Source: Buxus sempervirens
Lineage: Eukaryota > Streptophyta > Magnoliopsida > Buxales > Buxaceae
DNA length: 64,000 bases
Reading direction: 5' to 3'
Assembly (NCBI GenBank): GCA_947561395.2
Contig: OX387187.1
Span: forward strand, 35,197,829-35,261,828
Shown: positions 1 to 64,000 of the stretch, piece after piece
Numbering within the stretch: the first letter of the stretch is position 1
Layout: every line of letters starts with the position of its first letter
Notes under the pieces: generated by a model
The model's input: only the letters and a program-made list of their open reading frames with translations
What the model was told of the DNA's origin: nothing
Databases searched by the model: none
Program-made: the position numbers and the translations under genes

Positions 1-925
1 TGTGTTTTCATTTGGAAGTCTAATTTCAAATCCAGTTGGTTTCATAATTTTTTGACTCCATTTGTGTCGTGGGTAACAGATTTACTCAGAACTGCTCAAC
101 AACACTTTTCTGGGTTAATCTATGATCCCTGGGGCCTGTTCCGGAGGTCACCCAAGGCACATCCGGATGAATTTTTGTATCAGGCTAGTTTCGTTTGAAA
201 GATGGCTCAACATACTTAATTCATGCTAAATTTCACGGATTTATATGGAGCCAATTGTTCTAAATGAATTTCCAAAGTTGCCCACTTACCACTTTTAACT
301 ATCTCCGGTAGCAGATTTCAAAGGAGAATAACTCCTAGAATTTTAATCAGAATTAATTGAACATTTGCATGAGTCTTCTATTTATCATAATCTTTCAAAT
401 GGATTTGGTTTGATTCAATTTAAATTGTATTTGAATGATTTCAAGACAAATGGCACTATCTTTTACCGAATTTTCCGGATTTGTCTCAACTGGGTTTTAT
501 TCAAGTTTTGCTTTGATTTCCATCTAATGGTGATATCCCAGAAGTGATACTGACATAAAAGAGGATCTAGAATTCATTTGGATTTCTCATGTGAAAGTAT
601 CATACATTTGTTTAATCCTTTTTCAAGGTTTTTAATGATTTTAGCAAGCTTTCTTATTTTTCTAGCATGAACAACACTTGGCAACCACCGTGTGTGGGTG
701 AATGGGGGTGCCTAACACCCCATTCATAATCTAATCCCCTTACTCATCTCTGGATTTGATTTTCAAGTAAGGTTATTTTTACTCTAGTATTTGCCTTTTT
801 GCACATTTCGATGATTTTTGGTGCCCATTTACACCTCAAAATTTGAATGGTGGCGACTCTCCCATTTTCGTTGAGCCCATGTGATGACGGAGGGAATCAT
901 CTCAGTGATTTTTCCATGTCTCACA
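1..925 (-). mobile_element. Partial long LTR, minus strand (same family as 5469-7943)
   Basis: Read on the minus strand this is the beginning of the LTR whose full plus-strand copy lies at 5469-7943. Both begin TGTGAGACATGG, then share the AGTCGCCACC block (here seen as ggtggcgactct near 850), the GGTGTTAGGCACCCCC block, and a long AT-rich stretch ending around the window edge. The minus-strand start is at 925. The rest of the element lies left of the window, so neither its far TSD nor its status as solo or full-length can be judged. Identity is clear by eye but with many small differences. The short ORFs here are not credible genes. Confidence 0.85.
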
Positions 926-1424
926 GTATCAGGTTGGGGTTAGATGTAATTGTATACGTAACTGTTTTCATGATAGTGAAAATGGACTTATATTTCATGG
1001 ATGTGGGCATAATGCCAAATTATACATGTTTTATGCTCTTGTATGATTATATTCTTTTTATTTTTTATTTCGAGAAATTCACACATCAATAGTTTTGATG
1101 AAATTTCTTTTTTCAAGCTATGGTTCATGGATCATGCAGTCTGTCATCACTTTTTTTTAAAAACAAAGAAGCAAATGAAGAGAAAACAGTCCATTCTCCG
1201 AAGTTCAGCTATCCAGGAATGCTTTTATTCGTTCAAGGAGGACCGCAAACAGCTTAAATTGCCCATTGTGGACCACTAAATTTATATAATTATACCAACA
1301 AGAATTCAAAGAACAAAAAAGTCCTATGCAACTTCCAATGTCAATGCAGTTGATCTTTTGTTGAACAATATGTGGCAAGCAGAAAAATACTCATAAAGAG
1401 CAAAATTTGGCTAAAAATTAAAAC
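926..1424. other. Unassigned AT-rich DNA between LTR insertions
   Basis: No gene, repeat family or RNA gene recognised. It is the DNA into which the solo LTR at 1430 inserted: the TSD AAGGG at 1425-1429 repeats at 4518-4522, so this stretch was originally continuous with 4523-5462. Short ORFs here (for example 1043-1279) have no recognisable domain. Confidence 0.5.
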
Positions 1425-1429
1425 AAGGG

Positions 1430-4400
1430 TGTGCGCGCGTCGGAAAAACCGCACGGGAAAATTTGGAGTCACCACCACCTGATAGGGTGCAGGCGAACAC
1501 CTGGGTGCCTAATCTTGTCTATTAGTCTGGTCTGCGGCTTGAGATTCTAAGTCAGTTCTCGGTTGCGGTCTGGGGAAGTCCGTAGACACCCCCAGTCCGC
1601 CCCATCGGATGACCGGTCCCGTGGGTTCCCTGGTTTGAGTCAACTTACTTTGGTTTCTCACCCGATTCCTAATCCGATATGCAATTTGGTTAAGTCTGTC
1701 GGGACCTCTTGAGTGGTGTGGGTCCCTTTAATTGATTTTATCTTGCTTAATTTAAGTGATCTGAGTCTGACTGGGTGGGACCCATTGGAAGGCCCACGAT
1801 GTCCTTGGTGGGCTTGGTTAAGCCCACGTGCCTCTGGTGGGCCTCCGTCTAAGCCTAGGAGACCCTTTGGGCTTAGGTGTAATGAATTGATTTTACTTAA
1901 TTTATTCAAGTTGGAGACTTAGTGATTTTCATGCAATGGGTCTGCCTTGGTTTGCGGGCCCCTGGGTGGGCCCCCATGATGGATGCCAAAGTGTTTTCAA
2001 TTTATCTTTATTTAAATTTGCCAAGATGTTTTGGACCTTGGGCTTGGGGCCCGTAGTCCAGTTCCTGGCTTTGAAAGCCCGAATTCCATGAAGTTAGGGT
2101 TTAAACCCACACTTGATTTGGTTAGTGGGCTTTGGCGGGCCCGATAGGCCCTAGCCCTGGGTCTCGGCCAAACCATGCAATTCACATCATTCCACATATC
2201 AAGGTTCGAGTGGGCCGCATTGGGTTTGGCCCGCATTGGGGTGCTTCTGTGGGTCTCCTAGGGGTCTTCTACAAATCATGTGGGCCTCTAGGAGGGCCCA
2301 CATTGGTTCAGGTTTGAGGGAAGCCTCCACTTTAATCCCATTTTTTTGGATTTTTCAGCAAAGGCAAGTGGGTGGGGGAGCATGCCTCAACACACAAAGG
2401 TACACAGCAAGTTCTTGGGGAAAGGATCATGCTCATATATATATATATAAAACGGCAAGTAATCAAGGCGAGGTTGGCGTGCACAAATTGGCAGCATGCT
2501 TGGTTTAGTATGAAAAATCAGCGGCTGTGCATGAGGACTTGACATGCTTATCATGCATGGAGGCAACATGCTAGAGATGGAGCTGCTGCTGCTGATCCCA
2601 GCAGCAGCTCAGGTGTGTCATGGCAGGGGGGCCAGGGGAGACCGGAAGCATGCTTGCTGACCATGAAATAGCCAGTGGAGTAGGGGGGCTAGGTGACCAT
2701 GGCTGTAGGGATTTAGGCATGTTAAAAAACATCCAACAGTAAGCCGAAAAGGGGAGGGAACTTGCTGGAACGGCTGCTAAAGAATAGTAACATGTAAATA
2801 GGAGGTAACCAGCGCATTGACATTAGCATGCATCCTCATGTGATGACATTTTCCAGCAAAAGAACAATAAGAAAGTGGTTGCCAAAAACCATCAAATCTA
2901 CATGCATGCAAGAAACAAAAAAAAATCAGCAAAACAGAACCATACACATGCGAGAAGAACAATGAAAAAGCCATGATCTAACATATATTTCCTCGCATCT
3001 TAGCAATATCTGAACCCGAGACTCATGCTTAAACCCACGGAAATTTAGAGGAGGGGAAGAAAAGGGGGTTTATATGGGGATACATTAGACATGCCTTGCA
3101 TGAGGGAACATGCTCCCTTCATTGAATAACCGAGACCCTCAAAACAGCACACTTGGTGGCCTAGAATGAAGCAACAAAGCTTCTCATTCTCTCAGAAAAT
3201 CGTGCATGGGGTCTCCCTTACCCTTGGAGACCACTACATTACCAAGACATGGGAGAAAAATGCATGCAAAGGAGCACTAACACAGCTGTGTAGCAATGAG
3301 AGATCAGATTCGTTGAACTCCTTAAAAAAGACCCATTTTAATATATGTATAACATAAGGTGATGAGGAACCTTACCTAGAGGTTCTTAAGCTCTTGCACA
3401 AGGTGGAGCCTCCTCCTTGAGGCCAAGATGTAGCTGGCAAGTCCTCTGATGCTCAAGCTCCACTCCAACAGCAGCTAGACTCCTTTAGCTTGCTTAAGAA
3501 AGTGAAGAAGAAGAGGAGGGAAGCAAGGGTGGGGTGGTCTTGGGGTGGTGTAGGGAGGTGGTGGAGGGCAAAGGGAGTTGAAGAAGGAAGGGTTCGAGTG
3601 GGAAAAAGTGGGGGAAGAAAGCTGAAAACCAGCAAAAGAAGCCAACTTCCGGCCAGAGGTGGCTACTGTGTTTATATAGGCAATTTTAATGTATCCGGCA
3701 TTATATGCCGGATACACTATCTCTTGTTCATAGCCGGCCTCTATGGCCGGCTACACATATGTCCCTTTGTATCCGGCATTAAATGCCGGATACAAAACAC
3801 AATTATTCGAAAATTAAATGCCGCCGCAAATTTGTCGGGCGTCCGGCGCGAATCTTGTTGATTGATCTTCTTGTATCCGATGAATAGTGTCGGATGTACA
3901 CAAGGGTATGTGTATCTGAAATACTTGGTTGGATACAAATCGAAAAATTACAGATTTGCCCCTGGATATTCGCAGATTCATCCGATACTCTTAGATATTC
4001 ACAGATTTGGTCCCTGCGAAATTTTGCTTTAAACCCTGGGATATTTGGCATGTTTGGATATTTGAGGATTGTCCCTCGAGATATTTTCTTGCGCTTCTTG
4101 CCACGTGTGCGGCTTTTTGCCACGTGTGCAACTTTCTGGGTTTTGCTGCTCGGAAACTTCGACAGCTCTTATCTCCTTCATCCGGACTCCGATTTGAGCA
4201 AACTCAGTTGCGTTTGACTCGTATCGGAGCCCTCTATCCAATGATATAGAGCTAAGCACCTGGCACGGGGTTCGAAAAAAAGTCAACTTTCGGCTCACCC
4301 TCAAGTTTGACCGGCCCACAGAACCTTTATTCGGACTCCGATTCCAGCAAACTCGGTTGCCTTGAAACCGTGTCGAGATTCTCTATCCATTTAGATAAAG

Positions 4401-4517
4401 CAAGGTGGCCAATTTTCACTTGATCAAAAAGTCAATTTTTGACCCCTCAGGGTTTGACTTTTTAACCGGGTTTTGCATTTCCGGCTCTTCCGGGAGCGCA
4501 AAAATGAGGTGCTTACA
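1430..4517 (+). mobile_element. Solo LTR of a long-LTR retrotransposon (family B, copy 1)
   Basis: The element starts TGTGCGCGCG and ends GGTGCTTACA, with a perfect 5-bp TSD AAGGG on each side (1425-1429 and 4518-4522). It aligns with 20779-24198 over its outer parts: the GGGTGCAGG...ACACC block and 'gtctgcggcttgagattcta' near the start, the paired 'cggactccgatt' blocks, the TTTGACTTTT motif and the AAAATGAGGTG terminus. No gag or pol domain lies inside, so recombination between two LTRs of a full-length element is the simplest origin. A TATA-like TTTATATAGG at about 3671-3680 lies just upstream of a dyad array. Two GCCACGTGTGC (G-box core CACGTG) copies lie at about 4100-4130. The long LTR and AGTCACCACC motif suggest a Ty3/gypsy family, but the lineage is inference. 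Confidence 0.88.
3691..3793. repeat. Array of three 25-bp dyads at 39-bp spacing in solo LTR copy 1
   Basis: Dyads start at 3691, 3730 and 3769. The first and third have arms GTATCCGGCAT and ATGCCGGATAC around a 3-nt centre. The middle one has changed arms (TAGCCGGCC / GGCCGGCTA) in which two base pairs have changed on both sides together. A degenerate fourth dyad (GTATCCGA...TCGGATGTAC) lies at 3873-3899. The array starts about 15 bp after a TATA-like box, so it may be transcribed as a chain of hairpins. Confidence 0.85.
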
Positions 4518-4522
4518 AAGGG

Positions 4523-5462
4523 ATTTAGTGTTTTTGGGCAATGAAAAAAAAAAGTTCATAACAAAGTCTAAATTGATTTTTTTAGTCCACATGATCATTG
4601 TTAACAAAAACTTAGCTCATTTGTATTCTCATTCTCTTAGCACTTTAACTCAAAACATGGTTTTTAATGGGTTGGAATAGTGAAGTGTTGCTGGTCAAAC
4701 AAGTTGGGGAAAAAAACATTGTTGCTTAGTAGGTAATAGGATCATTGCTATTGTTGCATATGTGACATAGCAATACATAAGGGATGCAAAATTGAGTTGA
4801 GGGATTGAATCCTAGCTCATTAACTAGGAAAGGATTAAATAATGAACATGAGAAGTATACATCAGAATGATCAGCATGAGAAGTGTACATCTTCTGATAA
4901 GCTACCAAAAAGGGGAGTTGTTGAACATGTATGCTATATTATATGAAATTCATTACTTTGCTAATTTAATATGCTAACCTATGGTCTTGCAAAGTTACAA
5001 TGACATGGACAACTGTTTATTTCTTCAAAGGGACAAGTGAAGAAAGCATACATCTTTGTATTTTTTTCAAGATACACTCACCTTAATAAAGTTTCTTCTC
5101 TCATTTTCATTAATAAACAAATTAATGAGAAATTTGTACGAAAACTGAGAACAGGTTCTATGCTTTTCCTTTTTGCTTGTCGTCCAATGCCTGCATGGAA
5201 GGGCATAGTTTCGTGTGAAAGACAAAGAATTTATGATAAAATAATTTTAGAGAAACTGACAACTTATAAAGCAATAAAGTGCTAGTTGCTTGACCATGAA
5301 CGTTTTTTTGGCTAAATATGATTTCTTTTTGTAGTATACCAACTGGTAAGTTTCAATACATCATGCAAGAAGCATTCAAAAATCAAAACTACCAACCTTA
5401 GCTGAGGAAGTTTTTCATGGACAAAAACAAAACATATACTGGAAAAGTCACATTCTAATTTT
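4523..5462. other. Unassigned AT-rich DNA
   Basis: Continuation of the DNA interrupted by the solo LTR ending at 4517 (TSD AAGGG at 4518-4522). It runs to the TSD of the next solo LTR (GGTAAC, 5463-5468). I see no conserved coding domain, RNA gene or repeat; the longest open frames are under 95 codons with no recognisable motif. Confidence 0.5.
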
Positions 5463-6885
5463 GGTAACTGTGAGACATGGGAAACATCACCGAGATGATT
5501 TCCCCTCCGTCAACACACGGGCTCAACGTAAAAATGGGAGAGTCGCCACCATTCAGATTTTTGGGGTGTGAATGGATACCAAAATCATCAAAAATATGCA
5601 AAAATAGCTAAAAGGCAAATTCTAGAGTAAAAATAACTCTACTTGAAAATCAAATCCAGAGATGTGTAAGGGGATTAGATTATGAACTGGGGAAGGTGTT
5701 AGGCACCCCCATTCATCCATACAAGGTGGTTGCCAAGTGTTTGTTCATGCAAAAAAGAGTAAGAAAGCTTGCTAAATCATTAAAAACCTTGAAAAATGAC
5801 AAATGTATGATATCTCCACATGAAGATCCAAATGGATTCCAGATCCTCTTTTATGTCAATATCATTTCTGGAATATCACCAAAGGATGGAAATCAAAGAA
5901 AATGTTGCACAAAACCAAGTTGAGTTAACTTCGGAAATTTCGGTAAAAGCAAGAACCATTTGTCCTGAAATCATTCCAATCCAATTTTAAATTGAATCAA
6001 ACCAAAACCATTTGAAATATTATGGTAAATAAAAGACTCATGCAAAATTTCAAGTAGATCCGGTTGAAAACCTAGGAGTTATGTTCCTTTAAAATCTGCT
6101 GCTGTAGATGATTAAAAGTGATAAGTGGGCAACTTTGGAAAACCATCTAGAAATATCGGCTCCATATAAATTTATGAAATTTGGTGTGAGTGAAGTCTGT
6201 ATGGTCATATTTCAAATGAAACTAGCCTCATACAAAAATTCATTCGGATATGCCTTGGGTGGTCTCCCGAACAGGCCCCGAAGATCACAGATTTACCCAG
6301 AAAAGTGCTGTTGAACAGCTCTGAGTAAATCTGTTGCTCACGACACAAATGGAGTCAAAAAATTATGAAACCAACTGGATTTGAAAATAAACTCATAAAG
6401 GAGTGCCCAGAAACAAAAATCACTCGAATCAGATTTAAGACGAACACATGGCGCTCGGTCGAAGTGACAGGTTCCGTATTCGGATCTGAATTGACCTATC
6501 AACTTCGACAGAGAGGTGTCAAAAAGCTTCTTAATAGAAATTAATGAAATTTGGTAGGTATAAACTAGACAGCCTCACCTTTCCCATGGTTCTGGAATCA
6601 CTCCAAAATTCATCCGGACGATGAAGTTATGAGTGTCCGAAGTCGGGGTACAGTTGCTGTCAAGTTAAGCCATTTTTGAAGAAAACCAACTCCAAATAGT
6701 GATAAAGTATGTGTGATCCGTGAAAGATTAATCAAAATCCTTTGAAAACATTCCAGAATTACTTGGGGCTATTTATTTCAGATTTATCATAATAAACGCA
6801 ATAAATCCAAAATATGAGCCTATCCCACCGAAATCACATGCTATGTGTGTGTAAGTGTAAAAATCATTCCAACAACATAGCAAAG

Positions 6886-7205
6886 ATAGCATGCATTCAT
6901 ATCAATCAAAATAGGGTTCTAAAACAACCTAGGGTTCCGTTCCATCATCGTTTCCCTTAGTTCTCTCTCCCCGTTAAACACGGTTCTTCAAGATAATCTT
7001 AGGGTACTTTGAATATAGAAGGGTTTTCATAGAATCACAAGGCTTATAGCATGCATTTAGATCAAATAAAAAAAGGTTCTAGAACAACCTAGGGTTCCGT
7101 TCCATTATCGTTTCCCTTAGTTCTCTCTCCCCGTTAAACACGGTTCTTCAAGATAATCTTAGGGTACTTTGAATATGAAACGGTCTTCAAAGATTCAAAA
7201 GGCTT
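6886..7205. repeat. 160-bp tandem duplication inside the family A solo LTR
   Basis: Two near-identical units start around 6886 and 7046; for example GCATGCATT at 6889 and 7049, and AACCTAGGGTTCCGTTCC at about 6926 and 7086. A shorter, more diverged third unit follows to about 7250. Confidence 0.85.
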
Positions 7206-7699
7206 ATTCAAAAGAGGTTCTAGCACTAGGATCAATCCCCAGTCTCGTTTCTCCTAGATCCCGCCTTCACGTTTTACGGCTAAGGGGAGTCTTGAGATAC
7301 TTTGAGCCGGGGAAGGGTTTTCATACACACATCAAGGCCTTATTCTACAGAAAGGTAGAAGAAGAGATCTAGATCTAGAAATGTAAAAACAAAAATTAAA
7401 AAGAGGTATAAGGCTTACCTGGGTTCTGGAAGCACTTCCGCAGCGGTTTCCCTCTTCTCTCGGAGCTTTTCTTGGCAAAAGTTCTTGGCAAGAATTGTTG
7501 GCCATTTGCTTAAGGAGGAGCCTCCTATTTATAAGCAAAGGCTAGGGTTAGGGTTGGTGAGGTGGTAGACACAACATAAGGTCTATAGCCCACCAACCTT
7601 AACCCTAAGGCTATTTCCGAGATTTCCACTCATTTAATGAGGGATATGATGGTAAAAGGTGAAAGCTCTCGGAAAACCCTAATTTTGAGCAAAACTAAT

Positions 7700-7841
7700 G
7701 TATCCGACATATAAGGTTGGATACACAAGCACCTATGTGTATCCGGCATATGTTGCCGGATACATTAAGGGCTACTTGTATCCGGCATTTTCCATCGGAT
7801 ACGAAGAAATATGCTTGTATCAGACCTGAGTTGTCGGATAC
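7700..7841. repeat. Array of four 25-bp dyads at exactly 39-bp spacing
   Basis: Dyads start at 7700, 7739, 7778 and 7817, each 25 bp and separated by 14 bp. All begin GTATC and end GGATAC; the most symmetric is GTATCCGGCAT-3 nt-TTGCCGGATAC at 7739. The array lies about 170 bp downstream of the TATA-like box. The last unit shares CCTGAGTTGTCG with a dyad unit in the family B LTR at 21914. Confidence 0.87.
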
Positions 7842-7949
7842 AAGGAAAAAACTCATTTTCTCAAATTTTGTGCTGGTTTCCAAGGAGATAGTGATTTTTA
7901 CTGATTATTGATCATTTTTACTGTGCAATTTGAGGTGTCTACAGGTAAC

Positions 7950-8246
7950 ATGACAACAAGAGATGAGCTGTACAATTATTAAATGTGTTGTGAATCTTGC
8001 ATTGTGAATAGTAAGAAAAATCGAGAAGACGAAGAACACGCAAATTTAATTGGTCCAGCAATGTGCCTATGTCCACTGTGTACAACAAAATTTTCTCTAT
8101 CAAAAACATCAATTAGGGTTGCATCAATATGGATATATATCAATTCTAAATTTCTAAAATTCCAAAAATACCATTTACCATACTGCGGGGGGCGAACCCC
8201 ATTGTTCACCGCACATCCAACTTATTCCTCAGCACGAGGAAGGGAT
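7950..8246. other. Unassigned DNA between solo LTR and copia element
   Basis: Genomic DNA between two insertions. No coding domain, RNA gene or repeat recognised. It ends with the TSD CTGGA (8247-8251) of the copia element. Confidence 0.5.
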
Positions 8247-8251
8247 CTGGA

Positions 8252-8447
8252 TGTTAAGAAATATAGGGTTATTTTGTTTTATTGTATTAAGGGTAGAATA
8301 GTCTTTTCAGTTTCATTAGTTTAGCCTATATATATAGTCTCTTTGTATTTAGGTTAAATCAGTTAGTTATGCAAAAACAATGAAACCCAAACCTTCTCTT
8401 TCTCTCATGTTTTGTGTTTTCTCTTTATTTATTTGGATTGTTTAACA
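8252..8447 (+). repeat. 5' LTR of the copia element
   Basis: 196 bp, starts TGTTAAGAAATA and ends GTTTAACA. It contains a 19-bp piece (around 8413-8431) absent from the 3' LTR, flanked by TTCTCT-type repeats, which fits a slippage deletion in the 3' copy. Confidence 0.95.
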
Positions 8448-8459
8448 TGGTATCAGAGC
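8448..8459 (+). other. Primer binding site (initiator-Met tRNA type)
   Basis: TGGTATCAGAGC follows the 5' LTR with no gap. This is the common plant copia primer site, complementary to the 3' end of initiator methionine tRNA. Confidence 0.95.
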
Positions 8460-8570
8460 AAAACCAGGTTTCATGGGACGAGGATTGGTGGGAGTTGGTT
8501 TTTTTTATCTTTCGCGGAAGGATTTCTTTCAATAATTTTTTGGCGTTTCGATTCAAGACAGCAGTGTACA

Positions 8571-8840
8571 AATGACGATTTGTGTTCTTGTCCTTTTTTG
8601 CTTGGGTTTTTTGTTTGAAGAATTGGGGCACGTGGTTGATGGATTCAGAAACATGATGATTCGGGTTCTTGTCCCTTTTGCTTGGGTTTTTGTTTGAAGA
8701 GTTGGGGCACGTGGTTGATGGATTCAGAAACATGATGATTCGGGATCTTGTCCTTTTTTTTTTTTTTTTTGCTTGGGTTTTTGTTTGAAGGGTTGGGGCA
8801 CGTCGATTCAGAAGCTTCTTTGTCGTTGTCAGTAGTAAGA
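8571..8840 (+). repeat. Three-copy tandem repeat in the copia leader
   Basis: The block TTGGGGCACGTGGTTGATGG recurs at about 8623 and 8702, and in shortened form at about 8793, giving periods of 79 and 91 bp. The longer third spacing comes from a T-run at 8755-8770. Each unit carries CACGT(G). It lies between the primer site and gag, so it is leader sequence. The minus-strand ORF across it is low complexity and not a gene. Confidence 0.8.
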
Positions 8841-8977
8841 TCTTTGATTTGTTGAAGTGTTGGGGTCTTCGTCTCAGCGGTCTCAACACGGGTTGCTATG
8901 CTTTAACAAAAAACTTGCAATTGGTATATCATTTTTTGTTTATTTTGTGATCTAATTTTCTCTGTTTTTTTTTTAAT

Positions 8978-9815
8978 ATGGCTACTGAAAGAGATGATTC
9001 GCTTCAGTCTGTGAGTGTGAGGTTGGATGGAAAGAATTATTCATAATGGAGTTATGTGATGAGAAATTTTCTTAAGGGCAAAAAGATGTGGGGATATGTT
9101 AGTGGAACTTCTGTGAAACCTAAGAATACTGATGAGGGTTATGCTGCTTTGATAGATGCCTGGGAAGCAAACAATGCAAAAATTATTACTTGGATTAACA
9201 ATTCTATTGAGCATTCCATAGGTACACAGTTGGCAAAGGAAGTTTGGGATCATCTGCAAAGGCTATTTACTCAATCAAATTTTGCAAAGCAGTATCAATT
9301 GGAGAATGACATAAGAGCTCTTCAGCAGAAGAATATGAGTATTCAGGAGTTTTATTCTGCTATGACAGATCTTTGGGATCAATTGGCTCTTACAGAATCG
9401 GTAGAATTAAAGGCATGTGGTGCCTATATTGCTGGTAGAGAGCAACAACGGTTGGTACAGTTTTTAATGGCACTTTGTAATGATTTTTAAGGACTTAGAG
9501 GTTCAATTTTGCATCGTTCTCCACCACCTTCTGTTGACTCAGTTGTCAGTGAGTTATTGGCTGAAGAAATACGTCTTAATTCTTATTCTGAAAAGGGAAT
9601 TCTTTCTACTTCTAATCATTCTGTGTTAGCAATACCTTCTAAGCCACTTTATAATAATCAAAATAAGCCTTACACAAGGGTTTCGACGAGTGCAGTTTTT
9701 GTAAGCAGAAAGGTCATTGGAAGGCTCAGTGTCCTAAGTTGGTACAGCAAAATCAATCGCAGCAGCAATTTCAAGCTTGGAAGCCTGGCAACCAGTCACA
9801 ATCTAATACTCATAG
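8978..9815 (+). pseudogene. gag: Copia gag, broken (upstream part)
   Basis: Structural protein of the copia particle. The start is the ATG at 8978, giving MATERDDSLQSVSVRLDGKN, a typical copia gag opening. An in-frame TAA follows at 9044-9046. The next stretch (9056-9490) has the usual copia gag features, including a W..L..LF and a DLWDQL motif, and ends at a stop at 9488-9490. Beyond that, gag-like sequence continues in another frame to 9815, where the chromovirus inserted (TSD CATAG, 9811-9815). The remainder resumes at 13992. No zinc knuckle is intact; a CKQKGHWK-like remnant is visible around 9700-9730 in shifted frames. Confidence 0.85.
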
Positions 9816-10274
9816 TGTAGCGCCCCAGATCCGGGTCTGCCCTATCACAGCACCAACCCGTACCCAAGACCTACTTAAGGTATATTTGGGAGGTACCTTG
9901 GTTACTCTTAAGAGTTACTCTAAGTATTCTTGGGAGTATTTTAGGGTATACATGGGTATACACTAGTGTTATCTGAGAGGGTACCTGGGGTAAACTTGGG
10001 AATTACTCTAGGTACACATAAGTCCAATTTTTCAAAATTTGATTTCCAATTCATTTAAGCTAATCGGAGAGTATCTTAGACAATTGGAATTTAGAAATAA
10101 CATTAATTAAACTTACCTCAATAACCTTCATAAAGTTCAATTGATTTCTCTAAATCCTCGAGAATAATCCACATTTACCTCATCTTCATAACACAAATAC
10201 TTAATTAGTCTAATAATCACACTTTAGATAATTAATCTTAATAATTAAGATATAATCCGGGTCGGGGTTTTACA
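9816..10274 (-). repeat. Chromovirus LTR (3' LTR in element orientation)
   Basis: 459 bp; plus-strand ends TGTAGCGCCCC and GGGGTTTTACA. It matches 13528-13986 except for about seven transitions, mostly in the first 200 bp of the plus strand. Confidence 0.93.
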
Positions 10275-10289
10275 TTCTACCCTCCTACA

Positions 10290-10530
10290 AAATAAATTTC
10301 GTCCTCGAAATTTCACCTTGTAGTTCTCCAAATAACTCGGATATTTCCTTTGCCTATCTCCCTTAGTTTCTCATGTAGCTTCCTCAATTATGTGATGTTA
10401 CCATGAGGCCTTGACTAGAGGAGTGGTTTTAGTACGAAGTATTTGCTTGTGTCTGTTCAGGATCTGAACCGGACATTCCTCAAATGATGCACCCTCACGT
10501 ACCTCGAAAGGCTCTATCTCAATAATGTGG
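10290..10530 (-). pseudogene. Integrase C-terminus / chromodomain remnant
   Basis: Reading the minus strand from about 10530: HIIEIEPFEVREG, then EECPVQIL, then LRTKTTPLVKASW, then IIEEAT. This matches the tail of Tekay/Del-like chromovirus polyproteins (QILDRKEQVLRTK...PLVKV.W....EEATWE), a chromodomain-like region thought to guide integration to heterochromatin. Two tryptophan positions appear to have become stops (SW* and AT*), consistent with TGG to TGA. The sequence then runs directly into the polypurine tract. Confidence 0.75.
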
Positions 10531-10799
10531 TTAGGATACATAATGACTAAGTAAGGATACGTGAAACACGTTGTGTACCCTAGCCATTTCAGACTGTAAA
10601 TCCAATCAATAAGCCAGACTTGGCATTTACTAAACTTTGCATACGACTAACTGCTATGAAGTACATAGTGTACAATCTTCCGGTTCCCAACTCTTGGAAT
10701 AATCTAAGGTGTTTTTGATAAAAACTACTACAAAGCTATCAAGGCACTAAGGAAAAATCCGGTTGATTAAGTCCACAAATACAGCAAGTGCATTGGTTG

Positions 10800-11283
10800 A
10801 CTCACATACTTGACCATAAATTCAAAATTTCCTGAAGGGTGGTATTCTCAATGTCCTCTTCAACCAATCTCAATTGATGATAGCCTGATCTTAGGTCTAT
10901 CTTTGAAAACCATGTGGCTCCCTTAAGTTGATCAAATATATCATCAATCTTTTGGAAAGGGTATTTGTTCCTTATAGTTGCTTGATTTAGTAGCCTAAAA
11001 TCAATTTATAATCTCATTGACCCATCCTTCTTCTGCACAAAAATATTGGTGCACCCCAAGGTGATGCACTATGCCTAATTAATCCCTTCTCCATCAACTC
11101 ATTCAATTGAATTTTCCAATTCATCATATTCAACTTGTGACATCCGATAAGGTTGCCCTGATATAGGTTGTGTGCTAGGCAAGAGATGAATCCTAGACTC
11201 AATCTCTTTTGGGGGTGGTAACCCTGGCAAGCCATCTGGAAATAAGTCTGCAACCTCACCAACAACAAGCACCTTGCCAACAC
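10800..11283 (-). pseudogene. Reverse transcriptase fragment (N-terminal part)
   Basis: The minus strand encodes a gypsy RT beginning: GLIRHSASPWGAPIFL around 11060, then [36 protein letters not shown] and [15 protein letters not shown] down to about 10860. This is the usual fingers/early palm order. The catalytic YxDD palm, RNase H and the integrase core are absent: the sequence passes within a few hundred bases to the integrase tail at 10530. Frameshifts and a TGT to TAA-type change before IDF also break it. Confidence 0.82.
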
Positions 11284-11906
11284 TAGACTCCTTGCTATCC
11301 TCTACCTCCAGTTAAATTGAAGCTACCAACTACATGATTATTCAACTCTTCACTTTGAAAACAATGGATAAGATGCTTTGGGCTACAGACTGCGATTGTC
11401 TTATGGAATAGTCTATAGTCATCAAGCAATTTGAAAGCCAATCCAATCCTAGAATTACCTCAAACTACCAAAAATTTAGACATATCAAATCATTGGGTAA
11501 ATCTAGTTGGCCAAATCTGACCATGGTACCTATACACTATTTGTACCCTACCAATCTATACTGGTGAAATATGTACAAATAAAAATAAACTCAAACAAAG
11601 AATGCACCAAACCAATACACACAACACATGCAGGTGTAGTAAAAGAACAAGATACTCTGAAATCAAATGGACAAATAACATATTATTGACCACAATTAGA
11701 AATGATACCTCCTACTAAACTGGGGTGTCAGGCTCAAGCTCTGGCTCAGGCTCTTGCTCCTCATGAGCAGCAATAGCATGTGCTCTAACCTGTGGCTGTG
11801 GTTGTGGAGCAACTGGCTGTGGCCTCTGAAGTCCATCTCTACCTATCGGCCTGCCCTGCTATCTTGGGCCTACCGGTGCTCTCTGATCTACGTGTGGTTG
11901 AAAAGA

Positions 11907-13013
11907 TCATATGGGAGGGGCTGCAATAGGCTGTTCTAGATCTTGCTGTGCCGGTCGGGTCGGTGGCATCTGATATGTAGAGGGATACCAACACTGGTTG
12001 ATGTGATGCCCAAACTTACCACACCGATAGCAAGCTCCTCCTGGTGCAATACTACCAGCCTGACCCTGACCTCCGGATGATTCGGTCTCACCAAACCTCC
12101 TCGTTCCTGAATAGCGTTTTCTCCGCCACTTGTTTCCCCCAAACCTATGTTCAGTAGTAGGTTGAGGCGGCATTCTCGACCTCATCTCCTCCTCTCGCCT
12201 CATAATAGAGCTCTCTATAACAGAGGTCCTACGCACTAACTCATAAAAGTTTGTGCCCATAAAGGTCTCCACCTTCTCTCTAATGTCAGGACGAAGTCCT
12301 TTCTCAAAGTGTTTGGCCTTCCTTTTGTCGGTGTTCACAATATGTGAAGCAAACCAGGATAATTCATCAAATCTGGCCTCATACTATGCAACAGTCAAAT
12401 TTCCTTGGGTGATAATCATAAATTCTGCCTCCTTTTGTGCCCTCACTTCCTCAGGGAAGAACTTGAGATCAAACCGATCCTTAAACTCCTCCCAAGTAAT
12501 ATCTATATCTCCCTCTACCAACTCCTGGCGTAGAGATCTCCACCAGTGTTCAGCCTCCCCTTCAAGCACATAAACAGCCAATCGTACTTTGTCCTCCTCC
12601 AGACATCTTATAGCTTCAAAGACTTTCTCAATTCTCATCATCCACCTCTCCGCCTCCATGGAATCAGGATGACCATGGAAGGGAGGAGGGGACATCTTCC
12701 TAAACTCTCTCATGATCCTAGAAGATCTATCTTCTATTGGTCCTTGACCAACTTCATTCCTAAGATGATTCAAATTTTGCCCATAATGGTGGTTTATAGC
12801 AACCTGTTGCTCGAACAAGGCTGAAACCCGCCCAAAAGCTCTCCACACAGCATCCATCTGGTCTGTGTGAGCTGGGGCCCCAGGTGGTGCATCCACGGGA
12901 ATATCAGCTGGGATATTGGCCTGCTCAGGAGCCGGCACATAGGCAGCAGCAGTAGCGGCTTTACGAGGTCTACCACGCCTTACCATAACTAACTGAAATA
13001 TTAAAAATTGCAA
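11907..13013 (-). pseudogene. gag: Chromovirus gag with one premature stop
   Basis: The capsid/nucleocapsid protein of the element. The minus-strand frame from 13013 gives a basic N-terminus (VRRGRPRKAA), then a retrotransposon gag domain (PPPFHGHPDSMEAERWMM, EGEAEHWWRSL, TWEEFKDRFDLKFFPE). A TAG at about 12384 interrupts the same frame, which then continues (KAKHFEKGLRPDIREKVE) to a CCHC zinc knuckle CYRCGKFGHHINQC around 12010-12050. One nonsense codon therefore splits an otherwise readable gag of about 365 codons. The likely start is the Met before VRRGRPRK (12987). Confidence 0.88.
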
Positions 13014-13510
13014 TCAACACAAGGAATTCACCTGTACTACTGATTGCAAAAACAATTCAAGGGAGAATACCATGACTCTACCACTACCAAACCCTTCGAT
13101 ATATCTGCAGCTATATGAAGGTTGGGAGGAAAGATCATGGAAGCTTTCTTCTAACAATAATAATTACTTAACCCAAAATAATAATTAACTTCATAACAAC
13201 ATATACATACATTTCATACACACAACTTCACAATTACTCAAATTATTGTCTATTATAACTATCACACTATCCCACTTGTATAAGGTTAATTACTTAGGTA
13301 TATATTCAGCATTGGCCGATGCCTCACACTACCTTAGCATAACCAAACACAATTGGCTCATCATACAGCAATCATATAAGATAATAAAATAATCACTTGA
13401 CCAAAATGCTAGAAACAAATCCCAAAAGACAACTTAAAAGGCTCTACTTATCGTGCACTCAATCCCCAAAACCAACCTAAGATGGTTCCTAATTCCTAAT
13501 TTGGATCTTA

Positions 13511-13523
13511 TGCTCTGATACCA
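13511..13523 (-). other. Primer binding site of the minus-strand chromovirus
   Basis: Plus-strand TGCTCTGATACCA is the reverse complement of TGGTATCAGAGCA, complementary to initiator-Met tRNA. It lies 4 bp inside the LTR at 13528. Confidence 0.93.
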
Positions 13524-13527
13524 CAAT

Positions 13528-13986
13528 TGTAGCGCCCCAGATCCGGGTCTGCCCTATCACAGCACCAACCCGTACCCGAGACCTACTTAAGGTATATTTG
13601 GGAGGTACCTTGGTTACTCTTGAGAGTTACTTTAAGTATTCTTGAGAGTATTTTGGGGTATACATGGGTATACACTAGTGTTATCCGAGAGGGTACCTGG
13701 GGTAAATTTGGGAATTACTCTAGGTACACATAAGTCCAATTTTTCAAAATTTGATTTCCAATTCATTTAAGCTAATCGGAGAGTATCTTAGACAATTGGA
13801 ATTTAGAAATAACATTAATTAAACTTACCTCAATAACCTTCATAAAGTTCAATTGATTTCTCTAAATCCTCGAGAATAATCCACATTTACCTCATCTTCA
13901 TAACACAAATACTTAATTAGTCTAATAATCACACTTTAGATAATTAATCTTAATAATTAAGATATAATCCGGGTCGGGGTTTTACA
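13528..13986 (-). repeat. Chromovirus LTR (5' LTR in element orientation)
   Basis: 459 bp, TGTAGCGCC...TTTTACA on the plus strand, followed by TSD CATAG. I see no TATA box in the minus-strand reading; the part of the long LTR carrying TATAAAAGG (18134-18142) is missing here. Confidence 0.93.
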
Positions 13987-13991
13987 CATAG

Positions 13992-15781
13992 ACCACCTCA
14001 ATGTTACAAACCACCACAGTCTAATACTGCAGCAGTAGTTTCATCAGGCCCTTTCACTGATCCTAGTACTCTGGCTGAGCAATTTCAGAATTTTCTCTCC
14101 TTACAGTCACAAGCTATGTCTGATGCTTCTTCTGTAGGTCAGTTGCCTCATAGTTCTTCAGGTATGTCACATTTTGTATGGGTCTTGGATTCTTGTGCTT
14201 CACATCATATGTCTCCAGATTCTTCATTTTTTGCTTCTATGTCTCCTTCGTCTTCTATTCCTGTCATGACTGCTGATGGCACTCCTATGCCTTTAGCAGG
14301 TGTTGGTTCTGTTGTCACATCTCACGTGTCTCTCCCTAATGTTTATCATATTCCAAAACTCACATTAAATCTTGCTTCTATTGGTTAGTTATGTGATTCT
14401 GGTAATTTAGTAACCTTTTCCTCTTCTTCTTGTTATGTGCAGGATCTGCAGTCTCAGAAGCTGATTGGGACAGGCCGTAGGAAAGGGGGACTATATATTT
14501 TGGATGAGTTAAAAGTACCAGTTGCTGCTGCTACTAGTGTTGATTTGTTTTCTTTTCATTTGAGTCCATATTCTTCTAATTTTTACTTATGGCATGCTCG
14601 TCTAGGTCATGTCTCGTCCTCTCGTTTGAGATTTTTAGCATCCACAGGGATTTTAGGAAATTTGAAAACTTGTGATATTTCTGATTGTAGTGGATGTAAA
14701 TTGGCAAAATTTTCAGCTTTACCTTTTAATCGAAGTATTTCTATTTCTTCTTCTCCATTTGGTTTGATTCATTCTGATGTATGGGGACCTTCTCCTGTTG
14801 TCACAAAAGGAGGGTCTCGATATTATGTTTCTTTTATTGATGATCATACTTGTTATTGTTGGGTTTATTTAATGAAGCATCGTTCTGAATTCTTTGATAT
14901 TTATAAAGCCGTTCGAGCTCTTGTCAAAACTCAACATTTTGCTGTTATGAAATGCTTTAGGTGTGATTTGGGTGGGGAATACACTTCAAATAAATTTTGT
15001 GAGTTGCTTGCCTTAGATGGAACTATTCACCAAACTTCGTGTATAGATACTCCTGAGCAAAATGGTGTTGCTGAAAGAAAACATAGGCATATTGTTGAAA
15101 CTTCTCGGTCTCTGTTGTTGTCTGCTTCTGTTCCTAGTGTGTTTTGGGGTGAAGCCGTTCTTACTGCTGTATGTTTGATTAATACAATTCCATCTTCTCA
15201 TATTTCAGGTTTTTCTCCCTTCGAAAAGTTGTATGGGTATGCCCCTGATTATTCCTTCTTTAGAGTCTTTGGTTGTACCTCTTTCGTTCTTCATCCTCAT
15301 GTAGAACGCAGCAAGTTGTCCACTCGATCTACTATTTGTGTCTTTTTTGGCTATGGTGAAGGTAAAAAGGGGTATCGTTGTTTTGATCCAATAACTCAGA
15401 AACTTTATGTGTCTCGTCATGTTGCTTTTCTTGAGCATATACCTTTCTTTTCTATTCCATCCACTACTCATAGCTTGACTAGATCTGATCTTATTCGTAT
15501 AGATCCCTTTTCTGAGGATTCTAATAGGTTATCATCTTAGGTGCCTAGTACTTCAAATGCCCCTTCTCATAATCAAGAAAGACCAATTCGTACTGATCAT
15601 TTTGCAGGTACTGACACTTTTTTCTCCGACACAACTAATGCTCCCTCTTCTCCTATGGTACCTCAAGCTTCGTCTGAGATTGTGGATCCACCTCTACGTC
15701 AATCCATACGCATTCGTAAGTCCACAAAATTACCAGATTTTTCTTATTCTTGTTATTCTTCATCTTTTACTTCCTTCTTAG
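13992..15781 (+). pseudogene. pol: Copia gag end, protease and integrase, with two Gln-to-stop changes
   Basis: Continues the copia reading frame after the chromovirus. Protease is at about 14190-14390, with the copia WVLDSCASHHM motif, which has Cys where the family often has Gly or Thr. A TAG at 14386-14388 replaces the Gln of the usual IGQLCDSG. The integrase zinc-binding region (LWHARLGHVS...CDISDCSGCKLAK) lies at about 14590-14710 and the DDE core at about 14770-15130 (IHSDVWGPS, FRCDLGGEYTS, PEQNGVAERKH). Another TAG at 15538-15540 sits where the frame should read Gln. The frame then runs to 15781, where the next insertion lies. Catalytic residues D, D and E are present, so only nonsense changes block the domain. 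Confidence 0.93.
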
Positions 15782-16404
15782 TGTAGCGCCCCAGATCCGG
15801 GTCTGCCCTATCACAGCACCAACCCATACCCGAGACCTACATATGGGCCCAATAGAACCTGATTAACACAATTAATCCTGGGAAATTACAAAGTAATCAT
15901 CAGAGTGCATGACTAAAGAAGCATGGAATAAAAATTTCCATCTAATCAAAATGTCATCTGTACTATAATCTCCAAAACATGATATATATGTGAATAAAAT
16001 ACAACTAAGGCAACTAACCATTTACAATGATCTCTCCAAAATATATAGACATATACAAAAGATATCTCCCAAGAGTATAGGTCCAAAAATAATATTTACA
16101 TCCCATATACAATCCCCAAGACAAAATACATCATTATAAAAAGAACCCTATTATGGTTGGTAGAAATCCTCTGGCCTGAACTAAAGCTCACCCTCAATGT
16201 CTGCCCCAATACGCGGCTCATCAAGCGGATCTGAAAAGAAATCTGGTAAAACAAAACACACGTGAGACTTAAAGTCCCAGTAAGCAGCAAACATGCATGC
16301 AGAGAAATAGTTTATGCAATTTCATAACATCATGGTAATATTCACAAGTATAAGATACCAAATGTAAACCAAAATATCTCAAACAGATATAAAGTGAAAT
16401 TCCA

Positions 16405-16615
16405 AATCAAATATCTCAATCGGGTAATTCATGAAATCAAATCAACCATTCCAAGTCAAATGTCTCAATCGAGTAATTCATGAAATCAAATCAACCATTC
16501 CAAGTCAAATATCTCAATCGAGTAATTCATGAAATCAAATCAACCATTCCAAGTCAAATATCTCAATCGGATAATTCATGAAATCAAATCAACCCTTCCA
16601 AGTCAAATGTCCAAA
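16405..16615. repeat. 49-bp tandem repeat, about 4.3 copies
   Basis: TCTCAATCG.GTAATTCATG recurs at about 16414, 16463, 16512 and 16561, with copies nearly identical. There are no unique spacers, so this is a minisatellite. Confidence 0.9.
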
Positions 16616-16642
16616 TCAGATTAATGATCGCTGTCCAAGATT

Positions 16643-16905
16643 AAGGCCAAGCGGAGTATTTCAACACTGCCGACGAATCAAGGCCCAGTGGAGTACTTCT
16701 ACACTGCCGACAAAATCAAAGCCAAGTGGAGTACTTCTACACCGCCGACGCATCAAAGCCAAGTGGAATACTTCTACGCTGCCCGATGAATCAAGGCCAA
16801 GTGGAGTACTTCTACACTGCCGACGGAATCAAGGCCAAGTGGAGTACTTCTACACTGCCGACGGAATCAAGGCCAAGTGGAGTACTTCTACACCGCCAGT
16901 TCATG
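16643..16905. repeat. 37/38-bp tandem repeat, seven copies
   Basis: The unit begins AAGGCCAAGTGGAGTACTTC and continues TACACTGCCGACGGAATC. Starts are at about 16643, 16680, 16718, 16755, 16793, 16831 and 16869. The last two spacings are the most regular, suggesting recent copying at the 3' side. Confidence 0.92.
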
Positions 16906-18133
16906 AAATCCAAAATCAATCAAACGAATACCATAAAATCCTCAAAACACATTTTGGATGAGTGGAGTAGTCTTAGAATTCTCAAATAAGTCATCCTACC
17001 AAGAATCAATGGATTCCGAGACAAAAAGTTTTGGACCTCAAAAATATTCTAAGTCTGGGTAAAAACGTTGACTTTTCGGTGTAGAATTTTTCTAGACAAA
17101 TCACAAGGAGTTTGGGGCTCAAATTCTGGTTGTAGTCTATTGGAGGGTATACAAATCATCTAGAATTTTTTGGGCTTCTAAATCACTCGCTTGGATATCA
17201 AACTCAAAAAGTGGCCATTTTTGAAAATCGGGAAATCTGGAAATTTAGGCACAAACTGAAAAGTTGACTTTTTATTGGTTGGGAATTGGACCTTGGAAGT
17301 ATTTTTATTGGTTCCAAATGGGGGGTAAAACCTTATTTACATGTAAAGACTTAAGTAAATGGAGCAATAAATACACAGGACATTTACTTAAATGTCTTTC
17401 ATGGAAATAAAGGTGCTCTGCCGAAGGCTTGGGTTGTTTGGAAGAGGGTTGAGGAGAAAAAGGGTGAAGAGTTCTCAAAAATAGGCTTCAACGCGCGGAC
17501 GTTGAGGTTTGGACGTTCGGGCTCTGGATTAATCGCCCAAGTTAATCCTGAGCCGCGATTTAAAATAACAGAGACTAGTTTTTAGGGTTTTGGCTCAGGA
17601 TTAATCGCCAAATCTCAGGATTAATCGCCAGGTCGGGATTTTGAATTATTTTGACTATTTTCAACACCAAACTCATGGGAATCATTTCCAACACTTCCAA
17701 CATCAAATAGGATTATCATAAAACATCCCAACATGCTTTAAAACACTTTCCAAACCAAAGATTCATCCCAAAATCTCAAACCCTAATCTGAAATATAATC
17801 AATAGAGCTAGAAATCCATGGCAAATCAATAGGAGACTAAACAAGAGTATTATACAATCAAAACCCAAGAATTTTTGAAGCAAATAGCAACATGCAAGAT
17901 CATTTCTTCAAATAAATCAAACCCTAGAGAGAAAATACGAATTTTAGTAATTCATTTTGTTTTGAAGGGTTTGCTACTTACTTGTTAATAGAGAAGCAAC
18001 CTCCTCTCCTAGCTCTCCTCTTCTTCTCCTTCTTCTTAAAGCTTTGAAGCAAGCTCCCACAACTCTCTCTCTTGTTCTATACGATCAAGACAAGAGGAAG
18101 TGTTCTCAAACTCTTAATTAGAAATTAGGGCAT

Positions 18134-18142
18134 CCTTTTATA
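18134..18142 (-). promoter_or_regulatory. Probable TATA box of the long chromovirus LTR
   Basis: The minus strand reads TATAAAAGG in an otherwise unremarkable region. It is the best core-promoter candidate of this LTR and is missing from the 459-bp LTR variant. Confidence 0.5.
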
Positions 18143-18194
18143 TGCCCAAGTTTTGGGTCTTTCAAATCTGCCCCCAAACAAGGCTTTTATTCAA

Positions 18195-19220
18195 CTAAAC
18201 CCTAGGGTGTACCTAAGGCATACCAGGGGTACCTTAGTGTTATTCGAGTGGGGTACCTTAGTATTAAGTGGGGTATCTTAGTGTTAAGTGGGGTGTTTGC
18301 TTTAGCCACTTCAAAAGGCATGCTTTAGAAATGCTTGGGAGATGTACCTCAGTTAACACAGAAGGGTACTTCAGTTATATTGAGGAGGGTACTTAACTAT
18401 AGAAGGGGTGTACCTTAGTTACATGAGGGGGTACCTTAGCTATATAAGGGGTTATACCTTAGGCAAAACAATGGGGGGTTACCTTACTTATATAGGGGTT
18501 ACTTTAGTTATACAAATGGGGTACTTTGGCTATATAGGGGGGTGTACCTTAGGTAAAACAGTGGGGGTACTTTACTTATATGAGAGGAGTACCTCTAGGA
18601 AATACAAGGGGTGTACCCTAGGTAATATAGGAGATGTACCTTAGGTATGTTGGAGGTACTTTAGTTATATAAAAGGGTACTTCAAGTAAAACAGTAGGGT
18701 ACCTTAGTTAAAATGAAGGGATACCTTAGGTAATACAAGTGAGGTACCTTAGGTACAATTAGGGGGGTACTTTAGGTATTTGAATGGGGTACCTTGGGCA
18801 AAACAGTGGGATACCTTAGCCAATATGAGTGAGGTGCCTTAGGTAATATAAGAGGGTACTTTAGCTATACATGTAAGGTACCTTAGGCAAACACAAGAGG
18901 ATACCTTAGGTAGACACAGGGGTACCTTAGGCAATACTTGGGTGTACCTTGGGTATAGAAGTGGGGTACCTGGGGTATACTTGAGAAGTTATTTGGGTAT
19001 TCTTGGGAGATACTTAAGGTACACTTGAGAGGTACCTTGAGCATTCTTAAGAGTTACTTTGAGTATTCTTAGGGGATAATTTGGGTACACTTGGGAGGTA
19101 CCTTGGGTACTATTAGGAGTTACTTTAAGTATTCTTGGGAGTATTTTGGGGTATACATGGGTATACACTAGTGTTATCCGGGAGGGTACCTGGGGTAAAC
19201 TTTAGGGTACCATGGGTATA
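18195..19220. repeat. Degenerate array of about 35 GGTACCTTAGG-type units
   Basis: Short units of roughly 20-35 bp, each with a GTACCTTAG or GTACTTTAG core, followed by variable words such as GGTATA, CAATAC or TATATAAG. The last few units grade into the sequence kept in the 459-bp LTR (TTAAGGTATATTTGGGAGG). GGTACC is palindromic, so the array gives dense short dyads. Confidence 0.88.
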
Positions 19221-19510
19221 CTTAGGAATTACTCTAGGTACACATAAGTCTAACTTTTCAGAATTTGATTTCCAATTCATTTAAGTTAATTGGAGAGTAT
19301 CTTATCTTAGACAATAGGAATTGAGAAATAACATTGATTAAATTTTCCTTAATAACCTTCATACAGTTCAATTGATTTCTCTAAATCCTCAAGAATAATC
19401 CACATTTACCTCATCTTCATAACACAATTACTTAATTAGTCTAATAATCACACTTTAGATAATTAATCTTAATAATTAAGATATAATCCGGGTCGGGGTT
19501 TTACACTTAG

Positions 19511-20778
19511 CCTCTATTCATTGTCTTTCTAAACCCTCTTCCTATAAAGAGGCAATTCTTGATTCTCGTTGGCAATAAGCTATGGATGAGGAACTTTCTG
19601 CTTTGCACAAGACAAGTACTTGGGATTTGGTTCCTCTACCTCTTGGTAAGAGTATTGTTGGTTGTCGTTGGGTGTATAAGATCAAGACTAATTCTGATGG
19701 AACTATTGAGCGATACAAAGCTAGGTTAGTTGCAAAAGGGTACTCTCAACAGTATGGTATGGATTATGAAGAGACATATGCTCCTGTTGCAAAAATGACT
19801 ACTATTCGTACTCTTATTGCAGTAGCTTCAGTTCGTCAGTGGCATATCTCTCAACTTGATGTTAAAAATGCCTTCTTGAATGGAGATCTTCAAGAAGAAG
19901 TTTATATGGCACCTCCTCCTGGTGTTTCACATGAGTCTGGGTATGTTTGCAAGCTCAATAAAGCGTTATATGGTCTCAAACAAGCACCTAGTGCTTGGTT
20001 TGAGAAATTTTCTGTTGTGATCTCTTCTCTTGGATTTACCTCTAGTAGTCATGCTTCTGCTCTTTTTGTCAAGTGCACTGATGCAGGTCGTATCATTCTG
20101 TCTTTACATGTTGATGACATGATTATTACTGGTGATGATGTTGATGGTATTTCAGTTTTGAAGATAGAGTTAGCTAGACAGATTGAAATGAAGGATTTGG
20201 GTTCTCTACGATATTTCTTGGGTATTGAGGTAGCCTACTCACCCAAAGGTTATCTTCTTTCTCAGTCGAAATATGTTGCAGATATTCTTGATCGGGCTAG
20301 ACTTACTGATAATAAGACTGTAGATACTCCCATTGAGGTTAACGCAAAGTATTCTTCTTCTGATGGTTTACCTTTGTCTGATCCTACTTTATACCGTACT
20401 ATTGTCGAGAGCTTGGTATATCTCACTATTACTCGTCCAGATATTGCATATGCTATTCATGTTGTTAGTCAATTTTTTGCGGTATCTTCGGGGTACAGTC
20501 TTTCAAAGTCTTTTACTTCCATCCACCTCTTCCTTGGAGCTGCGTGCATACTCTGATGCTGATCATGGCAGTGATCCCACAGATCGCAAGTTTGTTACTG
20601 GTTTCTGTATCTTTTTGGGTGATTCCCTGATTTCTTGGAAGAGCAAGAAACAATCCATTGTTTCTCAATCTTCAACCGAAGCAGAATATCGTGCTATGGC
20701 ATCCACTACCAAAAAGATTGTTTGGTTACGTTGGTTACTTGCAGATATGGGAGTTTCTCTTTCTCATCCCACTCCTAT
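19511..20778 (+). pseudogene. pol: Copia reverse transcriptase and start of RNase H, broken
   Basis: An in-frame TAA at 19576-19578 stands where copia RT reads RWQQAMDEE, so CAA probably became TAA. From 19582 the RT is readable: KARLVAKGYSQQ, ETYAPVAKM, DVKNAFLNGDLQEEVYM, LYGLKQAPSAWF and the catalytic LHVDDMIITGDD around 20105-20135. After VVSQFF (about 20470) a short deletion with frameshift removes the conserved segment before LRYLRGT. RNase H then continues in another frame with YSDADHGSDPTDRK, SLISWKSKKQSIVS and SSTEAEYRAM, until the insertion at 20779. TSD of that insertion is CCTAT. Confidence 0.93.
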
Positions 20779-21835
20779 TGTGCGCACCTGATTTCGGTCG
20801 CATGGCGAGGCGCATGCAAAACGATGCATGCCTCGGGATTGTTTGTAGTCGCCACTGCCTGATGGGGTGCAGGCAGACACCTTGGTGCCTATGTTTGTCT
20901 ATTGAGGTTTGGTCTGCGGCTTGAGATTCTAAGCAAGTTCTCGGTTACGGTCCGGGGAAGTCCGTAGACATCCCGGTCCGCCCCGTCATTTGACAGGTCG
21001 CATCCTGGTTCTAAGTCAATTTTGGTCTACTCACCCGATTCCTATTCTAGCATACACATTTGATTGAGTCTTGCGGGACCGCCAAAATGGTGTAGATCCC
21101 TTTTCTTGATTTTATCTTCTTATCTTAAAATGAGATGAGTCTGACTAGGCGGGCCTGGTTGGAAGGCCCGCGGATTCCTTTGTGGGCTTGGTTAAGCCCA
21201 CATCCCCCCTGGTGGGGCTCAGTTTAGCTTGAGAGGCCCTTTGGGCTTAGTTCAAATGAATTGATTTTATTTAATGGTTCAAATTGAAGGTTTAAGTGAT
21301 TTACTTATACAAGTGGGCCGGGATTGCTTTGTGGGCCCCTGAATGGGTCACACCATTGGTTGCCAAGTGATTTTGGGGATTATCTTAATTAGCTGTGCCA
21401 AACTGGGCCAGGCTTTGGGCTTGGGGCCCTTTACCTCAGCTTGGGCTTGAAAGCCCAAGGCTTCTTGAGTTAGGGTTTGGAAACCCTAACCTTGGTTGGG
21501 TTCAATGGGCTTAGTGGGCCCGACAGGCCTTGCCCTTGGTCTCGGCCAAACCATGCCTAAATCTAAGCATTATGCTTCCAAAATGGGTTTTGGTGGGCCT
21601 CAATGGGTTTGGCCCACTCAATTAATTTAATTGTCTTCATTTAGCAAAAGTGGGTTTGTCGGGCTTGGTGGGCCCTGTTGGAAGGCCCACTGGAATTCAA
21701 ATTGGACCTGGTCGGTCCATGGCCCATCTTGGGTCTCCGGTTGACCCAGAAACCCTTCTGGTTCATTCGGGTTGATCAAACGAATCAAGAAAACAATACA
21801 AGATCACGAAATAACATAAAAGACAATCTGGCTGT

Positions 21836-21938
21836 GTAGCCGCCCTGAGATGCCGGTTACACATAAGGGTCAGTGTATCCGGCATCTTTGGGCGGTTACG
21901 AACAAAGCCCTGTTGATCCGACCTGAGTTGTCGATTAA
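21836..21938. repeat. Array of three 25-bp dyads at 39-bp spacing (family B copy 2)
   Basis: Units start at 21836, 21875 and about 21914. The first two run GTAGCCG...CCGGTTAC and GTATCCGGCAT...GGCGGTTAC; the third is more decayed but keeps ATCCGACCTGAGTTGTCG. Spacing and unit length equal those at 3691 and 7700. Arm symmetry is weaker than in the other two arrays. Confidence 0.75.
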
Positions 21939-23159
21939 CCGGCAGAAATCTATTTTCTCACTTTTTTTCAATATAAACCAATCTTGGAGGCTTGTGAGCA
22001 TGTAAATGGTCTATGTGGGCCCCTGTGTGGGCCCACAGTGGTTCGAATGAACCCCTTTGGCTTCCTTTTTTCTTGGGGTTTCAAGACCAAATACTAAAGG
22101 AAATGGGTGGGGGTTTCCCCCCTCCTTCTTCTTTCTCTTGTGCTAAAACCAGCACCTAAACAGGGATCGAGTATCCCTGTTTTGGGTATCTCATATTTAA
22201 AAGGAAATAACCATGATATACAAAGTAAACCAATGAGACATGTTATGCTAGGCACACTTTACATACACCCTACACCAAGCTAAATAGTAGCTAAAAAGGG
22301 ATAAAAATCATTATGAAAACACACAAAACAACAAGAAAAGTCAGGTACTTACATGGTCCTCCAATAACCCTACGCATGCTTCACATAGTGACCAATTCAT
22401 GCACACATAAGATGACAACTAGGCCATGCATAAACAATAATAAGGAGTGAACTTCAGCATGTATCACACATGGATTTCCATGTGATAATATCAATCTAAA
22501 ACCTAAAGAAGGGAATAGAAAGGGGGTTACTTGGGGGATACATTAGACTTGCTCATATGAGGAACATGCTCCTCTTTATGATGAAAATAAAACCCAATAA
22601 ACACCAGCAAACCAGTGGCCAAATGGTGGTTGCATGACCACTTTCCAATCACCCAAACCACTTTCCATCCTCTCTTTATACTACCAAATGCCTTACCATT
22701 CTTGCCATACGGGAATAACCACTCTTAAAATGGCCTAAAAGAGACTAATGGAGGGGGGAAACATGCTTGGAACCATGGGAATAACACATACATGGTAAAA
22801 AAAAACCAACATGCTTTGATCATGCTTATTTTGACATATGTTACATAAAAGATAATAGGGAAGCTTACCTTGAAGTGCAAACTCCCTTTGGAGGTGTGCT
22901 TGAGGTACCTTGTGGCACCCCTACTCCTAGGCAGCAACTCCCTCACTCCAAGAGATCTCCTAGGCCTCCTTCTTGAGCAACAATGGGAGAAGAAGAAAGT
23001 GGGAAAGGTTTGGAAGGCTTGAGAGGAGGTTTTGGGTGCTTGGGAAAGATGGGAGAGAGGTTGGAGCTCTAGGAGAAGAAAAATGGTGGGAGACAAAGTG
23101 TGCTCAACCCACCATACGTATGGGGGTTTGGACTTTTTATAATGTGATGTGTGTGTGAT

Positions 23160-23451
23160 GTGTATGCATATGATGCATGCATGGGGAAAAGGTGTTTGGA
23201 GGAGGGAGAGAGATAGAGAGAAGGATGCATGAGGTGGTGCATGCATGGATAATGCATAGGGGATGCACATGGGGAACACTAATCATGAAGGAGAGAGAGA
23301 GAGAGAGAGGTGCATGCAAGATGCATGCATGGGTGATCATGGGGGGAAGAGAGAGAGAGAGAGGTGCATGCATGATGCATGCATGGGTGATCATGGGGGG
23401 AAGAGAGAGAGAGAGGTTATGCATGATGTATGCATGGATATTCATGATGGG

Positions 23452-23494
<43 letters not shown>

Positions 23495-23530
23495 GCTTGC
23501 ATGCATGGTGCATGGGGGTGCACATGGGGA
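23160..23530. repeat. GA microsatellite alternating with ATGCATGC-rich units
   Basis: Runs of GAGAGA (for example 23454-23492) alternate with GGTGCATGCATGATGCATGC-type blocks and GGTGATCATGGGGGGAA, giving units of about 60 bp. The open frames across it are repeat artefacts. Confidence 0.88.
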
Positions 23531-24023
23531 ACATGCCTTTATGAAGGAGAGAGAGAGAGGGAAAAAAGATGTGGTGGGGAATTAAGCATGTGGGGATGAT
23601 TTTCTTAGTAATTGCATATTAGTCCTTGAGCTATTTTCACATCAACTTGATATTCACAAATTCGTCCCCAGGAAATTACAGACATGCAATCAGATATTTT
23701 TTACTGTCCTGATATTTTACGGTTTTGCCCCCAGACACCTTTTTCTGTTGTTTTCTCTGTTGTTTTTGCCATGTGGGCAGTTTTTAGGGTTTCTTGTTTT
23801 GCCCATAACTTATTATCCGGGACTCCGATTCGAGCAAACTCAGTTGCGTTGGAATCGTGTCAGGATGACCTATCCACTGCGACAAGTTTGGGCACCTGAT
23901 CTGGGGTTTAGCATAAAGTCAATTTCTGCTCCCCGTCAAGTTTGACCGGCTAATAAATCCTTCATCCGGACTCCGATTCTAGCAAACTCAGTTGCTTTGG
24001 AACTGTGTCGGGATTCTCTATCC

Positions 24024-24026
<3 letters not shown>

Positions 24027-24081
<55 letters not shown>
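24027..24081. repeat. (GA)27 microsatellite
   Basis: 55 bp of uninterrupted GA. The equivalent position in copy 1 (about 4393-4401) has only a short AGATAAAG, so the run expanded within this copy. Confidence 0.95.
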
Positions 24082-24082
<1 letters not shown>

Positions 24083-24203
24083 AAGGTGGTCAATTATCAA
24101 TTGATTAAAAAGTCAAATTTTCCCCCCTTAGGGTTTGACTTTTCAGTTAGGGTTTTCACTTTAGGCATTTCCGGGGGTGCAAAAATGAGGTGTTTACACC
24201 TAT

Positions 24204-24446
24204 GTTTTGTGACAACCAGAGTTATATTCAGATTGCTCACAACTCGGTTTTTCATGAACGAACTAAGCACATTGAGATCGATTGTCACCTTACTCGTCAT
24301 CATCTCAAGCATGGCACCATTAATTACTTTGCCCTTTGTTTCTTCTTCTTTGCAGATTGCAGATTTCTTTACCAAATCGCATCCTATTTCCCGTTTTCGT
24401 TTTCTAGTTGGCAAACTCTCGATGATTGTAGCTGCAGCATCGTGAG
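24204..24446 (+). pseudogene. pol: Copia RNase H C-terminus
   Basis: Resumes the copia frame after the family B solo [23 protein letters not shown], then [13 protein letters not shown], then KHGTINYF. These are the hallmark end motifs of copia RNase H. The frame continues with [10 protein letters not shown], the usual polyprotein end (ADFFTK), before the polypurine tract. It belongs with 19511-20778. Confidence 0.92.
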
Positions 24447-24458
24447 TTTGAGGGGAGG
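24447..24458 (+). other. Polypurine tract of the copia element
   Basis: TTTGAGGGGAGG lies directly before the 3' LTR, as expected for priming of plus-strand synthesis. Confidence 0.9.
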
Positions 24459-24635
24459 TGTTAAGAAATATAGGGTTATTTTGTTTTATTGTATTAAGGG
24501 TAGAATAGTCTTTTCAGTTTCATTAGTTTAGCCTATATATATAATCTCTTTGTATTTAGGTTAAATCAGTTAGTTATGCAAAAACAATGAAACCCAAACC
24601 TTCTCTTTCTCTTTATTTATTTGGATTGTTTAACA
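24459..24635 (+). repeat. 3' LTR of the copia element
   Basis: 177 bp. Identical to the 5' LTR except one G/A difference and absence of a 19-bp segment. Followed by TSD CTGGA. Confidence 0.95.
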
Positions 24636-24640
24636 CTGGA

Positions 24641-25009
24641 TACTAGTAGCGTGTGAAGATTTTAATACACATGGGCTATAATCAACCCATAGTGATCATT
24701 TAGGAAGATAGAGCATTTATGCTATAATTTTTCATTAGTTAATGAAAGGGCCATACTTTGTGGATATTCAGAAAATTCCCCTCTGTTGAAATTTTTGTGC
24801 TTCTCATAAATAATTTAAATCCCTTTTCAACCGTTGCTTTAGGTACAACCAATTTTTGTGGGACTTTGCCATATGATTTCAAGCTTTTTTATAAAGCTCC
24901 TATGTAAAAATTTGTTTTGTGACAATGAAGAACCTCATTTGCAAGCCAATAAGGGATCAGACTTACAGATCTTTAGTCATAATCTCCCATAATTTTAGAT
25001 AAAGTAGGC
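24641..25009. other. Unassigned AT-rich DNA
   Basis: Flank between copia and the solo Cassandra LTR. No gene or known repeat recognised. Confidence 0.5.
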
Positions 25010-25014
25010 TATAA

Positions 25015-25340
25015 TGTAACACCCCAGACCCATAACCAGCAAGATATTGTCCGCTCTGGGCCCAAAGGGCCCTCACGGATTTGTTCTTAAGGGACATCAC
25101 GAGAAAACTTCCCAGGGGGTCACCCATCCTAAGAGTGCTCTCACCCGAGCACGCTTAACTTTGGGGTCCCCAGGGGATTTAGTCCCGTGTTGTTCCTTAA
25201 AAGGCCTCTTGCTAATTTGGGGGTCTTAAGACTACTTATAGCATCCCCGAGTGTTGTGGGATCCCAACCATATGCACATCCATGCCCGATAGCTCTCATG
25301 TGAGCTCTACACCTTCACAGCTACCTGACAGGATGTTACA
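25015..25340 (-). mobile_element. Solo Cassandra-type LTR (5S rRNA-bearing TRIM), minus strand
   Basis: 326 bp, plus-strand ends TGTAACACCCC and GGATGTTACA, TSD TATAA at 25010-25014 and 25341-25345. The minus strand contains a 5S rRNA-derived block: AGTTAAGCGTGCTCGGG (box A), then GATGGG (intermediate element), then TGACCCCCTGGGAAGT (box C), in 5S order and near-5S spacing. This is the hallmark of Cassandra TRIM elements, whose LTRs carry a Pol III internal promoter. It matches the LTRs at 56148-56936. It is not a 5S gene: it lacks the 5S 5' half and is bounded by a TSD. Confidence 0.92.
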
Positions 25341-25345
25341 TATAA

Positions 25346-26095
25346 ATTCAGCAAGGCAATAAGGGTTCACACTTATAGCTCTTTATTGATATTCTCCTAG
25401 GCCATCATTTGACATATTAGTAGGCTGTATAATCTTCCCTTCAATGAATTGTGGAAACTTTGGTGGATTAATATAATTCAAAAGGCAAAAGCTATTTTTT
25501 CTCCTTGCAGCTATCCATCACAAACCCTTACTTGATGCTTTTCATTAAAATCTTAGACAAAGCTTCGAGAATAATTCTTGTAGTGTCAAAGATTTTCCCA
25601 AGCAAAACAAATAGCTCCAATAATTTATTTATTTTATTCATAATTTTGTGAAACTGCTATGATTTTGGGTATGTGATCCATCAAAAGAACCGAAAAAAAT
25701 AAAGAAAATAAATAGCATGCCACAGATAAGGATTTACGTATTTTACCTAATATGAAATTATGAACCCCTATCAATAGTAGTAAAGACTATTCAAAACAAA
25801 ATTCTTGTAATATCAAAGATTCCCCCAAGCGAAACAAATAGCTCCAATATTTGTTTTGAAAAATCCCCTGATTTTTGGCATTTGATGTGTGAAAAATAAC
25901 TAAAGAAAATAAAGAAAAAAATAGCAGCCCAATGCCAAGTCGTATCGGCTAATATTTACATTTCATCTGAATCCTAAACTAATTCTCAAAAAAATATTTT
26001 TTTTAATGAATTTAAGATTAATATATAGGGATAAATTTAAAATTATTATCTTGGGTTAAAAATATTTTTATAAAAGGGAGAATTTGGAGTGCCCC
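25346..26095. other. AT-rich DNA with a diverged ~225-bp direct duplication
   Basis: No genes. Two diverged copies of one segment are visible: 'aattcttgtagtgtcaaaga' near 25572 and 'aattcttgtaatatcaaaga' near 25800. Both are followed by CAAG..AAACAAATAGCTCCAATA and then AAAGAAAATAAA. Confidence 0.6.
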
Positions 26096-26099
26096 TAAC

Positions 26100-27302
26100 T
26101 TAGAAGAACTAAAAAGATCCAGTACTTAGAAGATATGCGTACATTAGAGTGCCCCCTGACTTCATCAAAAAGAACAGAAGATAAAAAAAAAGGGGGTGGT
26201 CGACCAATCCAGACACAAGAGAACCTATCAATCGCATGATTTGCTAATACATCAGCAACACTATTTCTTTCTCTAAAAATATGTTAGAACCTAACTAAGC
26301 TAAAAGGGGGACAAATCACCTTAATTTCCTTGATTATAGCAACTAGATACCAATGGTAATCCTCCTTTTCAAGATTGAGAAAGTTGATCATTGATAGAGA
26401 GTCTCCCTCTATAATAGCATTGGACAAACCCATAGCTCTTGCAAACTTAACAAATTCTAAGGCAACCAATGCTTCACAGTATAATGTCTAATTTGAAATG
26501 CATGCAAAAGCAATTGCACCTATGAATCTACCATCACAATCCCAAATAACTACACCAATCCCAGCTATCCCTAAAGAAGTACGCAATGCCTTGTCAAAGT
26601 TAATTTTGAAGTTATACTTATCAGGGTGTTTACATTGTACCTCAGTTAAGAATTTGCCTGGTGTATTTGGATAGAGGACCTTTTTTAGCCTAGCCGAATC
26701 TTGTTGCAACTTCTAGAAGTGTCTTACCACTGAAAAAATATCAGGAGCATTTTTATCAAATAGTATCTTGTTCCTGTGTAACCATAAAGCCCAACCAAAA
26801 TTGGCAACTATTTTTAAGAAATATATAATATCAAGAGAATGGTCAAATAACTTAATAGAAGCAATATTATCAAACCATTGAAGGAGAGATTCCTGAGGTC
26901 CAAATGATTGAGTAGAACCACCAATAGCAGTTAACCAGACTGTAGTGTAACCACAAATGCTCCACAAATTCTGAACTATTCCGAAATAAATAACATCCAT
27001 TAGAAAAGAGATTTAACTGTGGACTGAGGAGAGTAGCTGTGGGAAGAGCTCCAATCAAAATTTTCCAAAGGAAGAGTTTAATTCGTGCTAGGCATCGCAA
27101 ATGCCAGACCTTCAACCAAATTTCATTAGTATGTCCCATGTTATCTCCCAATAAAAGGAGATAAGAAGATGCCACCGAGAAATTACCTTTAGCAGTAAAG
27201 TGCCAGACCATTTTACCCCCTGAGATAGTGGGTGCGAAAGGAGTAGAAGTAATCTTGCTTATAGTATTAGAATCCCAAAGCCGAGAAAGAAGGTTATAAT
27301 TC
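26100..27302 (-). pseudogene. L1-like LINE ORF2, 3' portion (zf-RVT and RNase H)
   Basis: C-terminal part of a plant L1-type polyprotein. From 27302 downward: GKMVWHFTAKGNFSVASSY, then WLKVWHLRCLARIKLFLWK, the zinc-binding region typical of plant LINE RTs. Farther on is an RNase H-like domain: FKINFDKAL (D replaces the usual DG), GIGVVIWDCDGRF, then LEFVKFARAMG and IIEGDSLSMINF. Frameshifts and stops separate these blocks. The frame joins across the Tat insertion to 43921, since removing the element and one TSD gives uninterrupted sequence. The 3' end is not clearly marked by a poly(A) tail. Confidence 0.85.
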
Positions 27303-28395
27303 TGTTTACACCCTATATAACCAACGAATAAGAGAAGGACACGTGGTGCCGAGGTGGCTTGGTTAGGCCACGGCCCGTAGACTTTGAAGGGTTGAGCCGG
27401 CCGCGTCAGCACGCATACAGAAGAATGCGGTTCGAGCCACGCAAGCCAATAAGACAAAACCATAAATATCAGAAGATCGTGCCATCGGCCGTTCAAGAGT
27501 GGAACTATTTTTAGATCATGGCCGGGCGGTTATCACTTTGAAACAGAAAACTGAAGATAAACAACCACCATGAAGATCGTGCGAGAGTAGGAAGTTGAGC
27601 AACCGTCAAGGAGCGGCTATAAAAGGCCTCAATTCGAAGAGCTCGAGGACACAATCCACACAACCGCAACCGGTTATTATATTATTTTGATCATCCGTGA
27701 TCCTTTATCCCCTCTAACACAGACGGATAAACTAGGACTTCTCTCACTGCTTCCAGTCGCAGTGACATCTTCGACCCCTCTTTACTCCGATTAACACCAG
27801 AATCCTGCCACCGGAGAGTAAGTTGAGGCCGCCCCTGATTCGCAGTTCTGTCTTTACAGAATCCCGAGCAGCCGGTCCCGAGACTCGCTCTGTTCACGCC
27901 AGGTGACTTGTGTATTTTCGGGTAAGCAGCAATCCAAGGTGAACCCCCTGAATCGACTTTGTAAGCAGCCGCCCCCTTCCTCCTGCGCTTATACCCGATT
28001 ACGGCTATAAGACCAGGACAGGCCGGTCCTGCGAGCCCTGTCGGTTTTCTTTTGTACTTTTTGTTTCCATTTTGAGGATTATCTGTTGTCGCTTTCGGCT
28101 ATTTGGCCGATTTTATAATAAAGGGATTTGTGTGCCGTTAGTTGCTTTTGCTTTCGAACACTTACAAGAACCCGAAACGAAGACCGAACCCCTAGTCTTC
28201 ATACCATCGCCTGACCGATTTTATTACAGGTGACTTGCAGTACGACTGAACCGATCCCGGTTCAGATTCGGAATAGGTGCCCGGGGTCAGGAATCGACTC
28301 GAAAATCATTGTATCAAACGATACTGGCACGCCCGCGTAGAGACACATCATCACCACAGACACGTGTCCACACCGGCCCATTTTTTGGAGCAACA
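27303..28395 (+). repeat. 5' LTR of the Tat element
   Basis: 1093 bp, TGTTTACACCC...GGAGCAACA. Contains a TATA box, repeated CAGGTGACTTG blocks (about 27899 and 28228) and TGGCACGCCCG at 28325, identical to the start of the primer site 79 bp downstream. Confidence 0.96.
27618..27626 (+). promoter_or_regulatory. TATA box in the 5' LTR of the Tat element
   Basis: TATAAAAGG, about 315 bp into the LTR, preceded by a GC-rich U3. Transcription should begin about 30 bp downstream. The 3' LTR has the same box at 43139-43147. Confidence 0.8.
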
Positions 28396-28403
28396 TCCCT
28401 TTT

Positions 28404-28421
28404 TGGCACGCCCGGTGGGAC
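28404..28421 (+). other. Primer binding site of the Tat element
   Basis: TGGCACGCCCGGTGGGAC, 8 bp after the 5' LTR. This non-Met type site is common in Tat-like elements. I cannot assign the tRNA with certainty from sequence alone. Confidence 0.75.
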
Positions 28422-28444
28422 CATTAGTCTTTGAAAGAGCACTA

Positions 28445-30844
28445 ATGGCGGCAAGAAGAAGTACTCGGCATGCTGAAAATGCAGCGCCAGAGGAACCTGC
28501 CGAATCTCAGGTAAATCCTCTTTATGCTTCAGAGGTCCCGGAAGAAGGACCTTCGAGTTCTCAGCCGGACCTTAATGAGCGACTTATTCAGGCCATACAA
28601 GGTCTCAGCCAACAAATGGCAGGCTTTGGCCAGGGTATTAACAAAATTTCTTCTGATAATGGTAGAATCCTAGCGGTTTTACAGGAAGGTTTCTCTACAA
28701 TGGCAAGACCGGTCATGATGACCGAACGAGCCGAAACATCGGCTGCTGGGTCAAATGCTCATGAAAGGATAAATATCCCGGAGCAGCCACCGATCATGAA
28801 CCTAGGTGTAAACGGCCGACACGAACAGGCCAACACCGCCGCTTTAAGAGGAGAAATACCTCCTGGTGTCCCAGTTCATCCCAATGTGCCTCCGATCGAG
28901 GTACGACCCATGGGACAAAGGGAAGCACAGGAAAACCATAGAGAAGATATCGGGGTAAGAAATATGGCCGTAAACCGTAATTACATTCAAAATGTAATTC
29001 AAGAAATGATCGGAGATCAATATCACCGACGAATGACTAGGCCAGTTTATAGGAAACCTTACCCAGGCTGGATTGACCAACAATTTGAATTCCCTAGGGG
29101 ATACAAAATTCCCGAATTCACTTTGTTTTCAGGAGAAGGTCAACAATCTACTATTGAACACATTGGCCGATTTACGGTTCAATGTGGAGAGGCGTCCGGT
29201 AATGATTTCCTTAGACTTAGACTATTTGGAAACTCATTGACCGGGCAGGCCTTTACATGGTATATTACCTTACCGGCCAATTCAGTTACAAATTGGGGAA
29301 TGATGGAAGAGAAATTCCACTCCCAATTTTATCGTACGGAGCCTGAAGTAACCATGGTTGATCTTGCCCGGTTAAGACAACAACCGGGGGAATCGGCCGA
29401 TAAATATATTGCTCGCTTTAAATATATGAAAAACAAATGCCGGATTCTTTTACCAGAATCGGAATTTGCAAATTTGGCGTTAAATGGACTACACTTTGAA
29501 CTCCGAAAGAAATTCGAAGGTGAACAGTTCGAAGACTTATTTGAGTTGTCGGCCAGAGCCACCAAATACGAGTGGCTATTACAGGAAGACAACGAAAAGA
29601 AAGTCTCATCTTACGGGTCTTATTACAAGGACCCGAACTTTGAATACGGAGTTGTAGAAGTCGTGGGAAAACAATCAATCACCTGCCCGATTCTTATCCG
29701 GAAAACCAAGGATACAGAGGCAACAAAGGAGACGAGTACTTTTAGCCGAAATTATTCCTTTGACATAAATAAGACGGCTGAAGTATTTGAATACCTCTTG
29801 AAACAGGGATTCTTCAGATTAACCAAAGACCATCCTTTTATCCCCGCCAATGTGGCGGCCAAGAGTAAAGCTTGTAAATGGCACGGGGTGAAAACTCATG
29901 AAACTAATGAATGTACTGTGCTTCGTAATGTGATACAGGAGAATATTGATAAAGGGCTCCTGAAGTTTGCAGAAACCGACAAAGAGAAGATGCAGGTTGA
30001 CACACAACCATTCCCTAAAGAGGTGTCGGCAAATATGGTTACCATTGGGTTGCCAAAACGCACTCCAGCAGTTAAGATCGACCTGGATGGATCTTCCTCA
30101 GGGAAATGGGGGAAAACAGCACAACCAGTGCAGAACCAGGTGAATTTACGACCAAGGAACCATTGGAGGTATCCACCTACACAAGGACGGTCATGGCATC
30201 AAGAGAGGAAAGGTGAAATCTGGGGTGAATGGTGGCATAAGCCCAGACGCGAACCCAGAATGGAAGAAGACAGGAAACCAGAGCTCAATGAAAAAACAAC
30301 AAAGAAATTGGTTTTGGTTCCTTCTGAATTATCTTCCAATCAAGTTGCAACCAAAAAACGACTGGAAACGGTTGCTAAATCCTCAGAGGAGTCTTCCGTC
30401 AATAAAGATACATCATGCAAGATTCCGGAGAAAATAGAGATGTCACCAGGCCTCCTTTGCCAAGACTGCAAGCAAAAAGTGATAGCAGAATACCGGTATT
30501 CCCAATACAAAGGGAAATCAGTCAAGTATGAAGATGCACGCCACACTCAGGGGGGCAAGAAACCCTTGTACTTAACGTCTGGTAGACAAGTAGGCTCGCC
30601 GACAAGGACGGCAGCCACCTACAGCTCCGCTAGGGATAGCGGCTACATGACTTACGAGCAATACAGGATGGTAAACGGGGTCAAACCCAGGATGGTAAAA
30701 CCACCTATTATCCAGGATGGTCACTGGAAAAGATTGACTCATCCTAAATTTCCTTTTCATGCGCAGGCAAGTATCGCAGAACTGACCAGAACGCAGAAGC
30801 GACGCTGGCAGCGACAGCAAGCTAAGAGACGATACCAGGAATAG
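28445..30844 (+). CDS. gag: Tat element Gag polyprotein
   Basis: Nucleocapsid precursor, 799 residues from the ATG at 28445 (MAARRSTRHAEN). The frame is open upstream to 28277, but that part lies in the LTR and primer site, so I choose this Met. Residues about 210-390 form the retrotransposon gag capsid domain (FTLFSGEGQQSTIEHI, GQAFTWYITLP, FHSQFYRTEPE, LARLRQQPGESADKYIARFK). A zinc-knuckle variant CKWHGVKTHETNEC (C-x2-H-x4-H-x4-C, as in other Tat Gags) follows at about residue 480. The C-terminal part is basic and rich in R/K/Q. It ends at TAG 30842-30844, with the same frame continuing into protease. Confidence 0.92.
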   Translation: MAARRSTRHAENAAPEEPAESQVNPLYASEVPEEGPSSSQPDLNERLIQAIQGLSQQMAGFGQGINKISSDNGRILAVLQEGFSTMARPVMMTERAETSAAGSNAHERINIPEQPPIMNLGVNGRHEQANTAALRGEIPPGVPVHPNVPPIEVRPMGQREAQENHREDIGVRNMAVNRNYIQNVIQEMIGDQYHRRMTRPVYRKPYPGWIDQQFEFPRGYKIPEFTLFSGEGQQSTIEHIGRFTVQCGEASGNDFLRLRLFGNSLTGQAFTWYITLPANSVTNWGMMEEKFHSQFYRTEPEVTMVDLARLRQQPGESADKYIARFKYMKNKCRILLPESEFANLALNGLHFELRKKFEGEQFEDLFELSARATKYEWLLQEDNEKKVSSYGSYYKDPNFEYGVVEVVGKQSITCPILIRKTKDTEATKETSTFSRNYSFDINKTAEVFEYLLKQGFFRLTKDHPFIPANVAAKSKACKWHGVKTHETNECTVLRNVIQENIDKGLLKFAETDKEKMQVDTQPFPKEVSANMVTIGLPKRTPAVKIDLDGSSSGKWGKTAQPVQNQVNLRPRNHWRYPPTQGRSWHQERKGEIWGEWWHKPRREPRMEEDRKPELNEKTTKKLVLVPSELSSNQVATKKRLETVAKSSEESSVNKDTSCKIPEKIEMSPGLLCQDCKQKVIAEYRYSQYKGKSVKYEDARHTQGGKKPLYLTSGRQVGSPTRTAATYSSARDSGYMTYEQYRMVNGVKPRMVKPPIIQDGHWKRLTHPKFPFHAQASIAELTRTQKRRWQRQQAKRRYQE

Positions 30845-32032
30845 AGTACTGGATCATCCGAGCCATATTGGTCGTCTAGGTTTGTGGCCAAAAGACGCAT
30901 TCCGAAGCCACAAAGGCTCAAGAAGGGCCCGCCTGATTCACCAATCCCTCCAGAGACCACGCCCGAGCATGATTCCAATGCAGTGACCGAAAGGTTGGTT
31001 TCGGACGAAGAATTGACGGATAATTTCGCCGGAGGAGAGGGAGAACAATTGTTAGTTGAACAAATGTTAACAGAGTACAGTAGGATCTCAACTCCTTCTA
31101 CGGTAGAAATAACAGAGGAATTGACGCTCGAAACTCCCAAAGACGAGATCAGTGAGTCGCTGAGTCAACCTCCATTGAGTGCGGATGCATCAATCGCCGA
31201 AATCTGTTTCGGTCGGATGCCCCCAATACCACTTGACTGTCATATGGTCCTCACTTTACCTATGACTTTTGGGGCCAGCATGGAGTTACCACGTTTAGAG
31301 GAGATCCAGGAGGAGGAAGACCCAGTAGCTTTGTATGTGATTGATCCAGAACATCTCGAAGAAGAGAAAAAAGACCAGAAACCGGCCGATGGTGACAAAA
31401 TCGGTCTGGTGGGAGAGGTATGTTTCGTTGAACCATCCTTAACCATGACTCAACATCTCAAACCTTTATTTATAAAGGCGCACATGAACGGGATCCCTAT
31501 CAATAGAATTCTAATTGATAATGGGGCAGCAATAAATTTCATCCCAATATCCACATTGAAGAAATTAGGTAAGTCTTATTCGGATTTAATTTCTTCCGAA
31601 ATCACCGTCACTAACTTTGCAGGAGGTATTACAGGAACTAGAGGAATCCTCCCAATCGAACTAACGGTTGGGACACGGCAGTCTCTTACGGCATTCTTCG
31701 TAATTGAATCATCCGCCGGATACAACGCATTGCTGGGAAGAGATTGGATCCATTCAAACAAATGTGTACCATCTTCTTTGCACCAATCGTTGCTGTTTTG
31801 GAAGGATGGCAAGACCGAAGAAGTAAAAGCCGACCAACGGCCATTTGCCGTGGATTCCAATGCCGCACATGCATCCCTTTATAACGAAGGGGTAAAACCA
31901 ATTTCATTTAGTGGATATGACAAGAATGGGCAGCCGATCACTTCAAGTTCGGCTATACTACAAACGGCGCAACTACAGATTACAGAAGTAGCCGCAGTCG
32001 CCGAACTCAAAGAACTACCAAATGATGGTTAA
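30845..32032 (+). CDS. pro: Tat element aspartic protease region
   Basis: In the same frame as gag and separated from it only by TAG 30842-30844. It is therefore made either by readthrough of the stop or by separate initiation; no early Met with clear context is seen. The first part is acidic linker. The retropepsin domain lies at about 31450-31790: MNGIPINRILIDNGAAINF (catalytic Asp at 31517-31519, here DNG in place of DSG/DTG), then ELTVGTRQSLTAFFV and YNALLGRDWI. This cleaves the Gag-Pol precursor in the particle. The TAA at 32030-32032 overlaps the start of the RT frame by 11 bp. Confidence 0.88.
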   Translation, partial: STGSSEPYWSSRFVAKRRIPKPQRLKKGPPDSPIPPETTPEHDSNAVTERLVSDEELTDNFAGGEGEQLLVEQMLTEYSRISTPSTVEITEELTLETPKDEISESLSQPPLSADASIAEICFGRMPPIPLDCHMVLTLPMTFGASMELPRLEEIQEEEDPVALYVIDPEHLEEEKKDQKPADGDKIGLVGEVCFVEPSLTMTQHLKPLFIKAHMNGIPINRILIDNGAAINFIPISTLKKLGKSYSDLISSEITVTNFAGGITGTRGILPIELTVGTRQSLTAFFVIESSAGYNALLGRDWIHSNKCVPSSLHQSLLFWKDGKTEEVKADQRPFAVDSNAAHASLYNEGVKPISFSGYDKNGQPITSSSAILQTAQLQITEVAAVAELKELPNDG

Positions 32033-34352
32033 ACCATCAGAAGTCGCAGAAGCCGTCGTAAGAAAGATGACGGCTTACATGCAGGAAGAAAAGATAGGGA
32101 AGTTGCAGCAGGAACAAGAATGGCTGGAAAACGGCGAGATAATGATAAACTCGGCCGAATTCATTAATGAACAAGAAGATGAAAGGGTACAAAACCGGAA
32201 TGAGATTACTCTCGCCGACCTACAAGCAGCACCAGCCAAATTAGAAGACCTAAAGGTAGATACCCAAGATCCATTAGAAGAAATCAACCTGGGGACAGAG
32301 GCGGAACAGAAGCCTGTTTTCATGAGTAAGCTATTACCACCTTCGGTCAGACAAGAAATGAGATTATTGCTAACCGAATATTCGGACTGTTTCGCCTGGA
32401 CTTATCAAGAGATGCCAGGATTGGACCGAAGAATGGTAGAACACAGGCTCCCTATCAAGCCAGAATTTAAACCATTCAGGCAACCTTCAAGGAGGATGGG
32501 TGACGACGTGGTATGTAAAGTAAAGGTTGAAATAGAACGGCTTCTATCAGCCGGATTTATTAGGCCGATACGATATGCCGAGTGGCTTTCGAACGTTGTA
32601 CCCGTAATTAAAAAGAATGGTCAAATTAGGGTATGTATTGATTTCCGCAATCTGAATTCTGCAACGCCCAAGGACGAATATCCAATGCCGATCGCAGACC
32701 TCTTAGTTGATAATGCATCACGGCATAAGTTTTTGTCATTTATGGACGGCCACTCCGGATATAATCAAATCTTCATTGTCGAGGAAGATGTAGCAAAAAC
32801 GGCGTTTCGATGCCCTGGAGCATTAGGAACTTATTGTTGGGTGGTTATGCCGTTCGGATTAAAGAATGCTGGCGCAACCTATCAAAGGGCAATGAATCTT
32901 ATCTTCCATGACATGATCGGTCAAATACTTGAGGTATATATTGACGATGTTGTGATAAAGTCTCAAACCGAAATGGACCATTTGCAGCATTTAAAACAGG
33001 TTTTTGAACGACTTCGTAAGTACAGCTTGAAGATGAATCCATTAAAGTGTGCTTTTGGTGTATCGGCCGGAAATTTCCTAGGCTTTCTCGTACACCAGAG
33101 AGGAATTGAGGTCGATAAAAATAAAGCAAAGTCGGTCATAGAAGCCAAGCCACCAGCCAATAAGAAACAGCTACAAAGGTTGCTCGGCCAGGTGAATTTC
33201 TTGAGAAGATTCATTTCAAACCTGGCCGGGAAGATCAGGGTCCTATCCCCATTATTGAAAATCAAGAATACTGAAGAGTTTATCTGGAATGAAGACCATC
33301 AAGCCGCTTTTGAAGGCATCAAACAGTATTTGGCAACCCCACCGGTTTTGGTGCCACCTTCAAAAGAACGGCCGCTAAAACTTTATATAGCGGCTTCGAG
33401 CGATTCAGTTGGAGTCTTGTTGGCCCAAGAGAACAATCAAGGATATGAGCAGGCCATTTATTACCTCAGTAGATTCTTGACTCCGGTGGAAGAAAGGTAC
33501 ACTAATCTAGAGAAGTTGTGTCTAACACTCTATTATGCAACTACCAAATTACGACATTATCTCCTGTCGGCCAAAGAAATTTTCGTCATAGCAGCCACTG
33601 ACGTGGTCAAGTACATGCTCACTCGGCCTACAGTGAGTGGTAGACTCGGAAAATGGACCCTGACTCTGATGGAGTTTGACTTTAAATATGTACCGCAGAA
33701 AGCGGTAAAAGGACAAGCATTGGCCGATTTTTTGGCCGATCATCCATCTAGTGTGCAGGAAAAAGAGTTGGATATCCCAGTATTTCATGCCAGTTTTTGC
33801 TATGCCGAATTCCAACCATGGACACTGGAATTTGATGGTTCAAAGACAGAGTTTGCTTCTGGGATCGGAGTAGTAATAACTTCACCCACTGGTGACAAGC
33901 ACGAACATGCATTTCAGCTTGAAGAATTATCCACAAACAATCAAGCAGAGTTTGAAGCTACAATTATAGGGTTGGAAATTCTATGGGAAATGGGTGCTCG
34001 AGCAGTTAATATTGTTGGAGATTCCCAACTCGTCTTGAAGCAAATGGAGGGCATATATAACTGCAATAGCGAGTCATTAGTACTATTGCTACGAAGGGCG
34101 AGATTCCTGGCCCAGCAGTTCAATAGAATTGAATTCGAACATCGGCCAAGGAAGGAAAACTATCAAGCTAATGAACTGGCCCAGTTGGCATCTGGACTCA
34201 GGCTGCGCGATTCAGTTAGAACAGTGACCATACAATCTCTCCCCAACTCCGAGAAAAGACCATTTCTGGTGGATTCACTAGCATGTTGTAACCAGACAAT
34301 AAGACAGGATTGGAGAGGTGAGATCTGGGGTATCTTAAAGATCCTACTATAA
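32022..34352 (+). CDS. pol: Tat element reverse transcriptase with two RNase H domains
   Basis: 776-residue frame, +1 relative to protease. RT spans residues about 105-330: FKPFRQPSRRM, VIKKNGQIRVCIDFRNLN, FLSFMDGHSGYNQI, MPFGLKNAGATYQRAM, and the catalytic YIDD at residues 306-309. RNase H1 follows (PLKLYIAASSDSVGVLLAQE, YYLSRFLTPVEERYTNLEK) to about residue 560. A second RNase H starts near residue 595: WTLEFDGSKTEFASGIGVV, STNNQAEFEATIIGLEI, VGDSQLVLKQMEG, ENYQANELAQLASG, keeping D, E, D and a C-terminal acidic position. This dual arrangement defines the Tat lineage. The frame stops early at 34350-34352, after an apparent 1-base deletion near 34325-34332. Confidence 0.95.
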   Translation: MMVKPSEVAEAVVRKMTAYMQEEKIGKLQQEQEWLENGEIMINSAEFINEQEDERVQNRNEITLADLQAAPAKLEDLKVDTQDPLEEINLGTEAEQKPVFMSKLLPPSVRQEMRLLLTEYSDCFAWTYQEMPGLDRRMVEHRLPIKPEFKPFRQPSRRMGDDVVCKVKVEIERLLSAGFIRPIRYAEWLSNVVPVIKKNGQIRVCIDFRNLNSATPKDEYPMPIADLLVDNASRHKFLSFMDGHSGYNQIFIVEEDVAKTAFRCPGALGTYCWVVMPFGLKNAGATYQRAMNLIFHDMIGQILEVYIDDVVIKSQTEMDHLQHLKQVFERLRKYSLKMNPLKCAFGVSAGNFLGFLVHQRGIEVDKNKAKSVIEAKPPANKKQLQRLLGQVNFLRRFISNLAGKIRVLSPLLKIKNTEEFIWNEDHQAAFEGIKQYLATPPVLVPPSKERPLKLYIAASSDSVGVLLAQENNQGYEQAIYYLSRFLTPVEERYTNLEKLCLTLYYATTKLRHYLLSAKEIFVIAATDVVKYMLTRPTVSGRLGKWTLTLMEFDFKYVPQKAVKGQALADFLADHPSSVQEKELDIPVFHASFCYAEFQPWTLEFDGSKTEFASGIGVVITSPTGDKHEHAFQLEELSTNNQAEFEATIIGLEILWEMGARAVNIVGDSQLVLKQMEGIYNCNSESLVLLLRRARFLAQQFNRIEFEHRPRKENYQANELAQLASGLRLRDSVRTVTIQSLPNSEKRPFLVDSLACCNQTIRQDWRGEIWGILKILL

Positions 34353-35596
34353 AGACTAGCAGATCGACCAAAAGGAAAGCTGCCAACTATTTTATTCTGG
34401 GCGATGAGCTATATAAAAAGAGTATTGAAGACATCCCACTTAGATGTGTCAACCCAACAGAAGCCATGTTAATAATGGCCGAGGTACACGAAGGGATTTG
34501 TGGCGCACACCAAGCAGGAGTCAAGATGCGATGGTTATTGCGTCGGCATGGTTATTACTGGCCGTCAATCTTGAAAGATTGTCAGATGTTCGCTGCAGGA
34601 TGTCAGGAATGTCAGAAACATGGACCAGTTCAGAGGGTGCCGGCATTCGAATTGCAAACCATAGTCAAGCCATGGCCCTTCAGGGGGTGGGCAATGGATT
34701 TGATTGGAAAAGTGTATCCTCCTTCGACCGGTCTACACAACTTCATCATAGTAGCCACTGATTACTTCACCAAATGGGTGGAAGCCAAACCTTTGAAAAA
34801 AGTGGAACAAACGGATGTGATTGAGTTTATCAGGGAACAGATAATTCATAGATACGGTATCCCCGAAACCATCATGACCGATTCAGGTACCGTTTTTGTA
34901 GGACAAGAAGTGACTGAGTTTGCCAAAACATATGGCATCAGAATGATTCAATCTACACCCTATTACGCACAGGCAAATGGACAAGCTGAAGCAACGAATA
35001 AGGTGTTGAAAAATATCCTAAGAAAGATGATTGAGGATAAGCCAAGAAGTTGGCATAAACTCTTATCTGAAGCATTGTGGGCGTATCGAATGTCTTACAA
35101 GACGTCTATTGGAACTACCCCTTTTGCCTTAACCTTCGGTCATGAGGCAGTTATTCCGGCCGAAATCACGGTCAAATCGTTAAGGGTGGCTATTCAGAAT
35201 AATTTCACTCCCAAGGATTACACGGAAGCAATGTTAGTCGAATTAGAAGACTTGGGAGAGATGAGGAGGCTAGCCCTGGATCGGCAGAGAGCCCTCAAGC
35301 AAAGGATTGCAAGATCCTATAATCGCCGAGTGAAACACAAATCATTCGCTCAAGGAGATTTAGTGTGGAAAACCCTGCTGCCAATAGGGAAAAAGGATTC
35401 TTTGTATGGAAAATGGTCCCCCACGTGGGAAGGACCATTGCAAGTCAGCAAGGTATTGCCCGGGGGGGCATACCATATACAGTCTTTGGATGGCCAAGAA
35501 AAGAAGATTATCAACGGCCAGTTTTTGAAACGGTACTTTCCTACTCTATGGGAAAGCCGCGAAATCAATAACCAACCTGAGGAAAATCAGGAATAA
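34331..35596 (+). CDS. int: Tat element integrase
   Basis: In the frame -1 to RT. Integrase-type sequence is readable from about 34331 (YLKDPTIKTSR), before the first Met at 34466. That overlap with the RT end indicates a single-base deletion, not a separate gene. The HHCC zinc-binding region is at about 34480-34620 (EVHEGICGAHQAG, GYYWPSILKDC, GCQECQKHG). The DDE core follows: GWAMDLIG, IMTDSGTVFVGQ, PYYAQANGQAEATNK. The C-terminal part has FAQGDLVWK, KWSPTWEGPLQVSKVLP and INGQFLKRYFP. No chromodomain, as expected for Tat. The residues needed for catalysis are present. Confidence 0.94.
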   Translation, partial: YLKDPTIKTSRSTKRKAANYFILGDELYKKSIEDIPLRCVNPTEAMLIMAEVHEGICGAHQAGVKMRWLLRRHGYYWPSILKDCQMFAAGCQECQKHGPVQRVPAFELQTIVKPWPFRGWAMDLIGKVYPPSTGLHNFIIVATDYFTKWVEAKPLKKVEQTDVIEFIREQIIHRYGIPETIMTDSGTVFVGQEVTEFAKTYGIRMIQSTPYYAQANGQAEATNKVLKNILRKMIEDKPRSWHKLLSEALWAYRMSYKTSIGTTPFALTFGHEAVIPAEITVKSLRVAIQNNFTPKDYTEAMLVELEDLGEMRRLALDRQRALKQRIARSYNRRVKHKSFAQGDLVWKTLLPIGKKDSLYGKWSPTWEGPLQVSKVLPGGAYHIQSLDGQEKKIINGQFLKRYFPTLWESREINNQPEENQE

Positions 35597-36423
35597 AATA
35601 AAATATCTACTGTTCGGTACCTGCAACGCCAAATAAATGGTATTGTCAAATCGAGGAGCCGATATACAGTGCGGATTAGACTAAAATAGGAAATCTCTTC
35701 GAGATCCGCTCAGACCCATTGATCTTCTTTCTAACGATCGGTCTATAAATACTAAGGCAATGCTCGCCATTCTTCCAAGAAAGGAAAGAAGAAAAGAGAT
35801 GGCGAAAGATCAAGAGCCGACGACGGAGACGATCGAGGAAGAAGAAGTCAACAAAGCCGATGACTTCATGAGAATGGGCGGGATCGGAAAAGGCGACTCT
35901 ACTCTCGCTGACCCCATCACGGCTGGTCTTCGACCACCGAGTTCTGGGTAGAGACGAGAGTTCTCTCCTCCGACCAGCATTTACGCCGGTCGGAATAGTC
36001 GCCATCCCCCCCTCTTTCCTCTTGCCCCTTTGAAGGAATTGCCCCTCGCTAACACCGTCTATGGTTGGAGTGCGGAGCAATTTCAGGGGCATATCGGCCC
36101 CGGTTGTATTATCATACCCCGGCTGATACATCTGGCCTTGATTGTATGAAAGAGCCAGAAGAGCTCGGCTTTGGTTGTCTGAAAGATCAATGTTGAAATA
36201 AAAACATTCTTATTTTGTTTGTTTAGTTCTAATCTTTCTATGACAAGCAGTAGATATGAAATAAAACGAGTATGTTACGCATCCAAAAAGCATGCAAAAA
36301 ACTACCGTTTAATAAAAGCCGAGGAATCGGCTGAATAAAGTTTAAAATGCCAGCCATATGGCATTATCATAAAAAGTGAATACCGAACAAACGGTATGAT
36401 TGTTTAGAAAAGGTTTTATAACC
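35597..36423. other. Tat element spacer between integrase and the antisense genes
   Basis: A 63-codon sense frame at 35760-35951 (with an inner start giving MAKDQEPTTETIEEEE) and a 151-codon minus-strand frame at 35676-36131 overlap each other. Neither has a recognisable domain, so I do not call a gene. The region presumably holds the 3' end of antisense gene B transcripts. Confidence 0.45.
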
Positions 36424-39178
36424 TTACCTTTCGAACCAAGTCTGAAATCGGGCATGATCATACTTCGCCCGCTCCAATAATAATTGCATCTCAGCTCGAC
36501 GCACCTCCACCTCCCTTTCATCCCTCATGTGCTCCTCCAAACGGTGACGGCTCGATTCGATCAGCAGCATCTGAGTCTGGATAGATTCTTTAAGATGATG
36601 TTCCTCAGATTGTAGCCGAGATAAATCGTCCGAAGCAGTATCTGATGGGTCACCAGCAATAGAGCCCTGGCCAAGAGAATTTTTATGAAGAGACCACCTC
36701 AAAGTCTCCAAATGGCGATTATGACCATATACAGCATGAATTTCTTGACGGAAATCGGAACATCTCACGTTGACAGAACGGAGAAAGTCCATGGCTTCCC
36801 TTAGCTGCGGCACGGCACTGTAAAAACCAAGCATGGACATTAGCCGATCTCCGGTTGAACGATCCCCGCGAGAATTCATCACTATGGCTCTGCATATCAA
36901 CAATCGAACTTCTGACAATTCTTCGTCAGAAAGTTCTTCAGGCTGACGAAGAACAAAAGAGCGGAGTTCGTTCCAACTGTCAAAATCCGGAAGAAATGCC
37001 GGAAGAAGGTCATGAAATTCGGGAGATGAAAGACAACGGTCTACTTCCATGAAGCAAAACCTGACAAATCCGAAGCAAGTACCAGGGAGGGGTCTATAAT
37101 TTTCTTCCTTGGCCACAGGAATTTTTGGCTCAGAAGGTAATTCACCAGAAGAAGAACCAGAGGAAGCAGCACCAGGAACAGTGGATGGACCAGCTTCATC
37201 AACCACGGGACGAGGGAAGAAAGGAGCCGGCCTAGATGCACTAGGCAACGGATCGGTCGAAGGAGTGACAAATCGAGTTGAGGTTGGGGGACTAGCATAA
37301 TGAAATGCACGAGGAGGAGTCGGCATGGGAGTTGATCTACCACTACTCCCAGAATGAACGGGAGGCCCATGCTGAGGACGAAATAAATCGATGTCTTCTT
37401 CCTCGTCCGAAGAATCGTCAGCCACGACGACACGCTCACCTGGATGCTGAACTCGGAGTCGCAAACTGGAACGAGTAACGTAAGCACGACCATCCGATAC
37501 CTCACCAATCTTCCGTTTTTTCAAAGGCGACTGTTTGGAAGAAGGGTTGCTCCGATTGGCAGAAACTTTGGAAGGTCGCCGCCAGTTAAAGGTGACCGAC
37601 GTCTCGGCTTTCTTTTTCTTGCTCTTCACATGGGAGGATCGAGGATCATCTAATAAAGAAAAAGAAAGTCAGACGCGACCGAATAAAGAAGATCAGTTTA
37701 TAAAAACATAAAAGAAAGTTACCTGGGTAACGGGCCTCATAATACCCGCGGAGTTTGCCTATACTCGCTATATCGACCGCATTCGGTCGAAATAGCGCAG
37801 TATACGACTCTGCATCAAGCCGGACAAAGTCAGAGTAAAGCTGAGACCACCATCGACGAAAGGAAGGTTCAGCTGAGGATTCCCGGGGAAGAGGATAATT
37901 GCGGAAGCGAGCAGAAAGATCACGGAACCGAGAAGTTGCTAATGACAGGTAACTAGGGCTCAAAACAGACCGAGAGCCACCATTGGTAGATGAAAACACC
38001 ACCAGAGGAATGCCTTGGCCATAACCAAGTTGCCGACTGACGAAATGCGGCAGATATATTTCCACCCCTTCTCTTCTAGAAGTGGCAGGAGCATCTCGGT
38101 TATGCAAGCCAAAAGGAAGCTCACGGGCAATAAGAAAACTGGCCGTAGCACGTCGGCGAGCTTCTGGAGAAGAATTGATGGCGGCATAAAGGGGAGACCC
38201 ATGAAATTGGTCTAGAGAAAAGTGATGGAATAAAGGAGGATTATTTTCCTGTAGACCTACCAGGAAGAAATCAAGAACAGCCGTGAAAGACAATTAAATA
38301 GGTGTTGTGGTAAGCCAGCGACGGCCGGCATAGTAATAATTAGGAAAAGGATTGTCTACGGCTGTACAGAAAAAGCCGGGAAAGTATTCATAAAACCAGA
38401 ATTGTAAAAACCAAAGAGGGCCACTGGCAACCCCTAATCGGCCGAAAGACAGACTGTGTAAACCACGGTAGACCTGGCTGAGAAAGAAAGGGGCTAGAGC
38501 CAAACGGCGACCATGGGCCAGGGCTACCGCAATACCGGCAAACTCCTTTACCATCTGAGCAGATGGGCCACAGCAGAAAAAATGGCAAAGAAAAAACAGC
38601 AAGAAAGAGCAATGCTCTTGAAGGGAAGGAGGATTATCGTCATTTGGAACTCGCTCCGCACGAACAAAGGTGCCGAAAGCAGAAGAAGCATGAGCGGTGT
38701 TAAAAACAGAAGATGAGAAAACGGATAGGGTAGAATCTACTTCTTCCCCAAGGACCGAAAGACCTGTGATGCAGCAAACATCCAACAGGGTCGGGGTCAT
38801 AGGCCCATGGTAAAAGGAGAAGGTGTTGGAACCCCGACACCAGAAAAATGAGGCCACTCCAAGCAAAATAGGATTGAAGGGAATGTAGAAGGTGGAATAG
38901 AAGATCATCTCCGCCAAACCTAGCCTAACCCAGGTCTCCATATAATAAGACCGTAAACGCTCAACCCATTTGTTCCACTCAGGGGAACACTTAGGCCAGG
39001 AGCGAGGAAGAGTAATCAGATTACCCCATCTCACAGGATCAGAGGCGGTGATCAAGTGGTAGGAAGAGTGCAGGACCTTTGGAGCCTTTTCCGTCTCGTC
39101 ATCAGTGCATGGACCAAGAACAGGACCATCCTCACCATCAAGGAACAGATTCAAGTCGTTAGGGTTGTCGTCCGCCAT
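36424..39178 (-). pseudogene. Antisense gene B: PMD-like protein, one intron, one premature stop
   Basis: Start ATG at 39178 (MADDNPNDLNLF). Exon 1 runs to 37723; an intron at 37722-37650 (73 nt, GTAACT...TTATTAG) joins phase 1 to exon 2 (37649-36424) with the frame intact, about 893 codons. The N-terminal half is plant-mobile-domain-like: SPEWNKWVERLRSYY, IPFNPILLGVASFFW, GSNTFSFYHGPMTPTLLDVC, then SGPLWFLQFWFYEYFP. A single in-frame TAA at 38294-38296 splits it at TPI*LSF, where gene A reads TPAVLSF. Exon 2 has basic KSKKKKAE and PLKKRKIGE clusters, an S/P-rich acidic linker and a helical, charged C-terminus. Its apparent end reads GAAAG/GTAAGG, a good splice donor, so a further exon is possible. 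Function unknown. Confidence 0.75.
37650..37722 (-). other. Predicted intron of antisense gene B
   Basis: Minus strand: CCAG/GTAACTTTC...TTTATTAG/ATGATCC. T-rich before the acceptor. Removal joins ...TAC CCA G to AT GAT CCT in frame, avoiding the stop that ends the unspliced frame. Confidence 0.75.
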
Positions 39179-39518
39179 GATCGATACTAGAAACCAGAGA
39201 AGAAAAGCTCGAAGGAAGAAGAAGACGAAACGAAACAAGGAAACGTCTGCAGGAAGGAGAGCTCGTAATGATTCAAAATATCGAGAAAGGCGTTGATAAG
39301 ACTGCTGTCTTCCCGAAAAAGATGTTGATAGTACGATCGCCTTCCCGAAGAAATCGAAACGGCGGCTCGATATCTTCTCGAAAAAAGCGTTTTTAAGGGT
39401 AAAGATCATACGGATGAATCAAATTGAAAAGATGACTGTGTCGAAAAAGGAGCCGATTCTGACGGCTAGGACAGTTGGCAAAATGGATTCCAAAAAAGAG
39501 TTTAATTCATTAAATGCT

Positions 39519-42500
39519 TTACAAAGAAGTATTTAAAATGGCAGAATATATACGGTCAAAAGACTCTTGGGCAGACCGTCTTTCTTCAACCAAAGTGGAC
39601 CGAAGCAGAGAGGAACCTCGAGCCAACTCTATCTCCGATTTCAGCTCGTGGGAGATCTCGATGCACTGACGGGTCTTCTCTTTCAAGGTGTCATCAATAA
39701 AGTTATGTGTACGAAGAAGTTCCTCCCGTTGATTTACAAGATCAGACCTTCTAGATTGAAACTCAGCAATCTGACGGTCGACTGCCGAAATGTCATCATT
39801 AATAATATTTATACGGTGGGCCGCATCAGTAAACTGATGATGACAAATCTCGCGCTCATTCCTCAACTGTTGCAAAATTTGATATCGGCCATCAACAGAA
39901 TCGGCCGTATTACTCATTTCATGTAATTTGGCCGAAAGATGGTCAAAGACAACTTTATAAGGGTAGAGGAAAGTAAGTTGAGAGAACACCGATTTGACCT
40001 CAGGAGATACAGAAGACAGATCCCGAAGTTGTGCAGCCAATGCCATCACACGGGTAAGAGTCTCTTCGGAAATACCAATTATTCCTGGAGAGAGGAGGCG
40101 AATAATCTCCGATTGGATACTCGTTGGAGATAAGGGCTCAGATGAACCGTCAGATGAGAGAGTAGAACAGACATCGTTCAATATAGTGTCCAATCGGCCA
40201 TCACCAGGGAGTGGTCCCGCAGCAAAAGAAGGAATAAGCGATGAACTGGAACTCCCCAAGTCGATAAGCTTTTGCTTCGACCGATTAATATCAACTTCCG
40301 CTGCTGTAACAGGAGAATCAGAATGAATATCGGCCAAGGCAGAAGGGCCGGAAGGCCCAACAGAAATAGTAGACGTTGCAATCCCAACTACCGGTAAGGC
40401 TGCATTCTGCTCATATCCAGGAGGTAAGTCGGGAGACGGACTTCGTTCTGGAGAAACCTCTCGAATGGATAAATGCTCCTGATCTTCAGGAAGTGCTAAA
40501 GGGGCTGCTGCAGCGACACTACCAGGAGAATCCAATGCTTCGGTAGGAACAGAGAAATTGGCCGAATCAAAAACAGACATGGGATCAACAACCAGATCCG
40601 AAGAAGATTCCATGACATTGGAAGAAAAAGCAGTTAGACCCGAGGAACTCGAAGCCTAGAAGAATGAGGTGTCAGAAAGAAAAATCAAACTAAGAAGATG
40701 AGCAATAAAGATTCAGTACCTTCCGAGGACGCCGTCGTAGTGGGACATCATCGGGATCCTCATCATCTTCATACGGGACAATCGAGAGAGGACATTCTGG
40801 TGACAACGCATCATCTTCGGCCAATTCCCCGGAAGGAGAAGCATGAGCCTCCAAGGTAAGAAACGGCGTTTCACCGGGTGGCCGTATACCTGAACTAATA
40901 TCTTCTTGGACAGGTTCAGGCAAAAGTGCAAGTGGACTAGCCTCCAAAGCTAGAGGCGGAACTTTACCTAATGACAGAAAAATTGAGTGAACATCAAGCG
41001 GATCAGAAGCAAGAAAGATAAGAATATACCTTCTTGGATAGGTGAAGCCGGAGGCTCAAACAGACCCATCCTTTCCAGATAATAATCGGCCGAATAACGG
41101 CAGATATTGTTCCACAACGATTTCCACCAAACACGGAAATCACAGCGACAGTCGTAACGACGAGGAAGAAAGGGAAGTCGAAATTCAACGGCAGCAGCTT
41201 TATAAGCATCTTCCATGTCGGCAGCTTCGGCTACAGTGACAGACGGCCGATCAACAGGTTTGGCATTAACTGTGAACAAACCATCTACTTCAAATAAGGG
41301 AATCCTCTGTTCGCATTGAAATTGCCGGCCGACACAATTGGGCAAGTATACTTCATACCCCGGTTTCTTGTTAATTGACTTCACAGCATAATTTAAATTT
41401 CGAGCCTTCAGAAAACTAGCCCAGATAAGATGCTGCTCGTCAGTTATGTCATCCACCATTGAAAGGAAACCGGGAGAATTTGAGGAGACTTCAAAAGGAG
41501 GAGTAAGAAAATAATGAAGATTGAAAAAGAAACGGAAACATTCGGAAAAAGATAGAACAGCTGGTGTGGCAGCCAAACAGGCGTGGCCACCAAAATCAGA
41601 AGGCATGTTAGGAGTGATCGGTACTTGAGCATAAAACTGGGATGGAAAATAGTGATAAGCCCAAAATTGGAGGAACCACAATGGCCCCCCAGGATTCTGA
41701 AGGGAGCCATGAACAAACTCTTGAAGTGAACGGTATAAAACCGATAAAAAGTAAGGAGCAAGGGCAACTTCATACTCACCCAGAATTAACTTGACCAATG
41801 AGTAATACTCTTTGGTAACTGCTTGGGCCTTGGAACATAATACAAAGTTGCAGAAAAAATAAAGGAGAAAGTAGAAGTGTTCCACCTCATCTGCATAAGC
41901 TGGAGGCCTGAATTTGGCACAGTCCTTGATGTAGGACCGATAAGATGAATGAATTGAAGTCGGTGGAGATTCGCTCTCTGACGGTGGAGGTTCATGCTCG
42001 GACAGCACAAAACCTTTTGGCCGAGAAGATCGTGCCTTCTTGAAAGCCCTGTTATTCTTCGTTGAGGGTTGCTTTCTTTTCTTTTCTACTTCTTTCCCTT
42101 TGTCACCCACTTCCATCGGAGGTAAATGCTGGTAATCCTTAAGGTCCGCCATACCGACCCGGATCTCATGACCAGTCGCGAAGAAACCAGTAATAAAGCA
42201 GACATCCATGACAGTAGGAGTCATCATTCCGCAAGGGAAATTGAAGGTATTGGTGTAAGTATTCCAGAATGAACTCATGGCGCAGAGAAGATCGCGATTG
42301 CAGGGAATAGAATGACACGAAAAGATAATCATATCATAAATACCTGTCTTGCGCCAAACAACGGCAAAACGATCCTTCATGCGGTCAACCCAAGCTTTCC
42401 ATTCGGGGTAAGCAGTCGGCCAATTTCGAAAGCGAAGAGGTAGATGAAGATTCTCTGCGTCAGTAAAGAGTAACGGACCCCTCACTTTCTCAGTCGGGGC

Positions 42501-42608
42501 CTCCAAAGGAGCATTACTGGCACAAATGAAGGGGCCTACAGATATCGAGTTGCCGAAAACTTCAACTGTAGAAGGATAGTGTATGAGAGTGCCCGCCATT
42601 GAAGACAA
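39519..42608 (-). CDS. Antisense gene A: PMD-like protein, three exons
   Basis: Spliced model: exon 1 42608-41030, exon 2 40967-40720, exon 3 40655-39519, giving 988 codons including stop with no internal stop. Introns are 62 and 64 nt with GT...AG ends. Start is MSSMAGTL, with a second Met three codons in. Residues about 60-150 and 230-340 are plant-mobile-domain-like: YPEWKAWVDRMKD, NTFNFPCGMMTPTVMDVC, then GGPLWFLQFWAYHYFP. A basic KKRKQPSTKNNRAFKKAR between them could be a nuclear localisation signal. The C-terminal third is predicted helical and charged (QQLRNEREICHHQF, KEKTRQCIEISHELKSEIE), perhaps a coiled coil. PMD-family proteins act in transposon silencing or are carried by transposons; the role here is unknown. 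Confidence 0.8.
40656..40719 (-). other. Predicted intron 2 of antisense gene A
   Basis: Minus strand: CGGAAG/GTACTG...TTCTTCTAG/GCTTCG. 64 nt, T-rich, phase 0. Both joined frames are otherwise closed by stops inside the intron. Confidence 0.78.
40968..41029 (-). other. Predicted intron 1 of antisense gene A
   Basis: Minus strand: AAGAAG/GTATATTC...TCATTAG/GTAAAG. 62 nt, phase 1. Splicing makes a Gly codon from G and GT and continues KVPPLALEASPL in the exon 2 frame. Confidence 0.8.
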
Positions 42609-42667
42609 AGAGGAAGAAAAGACAAACAGTCAAAAAGAAAGAGTAAAGTAAAATCTCGGCTGTGATA

Positions 42668-42674
42668 CTTTATA
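42668..42674 (-). promoter_or_regulatory. Candidate TATA box for antisense gene A
   Basis: Minus strand TATAAAG in CTTCTATAAAGTATCA, 60-70 bp upstream of the start codons at 42608/42599. That spacing would leave a 5' leader of about 30-40 nt. It lies inside the element, not in the LTR, so the antisense genes appear to have their own promoter. Confidence 0.6.
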
Positions 42675-42810
42675 GAAGGCGAAATCCGAAAGGTTTCATC
42701 ATTACGATCGTAGGGAAACGGCGCGATCTTTTCACATCAAACGACGGACAAATTTTGAAAAACCCGAAAATACTTACTCATCACACCGGCCGATGACGGC
42801 GTCACAAGTA

Positions 42811-42823
42811 AGTAGGGGGGCAA
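42811..42823 (+). other. Polypurine tract of the Tat element
   Basis: AGTAGGGGGGCAA immediately precedes the 3' LTR. Confidence 0.85.
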
Positions 42824-43915
42824 TGTTTACACCCTATATAACCAACGAATAAGAGAAGGACACGTGGTGCCGAGGTGGCTTGGTTAGGCCACGGCCCGTA
42901 GACTTTGAAGGGTTGAGCCGGCCGCGTCAGCACGCATACAGAAGAATGCGGTTCGAGCCACGCAAGCCAATAAGACAAAACCATAAATATCAGAAGATCG
43001 TGCCATCGGCCGTTCAAGAGTGGAACTATTTTTAGATCATGGCCGGGCGGTTATCACTTTGAAACAGAAAACTGAAGATAAACAACCGCCATGAAGATCG
43101 TGCAAGAGTAGGAAGTTGAGCAACCGTCAAGGAGCGGCTATAAAAGGCCTCAATTCGAAGAGCTCGAGGACACAATCCACACAACCGCAACCGGTTATTA
43201 TATTATTTTGATCATCCGTGATCCTTTATCCCCTCTAACACAGACGGATAAACTAGGACTTCTCTCACTGCTTCCAGTCGCAGTGACATCTTCGACCCCT
43301 CTTTACTCCGATTAACACCAGAATCCTGCCACCGGAGAGTAAGTTAAGGCCGCCCCTGACTCGCAGTTCTGTCTTTACAGAATCCCGAGCAGCCGGTCCC
43401 GAGACTCGCTCTGTTCACGCCAGGTGACTTGTGTATTTTCGGGTAAGCAGCAATCCAAGGTGAACCCCCTGAATCGACTTTGTAAGCAGCCGCCCCCTTC
43501 CTCCTGCGCTTATACCCGATTACGGCTATAAGACCAGGACAGGCCGGTCCTGCGAGCCCTGTCGGTTTTCTTTTGTACTTTTTGTTTCCATTTTGAGGAT
43601 TATCTGTTGTCGCTTTCGGCTATTTGGCCGATTTTATAATAAAGGGATTTGTGTGCCGTTAGTTGCTTTTGCTTTCAAACACTTACAAGAACCCGAAACG
43701 AAGACCGAACCCCTAGTCTTCATACCATCGCCTGACCGATTTTATTACAGGTGACTTGCAGTACGACTGAACCGATCCCGGTTCAGATTCGGAACAGGTG
43801 CCCGGGGTCAGGAATCGACTCGAAAATCATTGTATCAAACGATACTGGCACGCCCGCGTAGAGACACATCATCACCACAGACACGTGTCCACACCGGCCC
43901 ATTTTTGGAGCAACA
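42824..43915 (+). repeat. 3' LTR of the Tat element
   Basis: 1092 bp. Differs from the 5' LTR by six transitions and one missing T in the run before GGAGCAACA. Followed by TSD AATTC. TATA box at 43139-43147. Confidence 0.96.
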
Positions 43916-43920
43916 AATTC

Positions 43921-45810
43921 CAACAACCAAAAGAAGGTTCCAGGAGTTGACTTACCTGCTCAATTTGATGATTAGCAGCATGAGGTTTTAACTGTGGTAC
44001 TTGTTCTCCTGTGTGAATCCAAATATCTTTAAAGATATTAATCTTTGTCCCATTAGCCAAGATCATTCCAAACCCTTTTTGAATGAACTTCAATTGCTAC
44101 AGTTGTTTCCATCCATATGAATGAGAAGATTTGTCCACAGAATCCATGAAGGAACAATGTGGATATATAGAAAATGCTTTTCATCAGATCCGTCCAAGAG
44201 CTTTTTTGTTCAGAAATTAATTGCCACACTGACTTCATCACTATGGCTTCATGAGATATGGTATTTTTATATCTAGTCCTCCATTACGACAAGGACAAGT
44301 TGTACGATCCCAACAAAGGATAGCAACTCCCCCATGTCTTTCATCTTTCCTCCAAAAGAAATCTCTCAAAACTTGCTCCATCTTGCTCAAAATATTTTGT
44401 GGAAGCATGAAACATGACATGAAATAGTTAGGTTGGACATTCAAAACAAGTTGTATAAGAGTGATACGACCCATTTGCGAAAGAAGTAGAGATTTTCAGC
44501 TGGTGAATCTATCACTGACCTTATCAATGAGTGCATTACACTCTTTAACCAATGGTTTTCTAAAGAAAATAGGAATGCCCAAATATCTATCTTGCTTATT
44601 ATTAGCTTTTGTATTAAAGAGAAGAACGATAGTAATCCTCTAACTTTTAGATGTATCATTACTAAACAGAATAGAGGATTTTTGGAAATTTAGTTCCTGG
44701 CCTGATTCAGCACAATACTTATGATATAATCTCACCAAACTGTGGGCCCCTCAATAGGTTGCATGATCATAGATTATCACATTGTTTGCGAAAATCAAAG
44801 GAGATAGGGGGATGTTGCCACATTTAATCTGATTCCACAAAATCTTCCATCTAATTCAGCCCTATGAATTGCCAACGTCAGAACTTATTGACATAAAATA
44901 AACAGGTACGGAGAAAGTGGATCACCATGGCGTAGTCCTCTTTATGCTTGAATATTTCCAATTGGCGCACCATTCAACAACACACTATATGATACTGACT
45001 TGACACAAGTCATTATAAGTTGAAGAGTTTTCTCATTAAAGCCAAATGCCTTAAGAACTTATTCAAGAAAATGCCAACTAACCTTGTCATAAGCCTTCGA
45101 GAAATCAAGCTTTAGTGCAAAATAGCCTCTATCGTTCAACTTCCTTCTCTGAGACTTAGGAGGCCTCTTCTCCCTTTTCTTTGTCCTATTAAAATGATGA
45201 CAAACTTCATGATGGATCAGAACATTATCCTTAATGCTTCGGCCTGGGACAAAAGCTAATTGCATTGGAGAAATCAAGTGAGATAAAAGAGGTCTGATAT
45301 GATTAACCAGTAACTTCAATATTATTTTATATCCAAAATTGCAAAGGCTTATGGGTCAAAACTAGTTAATGCTTCTTGGGTTTTCAAATTTTGGAATGAG
45401 AAAAATAAAAATGTGATTGAGTAGCAAAGGAATATAACCAGTTAAGAAGAAATTTTGGATAGTGTGAATTACATCCTGTCCAATAAGATCCCAACAACTA
45501 TGATAGAAGACTCCTGGGTCACCATCCGGTCCTAGGCATTTAAAGGCAGGCATTCCTTTAACAACCTTCTAGATTTCATCTGCTGTGGGAACTTGACTAA
45601 TAATATCATTTTGAATTTCTGACATTTGGTTCATGATTAACCCAGTAAGTTCCAAGTAAAACCAATTAGGTTGGGCTCTATACAAGGATTCAAAATGATT
45701 TATGACATGAGATTCTAACTCCTTCCTATCCACAATGTCAAAATTCTCTAAGGACTTCAAGGAATAAATGAAATTCCTTTGTCGCCTAATCATGGTTGAA
45801 AGCGTTGAAC
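43921..45810 (-). pseudogene. L1-like LINE ORF2, reverse transcriptase portion
   Basis: From about 45800 downward on the minus strand: MIRRQRNFIYSLKS, then the RT start region CLGPDGDPGVFYHSCWDLIG and PLLLNHIFIFLIPKFENP, then LAFVPGRSIKDNVLIHHEV and ALKLDFSKAYDKVSW around 45060-45260. The catalytic FADD of plant L1 RTs reads FANN at 44781-44792, so both Asp are lost. A stop follows at about 44751. Farther on are DRTTCPCRNGGLDIK (cf. WDRICRPK..GGLGI.) and ANGTKINIFKDIWI. The endonuclease is absent, fitting 5' truncation. Continues at 27302 after the Tat insertion. Confidence 0.88.
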
Positions 45811-46231
45811 CCTACTGTCACGACATGCGCACACTAGGAACGAGCAAGGAAAGTGTAATTCGTGTTCCATGTGGGACCCATGAGAGCAAGTCCAAGTTTA
45901 AATTATACACGGCTGGCGACAATCTTTTTCCTCTCATCCTGATTCCTCATTCCGTCTTTCATTCATAAGCTGTCTATTGAGTTGTGTGGAGCCTAATCAT
46001 ACTAGACATCCAGCCACAGCTATCGTGGGTCGAGATATATTTCCGTTGTATTATTTTATCCTTGTAAGCTTATACATTTAGAAAAAGGTAGTGAAACAGA
46101 ACCAGCGGCCATGGACGTAGCCCTATTCTAGGGTGAACCATGTAAAATCTCTGTCTTCTTCTTGTTTGATTATTTCTGTTGTTTTCTTTGCTTCTTACGA
46201 TCTCTAGGAATCAAGTAGGATTCCTAATAGT
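45811..46231. other. Unassigned DNA upstream of the inverted repeat
   Basis: No coding domain or RNA gene. The ORF at 45768-45968 has no recognisable motif. Confidence 0.45.
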
Positions 46232-47295
46232 GTTCCATTCAACCTTTAGAAGTTAACAGCGTTAAGGTCGAAATGATTTCATCTTACCTCATTAAAATAT
46301 TAATTATTTTCAAACCCTCCCTTTCCAAGGGTTTTGATTCTTTTCGCACAAGTTCGTTCGCTTCTGTCACCTTGGCAATCCTCCACCTCCCTTGGCTAAC
46401 AGTTTGCCACTTACCAATGATTTTATGTTGCTGATGTTGCTAACATTCTTCATTCCTTTCCATTAGCTATGAATGGAGCTCTAAAGACTAATCTTAAATC
46501 TCTCTCCCCAAAAAAAAAATTTTGCTTTGTTCTTCTATTCTGCTCAGAAATGGCATTTCTTAAAACTCTAATTCATTGGCTCTTAGACTTGACTAAAATC
46601 TCACCTCAAAATCTTAACTTGATGCATTCTCCCTCTTCCTCTCCCCTGTTCCAAAAATTGTAATTCCTCCAAATACTTCCATAATAGACAACCACGTTAA
46701 GACTTTCATTGCTCCATATTCAGGTGGGAATGAATTTATTCACAGTTTCTTCAGAGTCAAATGATAGTTTAGTTCCTACCAGAGCTCCTATCGGTGTTGA
46801 CCAGCCGAGGACAAGCTAATGGAAAAAATAAGAGGAGCTAACAAAGATCGAATCTAATTAGACAGAATTCATCATCCAGCACAAAAAATTGAATTCAATG
46901 GAGGAAATACCAGTGTAAGATGCGAGGATATATCAGTGTAAGATTAGACACTAGATTTGCATTTGAATAAACACTAGATGAGTCCGGAGTAGTTCTAGGA
47001 TTAGAGTTCAGATTTGCATTAAAGGGTACTTGAATTCTGATGAGGGATTAGAGTTCACAAAGATATTAGATGAGTCCAGGGTAGTTCTAGGAAACATTGT
47101 TTATCTACTGAATCTGGTTTCCGATATTGCGTTTCGTTGAACAGGGCATCCGTAGATAGCATGAATGTGGGGAGGAAGAAAAAGGAAGGAAACTTTTTTC
47201 TATTCACTTTCGTCGACGCTCTATTAATATTTTAATAGGAGAAAATGAAATTATTCCAACGTTAACCCTGTTAACTTCTAAAAGTTGAATGGGAC
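46232..47295. mobile_element. Inverted-repeat unit, possible non-autonomous DNA transposon
   Basis: Arms of about 73 bp at 46232-46304 and 47223-47295 are imperfect inverted repeats: GTTCCATTCAACCTTTAGAA on the left, and GTCCCATTCAACTTTTAGAA read inward from the right. Arm identity is roughly 80%. The 0.9-kb centre has no transposase. It holds two copies of 'gatgagtcc.g.gtagttct' (about 46977 and 47070). I could not find a convincing TSD, so the class (MULE-like or other) is open and the outer limits are approximate. Confidence 0.5.
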
Positions 47296-47489
47296 GCGTG
47301 TTGCGCGATTAGCGTACAAACAAGAGATGGAATGAGAATCGGTATGAGTGGAAAAATATTGGGCTGGCAAAGCTCTTTTTTGAAAGAAAAAGGAAACTTT
47401 TGTGAAAGCCCTCGTGGTTTACCTAAGAAAGAAACATGATTCAAAATAGAAGTTTCTTGTCACAACCAAGTTGCTTTTCAGACTTAAAA

Positions 47490-47535
<46 letters not shown>

Positions 47536-48360
47536 TAAATTCCCAAAACGTGTATAGGTGTAAACTCTCTCTTTCTCACTTTTGTTTGACAATAAGAGAT
47601 TTTCTCAAAATAATTGTATATATATATATATATCAATGATGACATTTCTAAACTATTAAATTTCTTGTTCAATATATCATTTTTTTTTTCACATTGCAAA
47701 ACTTTGTTACAATTACCGTTAATCACAAGGTGCTTGGATATATGGGATTGGATTATAATGGATAATATTAGGGATAATACACACTTAATTTTGTATAATG
47801 TCAAACAAGTAGCAAATAATTGATATTAAACAGTATGACTAGGGGAATGCAAGCAATATACATATAGCAAAAGAATTAGAAACAAAAAAGGGCCTTTTGG
47901 TAATAGTTTGTTATGTGGGCAATTAGTTATGATACTCACATATGTCTATAAGAAACCTTGGCATTGGAGTAAATTGGGTCGAAATTGGAGGGTGTTTTGG
48001 GTACAAAATATTAGGCAGAAAATATATTGGGGTTGTCTATATCATAGTTCATACACTTAACATAGTTTATATTGGCTTTTGAAAAGTAGTTCCACATGTA
48101 ACATGACATAAATATCTTAAGATTTTCCCATCCATAACCTAAAGACCACCTTTTGATATTATAATGGTTAAAGCATTAAGTCTACTGCCAATCCATCCTT
48201 TCAAATTAATATAGGTTTAAGTCTATTGCCAATCCATCCTTTCAAATAAACAATTTACACATACCCTTGCATCCTTCAATTTATCATAAATTATTGTTGC
48301 GAAAGTACCCATAAAGTAAAAATACATAAACTTTAATTCTTTTTAATATATTGAGCATAA
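47296..48360. other. Unassigned AT-rich DNA with microsatellites
   Basis: Contains (CT)n at 47493-47536 and (TA)n at about 47614-47632. A near-duplicate pair, 'aagtctactgccaatccatc' near 48178 and 'aagtctattgccaatccatc' near 48221, is 43 bp apart. No gene recognised. Confidence 0.5.
47493..47536. repeat. (CT)n microsatellite
   Basis: About 44 bp of TC/CT with one TTT interruption. Confidence 0.95.
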
Positions 48361-48367
48361 TACCCTT

Positions 48368-49410
48368 TGTTAAGTCTAGTAGATTATGTTGGCTCAATTC
48401 CATGCCAAAAAGTGTGTTTAAGTGTGTTTAGAATATTTACATTGAGTCCAAGAAGTCATGATTCAAACGGCGTCAAAATCGGAATTAAATTGAAGTTTTT
48501 ATGTTTGGCATTAAACAAGGTTTGATCCAGCAATCGAACAGTGGAATTAAAGCCTGCAAACAATCAAACCCGAGAGTGGCGTTAGATAACATTTGATATG
48601 GTGTTCAAACGGAAATTTCTAAAGAGTGGTGTTAGATAATGTTTGATCTGGCGTTCAAACGCTTGATTTTTGCAATTTCTGAAAAGTCACGAAAAATTAC
48701 ATAACTTACTCGTTTCCATTCGAATTGACTTTAAACTTCTTGGGAAACCTTTAAATAGGATTAAGATCCTTCTAAACCTATGAGAGCCACATTTTAGAAG
48801 CCATAAAAATCTTTTTCTCTTCTGGAAAAGCCTTCTTCTAGGTTTTCCTATTTTGAACCATAAAACCTTTCTGTTCTTCTTTCTTCTTCTACCTTGGAGT
48901 TCCAGATTGGGGAGATTGAATCGTGGGAGTTCCTACGGATACCAGGTGAGTTCATTTGGGTGATCGTGTGAAAAGATCTTCAGAGTTCTGAGATATTGCT
49001 GTGGAGCAAATCTGAGGAGTTCTTCACATACTTTCAAGTTTGTGAGTTGCAGAGTCTAGCATAGGGATGTTGAGTCATCTGAACTACAGATTGTAAGTCT
49101 TTTTCTCATAATGGATCTTTTAGGTGGCTCCTGCATAGCTCAAAGGGTTTTTTTCATAAAGAGTTCTTTTTGAGTTTTCCCTTCACTAAATTACTTTTGT
49201 CTTACTTTACATGCTTTAATTATTTGCTTGCAATTTGGGTAGCTTGTTAATTACTTTTGATTAATTATTTGATTTTATGGAATTAGTTTGAGGATTTTTT
49301 TCATGCTTATAAATTAAGGATTTGTCTTTAATTAATAGAAATTTTTTATTCCGTTGTGCTACACCTATTCAAACCCCCCCCCCCCCCCCCCCCCCCCCCT
49401 AGGTGTATTT
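48368..49410 (+). mobile_element. Possible decayed LTR of a copia-type element
   Basis: The 3' part reads TTTATTCCGTTGTGCTACACC, then TATTCAAA, a C run and TAGGTGTA. This resembles the U5 end of SIRE/Maximus-like copia LTRs (CCGCTGTGC...ACACCTATTCACCCCCCTCTAGGTG). Upstream is a leader-like T-rich stretch and a two-copy repeat, 'gagtgg.gttagata' at about 48573 and 48624. There is no primer site after it and no clear TSD or ends. Low confidence. Confidence 0.35.
49374..49399. repeat. C26 homopolymer between short inverted repeats
   Basis: 26 consecutive C, flanked by TACACCTA on the left and TAGGTGTA on the right, which are exact inverted copies. Confidence 0.95.
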
Positions 49411-50707
49411 GGAATCTAAACCGTATTTTTTTTGCCTTTTTATATATTTTGCATTCATCCTTCTATATTTTTATATTCTTATATTGGTGCTTTTTGCTTT
49501 TCACAATTTTTGCTTCCATACAATTTTATGTTAATAAAAAAATAATCAAAATAACTTTATAATAAATTTTCAACCAAAACATAAAGGAAATACAAAATAT
49601 ATGTATTGCCATAATTCAATCAGGTCTAAGTCAACTTAAGCTATTACTACACCACGTAATTCCTATTTAATTCATTTAAGATCAAATGGGTTCAGCACAT
49701 GTATTTTCATTTCATATTTTCTCTGTGGAATTATCTACTATATATTTCTGTTATATTTTGCAGGGTTTAAGACTTTATTTTTATCATGTTATTTTTATTT
49801 GTAATAAAAAAAATGTAGAGAACTAACGATATACTTATAAGAAGATATGAGAGGATGTATATTTAAGGGCCTAAGAAACAAAGAAAAACACCTACAAGAC
49901 TTACATAAACATATATTAACCAAAGATACGATTTTTTTATAGAACGGGATGATAAGACAAGATTTATATAGCTAAATTATGTCTAAGCCCATCTGTGATC
50001 AAGCCATGGCTATGAACGACCCTAATTATAATTAATGGAAATTATTTAAAAGAAAAAGACTAAGACTTATGATAAAATTCGCTCATTATTTTATGATGAA
50101 ATTCTATGCAGGGTCCCACCAAAGAGAGATCCTTTATTAACAAGTCAATCCAATCAGGTAACTGTAACCATCCGGGTTCTCACAATCCTTTGTACTTGCA
50201 ATTATTCAGTTATGGCCATTGCAGGTCTTCACGTCAATATTTAAAGATGGAGATCTCAAATTCAATAAACCAAGAAAAGAAGGAAAAAAAAAAGGCCCAA
50301 ATCAATGTCGTGCTTAAGTTTTCTTCCTATAAATGTCGGATGGCTTCTACTTGCTAATTGAGATTCCCTTTTTGTGACCTAATGTGTTTTGCATTTATTC
50401 CCGACGGTATTATATTATGCATGCATGTCAATTTTCTTCAACAAATGAAATAGAAACCCTAATTATTATTATGAACGTAAAATATGTGATTTTTGTAGTT
50501 GAAAGGCAATTTATTCAAAGAGTTGGAATCGATGTGTGTACATGGTCAAGTCTAAAGGTTGTCTTGGTTTTGAGAGTGAAAATTTTACCACCCGTTTCTG
50601 CTGTACCTGTGAAATGGAAACGAAATCCATCAAATTCCATGAGAAATTCCTATAAACCCTTGTTTCGACCAACAAAGAGTAGCCAACCGTTTTGGCATGT
50701 CATTTAG
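49411..50707. other. Unassigned AT-rich DNA
   Basis: No domain, RNA gene or repeat recognised. ORFs at 50106-50357 and 50384-50707 have no homology I can name. Confidence 0.5.
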
Positions 50708-50950
50708 TTTTTTTTTTTTTTTTTCCAATTTATTAATTTTTGAAGAATTTTTGGGCACAACTGTATGTTTACAAAATTTGGCAAAACGGCACAGAATTCC
50801 AAACAATGGCTGCTAGGGATACTCTCCAAAAAGCAGGCAAGGGCCTTCTTTATTGCTTGAAGAGATGCAAGTGTCCATATGGGCCACCATTTCATTAGGC
50901 AATTAAGAGTCCAAGAAAGGAGTATGGGAACTTTTGTATACTCAGAAATT
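50708..50950 (-). mobile_element. Possible 3' end of a minus-strand retroposon
   Basis: T17 at 50708-50724 is a poly(A) tail when read on the minus strand. It follows AATTAATAAATTGG, which looks like a LINE or transcript 3' end with an AATAAA signal. No domain is readable upstream, and the limit at 50950 is arbitrary. Confidence 0.35.
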
Positions 50951-51359
50951 TTAGCTTGAATTTTTCATTTCCACACAAGTAGCACAGGGATGCCCACCTT
51001 TTTTTCTTTAAATATTAATATGGCTTCAATTTGGGTGCAAAATGGGAGAGAATTTGACTCAAGCTTAACCTAGTTCGAGGCAAAACAAGCTAAGGCCGAG
51101 CATTCCCAGATAAGCCCGGCCCAATACAGACTCTCCACCTGAATTGGTACACATCAGATATGCCTTAGCTTTGTGGGGGCTTTTGACGCAACCAGTATTG
51201 AACGGAGAGAGTCAAAGTCTTCCTTGGTTTTCCTTCTTTTCTACGAAAACTATTTAAGAGTCGAAATCTTCCTTGGTTTTTGGGTATAAAGATTGAATCA
51301 AAAGTCATGCGTGAGATAGAAAGACTAATATTTTTGACAAGTGCTAACATAGATATGTG

Positions 51360-51741
51360 GGCATTTTTTTGGTATGAAACTCTTCTATGATTGGGTTTGT
51401 AGCGGGTTTCCCTTTACGATCCTTATCTTCATCGATTATCTGGTAAGGAAGACGACTTTCCCTTCAATGGAACTTTCAATCCACCTTCCAGTGGACCCTT
51501 TATCAAGGATTCTCATTGATTTAACATCAAAGGCTTTGGCTTTAGCCCTTGGTTTAAATCTTATATATGTAGGAGCATGTATCGTGGTGGTCAGTAGGGT
51601 TTATGAGTCTTAATTTCTTAACATTACTTTTGTAATGTTTTGTGCATTTGGTTTTCTTATGGCTACATTCTTAAAAGTTGTACTTCAGTTCTATCTTAAT
51701 GAAATTGCATAGACCCGGCCATTACAAAAAAAAAAAAAAAA
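51360..51741 (+). mobile_element. Possible 3' end of a plus-strand retroposon with A16 tail
   Basis: A16 at 51726-51741 follows 'cttaatgaaattgcatagac' and CCGGCCATTAC, resembling plant LINE or retroposed transcript 3' ends. An ORF at 51374-51613 has no domain I recognise, so the source is unknown and the left limit is a guess. Confidence 0.35.
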
Positions 51742-51744
51742 GGA

Positions 51745-52803
51745 ACAAAAAAGAAAAAAGATATGTTGTCATTCTTATTGCGCATTTCAACTCCAAAGAC
51801 AGTGAGAATTAGGCCTCCTTTGCCTAATCCTTATTAGGATTAGTTGCTTGATAAGATGTGGTTTTTCTTTAACCCATTGAAGAGACTGAGTGATTAGAAG
51901 CCTGTATATCAGTTGTGCTGTGTTGATTGAATGGGACTGTGTGATTAGAAGCCTGTATATCGGCCGAAGCGCTTCATGTTTCATCTTCGGATGTAACGAG
52001 AATATAATGGCTTATATCAACAGGGTGTCGGTGAGACTGGCTCCATGCTACGAGTCAAGGTCAGTCACATGCAGTGTAAACATATGAGCCAAAGAGGGGG
52101 ACTCCTTGTTGGCCTTAAGCGAATGCAACCTTTTCACACCCACACAGCAAGAGCCACACATGCAATTCCTTAAAAGAGGCTTAAAGACCTCTTCAACAAA
52201 ATCCTTCTTGAGTTTTGCAAGAAAGAAAGGTAGAACATAACTAGGCTTTCTGTTTTATTTATTTATTATTATTATTATTTTTTGGTTTGTTTTAATATAA
52301 AGTTAAAATTGAAGGAAAATATTTCAAATTACCTGACAATGGGAGGAAAATAACTTCGCCATCTCTTTGAATATTTTATTTTAACCCTTAAAAAGTGGGC
52401 CACTTTCCCCATTTTGCTTTACCAATTTCATCAATAAATTTCAATGATCTTCGCTGGTGGCAATGAAAAGGACTTCACACACAGGTCACTTTTCAAATGA
52501 TCTAATAATGCAGTTAGTTAGTTATTTTAATACACAGTAACTACCAACTGATGGACTCAGATTGCAGACCAACCCAATATGAGGCCTAGCATGTCCCAGT
52601 CCTAGAGGGCAAAATAAAAAATGGCCCGTGAATGGGCAACGACGTTTCAGCTAACCAGTTACTTAAAAGGAGCAGAACTATTTGAGGCAGACAAAGAAAT
52701 AAGAGAAAAGGAGCATTAGTGCATCACCATTTAGTAGCTCCTATCCATTTGTTTCCCACTAAAAGGTTTGTGAAAAAGAAAGGAAGCAAATGGCGTTGGG
52801 TCA
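51745..52803. other. Unassigned DNA with a short duplicated segment
   Basis: TGTGATTAGAAGCCTGTATATC occurs in near-identical form at about 51888 and 51939 (51 bp apart). No gene recognised. Confidence 0.5.
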
Positions 52804-52937
52804 GGCATTATTTTAGGGAAGAGCCCCATTGCTGGTGGATCCACTCGTCATTACCATAATCAAAAGAGATGGCATTATTTTAGGGAAGAGCCCCATTGCT
52901 GGTGGATCCACTCGTCATTACCATAATCAAAAGAGAT
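52804..52937. repeat. Perfect 67-bp tandem duplication
   Basis: Two identical units, 52804-52870 and 52871-52937, starting GGCATTATTTTAGGGAAGAG and ending AATCAAAAGAGAT. Identity is complete by eye, so the event is recent. Confidence 0.95.
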
Positions 52938-53089
52938 TTCCCTCTCCACATTCTCTTCCTCTGTTATACGTTTTCCCTCCCAAACTACTCTTTGCAAACC
53001 AAATCATTCATACAGGAAAATCTGTCCCCCCGAACTCCTTCATGCACATTTGCATGCAAAACCTTAGGCAAAAAAAGAAAAGAAAAGAA

Positions 53090-55533
53090 TGTAAGACGTA
53101 AAAAATTTCCTAATTTTAAAATTAAATAATAATTAATACTTATTGAAGATTATATTGATGAAATTGATTTATAATTATAGGTGATCACATTGATAGTGGA
53201 AATCATGAGTTTGAAGCAGATCAAACATCTAGATCGTGATAGATCGAGGTAAGAAATAAATATTTATGCTGCTGTGTTTTGATTGTTTGGGTGAGTGATG
53301 CATGATGTGGCTGTGTTGTCTAGGATCATAAGTGAGGGTAGTAGGGTTTTATACCCTAGTAGAATACGGTTTGTATTCTACACTTTGTCTTTCGTCTGTT
53401 TGTATTCAACGGCTGGAGAAAACGAGTGAAAGAGAGAACCGAAGAGAAGAAGAAGAAGGAGAAAAACTGCTTTTGATCCCAGTTTTCTCATCATCCCAGG
53501 GTTGTTTTGTGTTTGTGAAGAGGAGGAGTTATTGCTAGTTAGAGGAAGAGGAAGAGGAAGAGGTTGCACGATTCAGGTATGTAACACACCGATTTGTTGT
53601 TCGATTATTGTTTTCTTGTTGTTTGATCGCAAATGCATGATTATTCATTGTGTATATGTATATTTTATTAGATTATAGTTGTGTATGTATGTAGAATTCA
53701 CTCAGAACAAAGAAAATTCAATTTTCGAACCTCGGTTTGCCACAAATGATAGGGCGCCTAACACAATCGCCTAGGCGATCACGGGCCCCCGTGTATTGAA
53801 ATCAACGCAAAGTTAAGACGCGCAACCAAAATTTATACGGGCACCTAGTGAGACCACCAAGGCGATCCCCAAGTGCCCATTAATCAAAAATTTTCATAAA
53901 AATTTAACTGTCCATCAGACAGGTCACCTAGGCAACCGGAGCTAGGTGACCTCAACAGAAAAATTTAATTTTTCAGAATTTGATTTTTAATTCAAAATCA
54001 AATTGTTTTAAATGAATTTTATCAATTAAATTAGATGATTTGAGATAGAATTAATTACCGAAATAACATGTTTTCTACAAAAACATTTGAGGATTTATTT
54101 TAGGATTATAGTTGCCTAAATTGATAAATAATTTGGAATTTGGGAGATTTTAAAATTTAAAACCTTTTGATTGAGATATTTAATTAGGAAATATTTATTT
54201 TACACATCATAACTCAAACTTCTATAGATAAGAACTTTATATCAGAAATTCAACCCAGTTATACAAATTTTTGATAAAATTTATATATCACACTTTATAT
54301 GCCACTAGGCACTATTACTTATAAATACAGATGATTCCTTAGGGATGTTGTGTCTAGTGGGCATAGCTGAATATGGATCCATAGAACAAGCTAAATAGCT
54401 AAGGGGTACTTTTGTGTTGAGTTACTCCCATTTGCAAGCGCTTCCTTTGCAAGTTAGTTTGCTCTGGAAGGTCCCGTGTCTGTGGGTCATTTTAGGCCTC
54501 ACTAGTGATTCCTGTACACGCGGATTAGCAGTCATCTCCATGTATTGATTCAGGCGTTGCATGCTAGTGGTTCATGCTAACTCTATGAGTACGTGCGTAA
54601 TAAGTCGATGACTACGGCTCTTATCGTCAGAATAATATTCAGGTTTGAGCGTCATAGTAGCTTCACCTATAAAACACATGGTGGCGTAGCATTGAAGAGT
54701 GTCATCTCAAAAACTTATCTTTCTTTGTGAATCCTACAATGACACAAGTATCATGATACACATATTACTGTTACATTGACACCTGTGAATTCACGTACGT
54801 TATATTTTATGGTTTGATGTGGATACTTGGTTCATCACGGTTATAAAAGAAATTGATATGACTTTAGCTAATTTGGATTTATGCTGAACTATTCTGGATT
54901 TTAGTTTCTTATCATCATTATGACTGTTACATGGCCCTTGAAAATGCTTGAATGCCAATTTGTACTTCTCATATGTTTTGATCTGATTAAACAATACCTA
55001 CTTATTCGTGTTGTTTTATCGAGTATGAAATGAATGCTTTTGTATATAAACGGTTTCTAGCATGCATCGTATTACCTACTGAGATATTTGGATCTTATAC
55101 CATTTGTTTTGTTTTGGTGATACACGAGAGGGGATCTTTGTGGTGATACTCAGGGAGATTTTGCTGACTTCTTGCCAAAGGATTATTATTATTTAGACTG
55201 AGTTGAGGTTGTTCAGGGATGAAATTTTGACTATTTGATTGAATATTTTATTATGTTGACATGATGTATTGAGGGAGAGAGAGAGAGATCTAGAAACCCT
55301 TGATATTACCAAACATGAATTATGGTTTTGATGGTTATTTATTATTTGTCTTATTCATGGTGATTTGTAGACAGTATACTTCCGCACTATTTATTTTCCG
55401 CACTCTAAGAATCACAATTTGAGTTATTTGATTTTGGTCTGGTACTTTGTTGATGTTATATATATGGGCCCAGTAGCACCTGGATTCAGGTTTGGATGCT
55501 CGTTTTGCATTAACTTGGGTTCAGAGCACTACA
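53090..55533 (+). repeat. 5' LTR of the chromovirus (2444 bp)
   Basis: TGTAAGACG...GAGCACTACA. Contains the palindrome ATCGCCTAGGCGAT at 53766-53779 and further CGCCTAGGCG-like dyads to about 53960. A (GA) run lies at about 55275-55288. The ORFs inside (such as 53332-53538) recur in the 3' LTR and are not genes. Confidence 0.9.
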
Positions 55534-55537
55534 GGGA

Positions 55538-55548
55538 TGGTATTAGAG
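55538..55548 (+). other. Mutated primer binding site of the chromovirus
   Basis: TGGTATTAGAG, matching the initiator-Met type TGGTATCAGAG with one C to T change. 4 bp after the LTR. Confidence 0.85.
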
Positions 55549-55599
55549 TAATGGGTCCTAACCTTAGGTAGCCAGCCATGGGGGGATAGGAGGATCTTG

Positions 55600-56147
55600 C
55601 AGATGGCTGGTAGAGGACGATGTGCACAAGCCGATGTTACTAATGAAAGGGTTGATGTTATTGAGCAGCAGTTTGACACTCCACCACCACCACCTGGAGG
55701 CGGTGATATATGGGCCATTGTAGGCACCTTGGTAGAGCTTCTTTCCAAGGAGAGAGAGGAGAGATTGAGCCAGAACGGAAATGGCAATGGAGGAAATGGG
55801 CACAGAGAGGCGCATAGACATGCTGGTGAGATACAAACAGCGTGGGACCTTGAGCAGTTCCGTAAAATGGACCCGCCCATTTTCAGTGGACAACCTGACC
55901 CGATGGCGGCAAAGAGATGGTTGATGCAGGTTAAGTGGATATATGATGCCATGGATTGTCCCAAGGAAAGGAGAGTTAGATTGGCCGCATTTCTGTTTGA
56001 AGGGGAGGCAGCTCACTAGTGGAGAGCTGTGAAGAGGGAGGACCATCATGCCACTTTTATGTCATGGGATAGATTCACAGAGGTGTTTTACGAGCAATAT
56101 TTCTCTGATGAGGACCGGCTGCAGAAGGAGCGGGAGTTTATGGATAT
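55600..56147 (+). pseudogene. gag: Chromovirus gag, first part
   Basis: Capsid protein start. Likely ATG at 55603 (MAGRGRCAQADV). A helical linker with ELLSKEREERLSQ precedes the gag domain: FRKMDPPIFSGQPDPMAAKRW, DCPKERRVRLAAFLFEGEAAH, then a TAG at about 56017-56019 where gag normally reads W in HWW. The frame continues WRAVKRE, FTEVFYEQYFSD, KEREFMDI, where Cassandra inserted. Confidence 0.88.
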
Positions 56148-56348
56148 TGTAACATCCTGGCTGTCTAAGTGGGCGGCTGTGATGTGGGCGACGTGAGAGA
56201 CCTGGGCGAGCTACCACAGTGGCGAGCTACCAAGTGAGGATGTTCATATGTTTGGGATCCCACAACGCTCGGGGATGCTATAAGTAGTCTTAAGACCCCC
56301 AAATTAGCAAGAGGCCTTTTAAGGAGCAACACGAGACTAAATCCCCTT

Positions 56349-56424
56349 GGAACCCTGAAGTTAAGCGTGCTTGGGTGAGAGCACTGCTAGGATGGGTGAC
56401 CTCTGGGAAGTTTTCTCGTGTTAT
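56349..56424 (+). promoter_or_regulatory. 5S rRNA-derived Pol III promoter block, Cassandra LTR 1
   Basis: AGTTAAGCGTGCTTGGG (box A), GATGGG (intermediate element) and TGACCTCTGGGAAGT (box C; one C shorter than the 5S TGACCTCCTGGGAAGT). It ends CTCGTGTTA, like the 5S 3' end. Confidence 0.9.
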
Positions 56425-56783
56425 CCTTAAGAACATATCCGTGAGGGCGCGTGGGCCCAGAACGGACAATATCTTGTTGGTTATGGGTCTGGGGCGTTAC
56501 AAATGGTATCAGAGCCTGCCCCGACCAGAAAGTGTGGGGGTTCTGCCCAACGCGAGGATGCGTTGTCCCATGGAGGGGAGTATGTGACATCCTGGCTGTC
56601 TGAGTGGGCGGCTGTGATGTGGGCGGGGTGAGAGACCTGGGCGAGCAACCACAGTGGCGAGCTACTAGGTGAGGATGTGCATATGGTTGGGATCCCACAA
56701 CGCTCGGGGATGCTATAAGTAGTCTTAAGACCCCCAAATTAGCAAGAGGCCTTTTAAGGAACAACACGGGACTAAATCCCCTT

Positions 56784-56859
56784 GGAACCCTGAAGTTAAG
56801 CGTGCTTGGGTGAGAGCACTACAAGGATGGGTGACCCCTGGGAAGTTTTCTCGTGTTAT
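56784..56859 (+). promoter_or_regulatory. 5S rRNA-derived Pol III promoter block, Cassandra LTR 2
   Basis: Same three boxes. Box A and the intermediate element are unchanged; box C reads TGACCCCTGGGAAGT. Between box A and the intermediate element, GCTAGGA became ACAAGGA. Confidence 0.9.
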
Positions 56860-56941
56860 CCTTAAGAACAAATCCGTGAGGGCCCGTGGGCCCAGAGCGG
56901 ACAATATCTTACTGGTTATGGGTCTGGGGTGTTACAGATAT

Positions 56942-57414
56942 CACCCAGGGGAGCCAGACAATGGTGCAGTATGAGTCCTGATTTTTCGCCTTGTCCCGAT
57001 TTGCACCCCATATGGTGCAGAATGAGAGGAGATTAATTGCTTTTCTAGTGGTGTTTAAGGCTTGGCATACGGAGTATGTTGACGGTATTTCTGTGCACCG
57101 AACTTAAGGATATAGTGCGTCAGGCCACAAGAGCTGAGAGAGATATCGAGACTCAGGCCACTTTGAGCAGAGTTAGACAGCCAATGAGGCCGGTAGAGCA
57201 AAGAGGCTTCCTTAGTGGGAGCAAGAGGCCGAAGGAGTGGACTAAAGGGGAGTCATTTGGCAGTCAGACCTACATACCACCTCAAAGAGATTGTGCCAAA
57301 TGTGGTAGGTATCATGTCCCGGGCCCATGTTTTGCAGCTCCAAGTACTTGTTACAGATGTGGTTAGGCAGGCCATCGGATTCATGAGTGCCGATACTCTC
57401 CCACATATCAGCCT
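56942..57414 (+). pseudogene. gag: Chromovirus gag, second part with zinc knuckle
   Basis: Resumes after the Cassandra TSD with TQGSQTMVQYES, then a stop, FFALSRFAPHMVQNERRL, then a frameshift. From 57076: LKDIVRQATRAERDIETQA, a basic linker, and CAKCGRYHVPGPC followed by CYRCG*AGHRIHEC, where a TAG at 57364-57366 replaces the residue before AGH. These are the two cysteine clusters typical of Tekay/Del gag. Confidence 0.85.
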
Positions 57415-58020
57415 TTGGCAGTGAGATGGCCAAATGCACCAGCACCAACACCTGCACTTGCTGCTACTCAGAGAACCCCATTCCAGCAGCTAGCCCAGAG
57501 AGCACCTACGGGACAAAGAACCCAGGGCAGAGGAGCTGCGCAAAGGGGAGGACAGAGACAGGTAGTACCTACTCCACAACCGCAGCAAGCTAGAGTATAT
57601 GCAGTAGAGGCACATGAGGAGGAGCGTGAGCCTAAGCCTATGGCTGAGATTGAGGTTGATCCGGAGGCACCTAAGCGGATTGGAGGTATTCTTTTTACTT
57701 GTGGTAGATCAGCTTGTTGTTTATTTGATTCTGGTACCTTACATTCTTTTATTTCGCCTACATGTGCACGACAAATTGGTTTGTCACCGATTGATATGGA
57801 TGTTATGTTGTTTGTGCACACACCACTGGGGGAGTCAATTGGAGTTAAATTAGTGTATAGAGATTGCATGATTAGACTGGGGAGATTAGAGCTGCCAAGA
57901 GATCTGATAGAACTAGTGATTGGACGATTTGACGTGATTTTGGAGATAGATTGGTTGTTTACACTTCACGTCATTCTGGATTGCTATAGTGGGACTGTGA
58001 TAGTCAGTGGGCCAAATTAG
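57415..58020 (+). pseudogene. pro: Chromovirus protease
   Basis: An intact 201-codon frame. The first 70 residues are Gln/Pro/Ala-rich linker. The retropepsin core follows: GGILFTCGRSACCLFDSGTL with catalytic DSG, HSFISPTCARQ, then DLIELVIGRFDVILEIDWLF, where the family reads FDVILGMDWL. The conserved Ala-Thr after DSG has become Thr-Leu. Ends TAG at 58018-58020. Confidence 0.88.
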
Positions 58021-58580
58021 ACCATTCATTGTTTCAAATGTAAGGGGTTGACATCTTACATTGGTCTGGTAGCATCTATAGTGGCAGAGGAGCCGAGGGG
58101 TGACTCATTTGTCATCTCTGATGTGATAGTAGTCCGGGATTTTGTAGACATTTTCCCAGATGATCTACCTGGACTACCTGCTGCTCGAGATATCGAGTTC
58201 AGGATACAATTGTTGCCTGGCACAACTCCTGTTTCGAAGCCACCCTATAAGCTTTCGAAACCAGAATAGGAGAAGTTGAAGAAGCAGATAGATGAGCTTC
58301 TAGAGAAGGGGTTTATCAGGCCGGTGTATCACCATGGGGTGCACTAGTTCTTTTTTTGTAGAAGAAGGATGATAGCATGCGTATGTGCATCGATTATAGG
58401 CAACTGAATCAGGTGACTATGAAGAATAAGTATCCATTGCCTAGGATTGCTGATTTATTTGACCAGTTGGGAAGTGCAACTTGGTTTTCCAAGGTTGATC
58501 TAAGATCGGGCTACCATCAGTTGAGAGTAGCAGAAGACGATATAGAGAAGACGGCTTTCCGTACACACCAGTGTTGATAG
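58021..58580 (+). pseudogene. pol: Chromovirus RT, N-terminal half only
   Basis: VRDFVDIFPDDLPGLPAARDIEF, then PGTTPVSKPPYKLSKPE and a stop, ELLEKGFIRPV, a frameshift, [40 protein letters not shown] and [11 protein letters not shown]. The sequence then jumps to filler and RNase H. The palm with YxDD is missing. Confidence 0.9.
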
Positions 58581-58599
58581 TGCACTAGTGTTGACTACT

Positions 58600-59050
58600 A
58601 CCCCAGTGTTGATAGTGCCATCCATGGACGAGGCATTTGCAGTGTATTGCGATGCTTCTACGATCGACTTGGGATGTGTATTGATGCAGTAGGGTAGAAT
58701 TGTTGCGTATGCTTCTAGACTGTTGAGACCACATGAGAAGAACTACCCTACACATGATTTAGAGTTGGCAAGCATAGTCTTTGCCCTTAAGCTATGGAGG
58801 CATTATTTGTACAAGGTAGAGTTTGAGATCTTCTCTGACCATAAGAGCCTGAGATACTTGTTTTCTCAGAGAGATCTGAACATGAGGTAGCGTAGGTGGA
58901 TGGATTTGCTTAAGGACTTCAGGTTCACTCACATTGCAATACCACCCAGGTAAGGGGAATGTGGTAGCAAATGCCTTGAGCCGTAAGAGTGTAGTAGAGG
59001 ATCAAGTAGCAGCTCAACAGCTTTTATGACAAGCCAGTGTAGACTGGTGG
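58600..59050 (+). pseudogene. pol: Chromovirus RNase H
   Basis: PSMDEAFAVYCDASTIDLGC, VLMQ followed by a stop, [60 protein letters not shown], then a stop. Catalytic D and E positions are visible. Several stops lie at likely Gln or Trp codons. Confidence 0.87.
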
Positions 59051-59289
59051 ATTCAATTAGGGATTGGTAGGGAGAGTTCAGTCTGTCACAAGATGGGGTG
59101 ATCAAGTTGGCCATATACAGTTAGAGCCAAATTTGATTAAGAGGATTTGGGAGAGACAGTTGACTAATCCACAGCTGATTCAAACTAGTGAGTTGATGAG
59201 TAAAGGATCTGAGGCTGCTGAGATTTTTCAGACAAAGATGGACTATTAAGGTTTTGAGGCCATATTTGTGTCCTAGATGATGAGGAGAT

Positions 59290-59586
59290 TAAGGAGAAGA
59301 TTTTAACAGAAAGACATAGATCTAAATATGTAGTGCACCCAAATATGTAGTGCACCCAAGGAGTACGAGGATGTATAAGAATCTTAAAGGAGATCTATTG
59401 GTGGTCAGGGATAAAGAGGGAGATTGCGGAATTGTGGCTAAATGTTTGACTTGTCAGCAAGTTAAAGCTAAACACCAGAAGCCACCTAGGCTACTTCAAT
59501 CACTTCCCATTCCAGAGTGGAAGTGGGAACATGTGACTATGGATTTTGTTAATTTCCGGGCTACCCTTGACAGCGAAGAAGGAGGA
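59290..59586 (+). pseudogene. pol: Chromovirus integrase, zinc-binding region and first catalytic part
   Basis: HPRSTRMYKNLKGD, CLTCQQVKAKHQKPPRLLQS and PIPEWKWEHVTMDFV (first catalytic D). The frame continues to the solo LTR at 59587 (TSD GAGGA) and resumes at 61830. Confidence 0.87.
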
Positions 59587-61824
59587 TGTAAAACCCCGAT
59601 TTTTTTTCTAAGGATTATTTATTTATTTATTTATGTGGACGAATCAACTTAAGGACCTGTGTATATGTAGGAATTTCGGTGGGGGAGCATGTACGGAATC
59701 AAGGAATTTCAAAGGTTCGTCGAGCGGCAATGTAATTATGGAAGGTATAAATACTTAAGGAAAATTAGGTTTGAGTTTTTTTTTTAGAATACTCGTATAC
59801 TCGTACTAAAGGCGATTGGCGATGGCGGCTGTGCGATTGATCTAGGTTTTCCTTGGGAGAGAAGAAGAACTGTGAGAGTTTCTACCAATCAGAAAGTCGA
59901 GGCCAAAGTTTTTCAAAAGAGTTTTCTCTTGCAAACAGAGGATCAGCCAGACATCGATTTCGAACAGGCAAGCGCCTGTTAGCGATCAACTGATGCTTTT
60001 CGGATTCAAGCACTTGTTGTTGCTGGGATATAAGCGTGCAAGAGGTGAGTAGCATCGTTTTAAAACTGGGTTTTGGATTTGATTCGTAAGTTTGATCTTG
60101 ATGCATATGTTTTCTGGAAAAAGACAGTCCGAGCGTGAGTTTTCTAGGATAGTTAGAGATAAATATAAAAGTGTTTAGATTAATTCCAAAACTGGTTTAA
60201 AGGTCTTCTAGGAATAGTAGGAGACTAAGAAAATTGTTATAGAGAGAAAAATTCCAGTCAGTCGTAGAGATCTGGAAATAACAGAGACTTGAAAAACCAG
60301 GGTAGCATCCGCCAAGTTGGCGCCTACCCAGCGCCAACTACCTGTAGTCGGCGAGAGGCCGATTCCTCCTTACCGCTGAGCTCGCGCTCAACGCGCGCCT
60401 AGCTCGCGCCGACCGTTTTCTTACCACCAATCTCACATTAACCTTACGTGTATCGTGTGCCTAGTTCACACCTAGCTCGCACCTACCCTATTTTAAGTAA
60501 ACTTGACTTGTATTTTTAACAAACGACTTACCGCCGACCTCGCGCCAAGCGCCAGAGGTTAGCACAAGCCCCAAATCTTTGCCGAAATGAGAGTTTTGAC
60601 CCAACCAAGCTAGGTTTTAAGGTTTCGAGGGTTCAATTACTTAACTGATGACTTGCTTGGGATTTTATAATTGCTATTTCCTGTTGAAATATTTTTGAGA
60701 ATATTAAGTGGAAATTCTGGAAATTCTTAGGAGCATCCAAGGTTAGTTCTAGCGGGCTAATGATAGGTGATCTCATTGTACCTAACACTAGGAGTTCCTG
60801 TTGTTTTAAAGATTTCTCTTGGTGTGAGTAAATGAGTTTGTTACCAATGGGCATGTGTTATGAGATTTGAGGAAATACTGAGGTACTGTTATGGTCCAGA
60901 GGGACATGTGGTGAACTGGTTGAGTTATACATGATGTTGAACGTATTGTTTTATTGTGATGTCCGAGTTGTGATTTTACGATGGTTTACTGTTTTGGTTT
61001 AGCTTGTCCTGGATCTATGCTTAAGCTTAGTAATGTAATGTTATTGTTGGTAGTTTAAATTACATGGCTTTTTGTGTTGCCACGACCGGTGTAGAGCAAC
61101 CAAAAACCCTGAGTAGGCCTGGTTGTCAATGCCGAAACCCGGGGAGTAGGCCGGCATTAGATGACAAAACCTTGAGTAGGCCGTCATTTCAGAGTTTCCG
61201 AAACCCTGAGTAAGCCGGAACTGTGTACATGGAGGTGTGGAATGTCTACTTGGCATGTTTAATTTATCAACTTAACAATAGTCATGACATTGACCAATCA
61301 ATGTAGTGTCAATATTGAATTGAAATGTGTTTGGAAAGAACTATTGGTTTTGGTTTAACTTGGAGATTGTACTGGTTGCTTATTCGTACGGGTTATTTAC
61401 CGATGCATGATTTGAACTGTGTTAACTATTTCCTGCATGCATATGCTACTCGCTGAGATATTCGTATCTCACTCTTTGTTTTTGTTTTGTTTTTCAAATA
61501 CTCGAGGTGAGGCGACTACTAGGGTAGATCCGACTGAGACATATAGGGAGGAAGACTACTATTACATTCCTTAGACCTGTAGATTATCTTTGATTTGAAC
61601 TTTGAATTAAATGAATTTTTGAGGTGTAATACAGTAGATTGAGGTTGAACCACTTGATTCTTAGTTAAGTTTGAATATTGAATTCTTAGATAAAGTATGA
61701 TTGTGCACTCTGATATGATTAGTTTAAGTGATTATCCAGTGATCACAAATGATTAAGATCCTTACCTAACACTCCGTGAGACGTTTTATATCTTTATTGA
61801 ACAACACGGATCCAGGGCGTTACA
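59587..61824 (+). mobile_element. 2.2-kb solo LTR in chromovirus integrase
   Basis: TGTAAAACCCC...GGGCGTTACA, TSD GAGGA at 59582-59586 and 61825-61829. Contains TATAAATA at 59746-59753, a (TTTA)n run at about 59617, a GC-rich dyad AGTTGGCGC-7 nt-GCGCCAACT at 60315-60339, and several (A)CCCTGAGTAGGCCGG-like repeats at 61105-61225. No coding domain, so it is a solo LTR, probably gypsy-type. Strand is taken from the TATA box. Confidence 0.9.
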
Positions 61825-61829
61825 GAGGA

Positions 61830-62250
61830 TGCCATATGGGTTATTGTGGACAGATTGACAAAATCGGTGCATTTCTTACCCATTAGCACCACTCAGCAGT
61901 TGAAATCTTTGGCTAAGTTATATGTTAAGAAGATTGTGAGACATCATGGAATGCTGGTTTCCATAGTATCAGATAGAGATGCCAATTCACATCTCACTTT
62001 TGGACAGCTTTTCAGGGAGCTATGGGCACGAAGTTTAACTTCAGCACGAGTTATCATCCTTAAACAGATGGTTAGTCTGAGCGTACCATACAGACATTAG
62101 AGGATATGCTGAGGTGTTGTGTTTTAGACTGGGGAGGCAATTGGAGTTAGCACTTGCCATTGATAAAGTTTGCTTATAATAATAGCTATCAGGAGAATAT
62201 TCATATGGTACCTTTTGAGGCATTGTATGGCAGAGCTTGTAAATCCCCAG
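61830..62250 (+). pseudogene. pol: Chromovirus integrase, core continuation
   Basis: VDRLTKSVHFLPISTT, KLYVKKIVRHHGMLVSIVSD and RD (second catalytic D), then degraded HLTFGQLFRELW. The PQTDGQSERTIQ box is only visible in shifted frames (around 62040-62095). Confidence 0.85.
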
Positions 62251-62299
62251 TGTGCTAGGTGGAAGTTGGAGAAAAGCAGTTTATTGGGCCTTAGATTGT

Positions 62300-62864
62300 A
62301 CAGGACAGTGTGGAGAAGATAAACCAGATTAAGCAGAGAATGCGTACGGCCCAGAGTCGCCAGATGAGTTATGCTGATACCAGGAGACTAGATCTACAGT
62401 TTGAGAATGGTGATTTATGTATTTCTAAAGGTATCTCCATCCCAAGGAATCAAGAGGTTTGGCAAGAAAGGCAAGTTGGCTTTGAGATTCATAGGTCTCT
62501 TTGAAATTGTGGATACAATGGGACCAGTGGCATACAAATTGGCATTACCTACACATATCCAGAGGGAGTTCATGACGTATTCCATGTATCGATGTTGAGG
62601 AAGTCCGTGCATGATCCAACGCATATCATCCAGCATGAGTCACTGGTAGTGCAAGAGGACTTGACATACGAGGAGCATCCAGTCCAAATCTTAGACAGGC
62701 GAGAGCAAGTCTTACGTACTAAAGTAATTCCGCTAGTGAAGGTGCTTTGGCAAAACCACACAGTAGAGGTGGCCACATGGGAGTTGGAGTCAGAGATGCA
62801 GAAGAAGTATCCTCATTTATTTCAAGAATTGCAAGGTAAATTTCTAGAACGAAATTTTTCTTCT
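62300..62864 (+). pseudogene. pol: Chromovirus integrase C-terminus and chromodomain-like tail
   Basis: RMRTAQSRQMSYADTRR, then FHVSML.RKSVHDPTHI (frame change at about 62590), ESLVVQEDLTYEEHPVQILD, RREQVLRTKVIPLVKVLWQN and EVATWELESEMQKKYPHLF. The last block is the chromodomain-like tail of Tekay/Del chromoviruses and parallels the remnant at 10290-10530. Confidence 0.88.
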
Positions 62865-62876
62865 AGGAGGGAAGGA
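62865..62876 (+). other. Polypurine tract of the chromovirus
   Basis: AGGAGGGAAGGA, directly before the 3' LTR. Confidence 0.88.
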
Positions 62877-64000
62877 TGTAAGACCCTGAAAATTTAGGAA
62901 ATTTTTAAAATTAAATAATAACTAATACTTATTGAGGATTTTTTTTGATGAAATTGATTTATAATTATAGGTGATCACACTAATAGCGAAGATCATGAGT
63001 TTGAAGCAGATCAGGCCGCTAGATCGTGATAGATCAAGGTAAGAAGTAAATATTTATGCTGCTGTCTTCTGATTGGTTGGGTGAGTGATCCATGATGTGG
63101 CTGTGTTGTGCAGCATCATAAGTGAGGGTAGTATGGTTCTATACCCTAGTATAATATGGTTTGTATTCTACACTTTGTCTTTCATCCGTTTGTATTCGAC
63201 GGCTGGAGAAAACGAGCAAAAGAGAGAACTGAAGAGAAGAAGAAGAAGAAGAAGAAGGAGAAAAACTGCCTTTGATCCCAGTTTTCTCATCATCCCAAGG
63301 TTGTTTTGTATCTGTGAAGAGGAGTTATTGTTAGTTAGAGGAAGAGGAAGAAGTCGCATGATTAAGGTAGGTAACACACCGATTTGTCGTTCATTATTGT
63401 TTTCTTGTTGTTTGATCGCAAATGCATGATTATTCGTTGTTTATATGTATATTTTGTTAGATTATAGTTGTGTATGTATGTAGAATTCACTCAGAACAGA
63501 GAAAATTCAGTTTTCAAAACTCAATTTACAGCAAATGATAGGGCGCCTAGCATGATCGCCTAGGCGATCGTGGGCACCAGTGTATTAAAATCAACATAGA
63601 GTTAAACCACTCACCCATCGCGTAGGCGATGGGTAGGCAACCAAAATTTATATGGGTGCCTAGCGAGACGACCTAGGCGATCCCCAATCGCCCATTAATC
63701 AGAAAATTTCTGTTGAGCTGAGTGACCTCAACAGAAAATTTTAATTTTTTAGAATTTGATTTTGAATTCAAAATAAAATTGTTTTAAATGAATTTTATCA
63801 ATTAAATCAAATGATTTGAGACATTAATTACCGAAATAACATGTTTTCTACGAAAACATTTAAGGATTTATTTTAGGATTATAGTTGCCTAAATTGATAA
63901 ATAATTTGGAATTTGGGAGATTTTAAACTTTAAAACCTTTTGATTGAGATATTTAATTAGGAAAGATTTATTTTACACATCATAACTCAAACTTCTACAG
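62877..64000 (+). repeat. 3' LTR of the chromovirus, cut by the window edge
   Basis: TGTAAGACCCTG..., matching 53090 onward for 1124 bp. It keeps the CGCCTAGGCG palindrome (63554-63569) and has an extra near-palindrome CCATCGCGTAGGCGATGG at about 63616-63633. Confidence 0.92.

Follow-up and report, generated by a model that had tools for sequence, protein, structure and literature searches.

Purifying selection on two diverged, intron-containing antisense PMD genes in a Tat-clade LTR retrotransposon of Buxus sempervirens

Introduction

A 64-kb stretch of the Buxus sempervirens genome (hereafter the window) contains an LTR retrotransposon with two PMD-like reading frames, A and B, on the strand opposite to gag-pol. 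Are these genes that the element keeps working, or sequences that are open merely because the insertion is recent? PMD genes in plant gypsy elements have already been published (2017, PMC5418596; Neumann et al. 2019, PMC6317226), with 57% of Ogre elements reported to carry PMD (Neumann et al. 2019, PMC6317226). Tat elements are also described as carrying additional ORFs in antisense (PMC11963269, PMC7264820). The function of these widespread antisense genes is treated as an open question in the literature, where the evidence for them has mainly been ORF presence, domain or localisation.

Results

A young element with a second RNase H

The element is a complete LTR retrotransposon that occupies 27303-43915 (16.6 kb) of the window. 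Its 5' LTR (27303-28395, plus strand; 1093 bp) and 3' LTR (42824-43915, plus strand; 1092 bp) have TG..CA ends and are bordered by a short TSD, AATTC, at 27298-27302 and 43916-43920. Across about 1,092 bp the LTRs differ by six mismatches and one indel, in agreement with the earlier note, which had called the element young. With the grass rate of 1.3e-8 substitutions per site and year, these differences would place the insertion about 0.2 million years ago.

On the plus strand (28446-35596) the coding order is gag, protease, RT, RNase H of two kinds and then integrase, as identified from ORFs and Pfam matches (Retrotrans_gag, 8.7e-13; RVT_1, 1e-28; RT_RNaseH, 1.3e-20; RVT_3, 2.1e-19; rve, 6.5e-10); the protease matches fall under the Pfam cut-off (best 1e-4). 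In this copy gag-pol has a stop between gag and protease and frame shifts at protease/RT and RT/integrase. Within the pol ORF, the RT_RNaseH match (459-562) is followed by RVT_3 (614-732) and then by integrase, and the RVT_3 match is presumably the additional RNase H (aRH). Angiosperm Tat elements (Ogre or Retand) have an aRH between RH and integrase (PMC6317226). The Tat assignment that had been proposed is thus supported, because an RVT_3-type second RNase H sits at that place. Within Tat, the presence of PMD points toward Ogre, and PF04195 (TRP28, typical of Retand) has no match in the A or B pieces in Pfam at E<=1. In the Ogre lineage about 274 bp (an intron) separates the gag-pro and RT-INT ORFs; here ORFs 30845-32032 and 31992-34352, taken from stop to stop, overlap in what is possibly a damaged copy.

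Two tandem PMD genes on the minus strand

Both genes lie in tandem on the minus strand in the 7.2-kb stretch between integrase and the 3' LTR, confirming the antisense pair described in the earlier note. Gene A (42599-39519) is reconstructed with three exons. Exon 1 (41030-42599) carries the ATG and the PMD (residues 86-443), exon 2 (40720-40967) an acidic, S/P-rich linker, and exon 3 (39519-40655) an S/P-rich linker, a charged C-terminal region and the stop. Intron 1 (40968-41029) is 62 nt and intron 2 (40656-40719) 64 nt. The spliced product is open, as had been claimed, but has 984 aa instead of 987. Gene B (39178-36424) has two exons and 893 codons. Its exon 1 (37723-39178) provides the ATG and the PMD, and exon 2 (36424-37649), beyond an intron of 73 nt (37650-37722), provides basic NLS-like clusters, an S/P linker, a charged C-terminal region and the stop. 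The single in-frame stop previously seen in this copy of B is at residue 295 (38294-38296). All three introns have GT...AG ends and rejoin the frame exactly, as first described.

The PMD assignment is significant for both genes. Against a gathering score of 34.9 bits, Pfam PMD (PF10536) matches A with 103.6 bits (E=1.7e-29) and the N-terminal piece of B with 92.8 bits (E=3.1e-26); the second piece of B alone reaches 17.5 bits (E=0.0024), under Pfam's cut-off. The motifs NTF.F..G.MTPT..DVC.ITG and GPLWFLQFW.Y.YFP, quoted earlier as common to the two, are found in A and B. An alignment of the two proteins spans 270 columns at 31% identity (E=9e-34). Sequence comparison detects no similarity between their C-terminal parts. 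They have a common layout nonetheless, in which an S/P-rich linker with many charged residues joins the PMD to a charged C-terminal region. Both also have basic NLS-like motifs, which are weak sequence matches.

A PDB sequence search with exon 1 of A returned no match at E<=1. A protein database search with A gave 3365 candidates, none at E<=0.001, and no PMD protein at all; this result is uninformative, because the absence of PMDs suggests that few plant proteins are present there. AlphaFold, run with three rows from the window, produced no usable fold (mean pLDDT 30.5, pTM 0.19).

Copies in the genome

A piece of gene B was searched in the 676-Mb source genome, and the best 40 places of 226 first-look candidates are all at least 96% identical. 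Our copy set consists of the copy in the window and, out of the 39 further places listed, the 20 that resemble it most, a non-random set of young copies; the counts of intact genes therefore describe young copies. The GT..AG ends of all three introns are present in 21/21 copies, including one in which the B intron is 68 nt, and the start codons are also kept in every copy. Gene A is uninterrupted in 16/21, gene B in 17/21 and both in 13/21, while A, B or both are broken in the remaining 8/21. Since B is open in most copies and is under purifying selection (shared-change dN/dS 0.20, below), its stop in the window is damage to this copy and not gene decay; we reject the suggestion in the earlier note that B may be dying.

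A genome-wide PMD search scored 117 rows among 8447 candidates. From their profile range 74 of these rows were taken as A- or B-like, and the remaining 43, mostly from other families, were dropped. Among the 74 rows listed are at least 12 A-B pairs 3.4 kb apart. Likewise, at least 26 of the 40 gene B places have an A-like match at the right distance among the matches listed. One copy of the window family (L056) has an in-frame A::B fusion, with its junction inside an 11-nt shared stretch.

Selection on both genes

Purifying selection maintains both A and B. Changes among the 21 copies were split into those seen in a single copy and those shared by several copies. The shared changes number 20 N:36 S in gene A (dN/dS 0.22, P=3.5e-8) and 17 N:35 S in gene B (dN/dS 0.20, P=1.2e-8), ratios that are not near 1, and a cruder weighting gives 0.196 and 0.175. 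Single-copy changes show weaker constraint, with ratios of 0.50 (A) and 0.72 (B), as dead copies would be expected to. Only the predicted frame and its third-position mirror carry the signal. For shared changes, the two remaining forward frames have ratios of 1.5-3.8. The antiparallel frame that uses the same third positions has 0.31, which is above the true frame and is expected from mirroring. Shared changes depend on subfamily structure, which by itself does not reduce N relative to S.

The most constrained large part is the PMD of B (3 N:17 S), and the least constrained are the linkers (ratios 0.29 and 0.38). The C-terminal regions are also conserved, with 1 N:6 S shared changes in the last 154 codons of A and 2 N:6 S in the C-terminal part of B. 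Two intermediate copies (L050, L054) give dN/dS of 0.16-0.18 for B exon 1, at dS 0.12; in A exon 3 the value over 299 codons is 0.33. The comparison with the element's own genes covers the integrase end. Its final 223 codons show 3 N:7 S (ratio 0.17) among 8 copies, so that selection on A and B is of the same order as that on the integrase end, with small numbers. The proposal that the genes serve the element is borne out to this extent.

A third antisense ORF (35676-36209) was considered as a gene and rejected, with 9 N:3 S and a ratio of 1.2 in 8 copies.

A sister family with both genes and a relative with one

One diverged locus of a sister family, L059, carries A and B in the order and antisense orientation that they have in the window. 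Its last ~120 integrase residues, where the fetched stretch ends, are 76-79% identical to those of the window. Gene A is interrupted there, and its pieces were therefore compared separately: the PMD parts are 41-53% and the C-terminal parts 34-44% identical, compared with 55% and 35-36% for gene B. Between the two families pS is 0.68-0.85, near saturation, and pN 0.29-0.41. GT..AG introns are found at the matching places, of 70 and 62 nt in A and 68 nt in B. As in the window, A intron 1 and the B intron are in phase 1 and their removal restores the frame. Removal of the 62-nt stretch that corresponds to A intron 2 leaves the frame broken in this damaged copy as it stands. The two-gene antisense PMD module, with both genes, their order and their intron places, thus recurs in a diverged family, as seen at this one locus. 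Taken together, the splice ends kept in 21/21 copies, the frame-confined selection and the same layout in a near-saturated sister family place these genes beyond chance.

A PMD tree of 12 rows from this one genome, in which a C-terminal PMD piece stands for L059 A, has the form ((A, L059 A),(B, L059 B)). Its supports are 100/98 for A, 99/100 for B and 100/98 for A, B and their sisters together against three other PMD families of the same genome. Branches in this tree are long, and the program warns that long branches meet. In both the window and L059, a phase-1 intron follows the PMD in each gene, 33 (A) or 43-45 (B) residues past a conserved WW. The tree form implies that the duplication predates the split of the two families and that both daughters were kept. 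On this reading of the sequences, A and B are an old tandem duplication, both copies of which have been retained since before the family split; an old duplication had been one of the two origins offered in the earlier note.

The search for relatives also yielded a one-gene element. Family F1 (L036 and L060) carries a single PMD ORF, antisense and unspliced, 985 codons from stop to stop, that ends about 330 bp past the integrase stop of another dual-RNase-H element, whose integrase is 42% identical to that of the window. No second PMD is seen in the ~970 bp before the F1 ORF, a stretch that falls short of the 3' LTR. Given the F1 element and the A::B fusion in L056, not every lineage strictly needs two separate genes.

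Candidate control sequences

A TATA-like site (CTATAAAG; 42668-42675, minus strand) lies about 70 bp before the gene A ATG, just inside the 3' LTR boundary. It is a weak candidate recognised by sequence match, and its TATAAA is kept in 21/21 copies. The A-B intergenic spacer (39179-39516, minus strand; 338 bp) is unusually unchanged between lineages, with 2 shared changes in its 338 bp; the introns together with the outer flanks have 25 in 624 bp (a post hoc contrast, Fisher P=0.0016). Single-copy changes are ordinary there (17/338 versus 26/624). The spacer is likely to contain the B promoter and leader together with the A terminator.

Discussion

With high confidence we regard A and B as real accessory genes encoded by the element; this confidence covers the accessory gene pair and not an anti-silencing step. 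Tandem duplication of one ancestral antisense PMD gene would have given rise to the two. On the integrated DNA, antisense promoters would drive A from the TATA site near the 3' LTR and B probably from the A-B spacer. The antisense transcripts would be spliced in vivo, and their products, probably nuclear, may pair with each other. Introns can persist in such genes because the replicating sense RNA reads their splice signals backwards, so that they stay. Retrotransposition reporters exploit the converse, an intron placed in the element's own sense and lost en route (PMC12786077).

Beyond gene structure, conservation, selection and duplication order, which the copies themselves document, our best guess at function is a nuclear accessory pair that acts on host silencing or on transcription of the element. 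The anti-silencing step is offered tentatively, as a possibility that falls short of an even chance. Ikeda et al. speculated on such a role for PMDs captured by MULEs (PMC5418596), and an element-borne PMD pair fits that speculation. In the host, the PMD proteins MAIN and MAIL1, with PP7L, function in TE silencing, and MAIN and MAIL1 interact in one pathway (PMC5418596, PMC7156037). These PMD-C genes are likewise two PMD proteins, but they are host genes that silence TEs, compared here by description only. A more specific and rather unlikely version is that an A+B heteromer imitates or poisons this paired machinery (MAIN-MAIL1-PP7L) as an element-borne anti-silencing complex. A mechanism in common with MAIN/MAIL1 is a guess, because the sequence comparison covers L029, the sole PMD row outside the long-ORF families, and A and B are only 21-23% identical to it.

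Nearly as likely as anti-silencing, and still doubtful, is a role in nuclear entry or integration, with A and B as nuclear proteins whose charged C-termini would be the contacts for importing, chaperoning or tethering the pre-integration complex. The selection on those regions and the NLS-like motifs in both proteins are consistent with it, and a replication role has been suggested for antisense ORF proteins generally (PMC7264820). Separate antisense promoters on integrated DNA would, however, be an odd route for a particle component, and Pfam links the C-terminal parts to no particle import, chaperone or tethering factor.

The other origin offered in the earlier note, separate acquisition, would have A and B captured from different sources and is improbable. 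It would account for the C-terminal halves, between which no similarity is detected, and extra ORFs are described as having evolved very fast or been independently acquired (PMC6317226). Against it stand the grouping of A with B to the exclusion of the three other PMD families and the phase-1 intron that closely follows the PMD in each gene, both of which disfavour separate acquisition.

Even less probable is that the antisense RNA itself matters, through sense-antisense dosage control, with the proteins secondary. This possibility was raised in PMC7264820, and 175 phased-siRNA loci have been attributed to tea PMD genes (PMC10673657), but selection here acts on amino acids in the predicted frame; control by RNA would neither favour S over N changes nor preserve both proteins in a diverged family. 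That A and B are passengers free of selection, open merely from recent insertion, is compatible with nearly identical LTRs and with the 8/21 copies that are broken, but it is refuted by the shared-change ratios of both genes and by the excess of pS over pN against L059.

The accessory pair, which we prefer to these alternatives, can be set beside several known systems. Gypsy PMD elements (PMC5418596, PMC6317226) likewise have a PMD gene in a plant gypsy element; the present element differs in its two diverged, spliced, tandem PMD genes, with selection measured on each. The antisense ORFs of Retand (TRP28, PF04195; Vicient 2025, PMC11963269) are likewise located between pol and the 3' LTR in most copies, and with 104 such ORFs in 63 clusters, more than one per element occurs. 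Unlike them, A and B match PMD and not PF04195, the stretch from pol to the 3' LTR is longer (2.9-6.6 kb in Retand; PMC11963269), and introns are established by comparing copies. GENE23 of maize Grande is likewise an antisense accessory gene, with its own promoter and a nuclear protein, as told in PMC7264820, whose account of it mentions no PMD or second gene. As far as our searches of the open-licence literature reach, neither a PMD pair nor an antisense PMD gene in one element was found. Two diverged, spliced antisense PMD genes per element, present in a sister family too and both under purifying selection, are new as far as these searches show. VANDAL elements are DNA transposons, and to our knowledge their anti-silencing proteins are unrelated to A and B. 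They likewise carry extra genes, which give protection against silencing (PMC11728184).

For antisense extra genes in Tat elements, the evidence here now includes codon-level selection near that on the integrase end in order, conserved splice sites and recurrence in a diverged family. The locus offers a concrete test system: two proteins, each with its own upstream region, in a genome that also contains uninterrupted copies. It is relevant to the question of whether the PMD genes of retrotransposons and those by which hosts silence TEs oppose each other, and antisense placement allows a retrotransposon to retain intron-containing genes. Selection that keeps both genes working suggests that with them the element survives better in its host.

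Results

In the window copy of the Tat element, the gag-pol frame is interrupted by a stop between gag and protease (30842-30844) and changes frame from RT/RNase H to integrase at about 34322-34352. Between the integrase stop and the stop of B, the minus-strand PMD (plant mobile domain) gene nearer to integrase, lie two short non-coding blocks (35833-35891 and 36116-36161) that have no variable sites among the 8 copies compared. These blocks are 80-85% identical in the diverged sister-family locus that carries both PMD genes (L059).

One copy of the element in the same genome, L056 (G000:C11:29802396-29803619), carries a fusion in which approximately the first 250 residues of the other minus-strand gene, A, are joined in frame to B from residue ~202. 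The junction falls inside an 11-nt stretch common to A and B, about 3.3 kb between the fused parts is missing, and the flanks are 95-96% alike to those in the window.

The element itself is inserted in or adjoining LINE-like sequence (26870-27302), with a zf-RVT match (E=1.7e-10) immediately left of the 5' LTR. Elsewhere in the window there are Copia-like pieces (14389-15540 and 19579-20556), a gag piece (12384-13013) and a retroviral protease piece (57367-58020).

PMD sequences also occur in other repeats of this genome. A different, dual-RNase-H element (L036 and L060; G000:C1:6167700-6174080) has a single antisense PMD ORF adjoining integrase, unspliced and 985 codons long. Five further repeats (L029-L033), 96-99% alike across most of the fetched length, encode an ORF of up to 236 aa that is distant from A, B and the remaining PMD families and has the top PMD scores among the 117 matches listed (E down to 1.9e-48).

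Discussion

PMC10673657 places 175 phased-siRNA loci in PMD genes of tea; small RNAs may be directed by hosts at PMD genes such as these.
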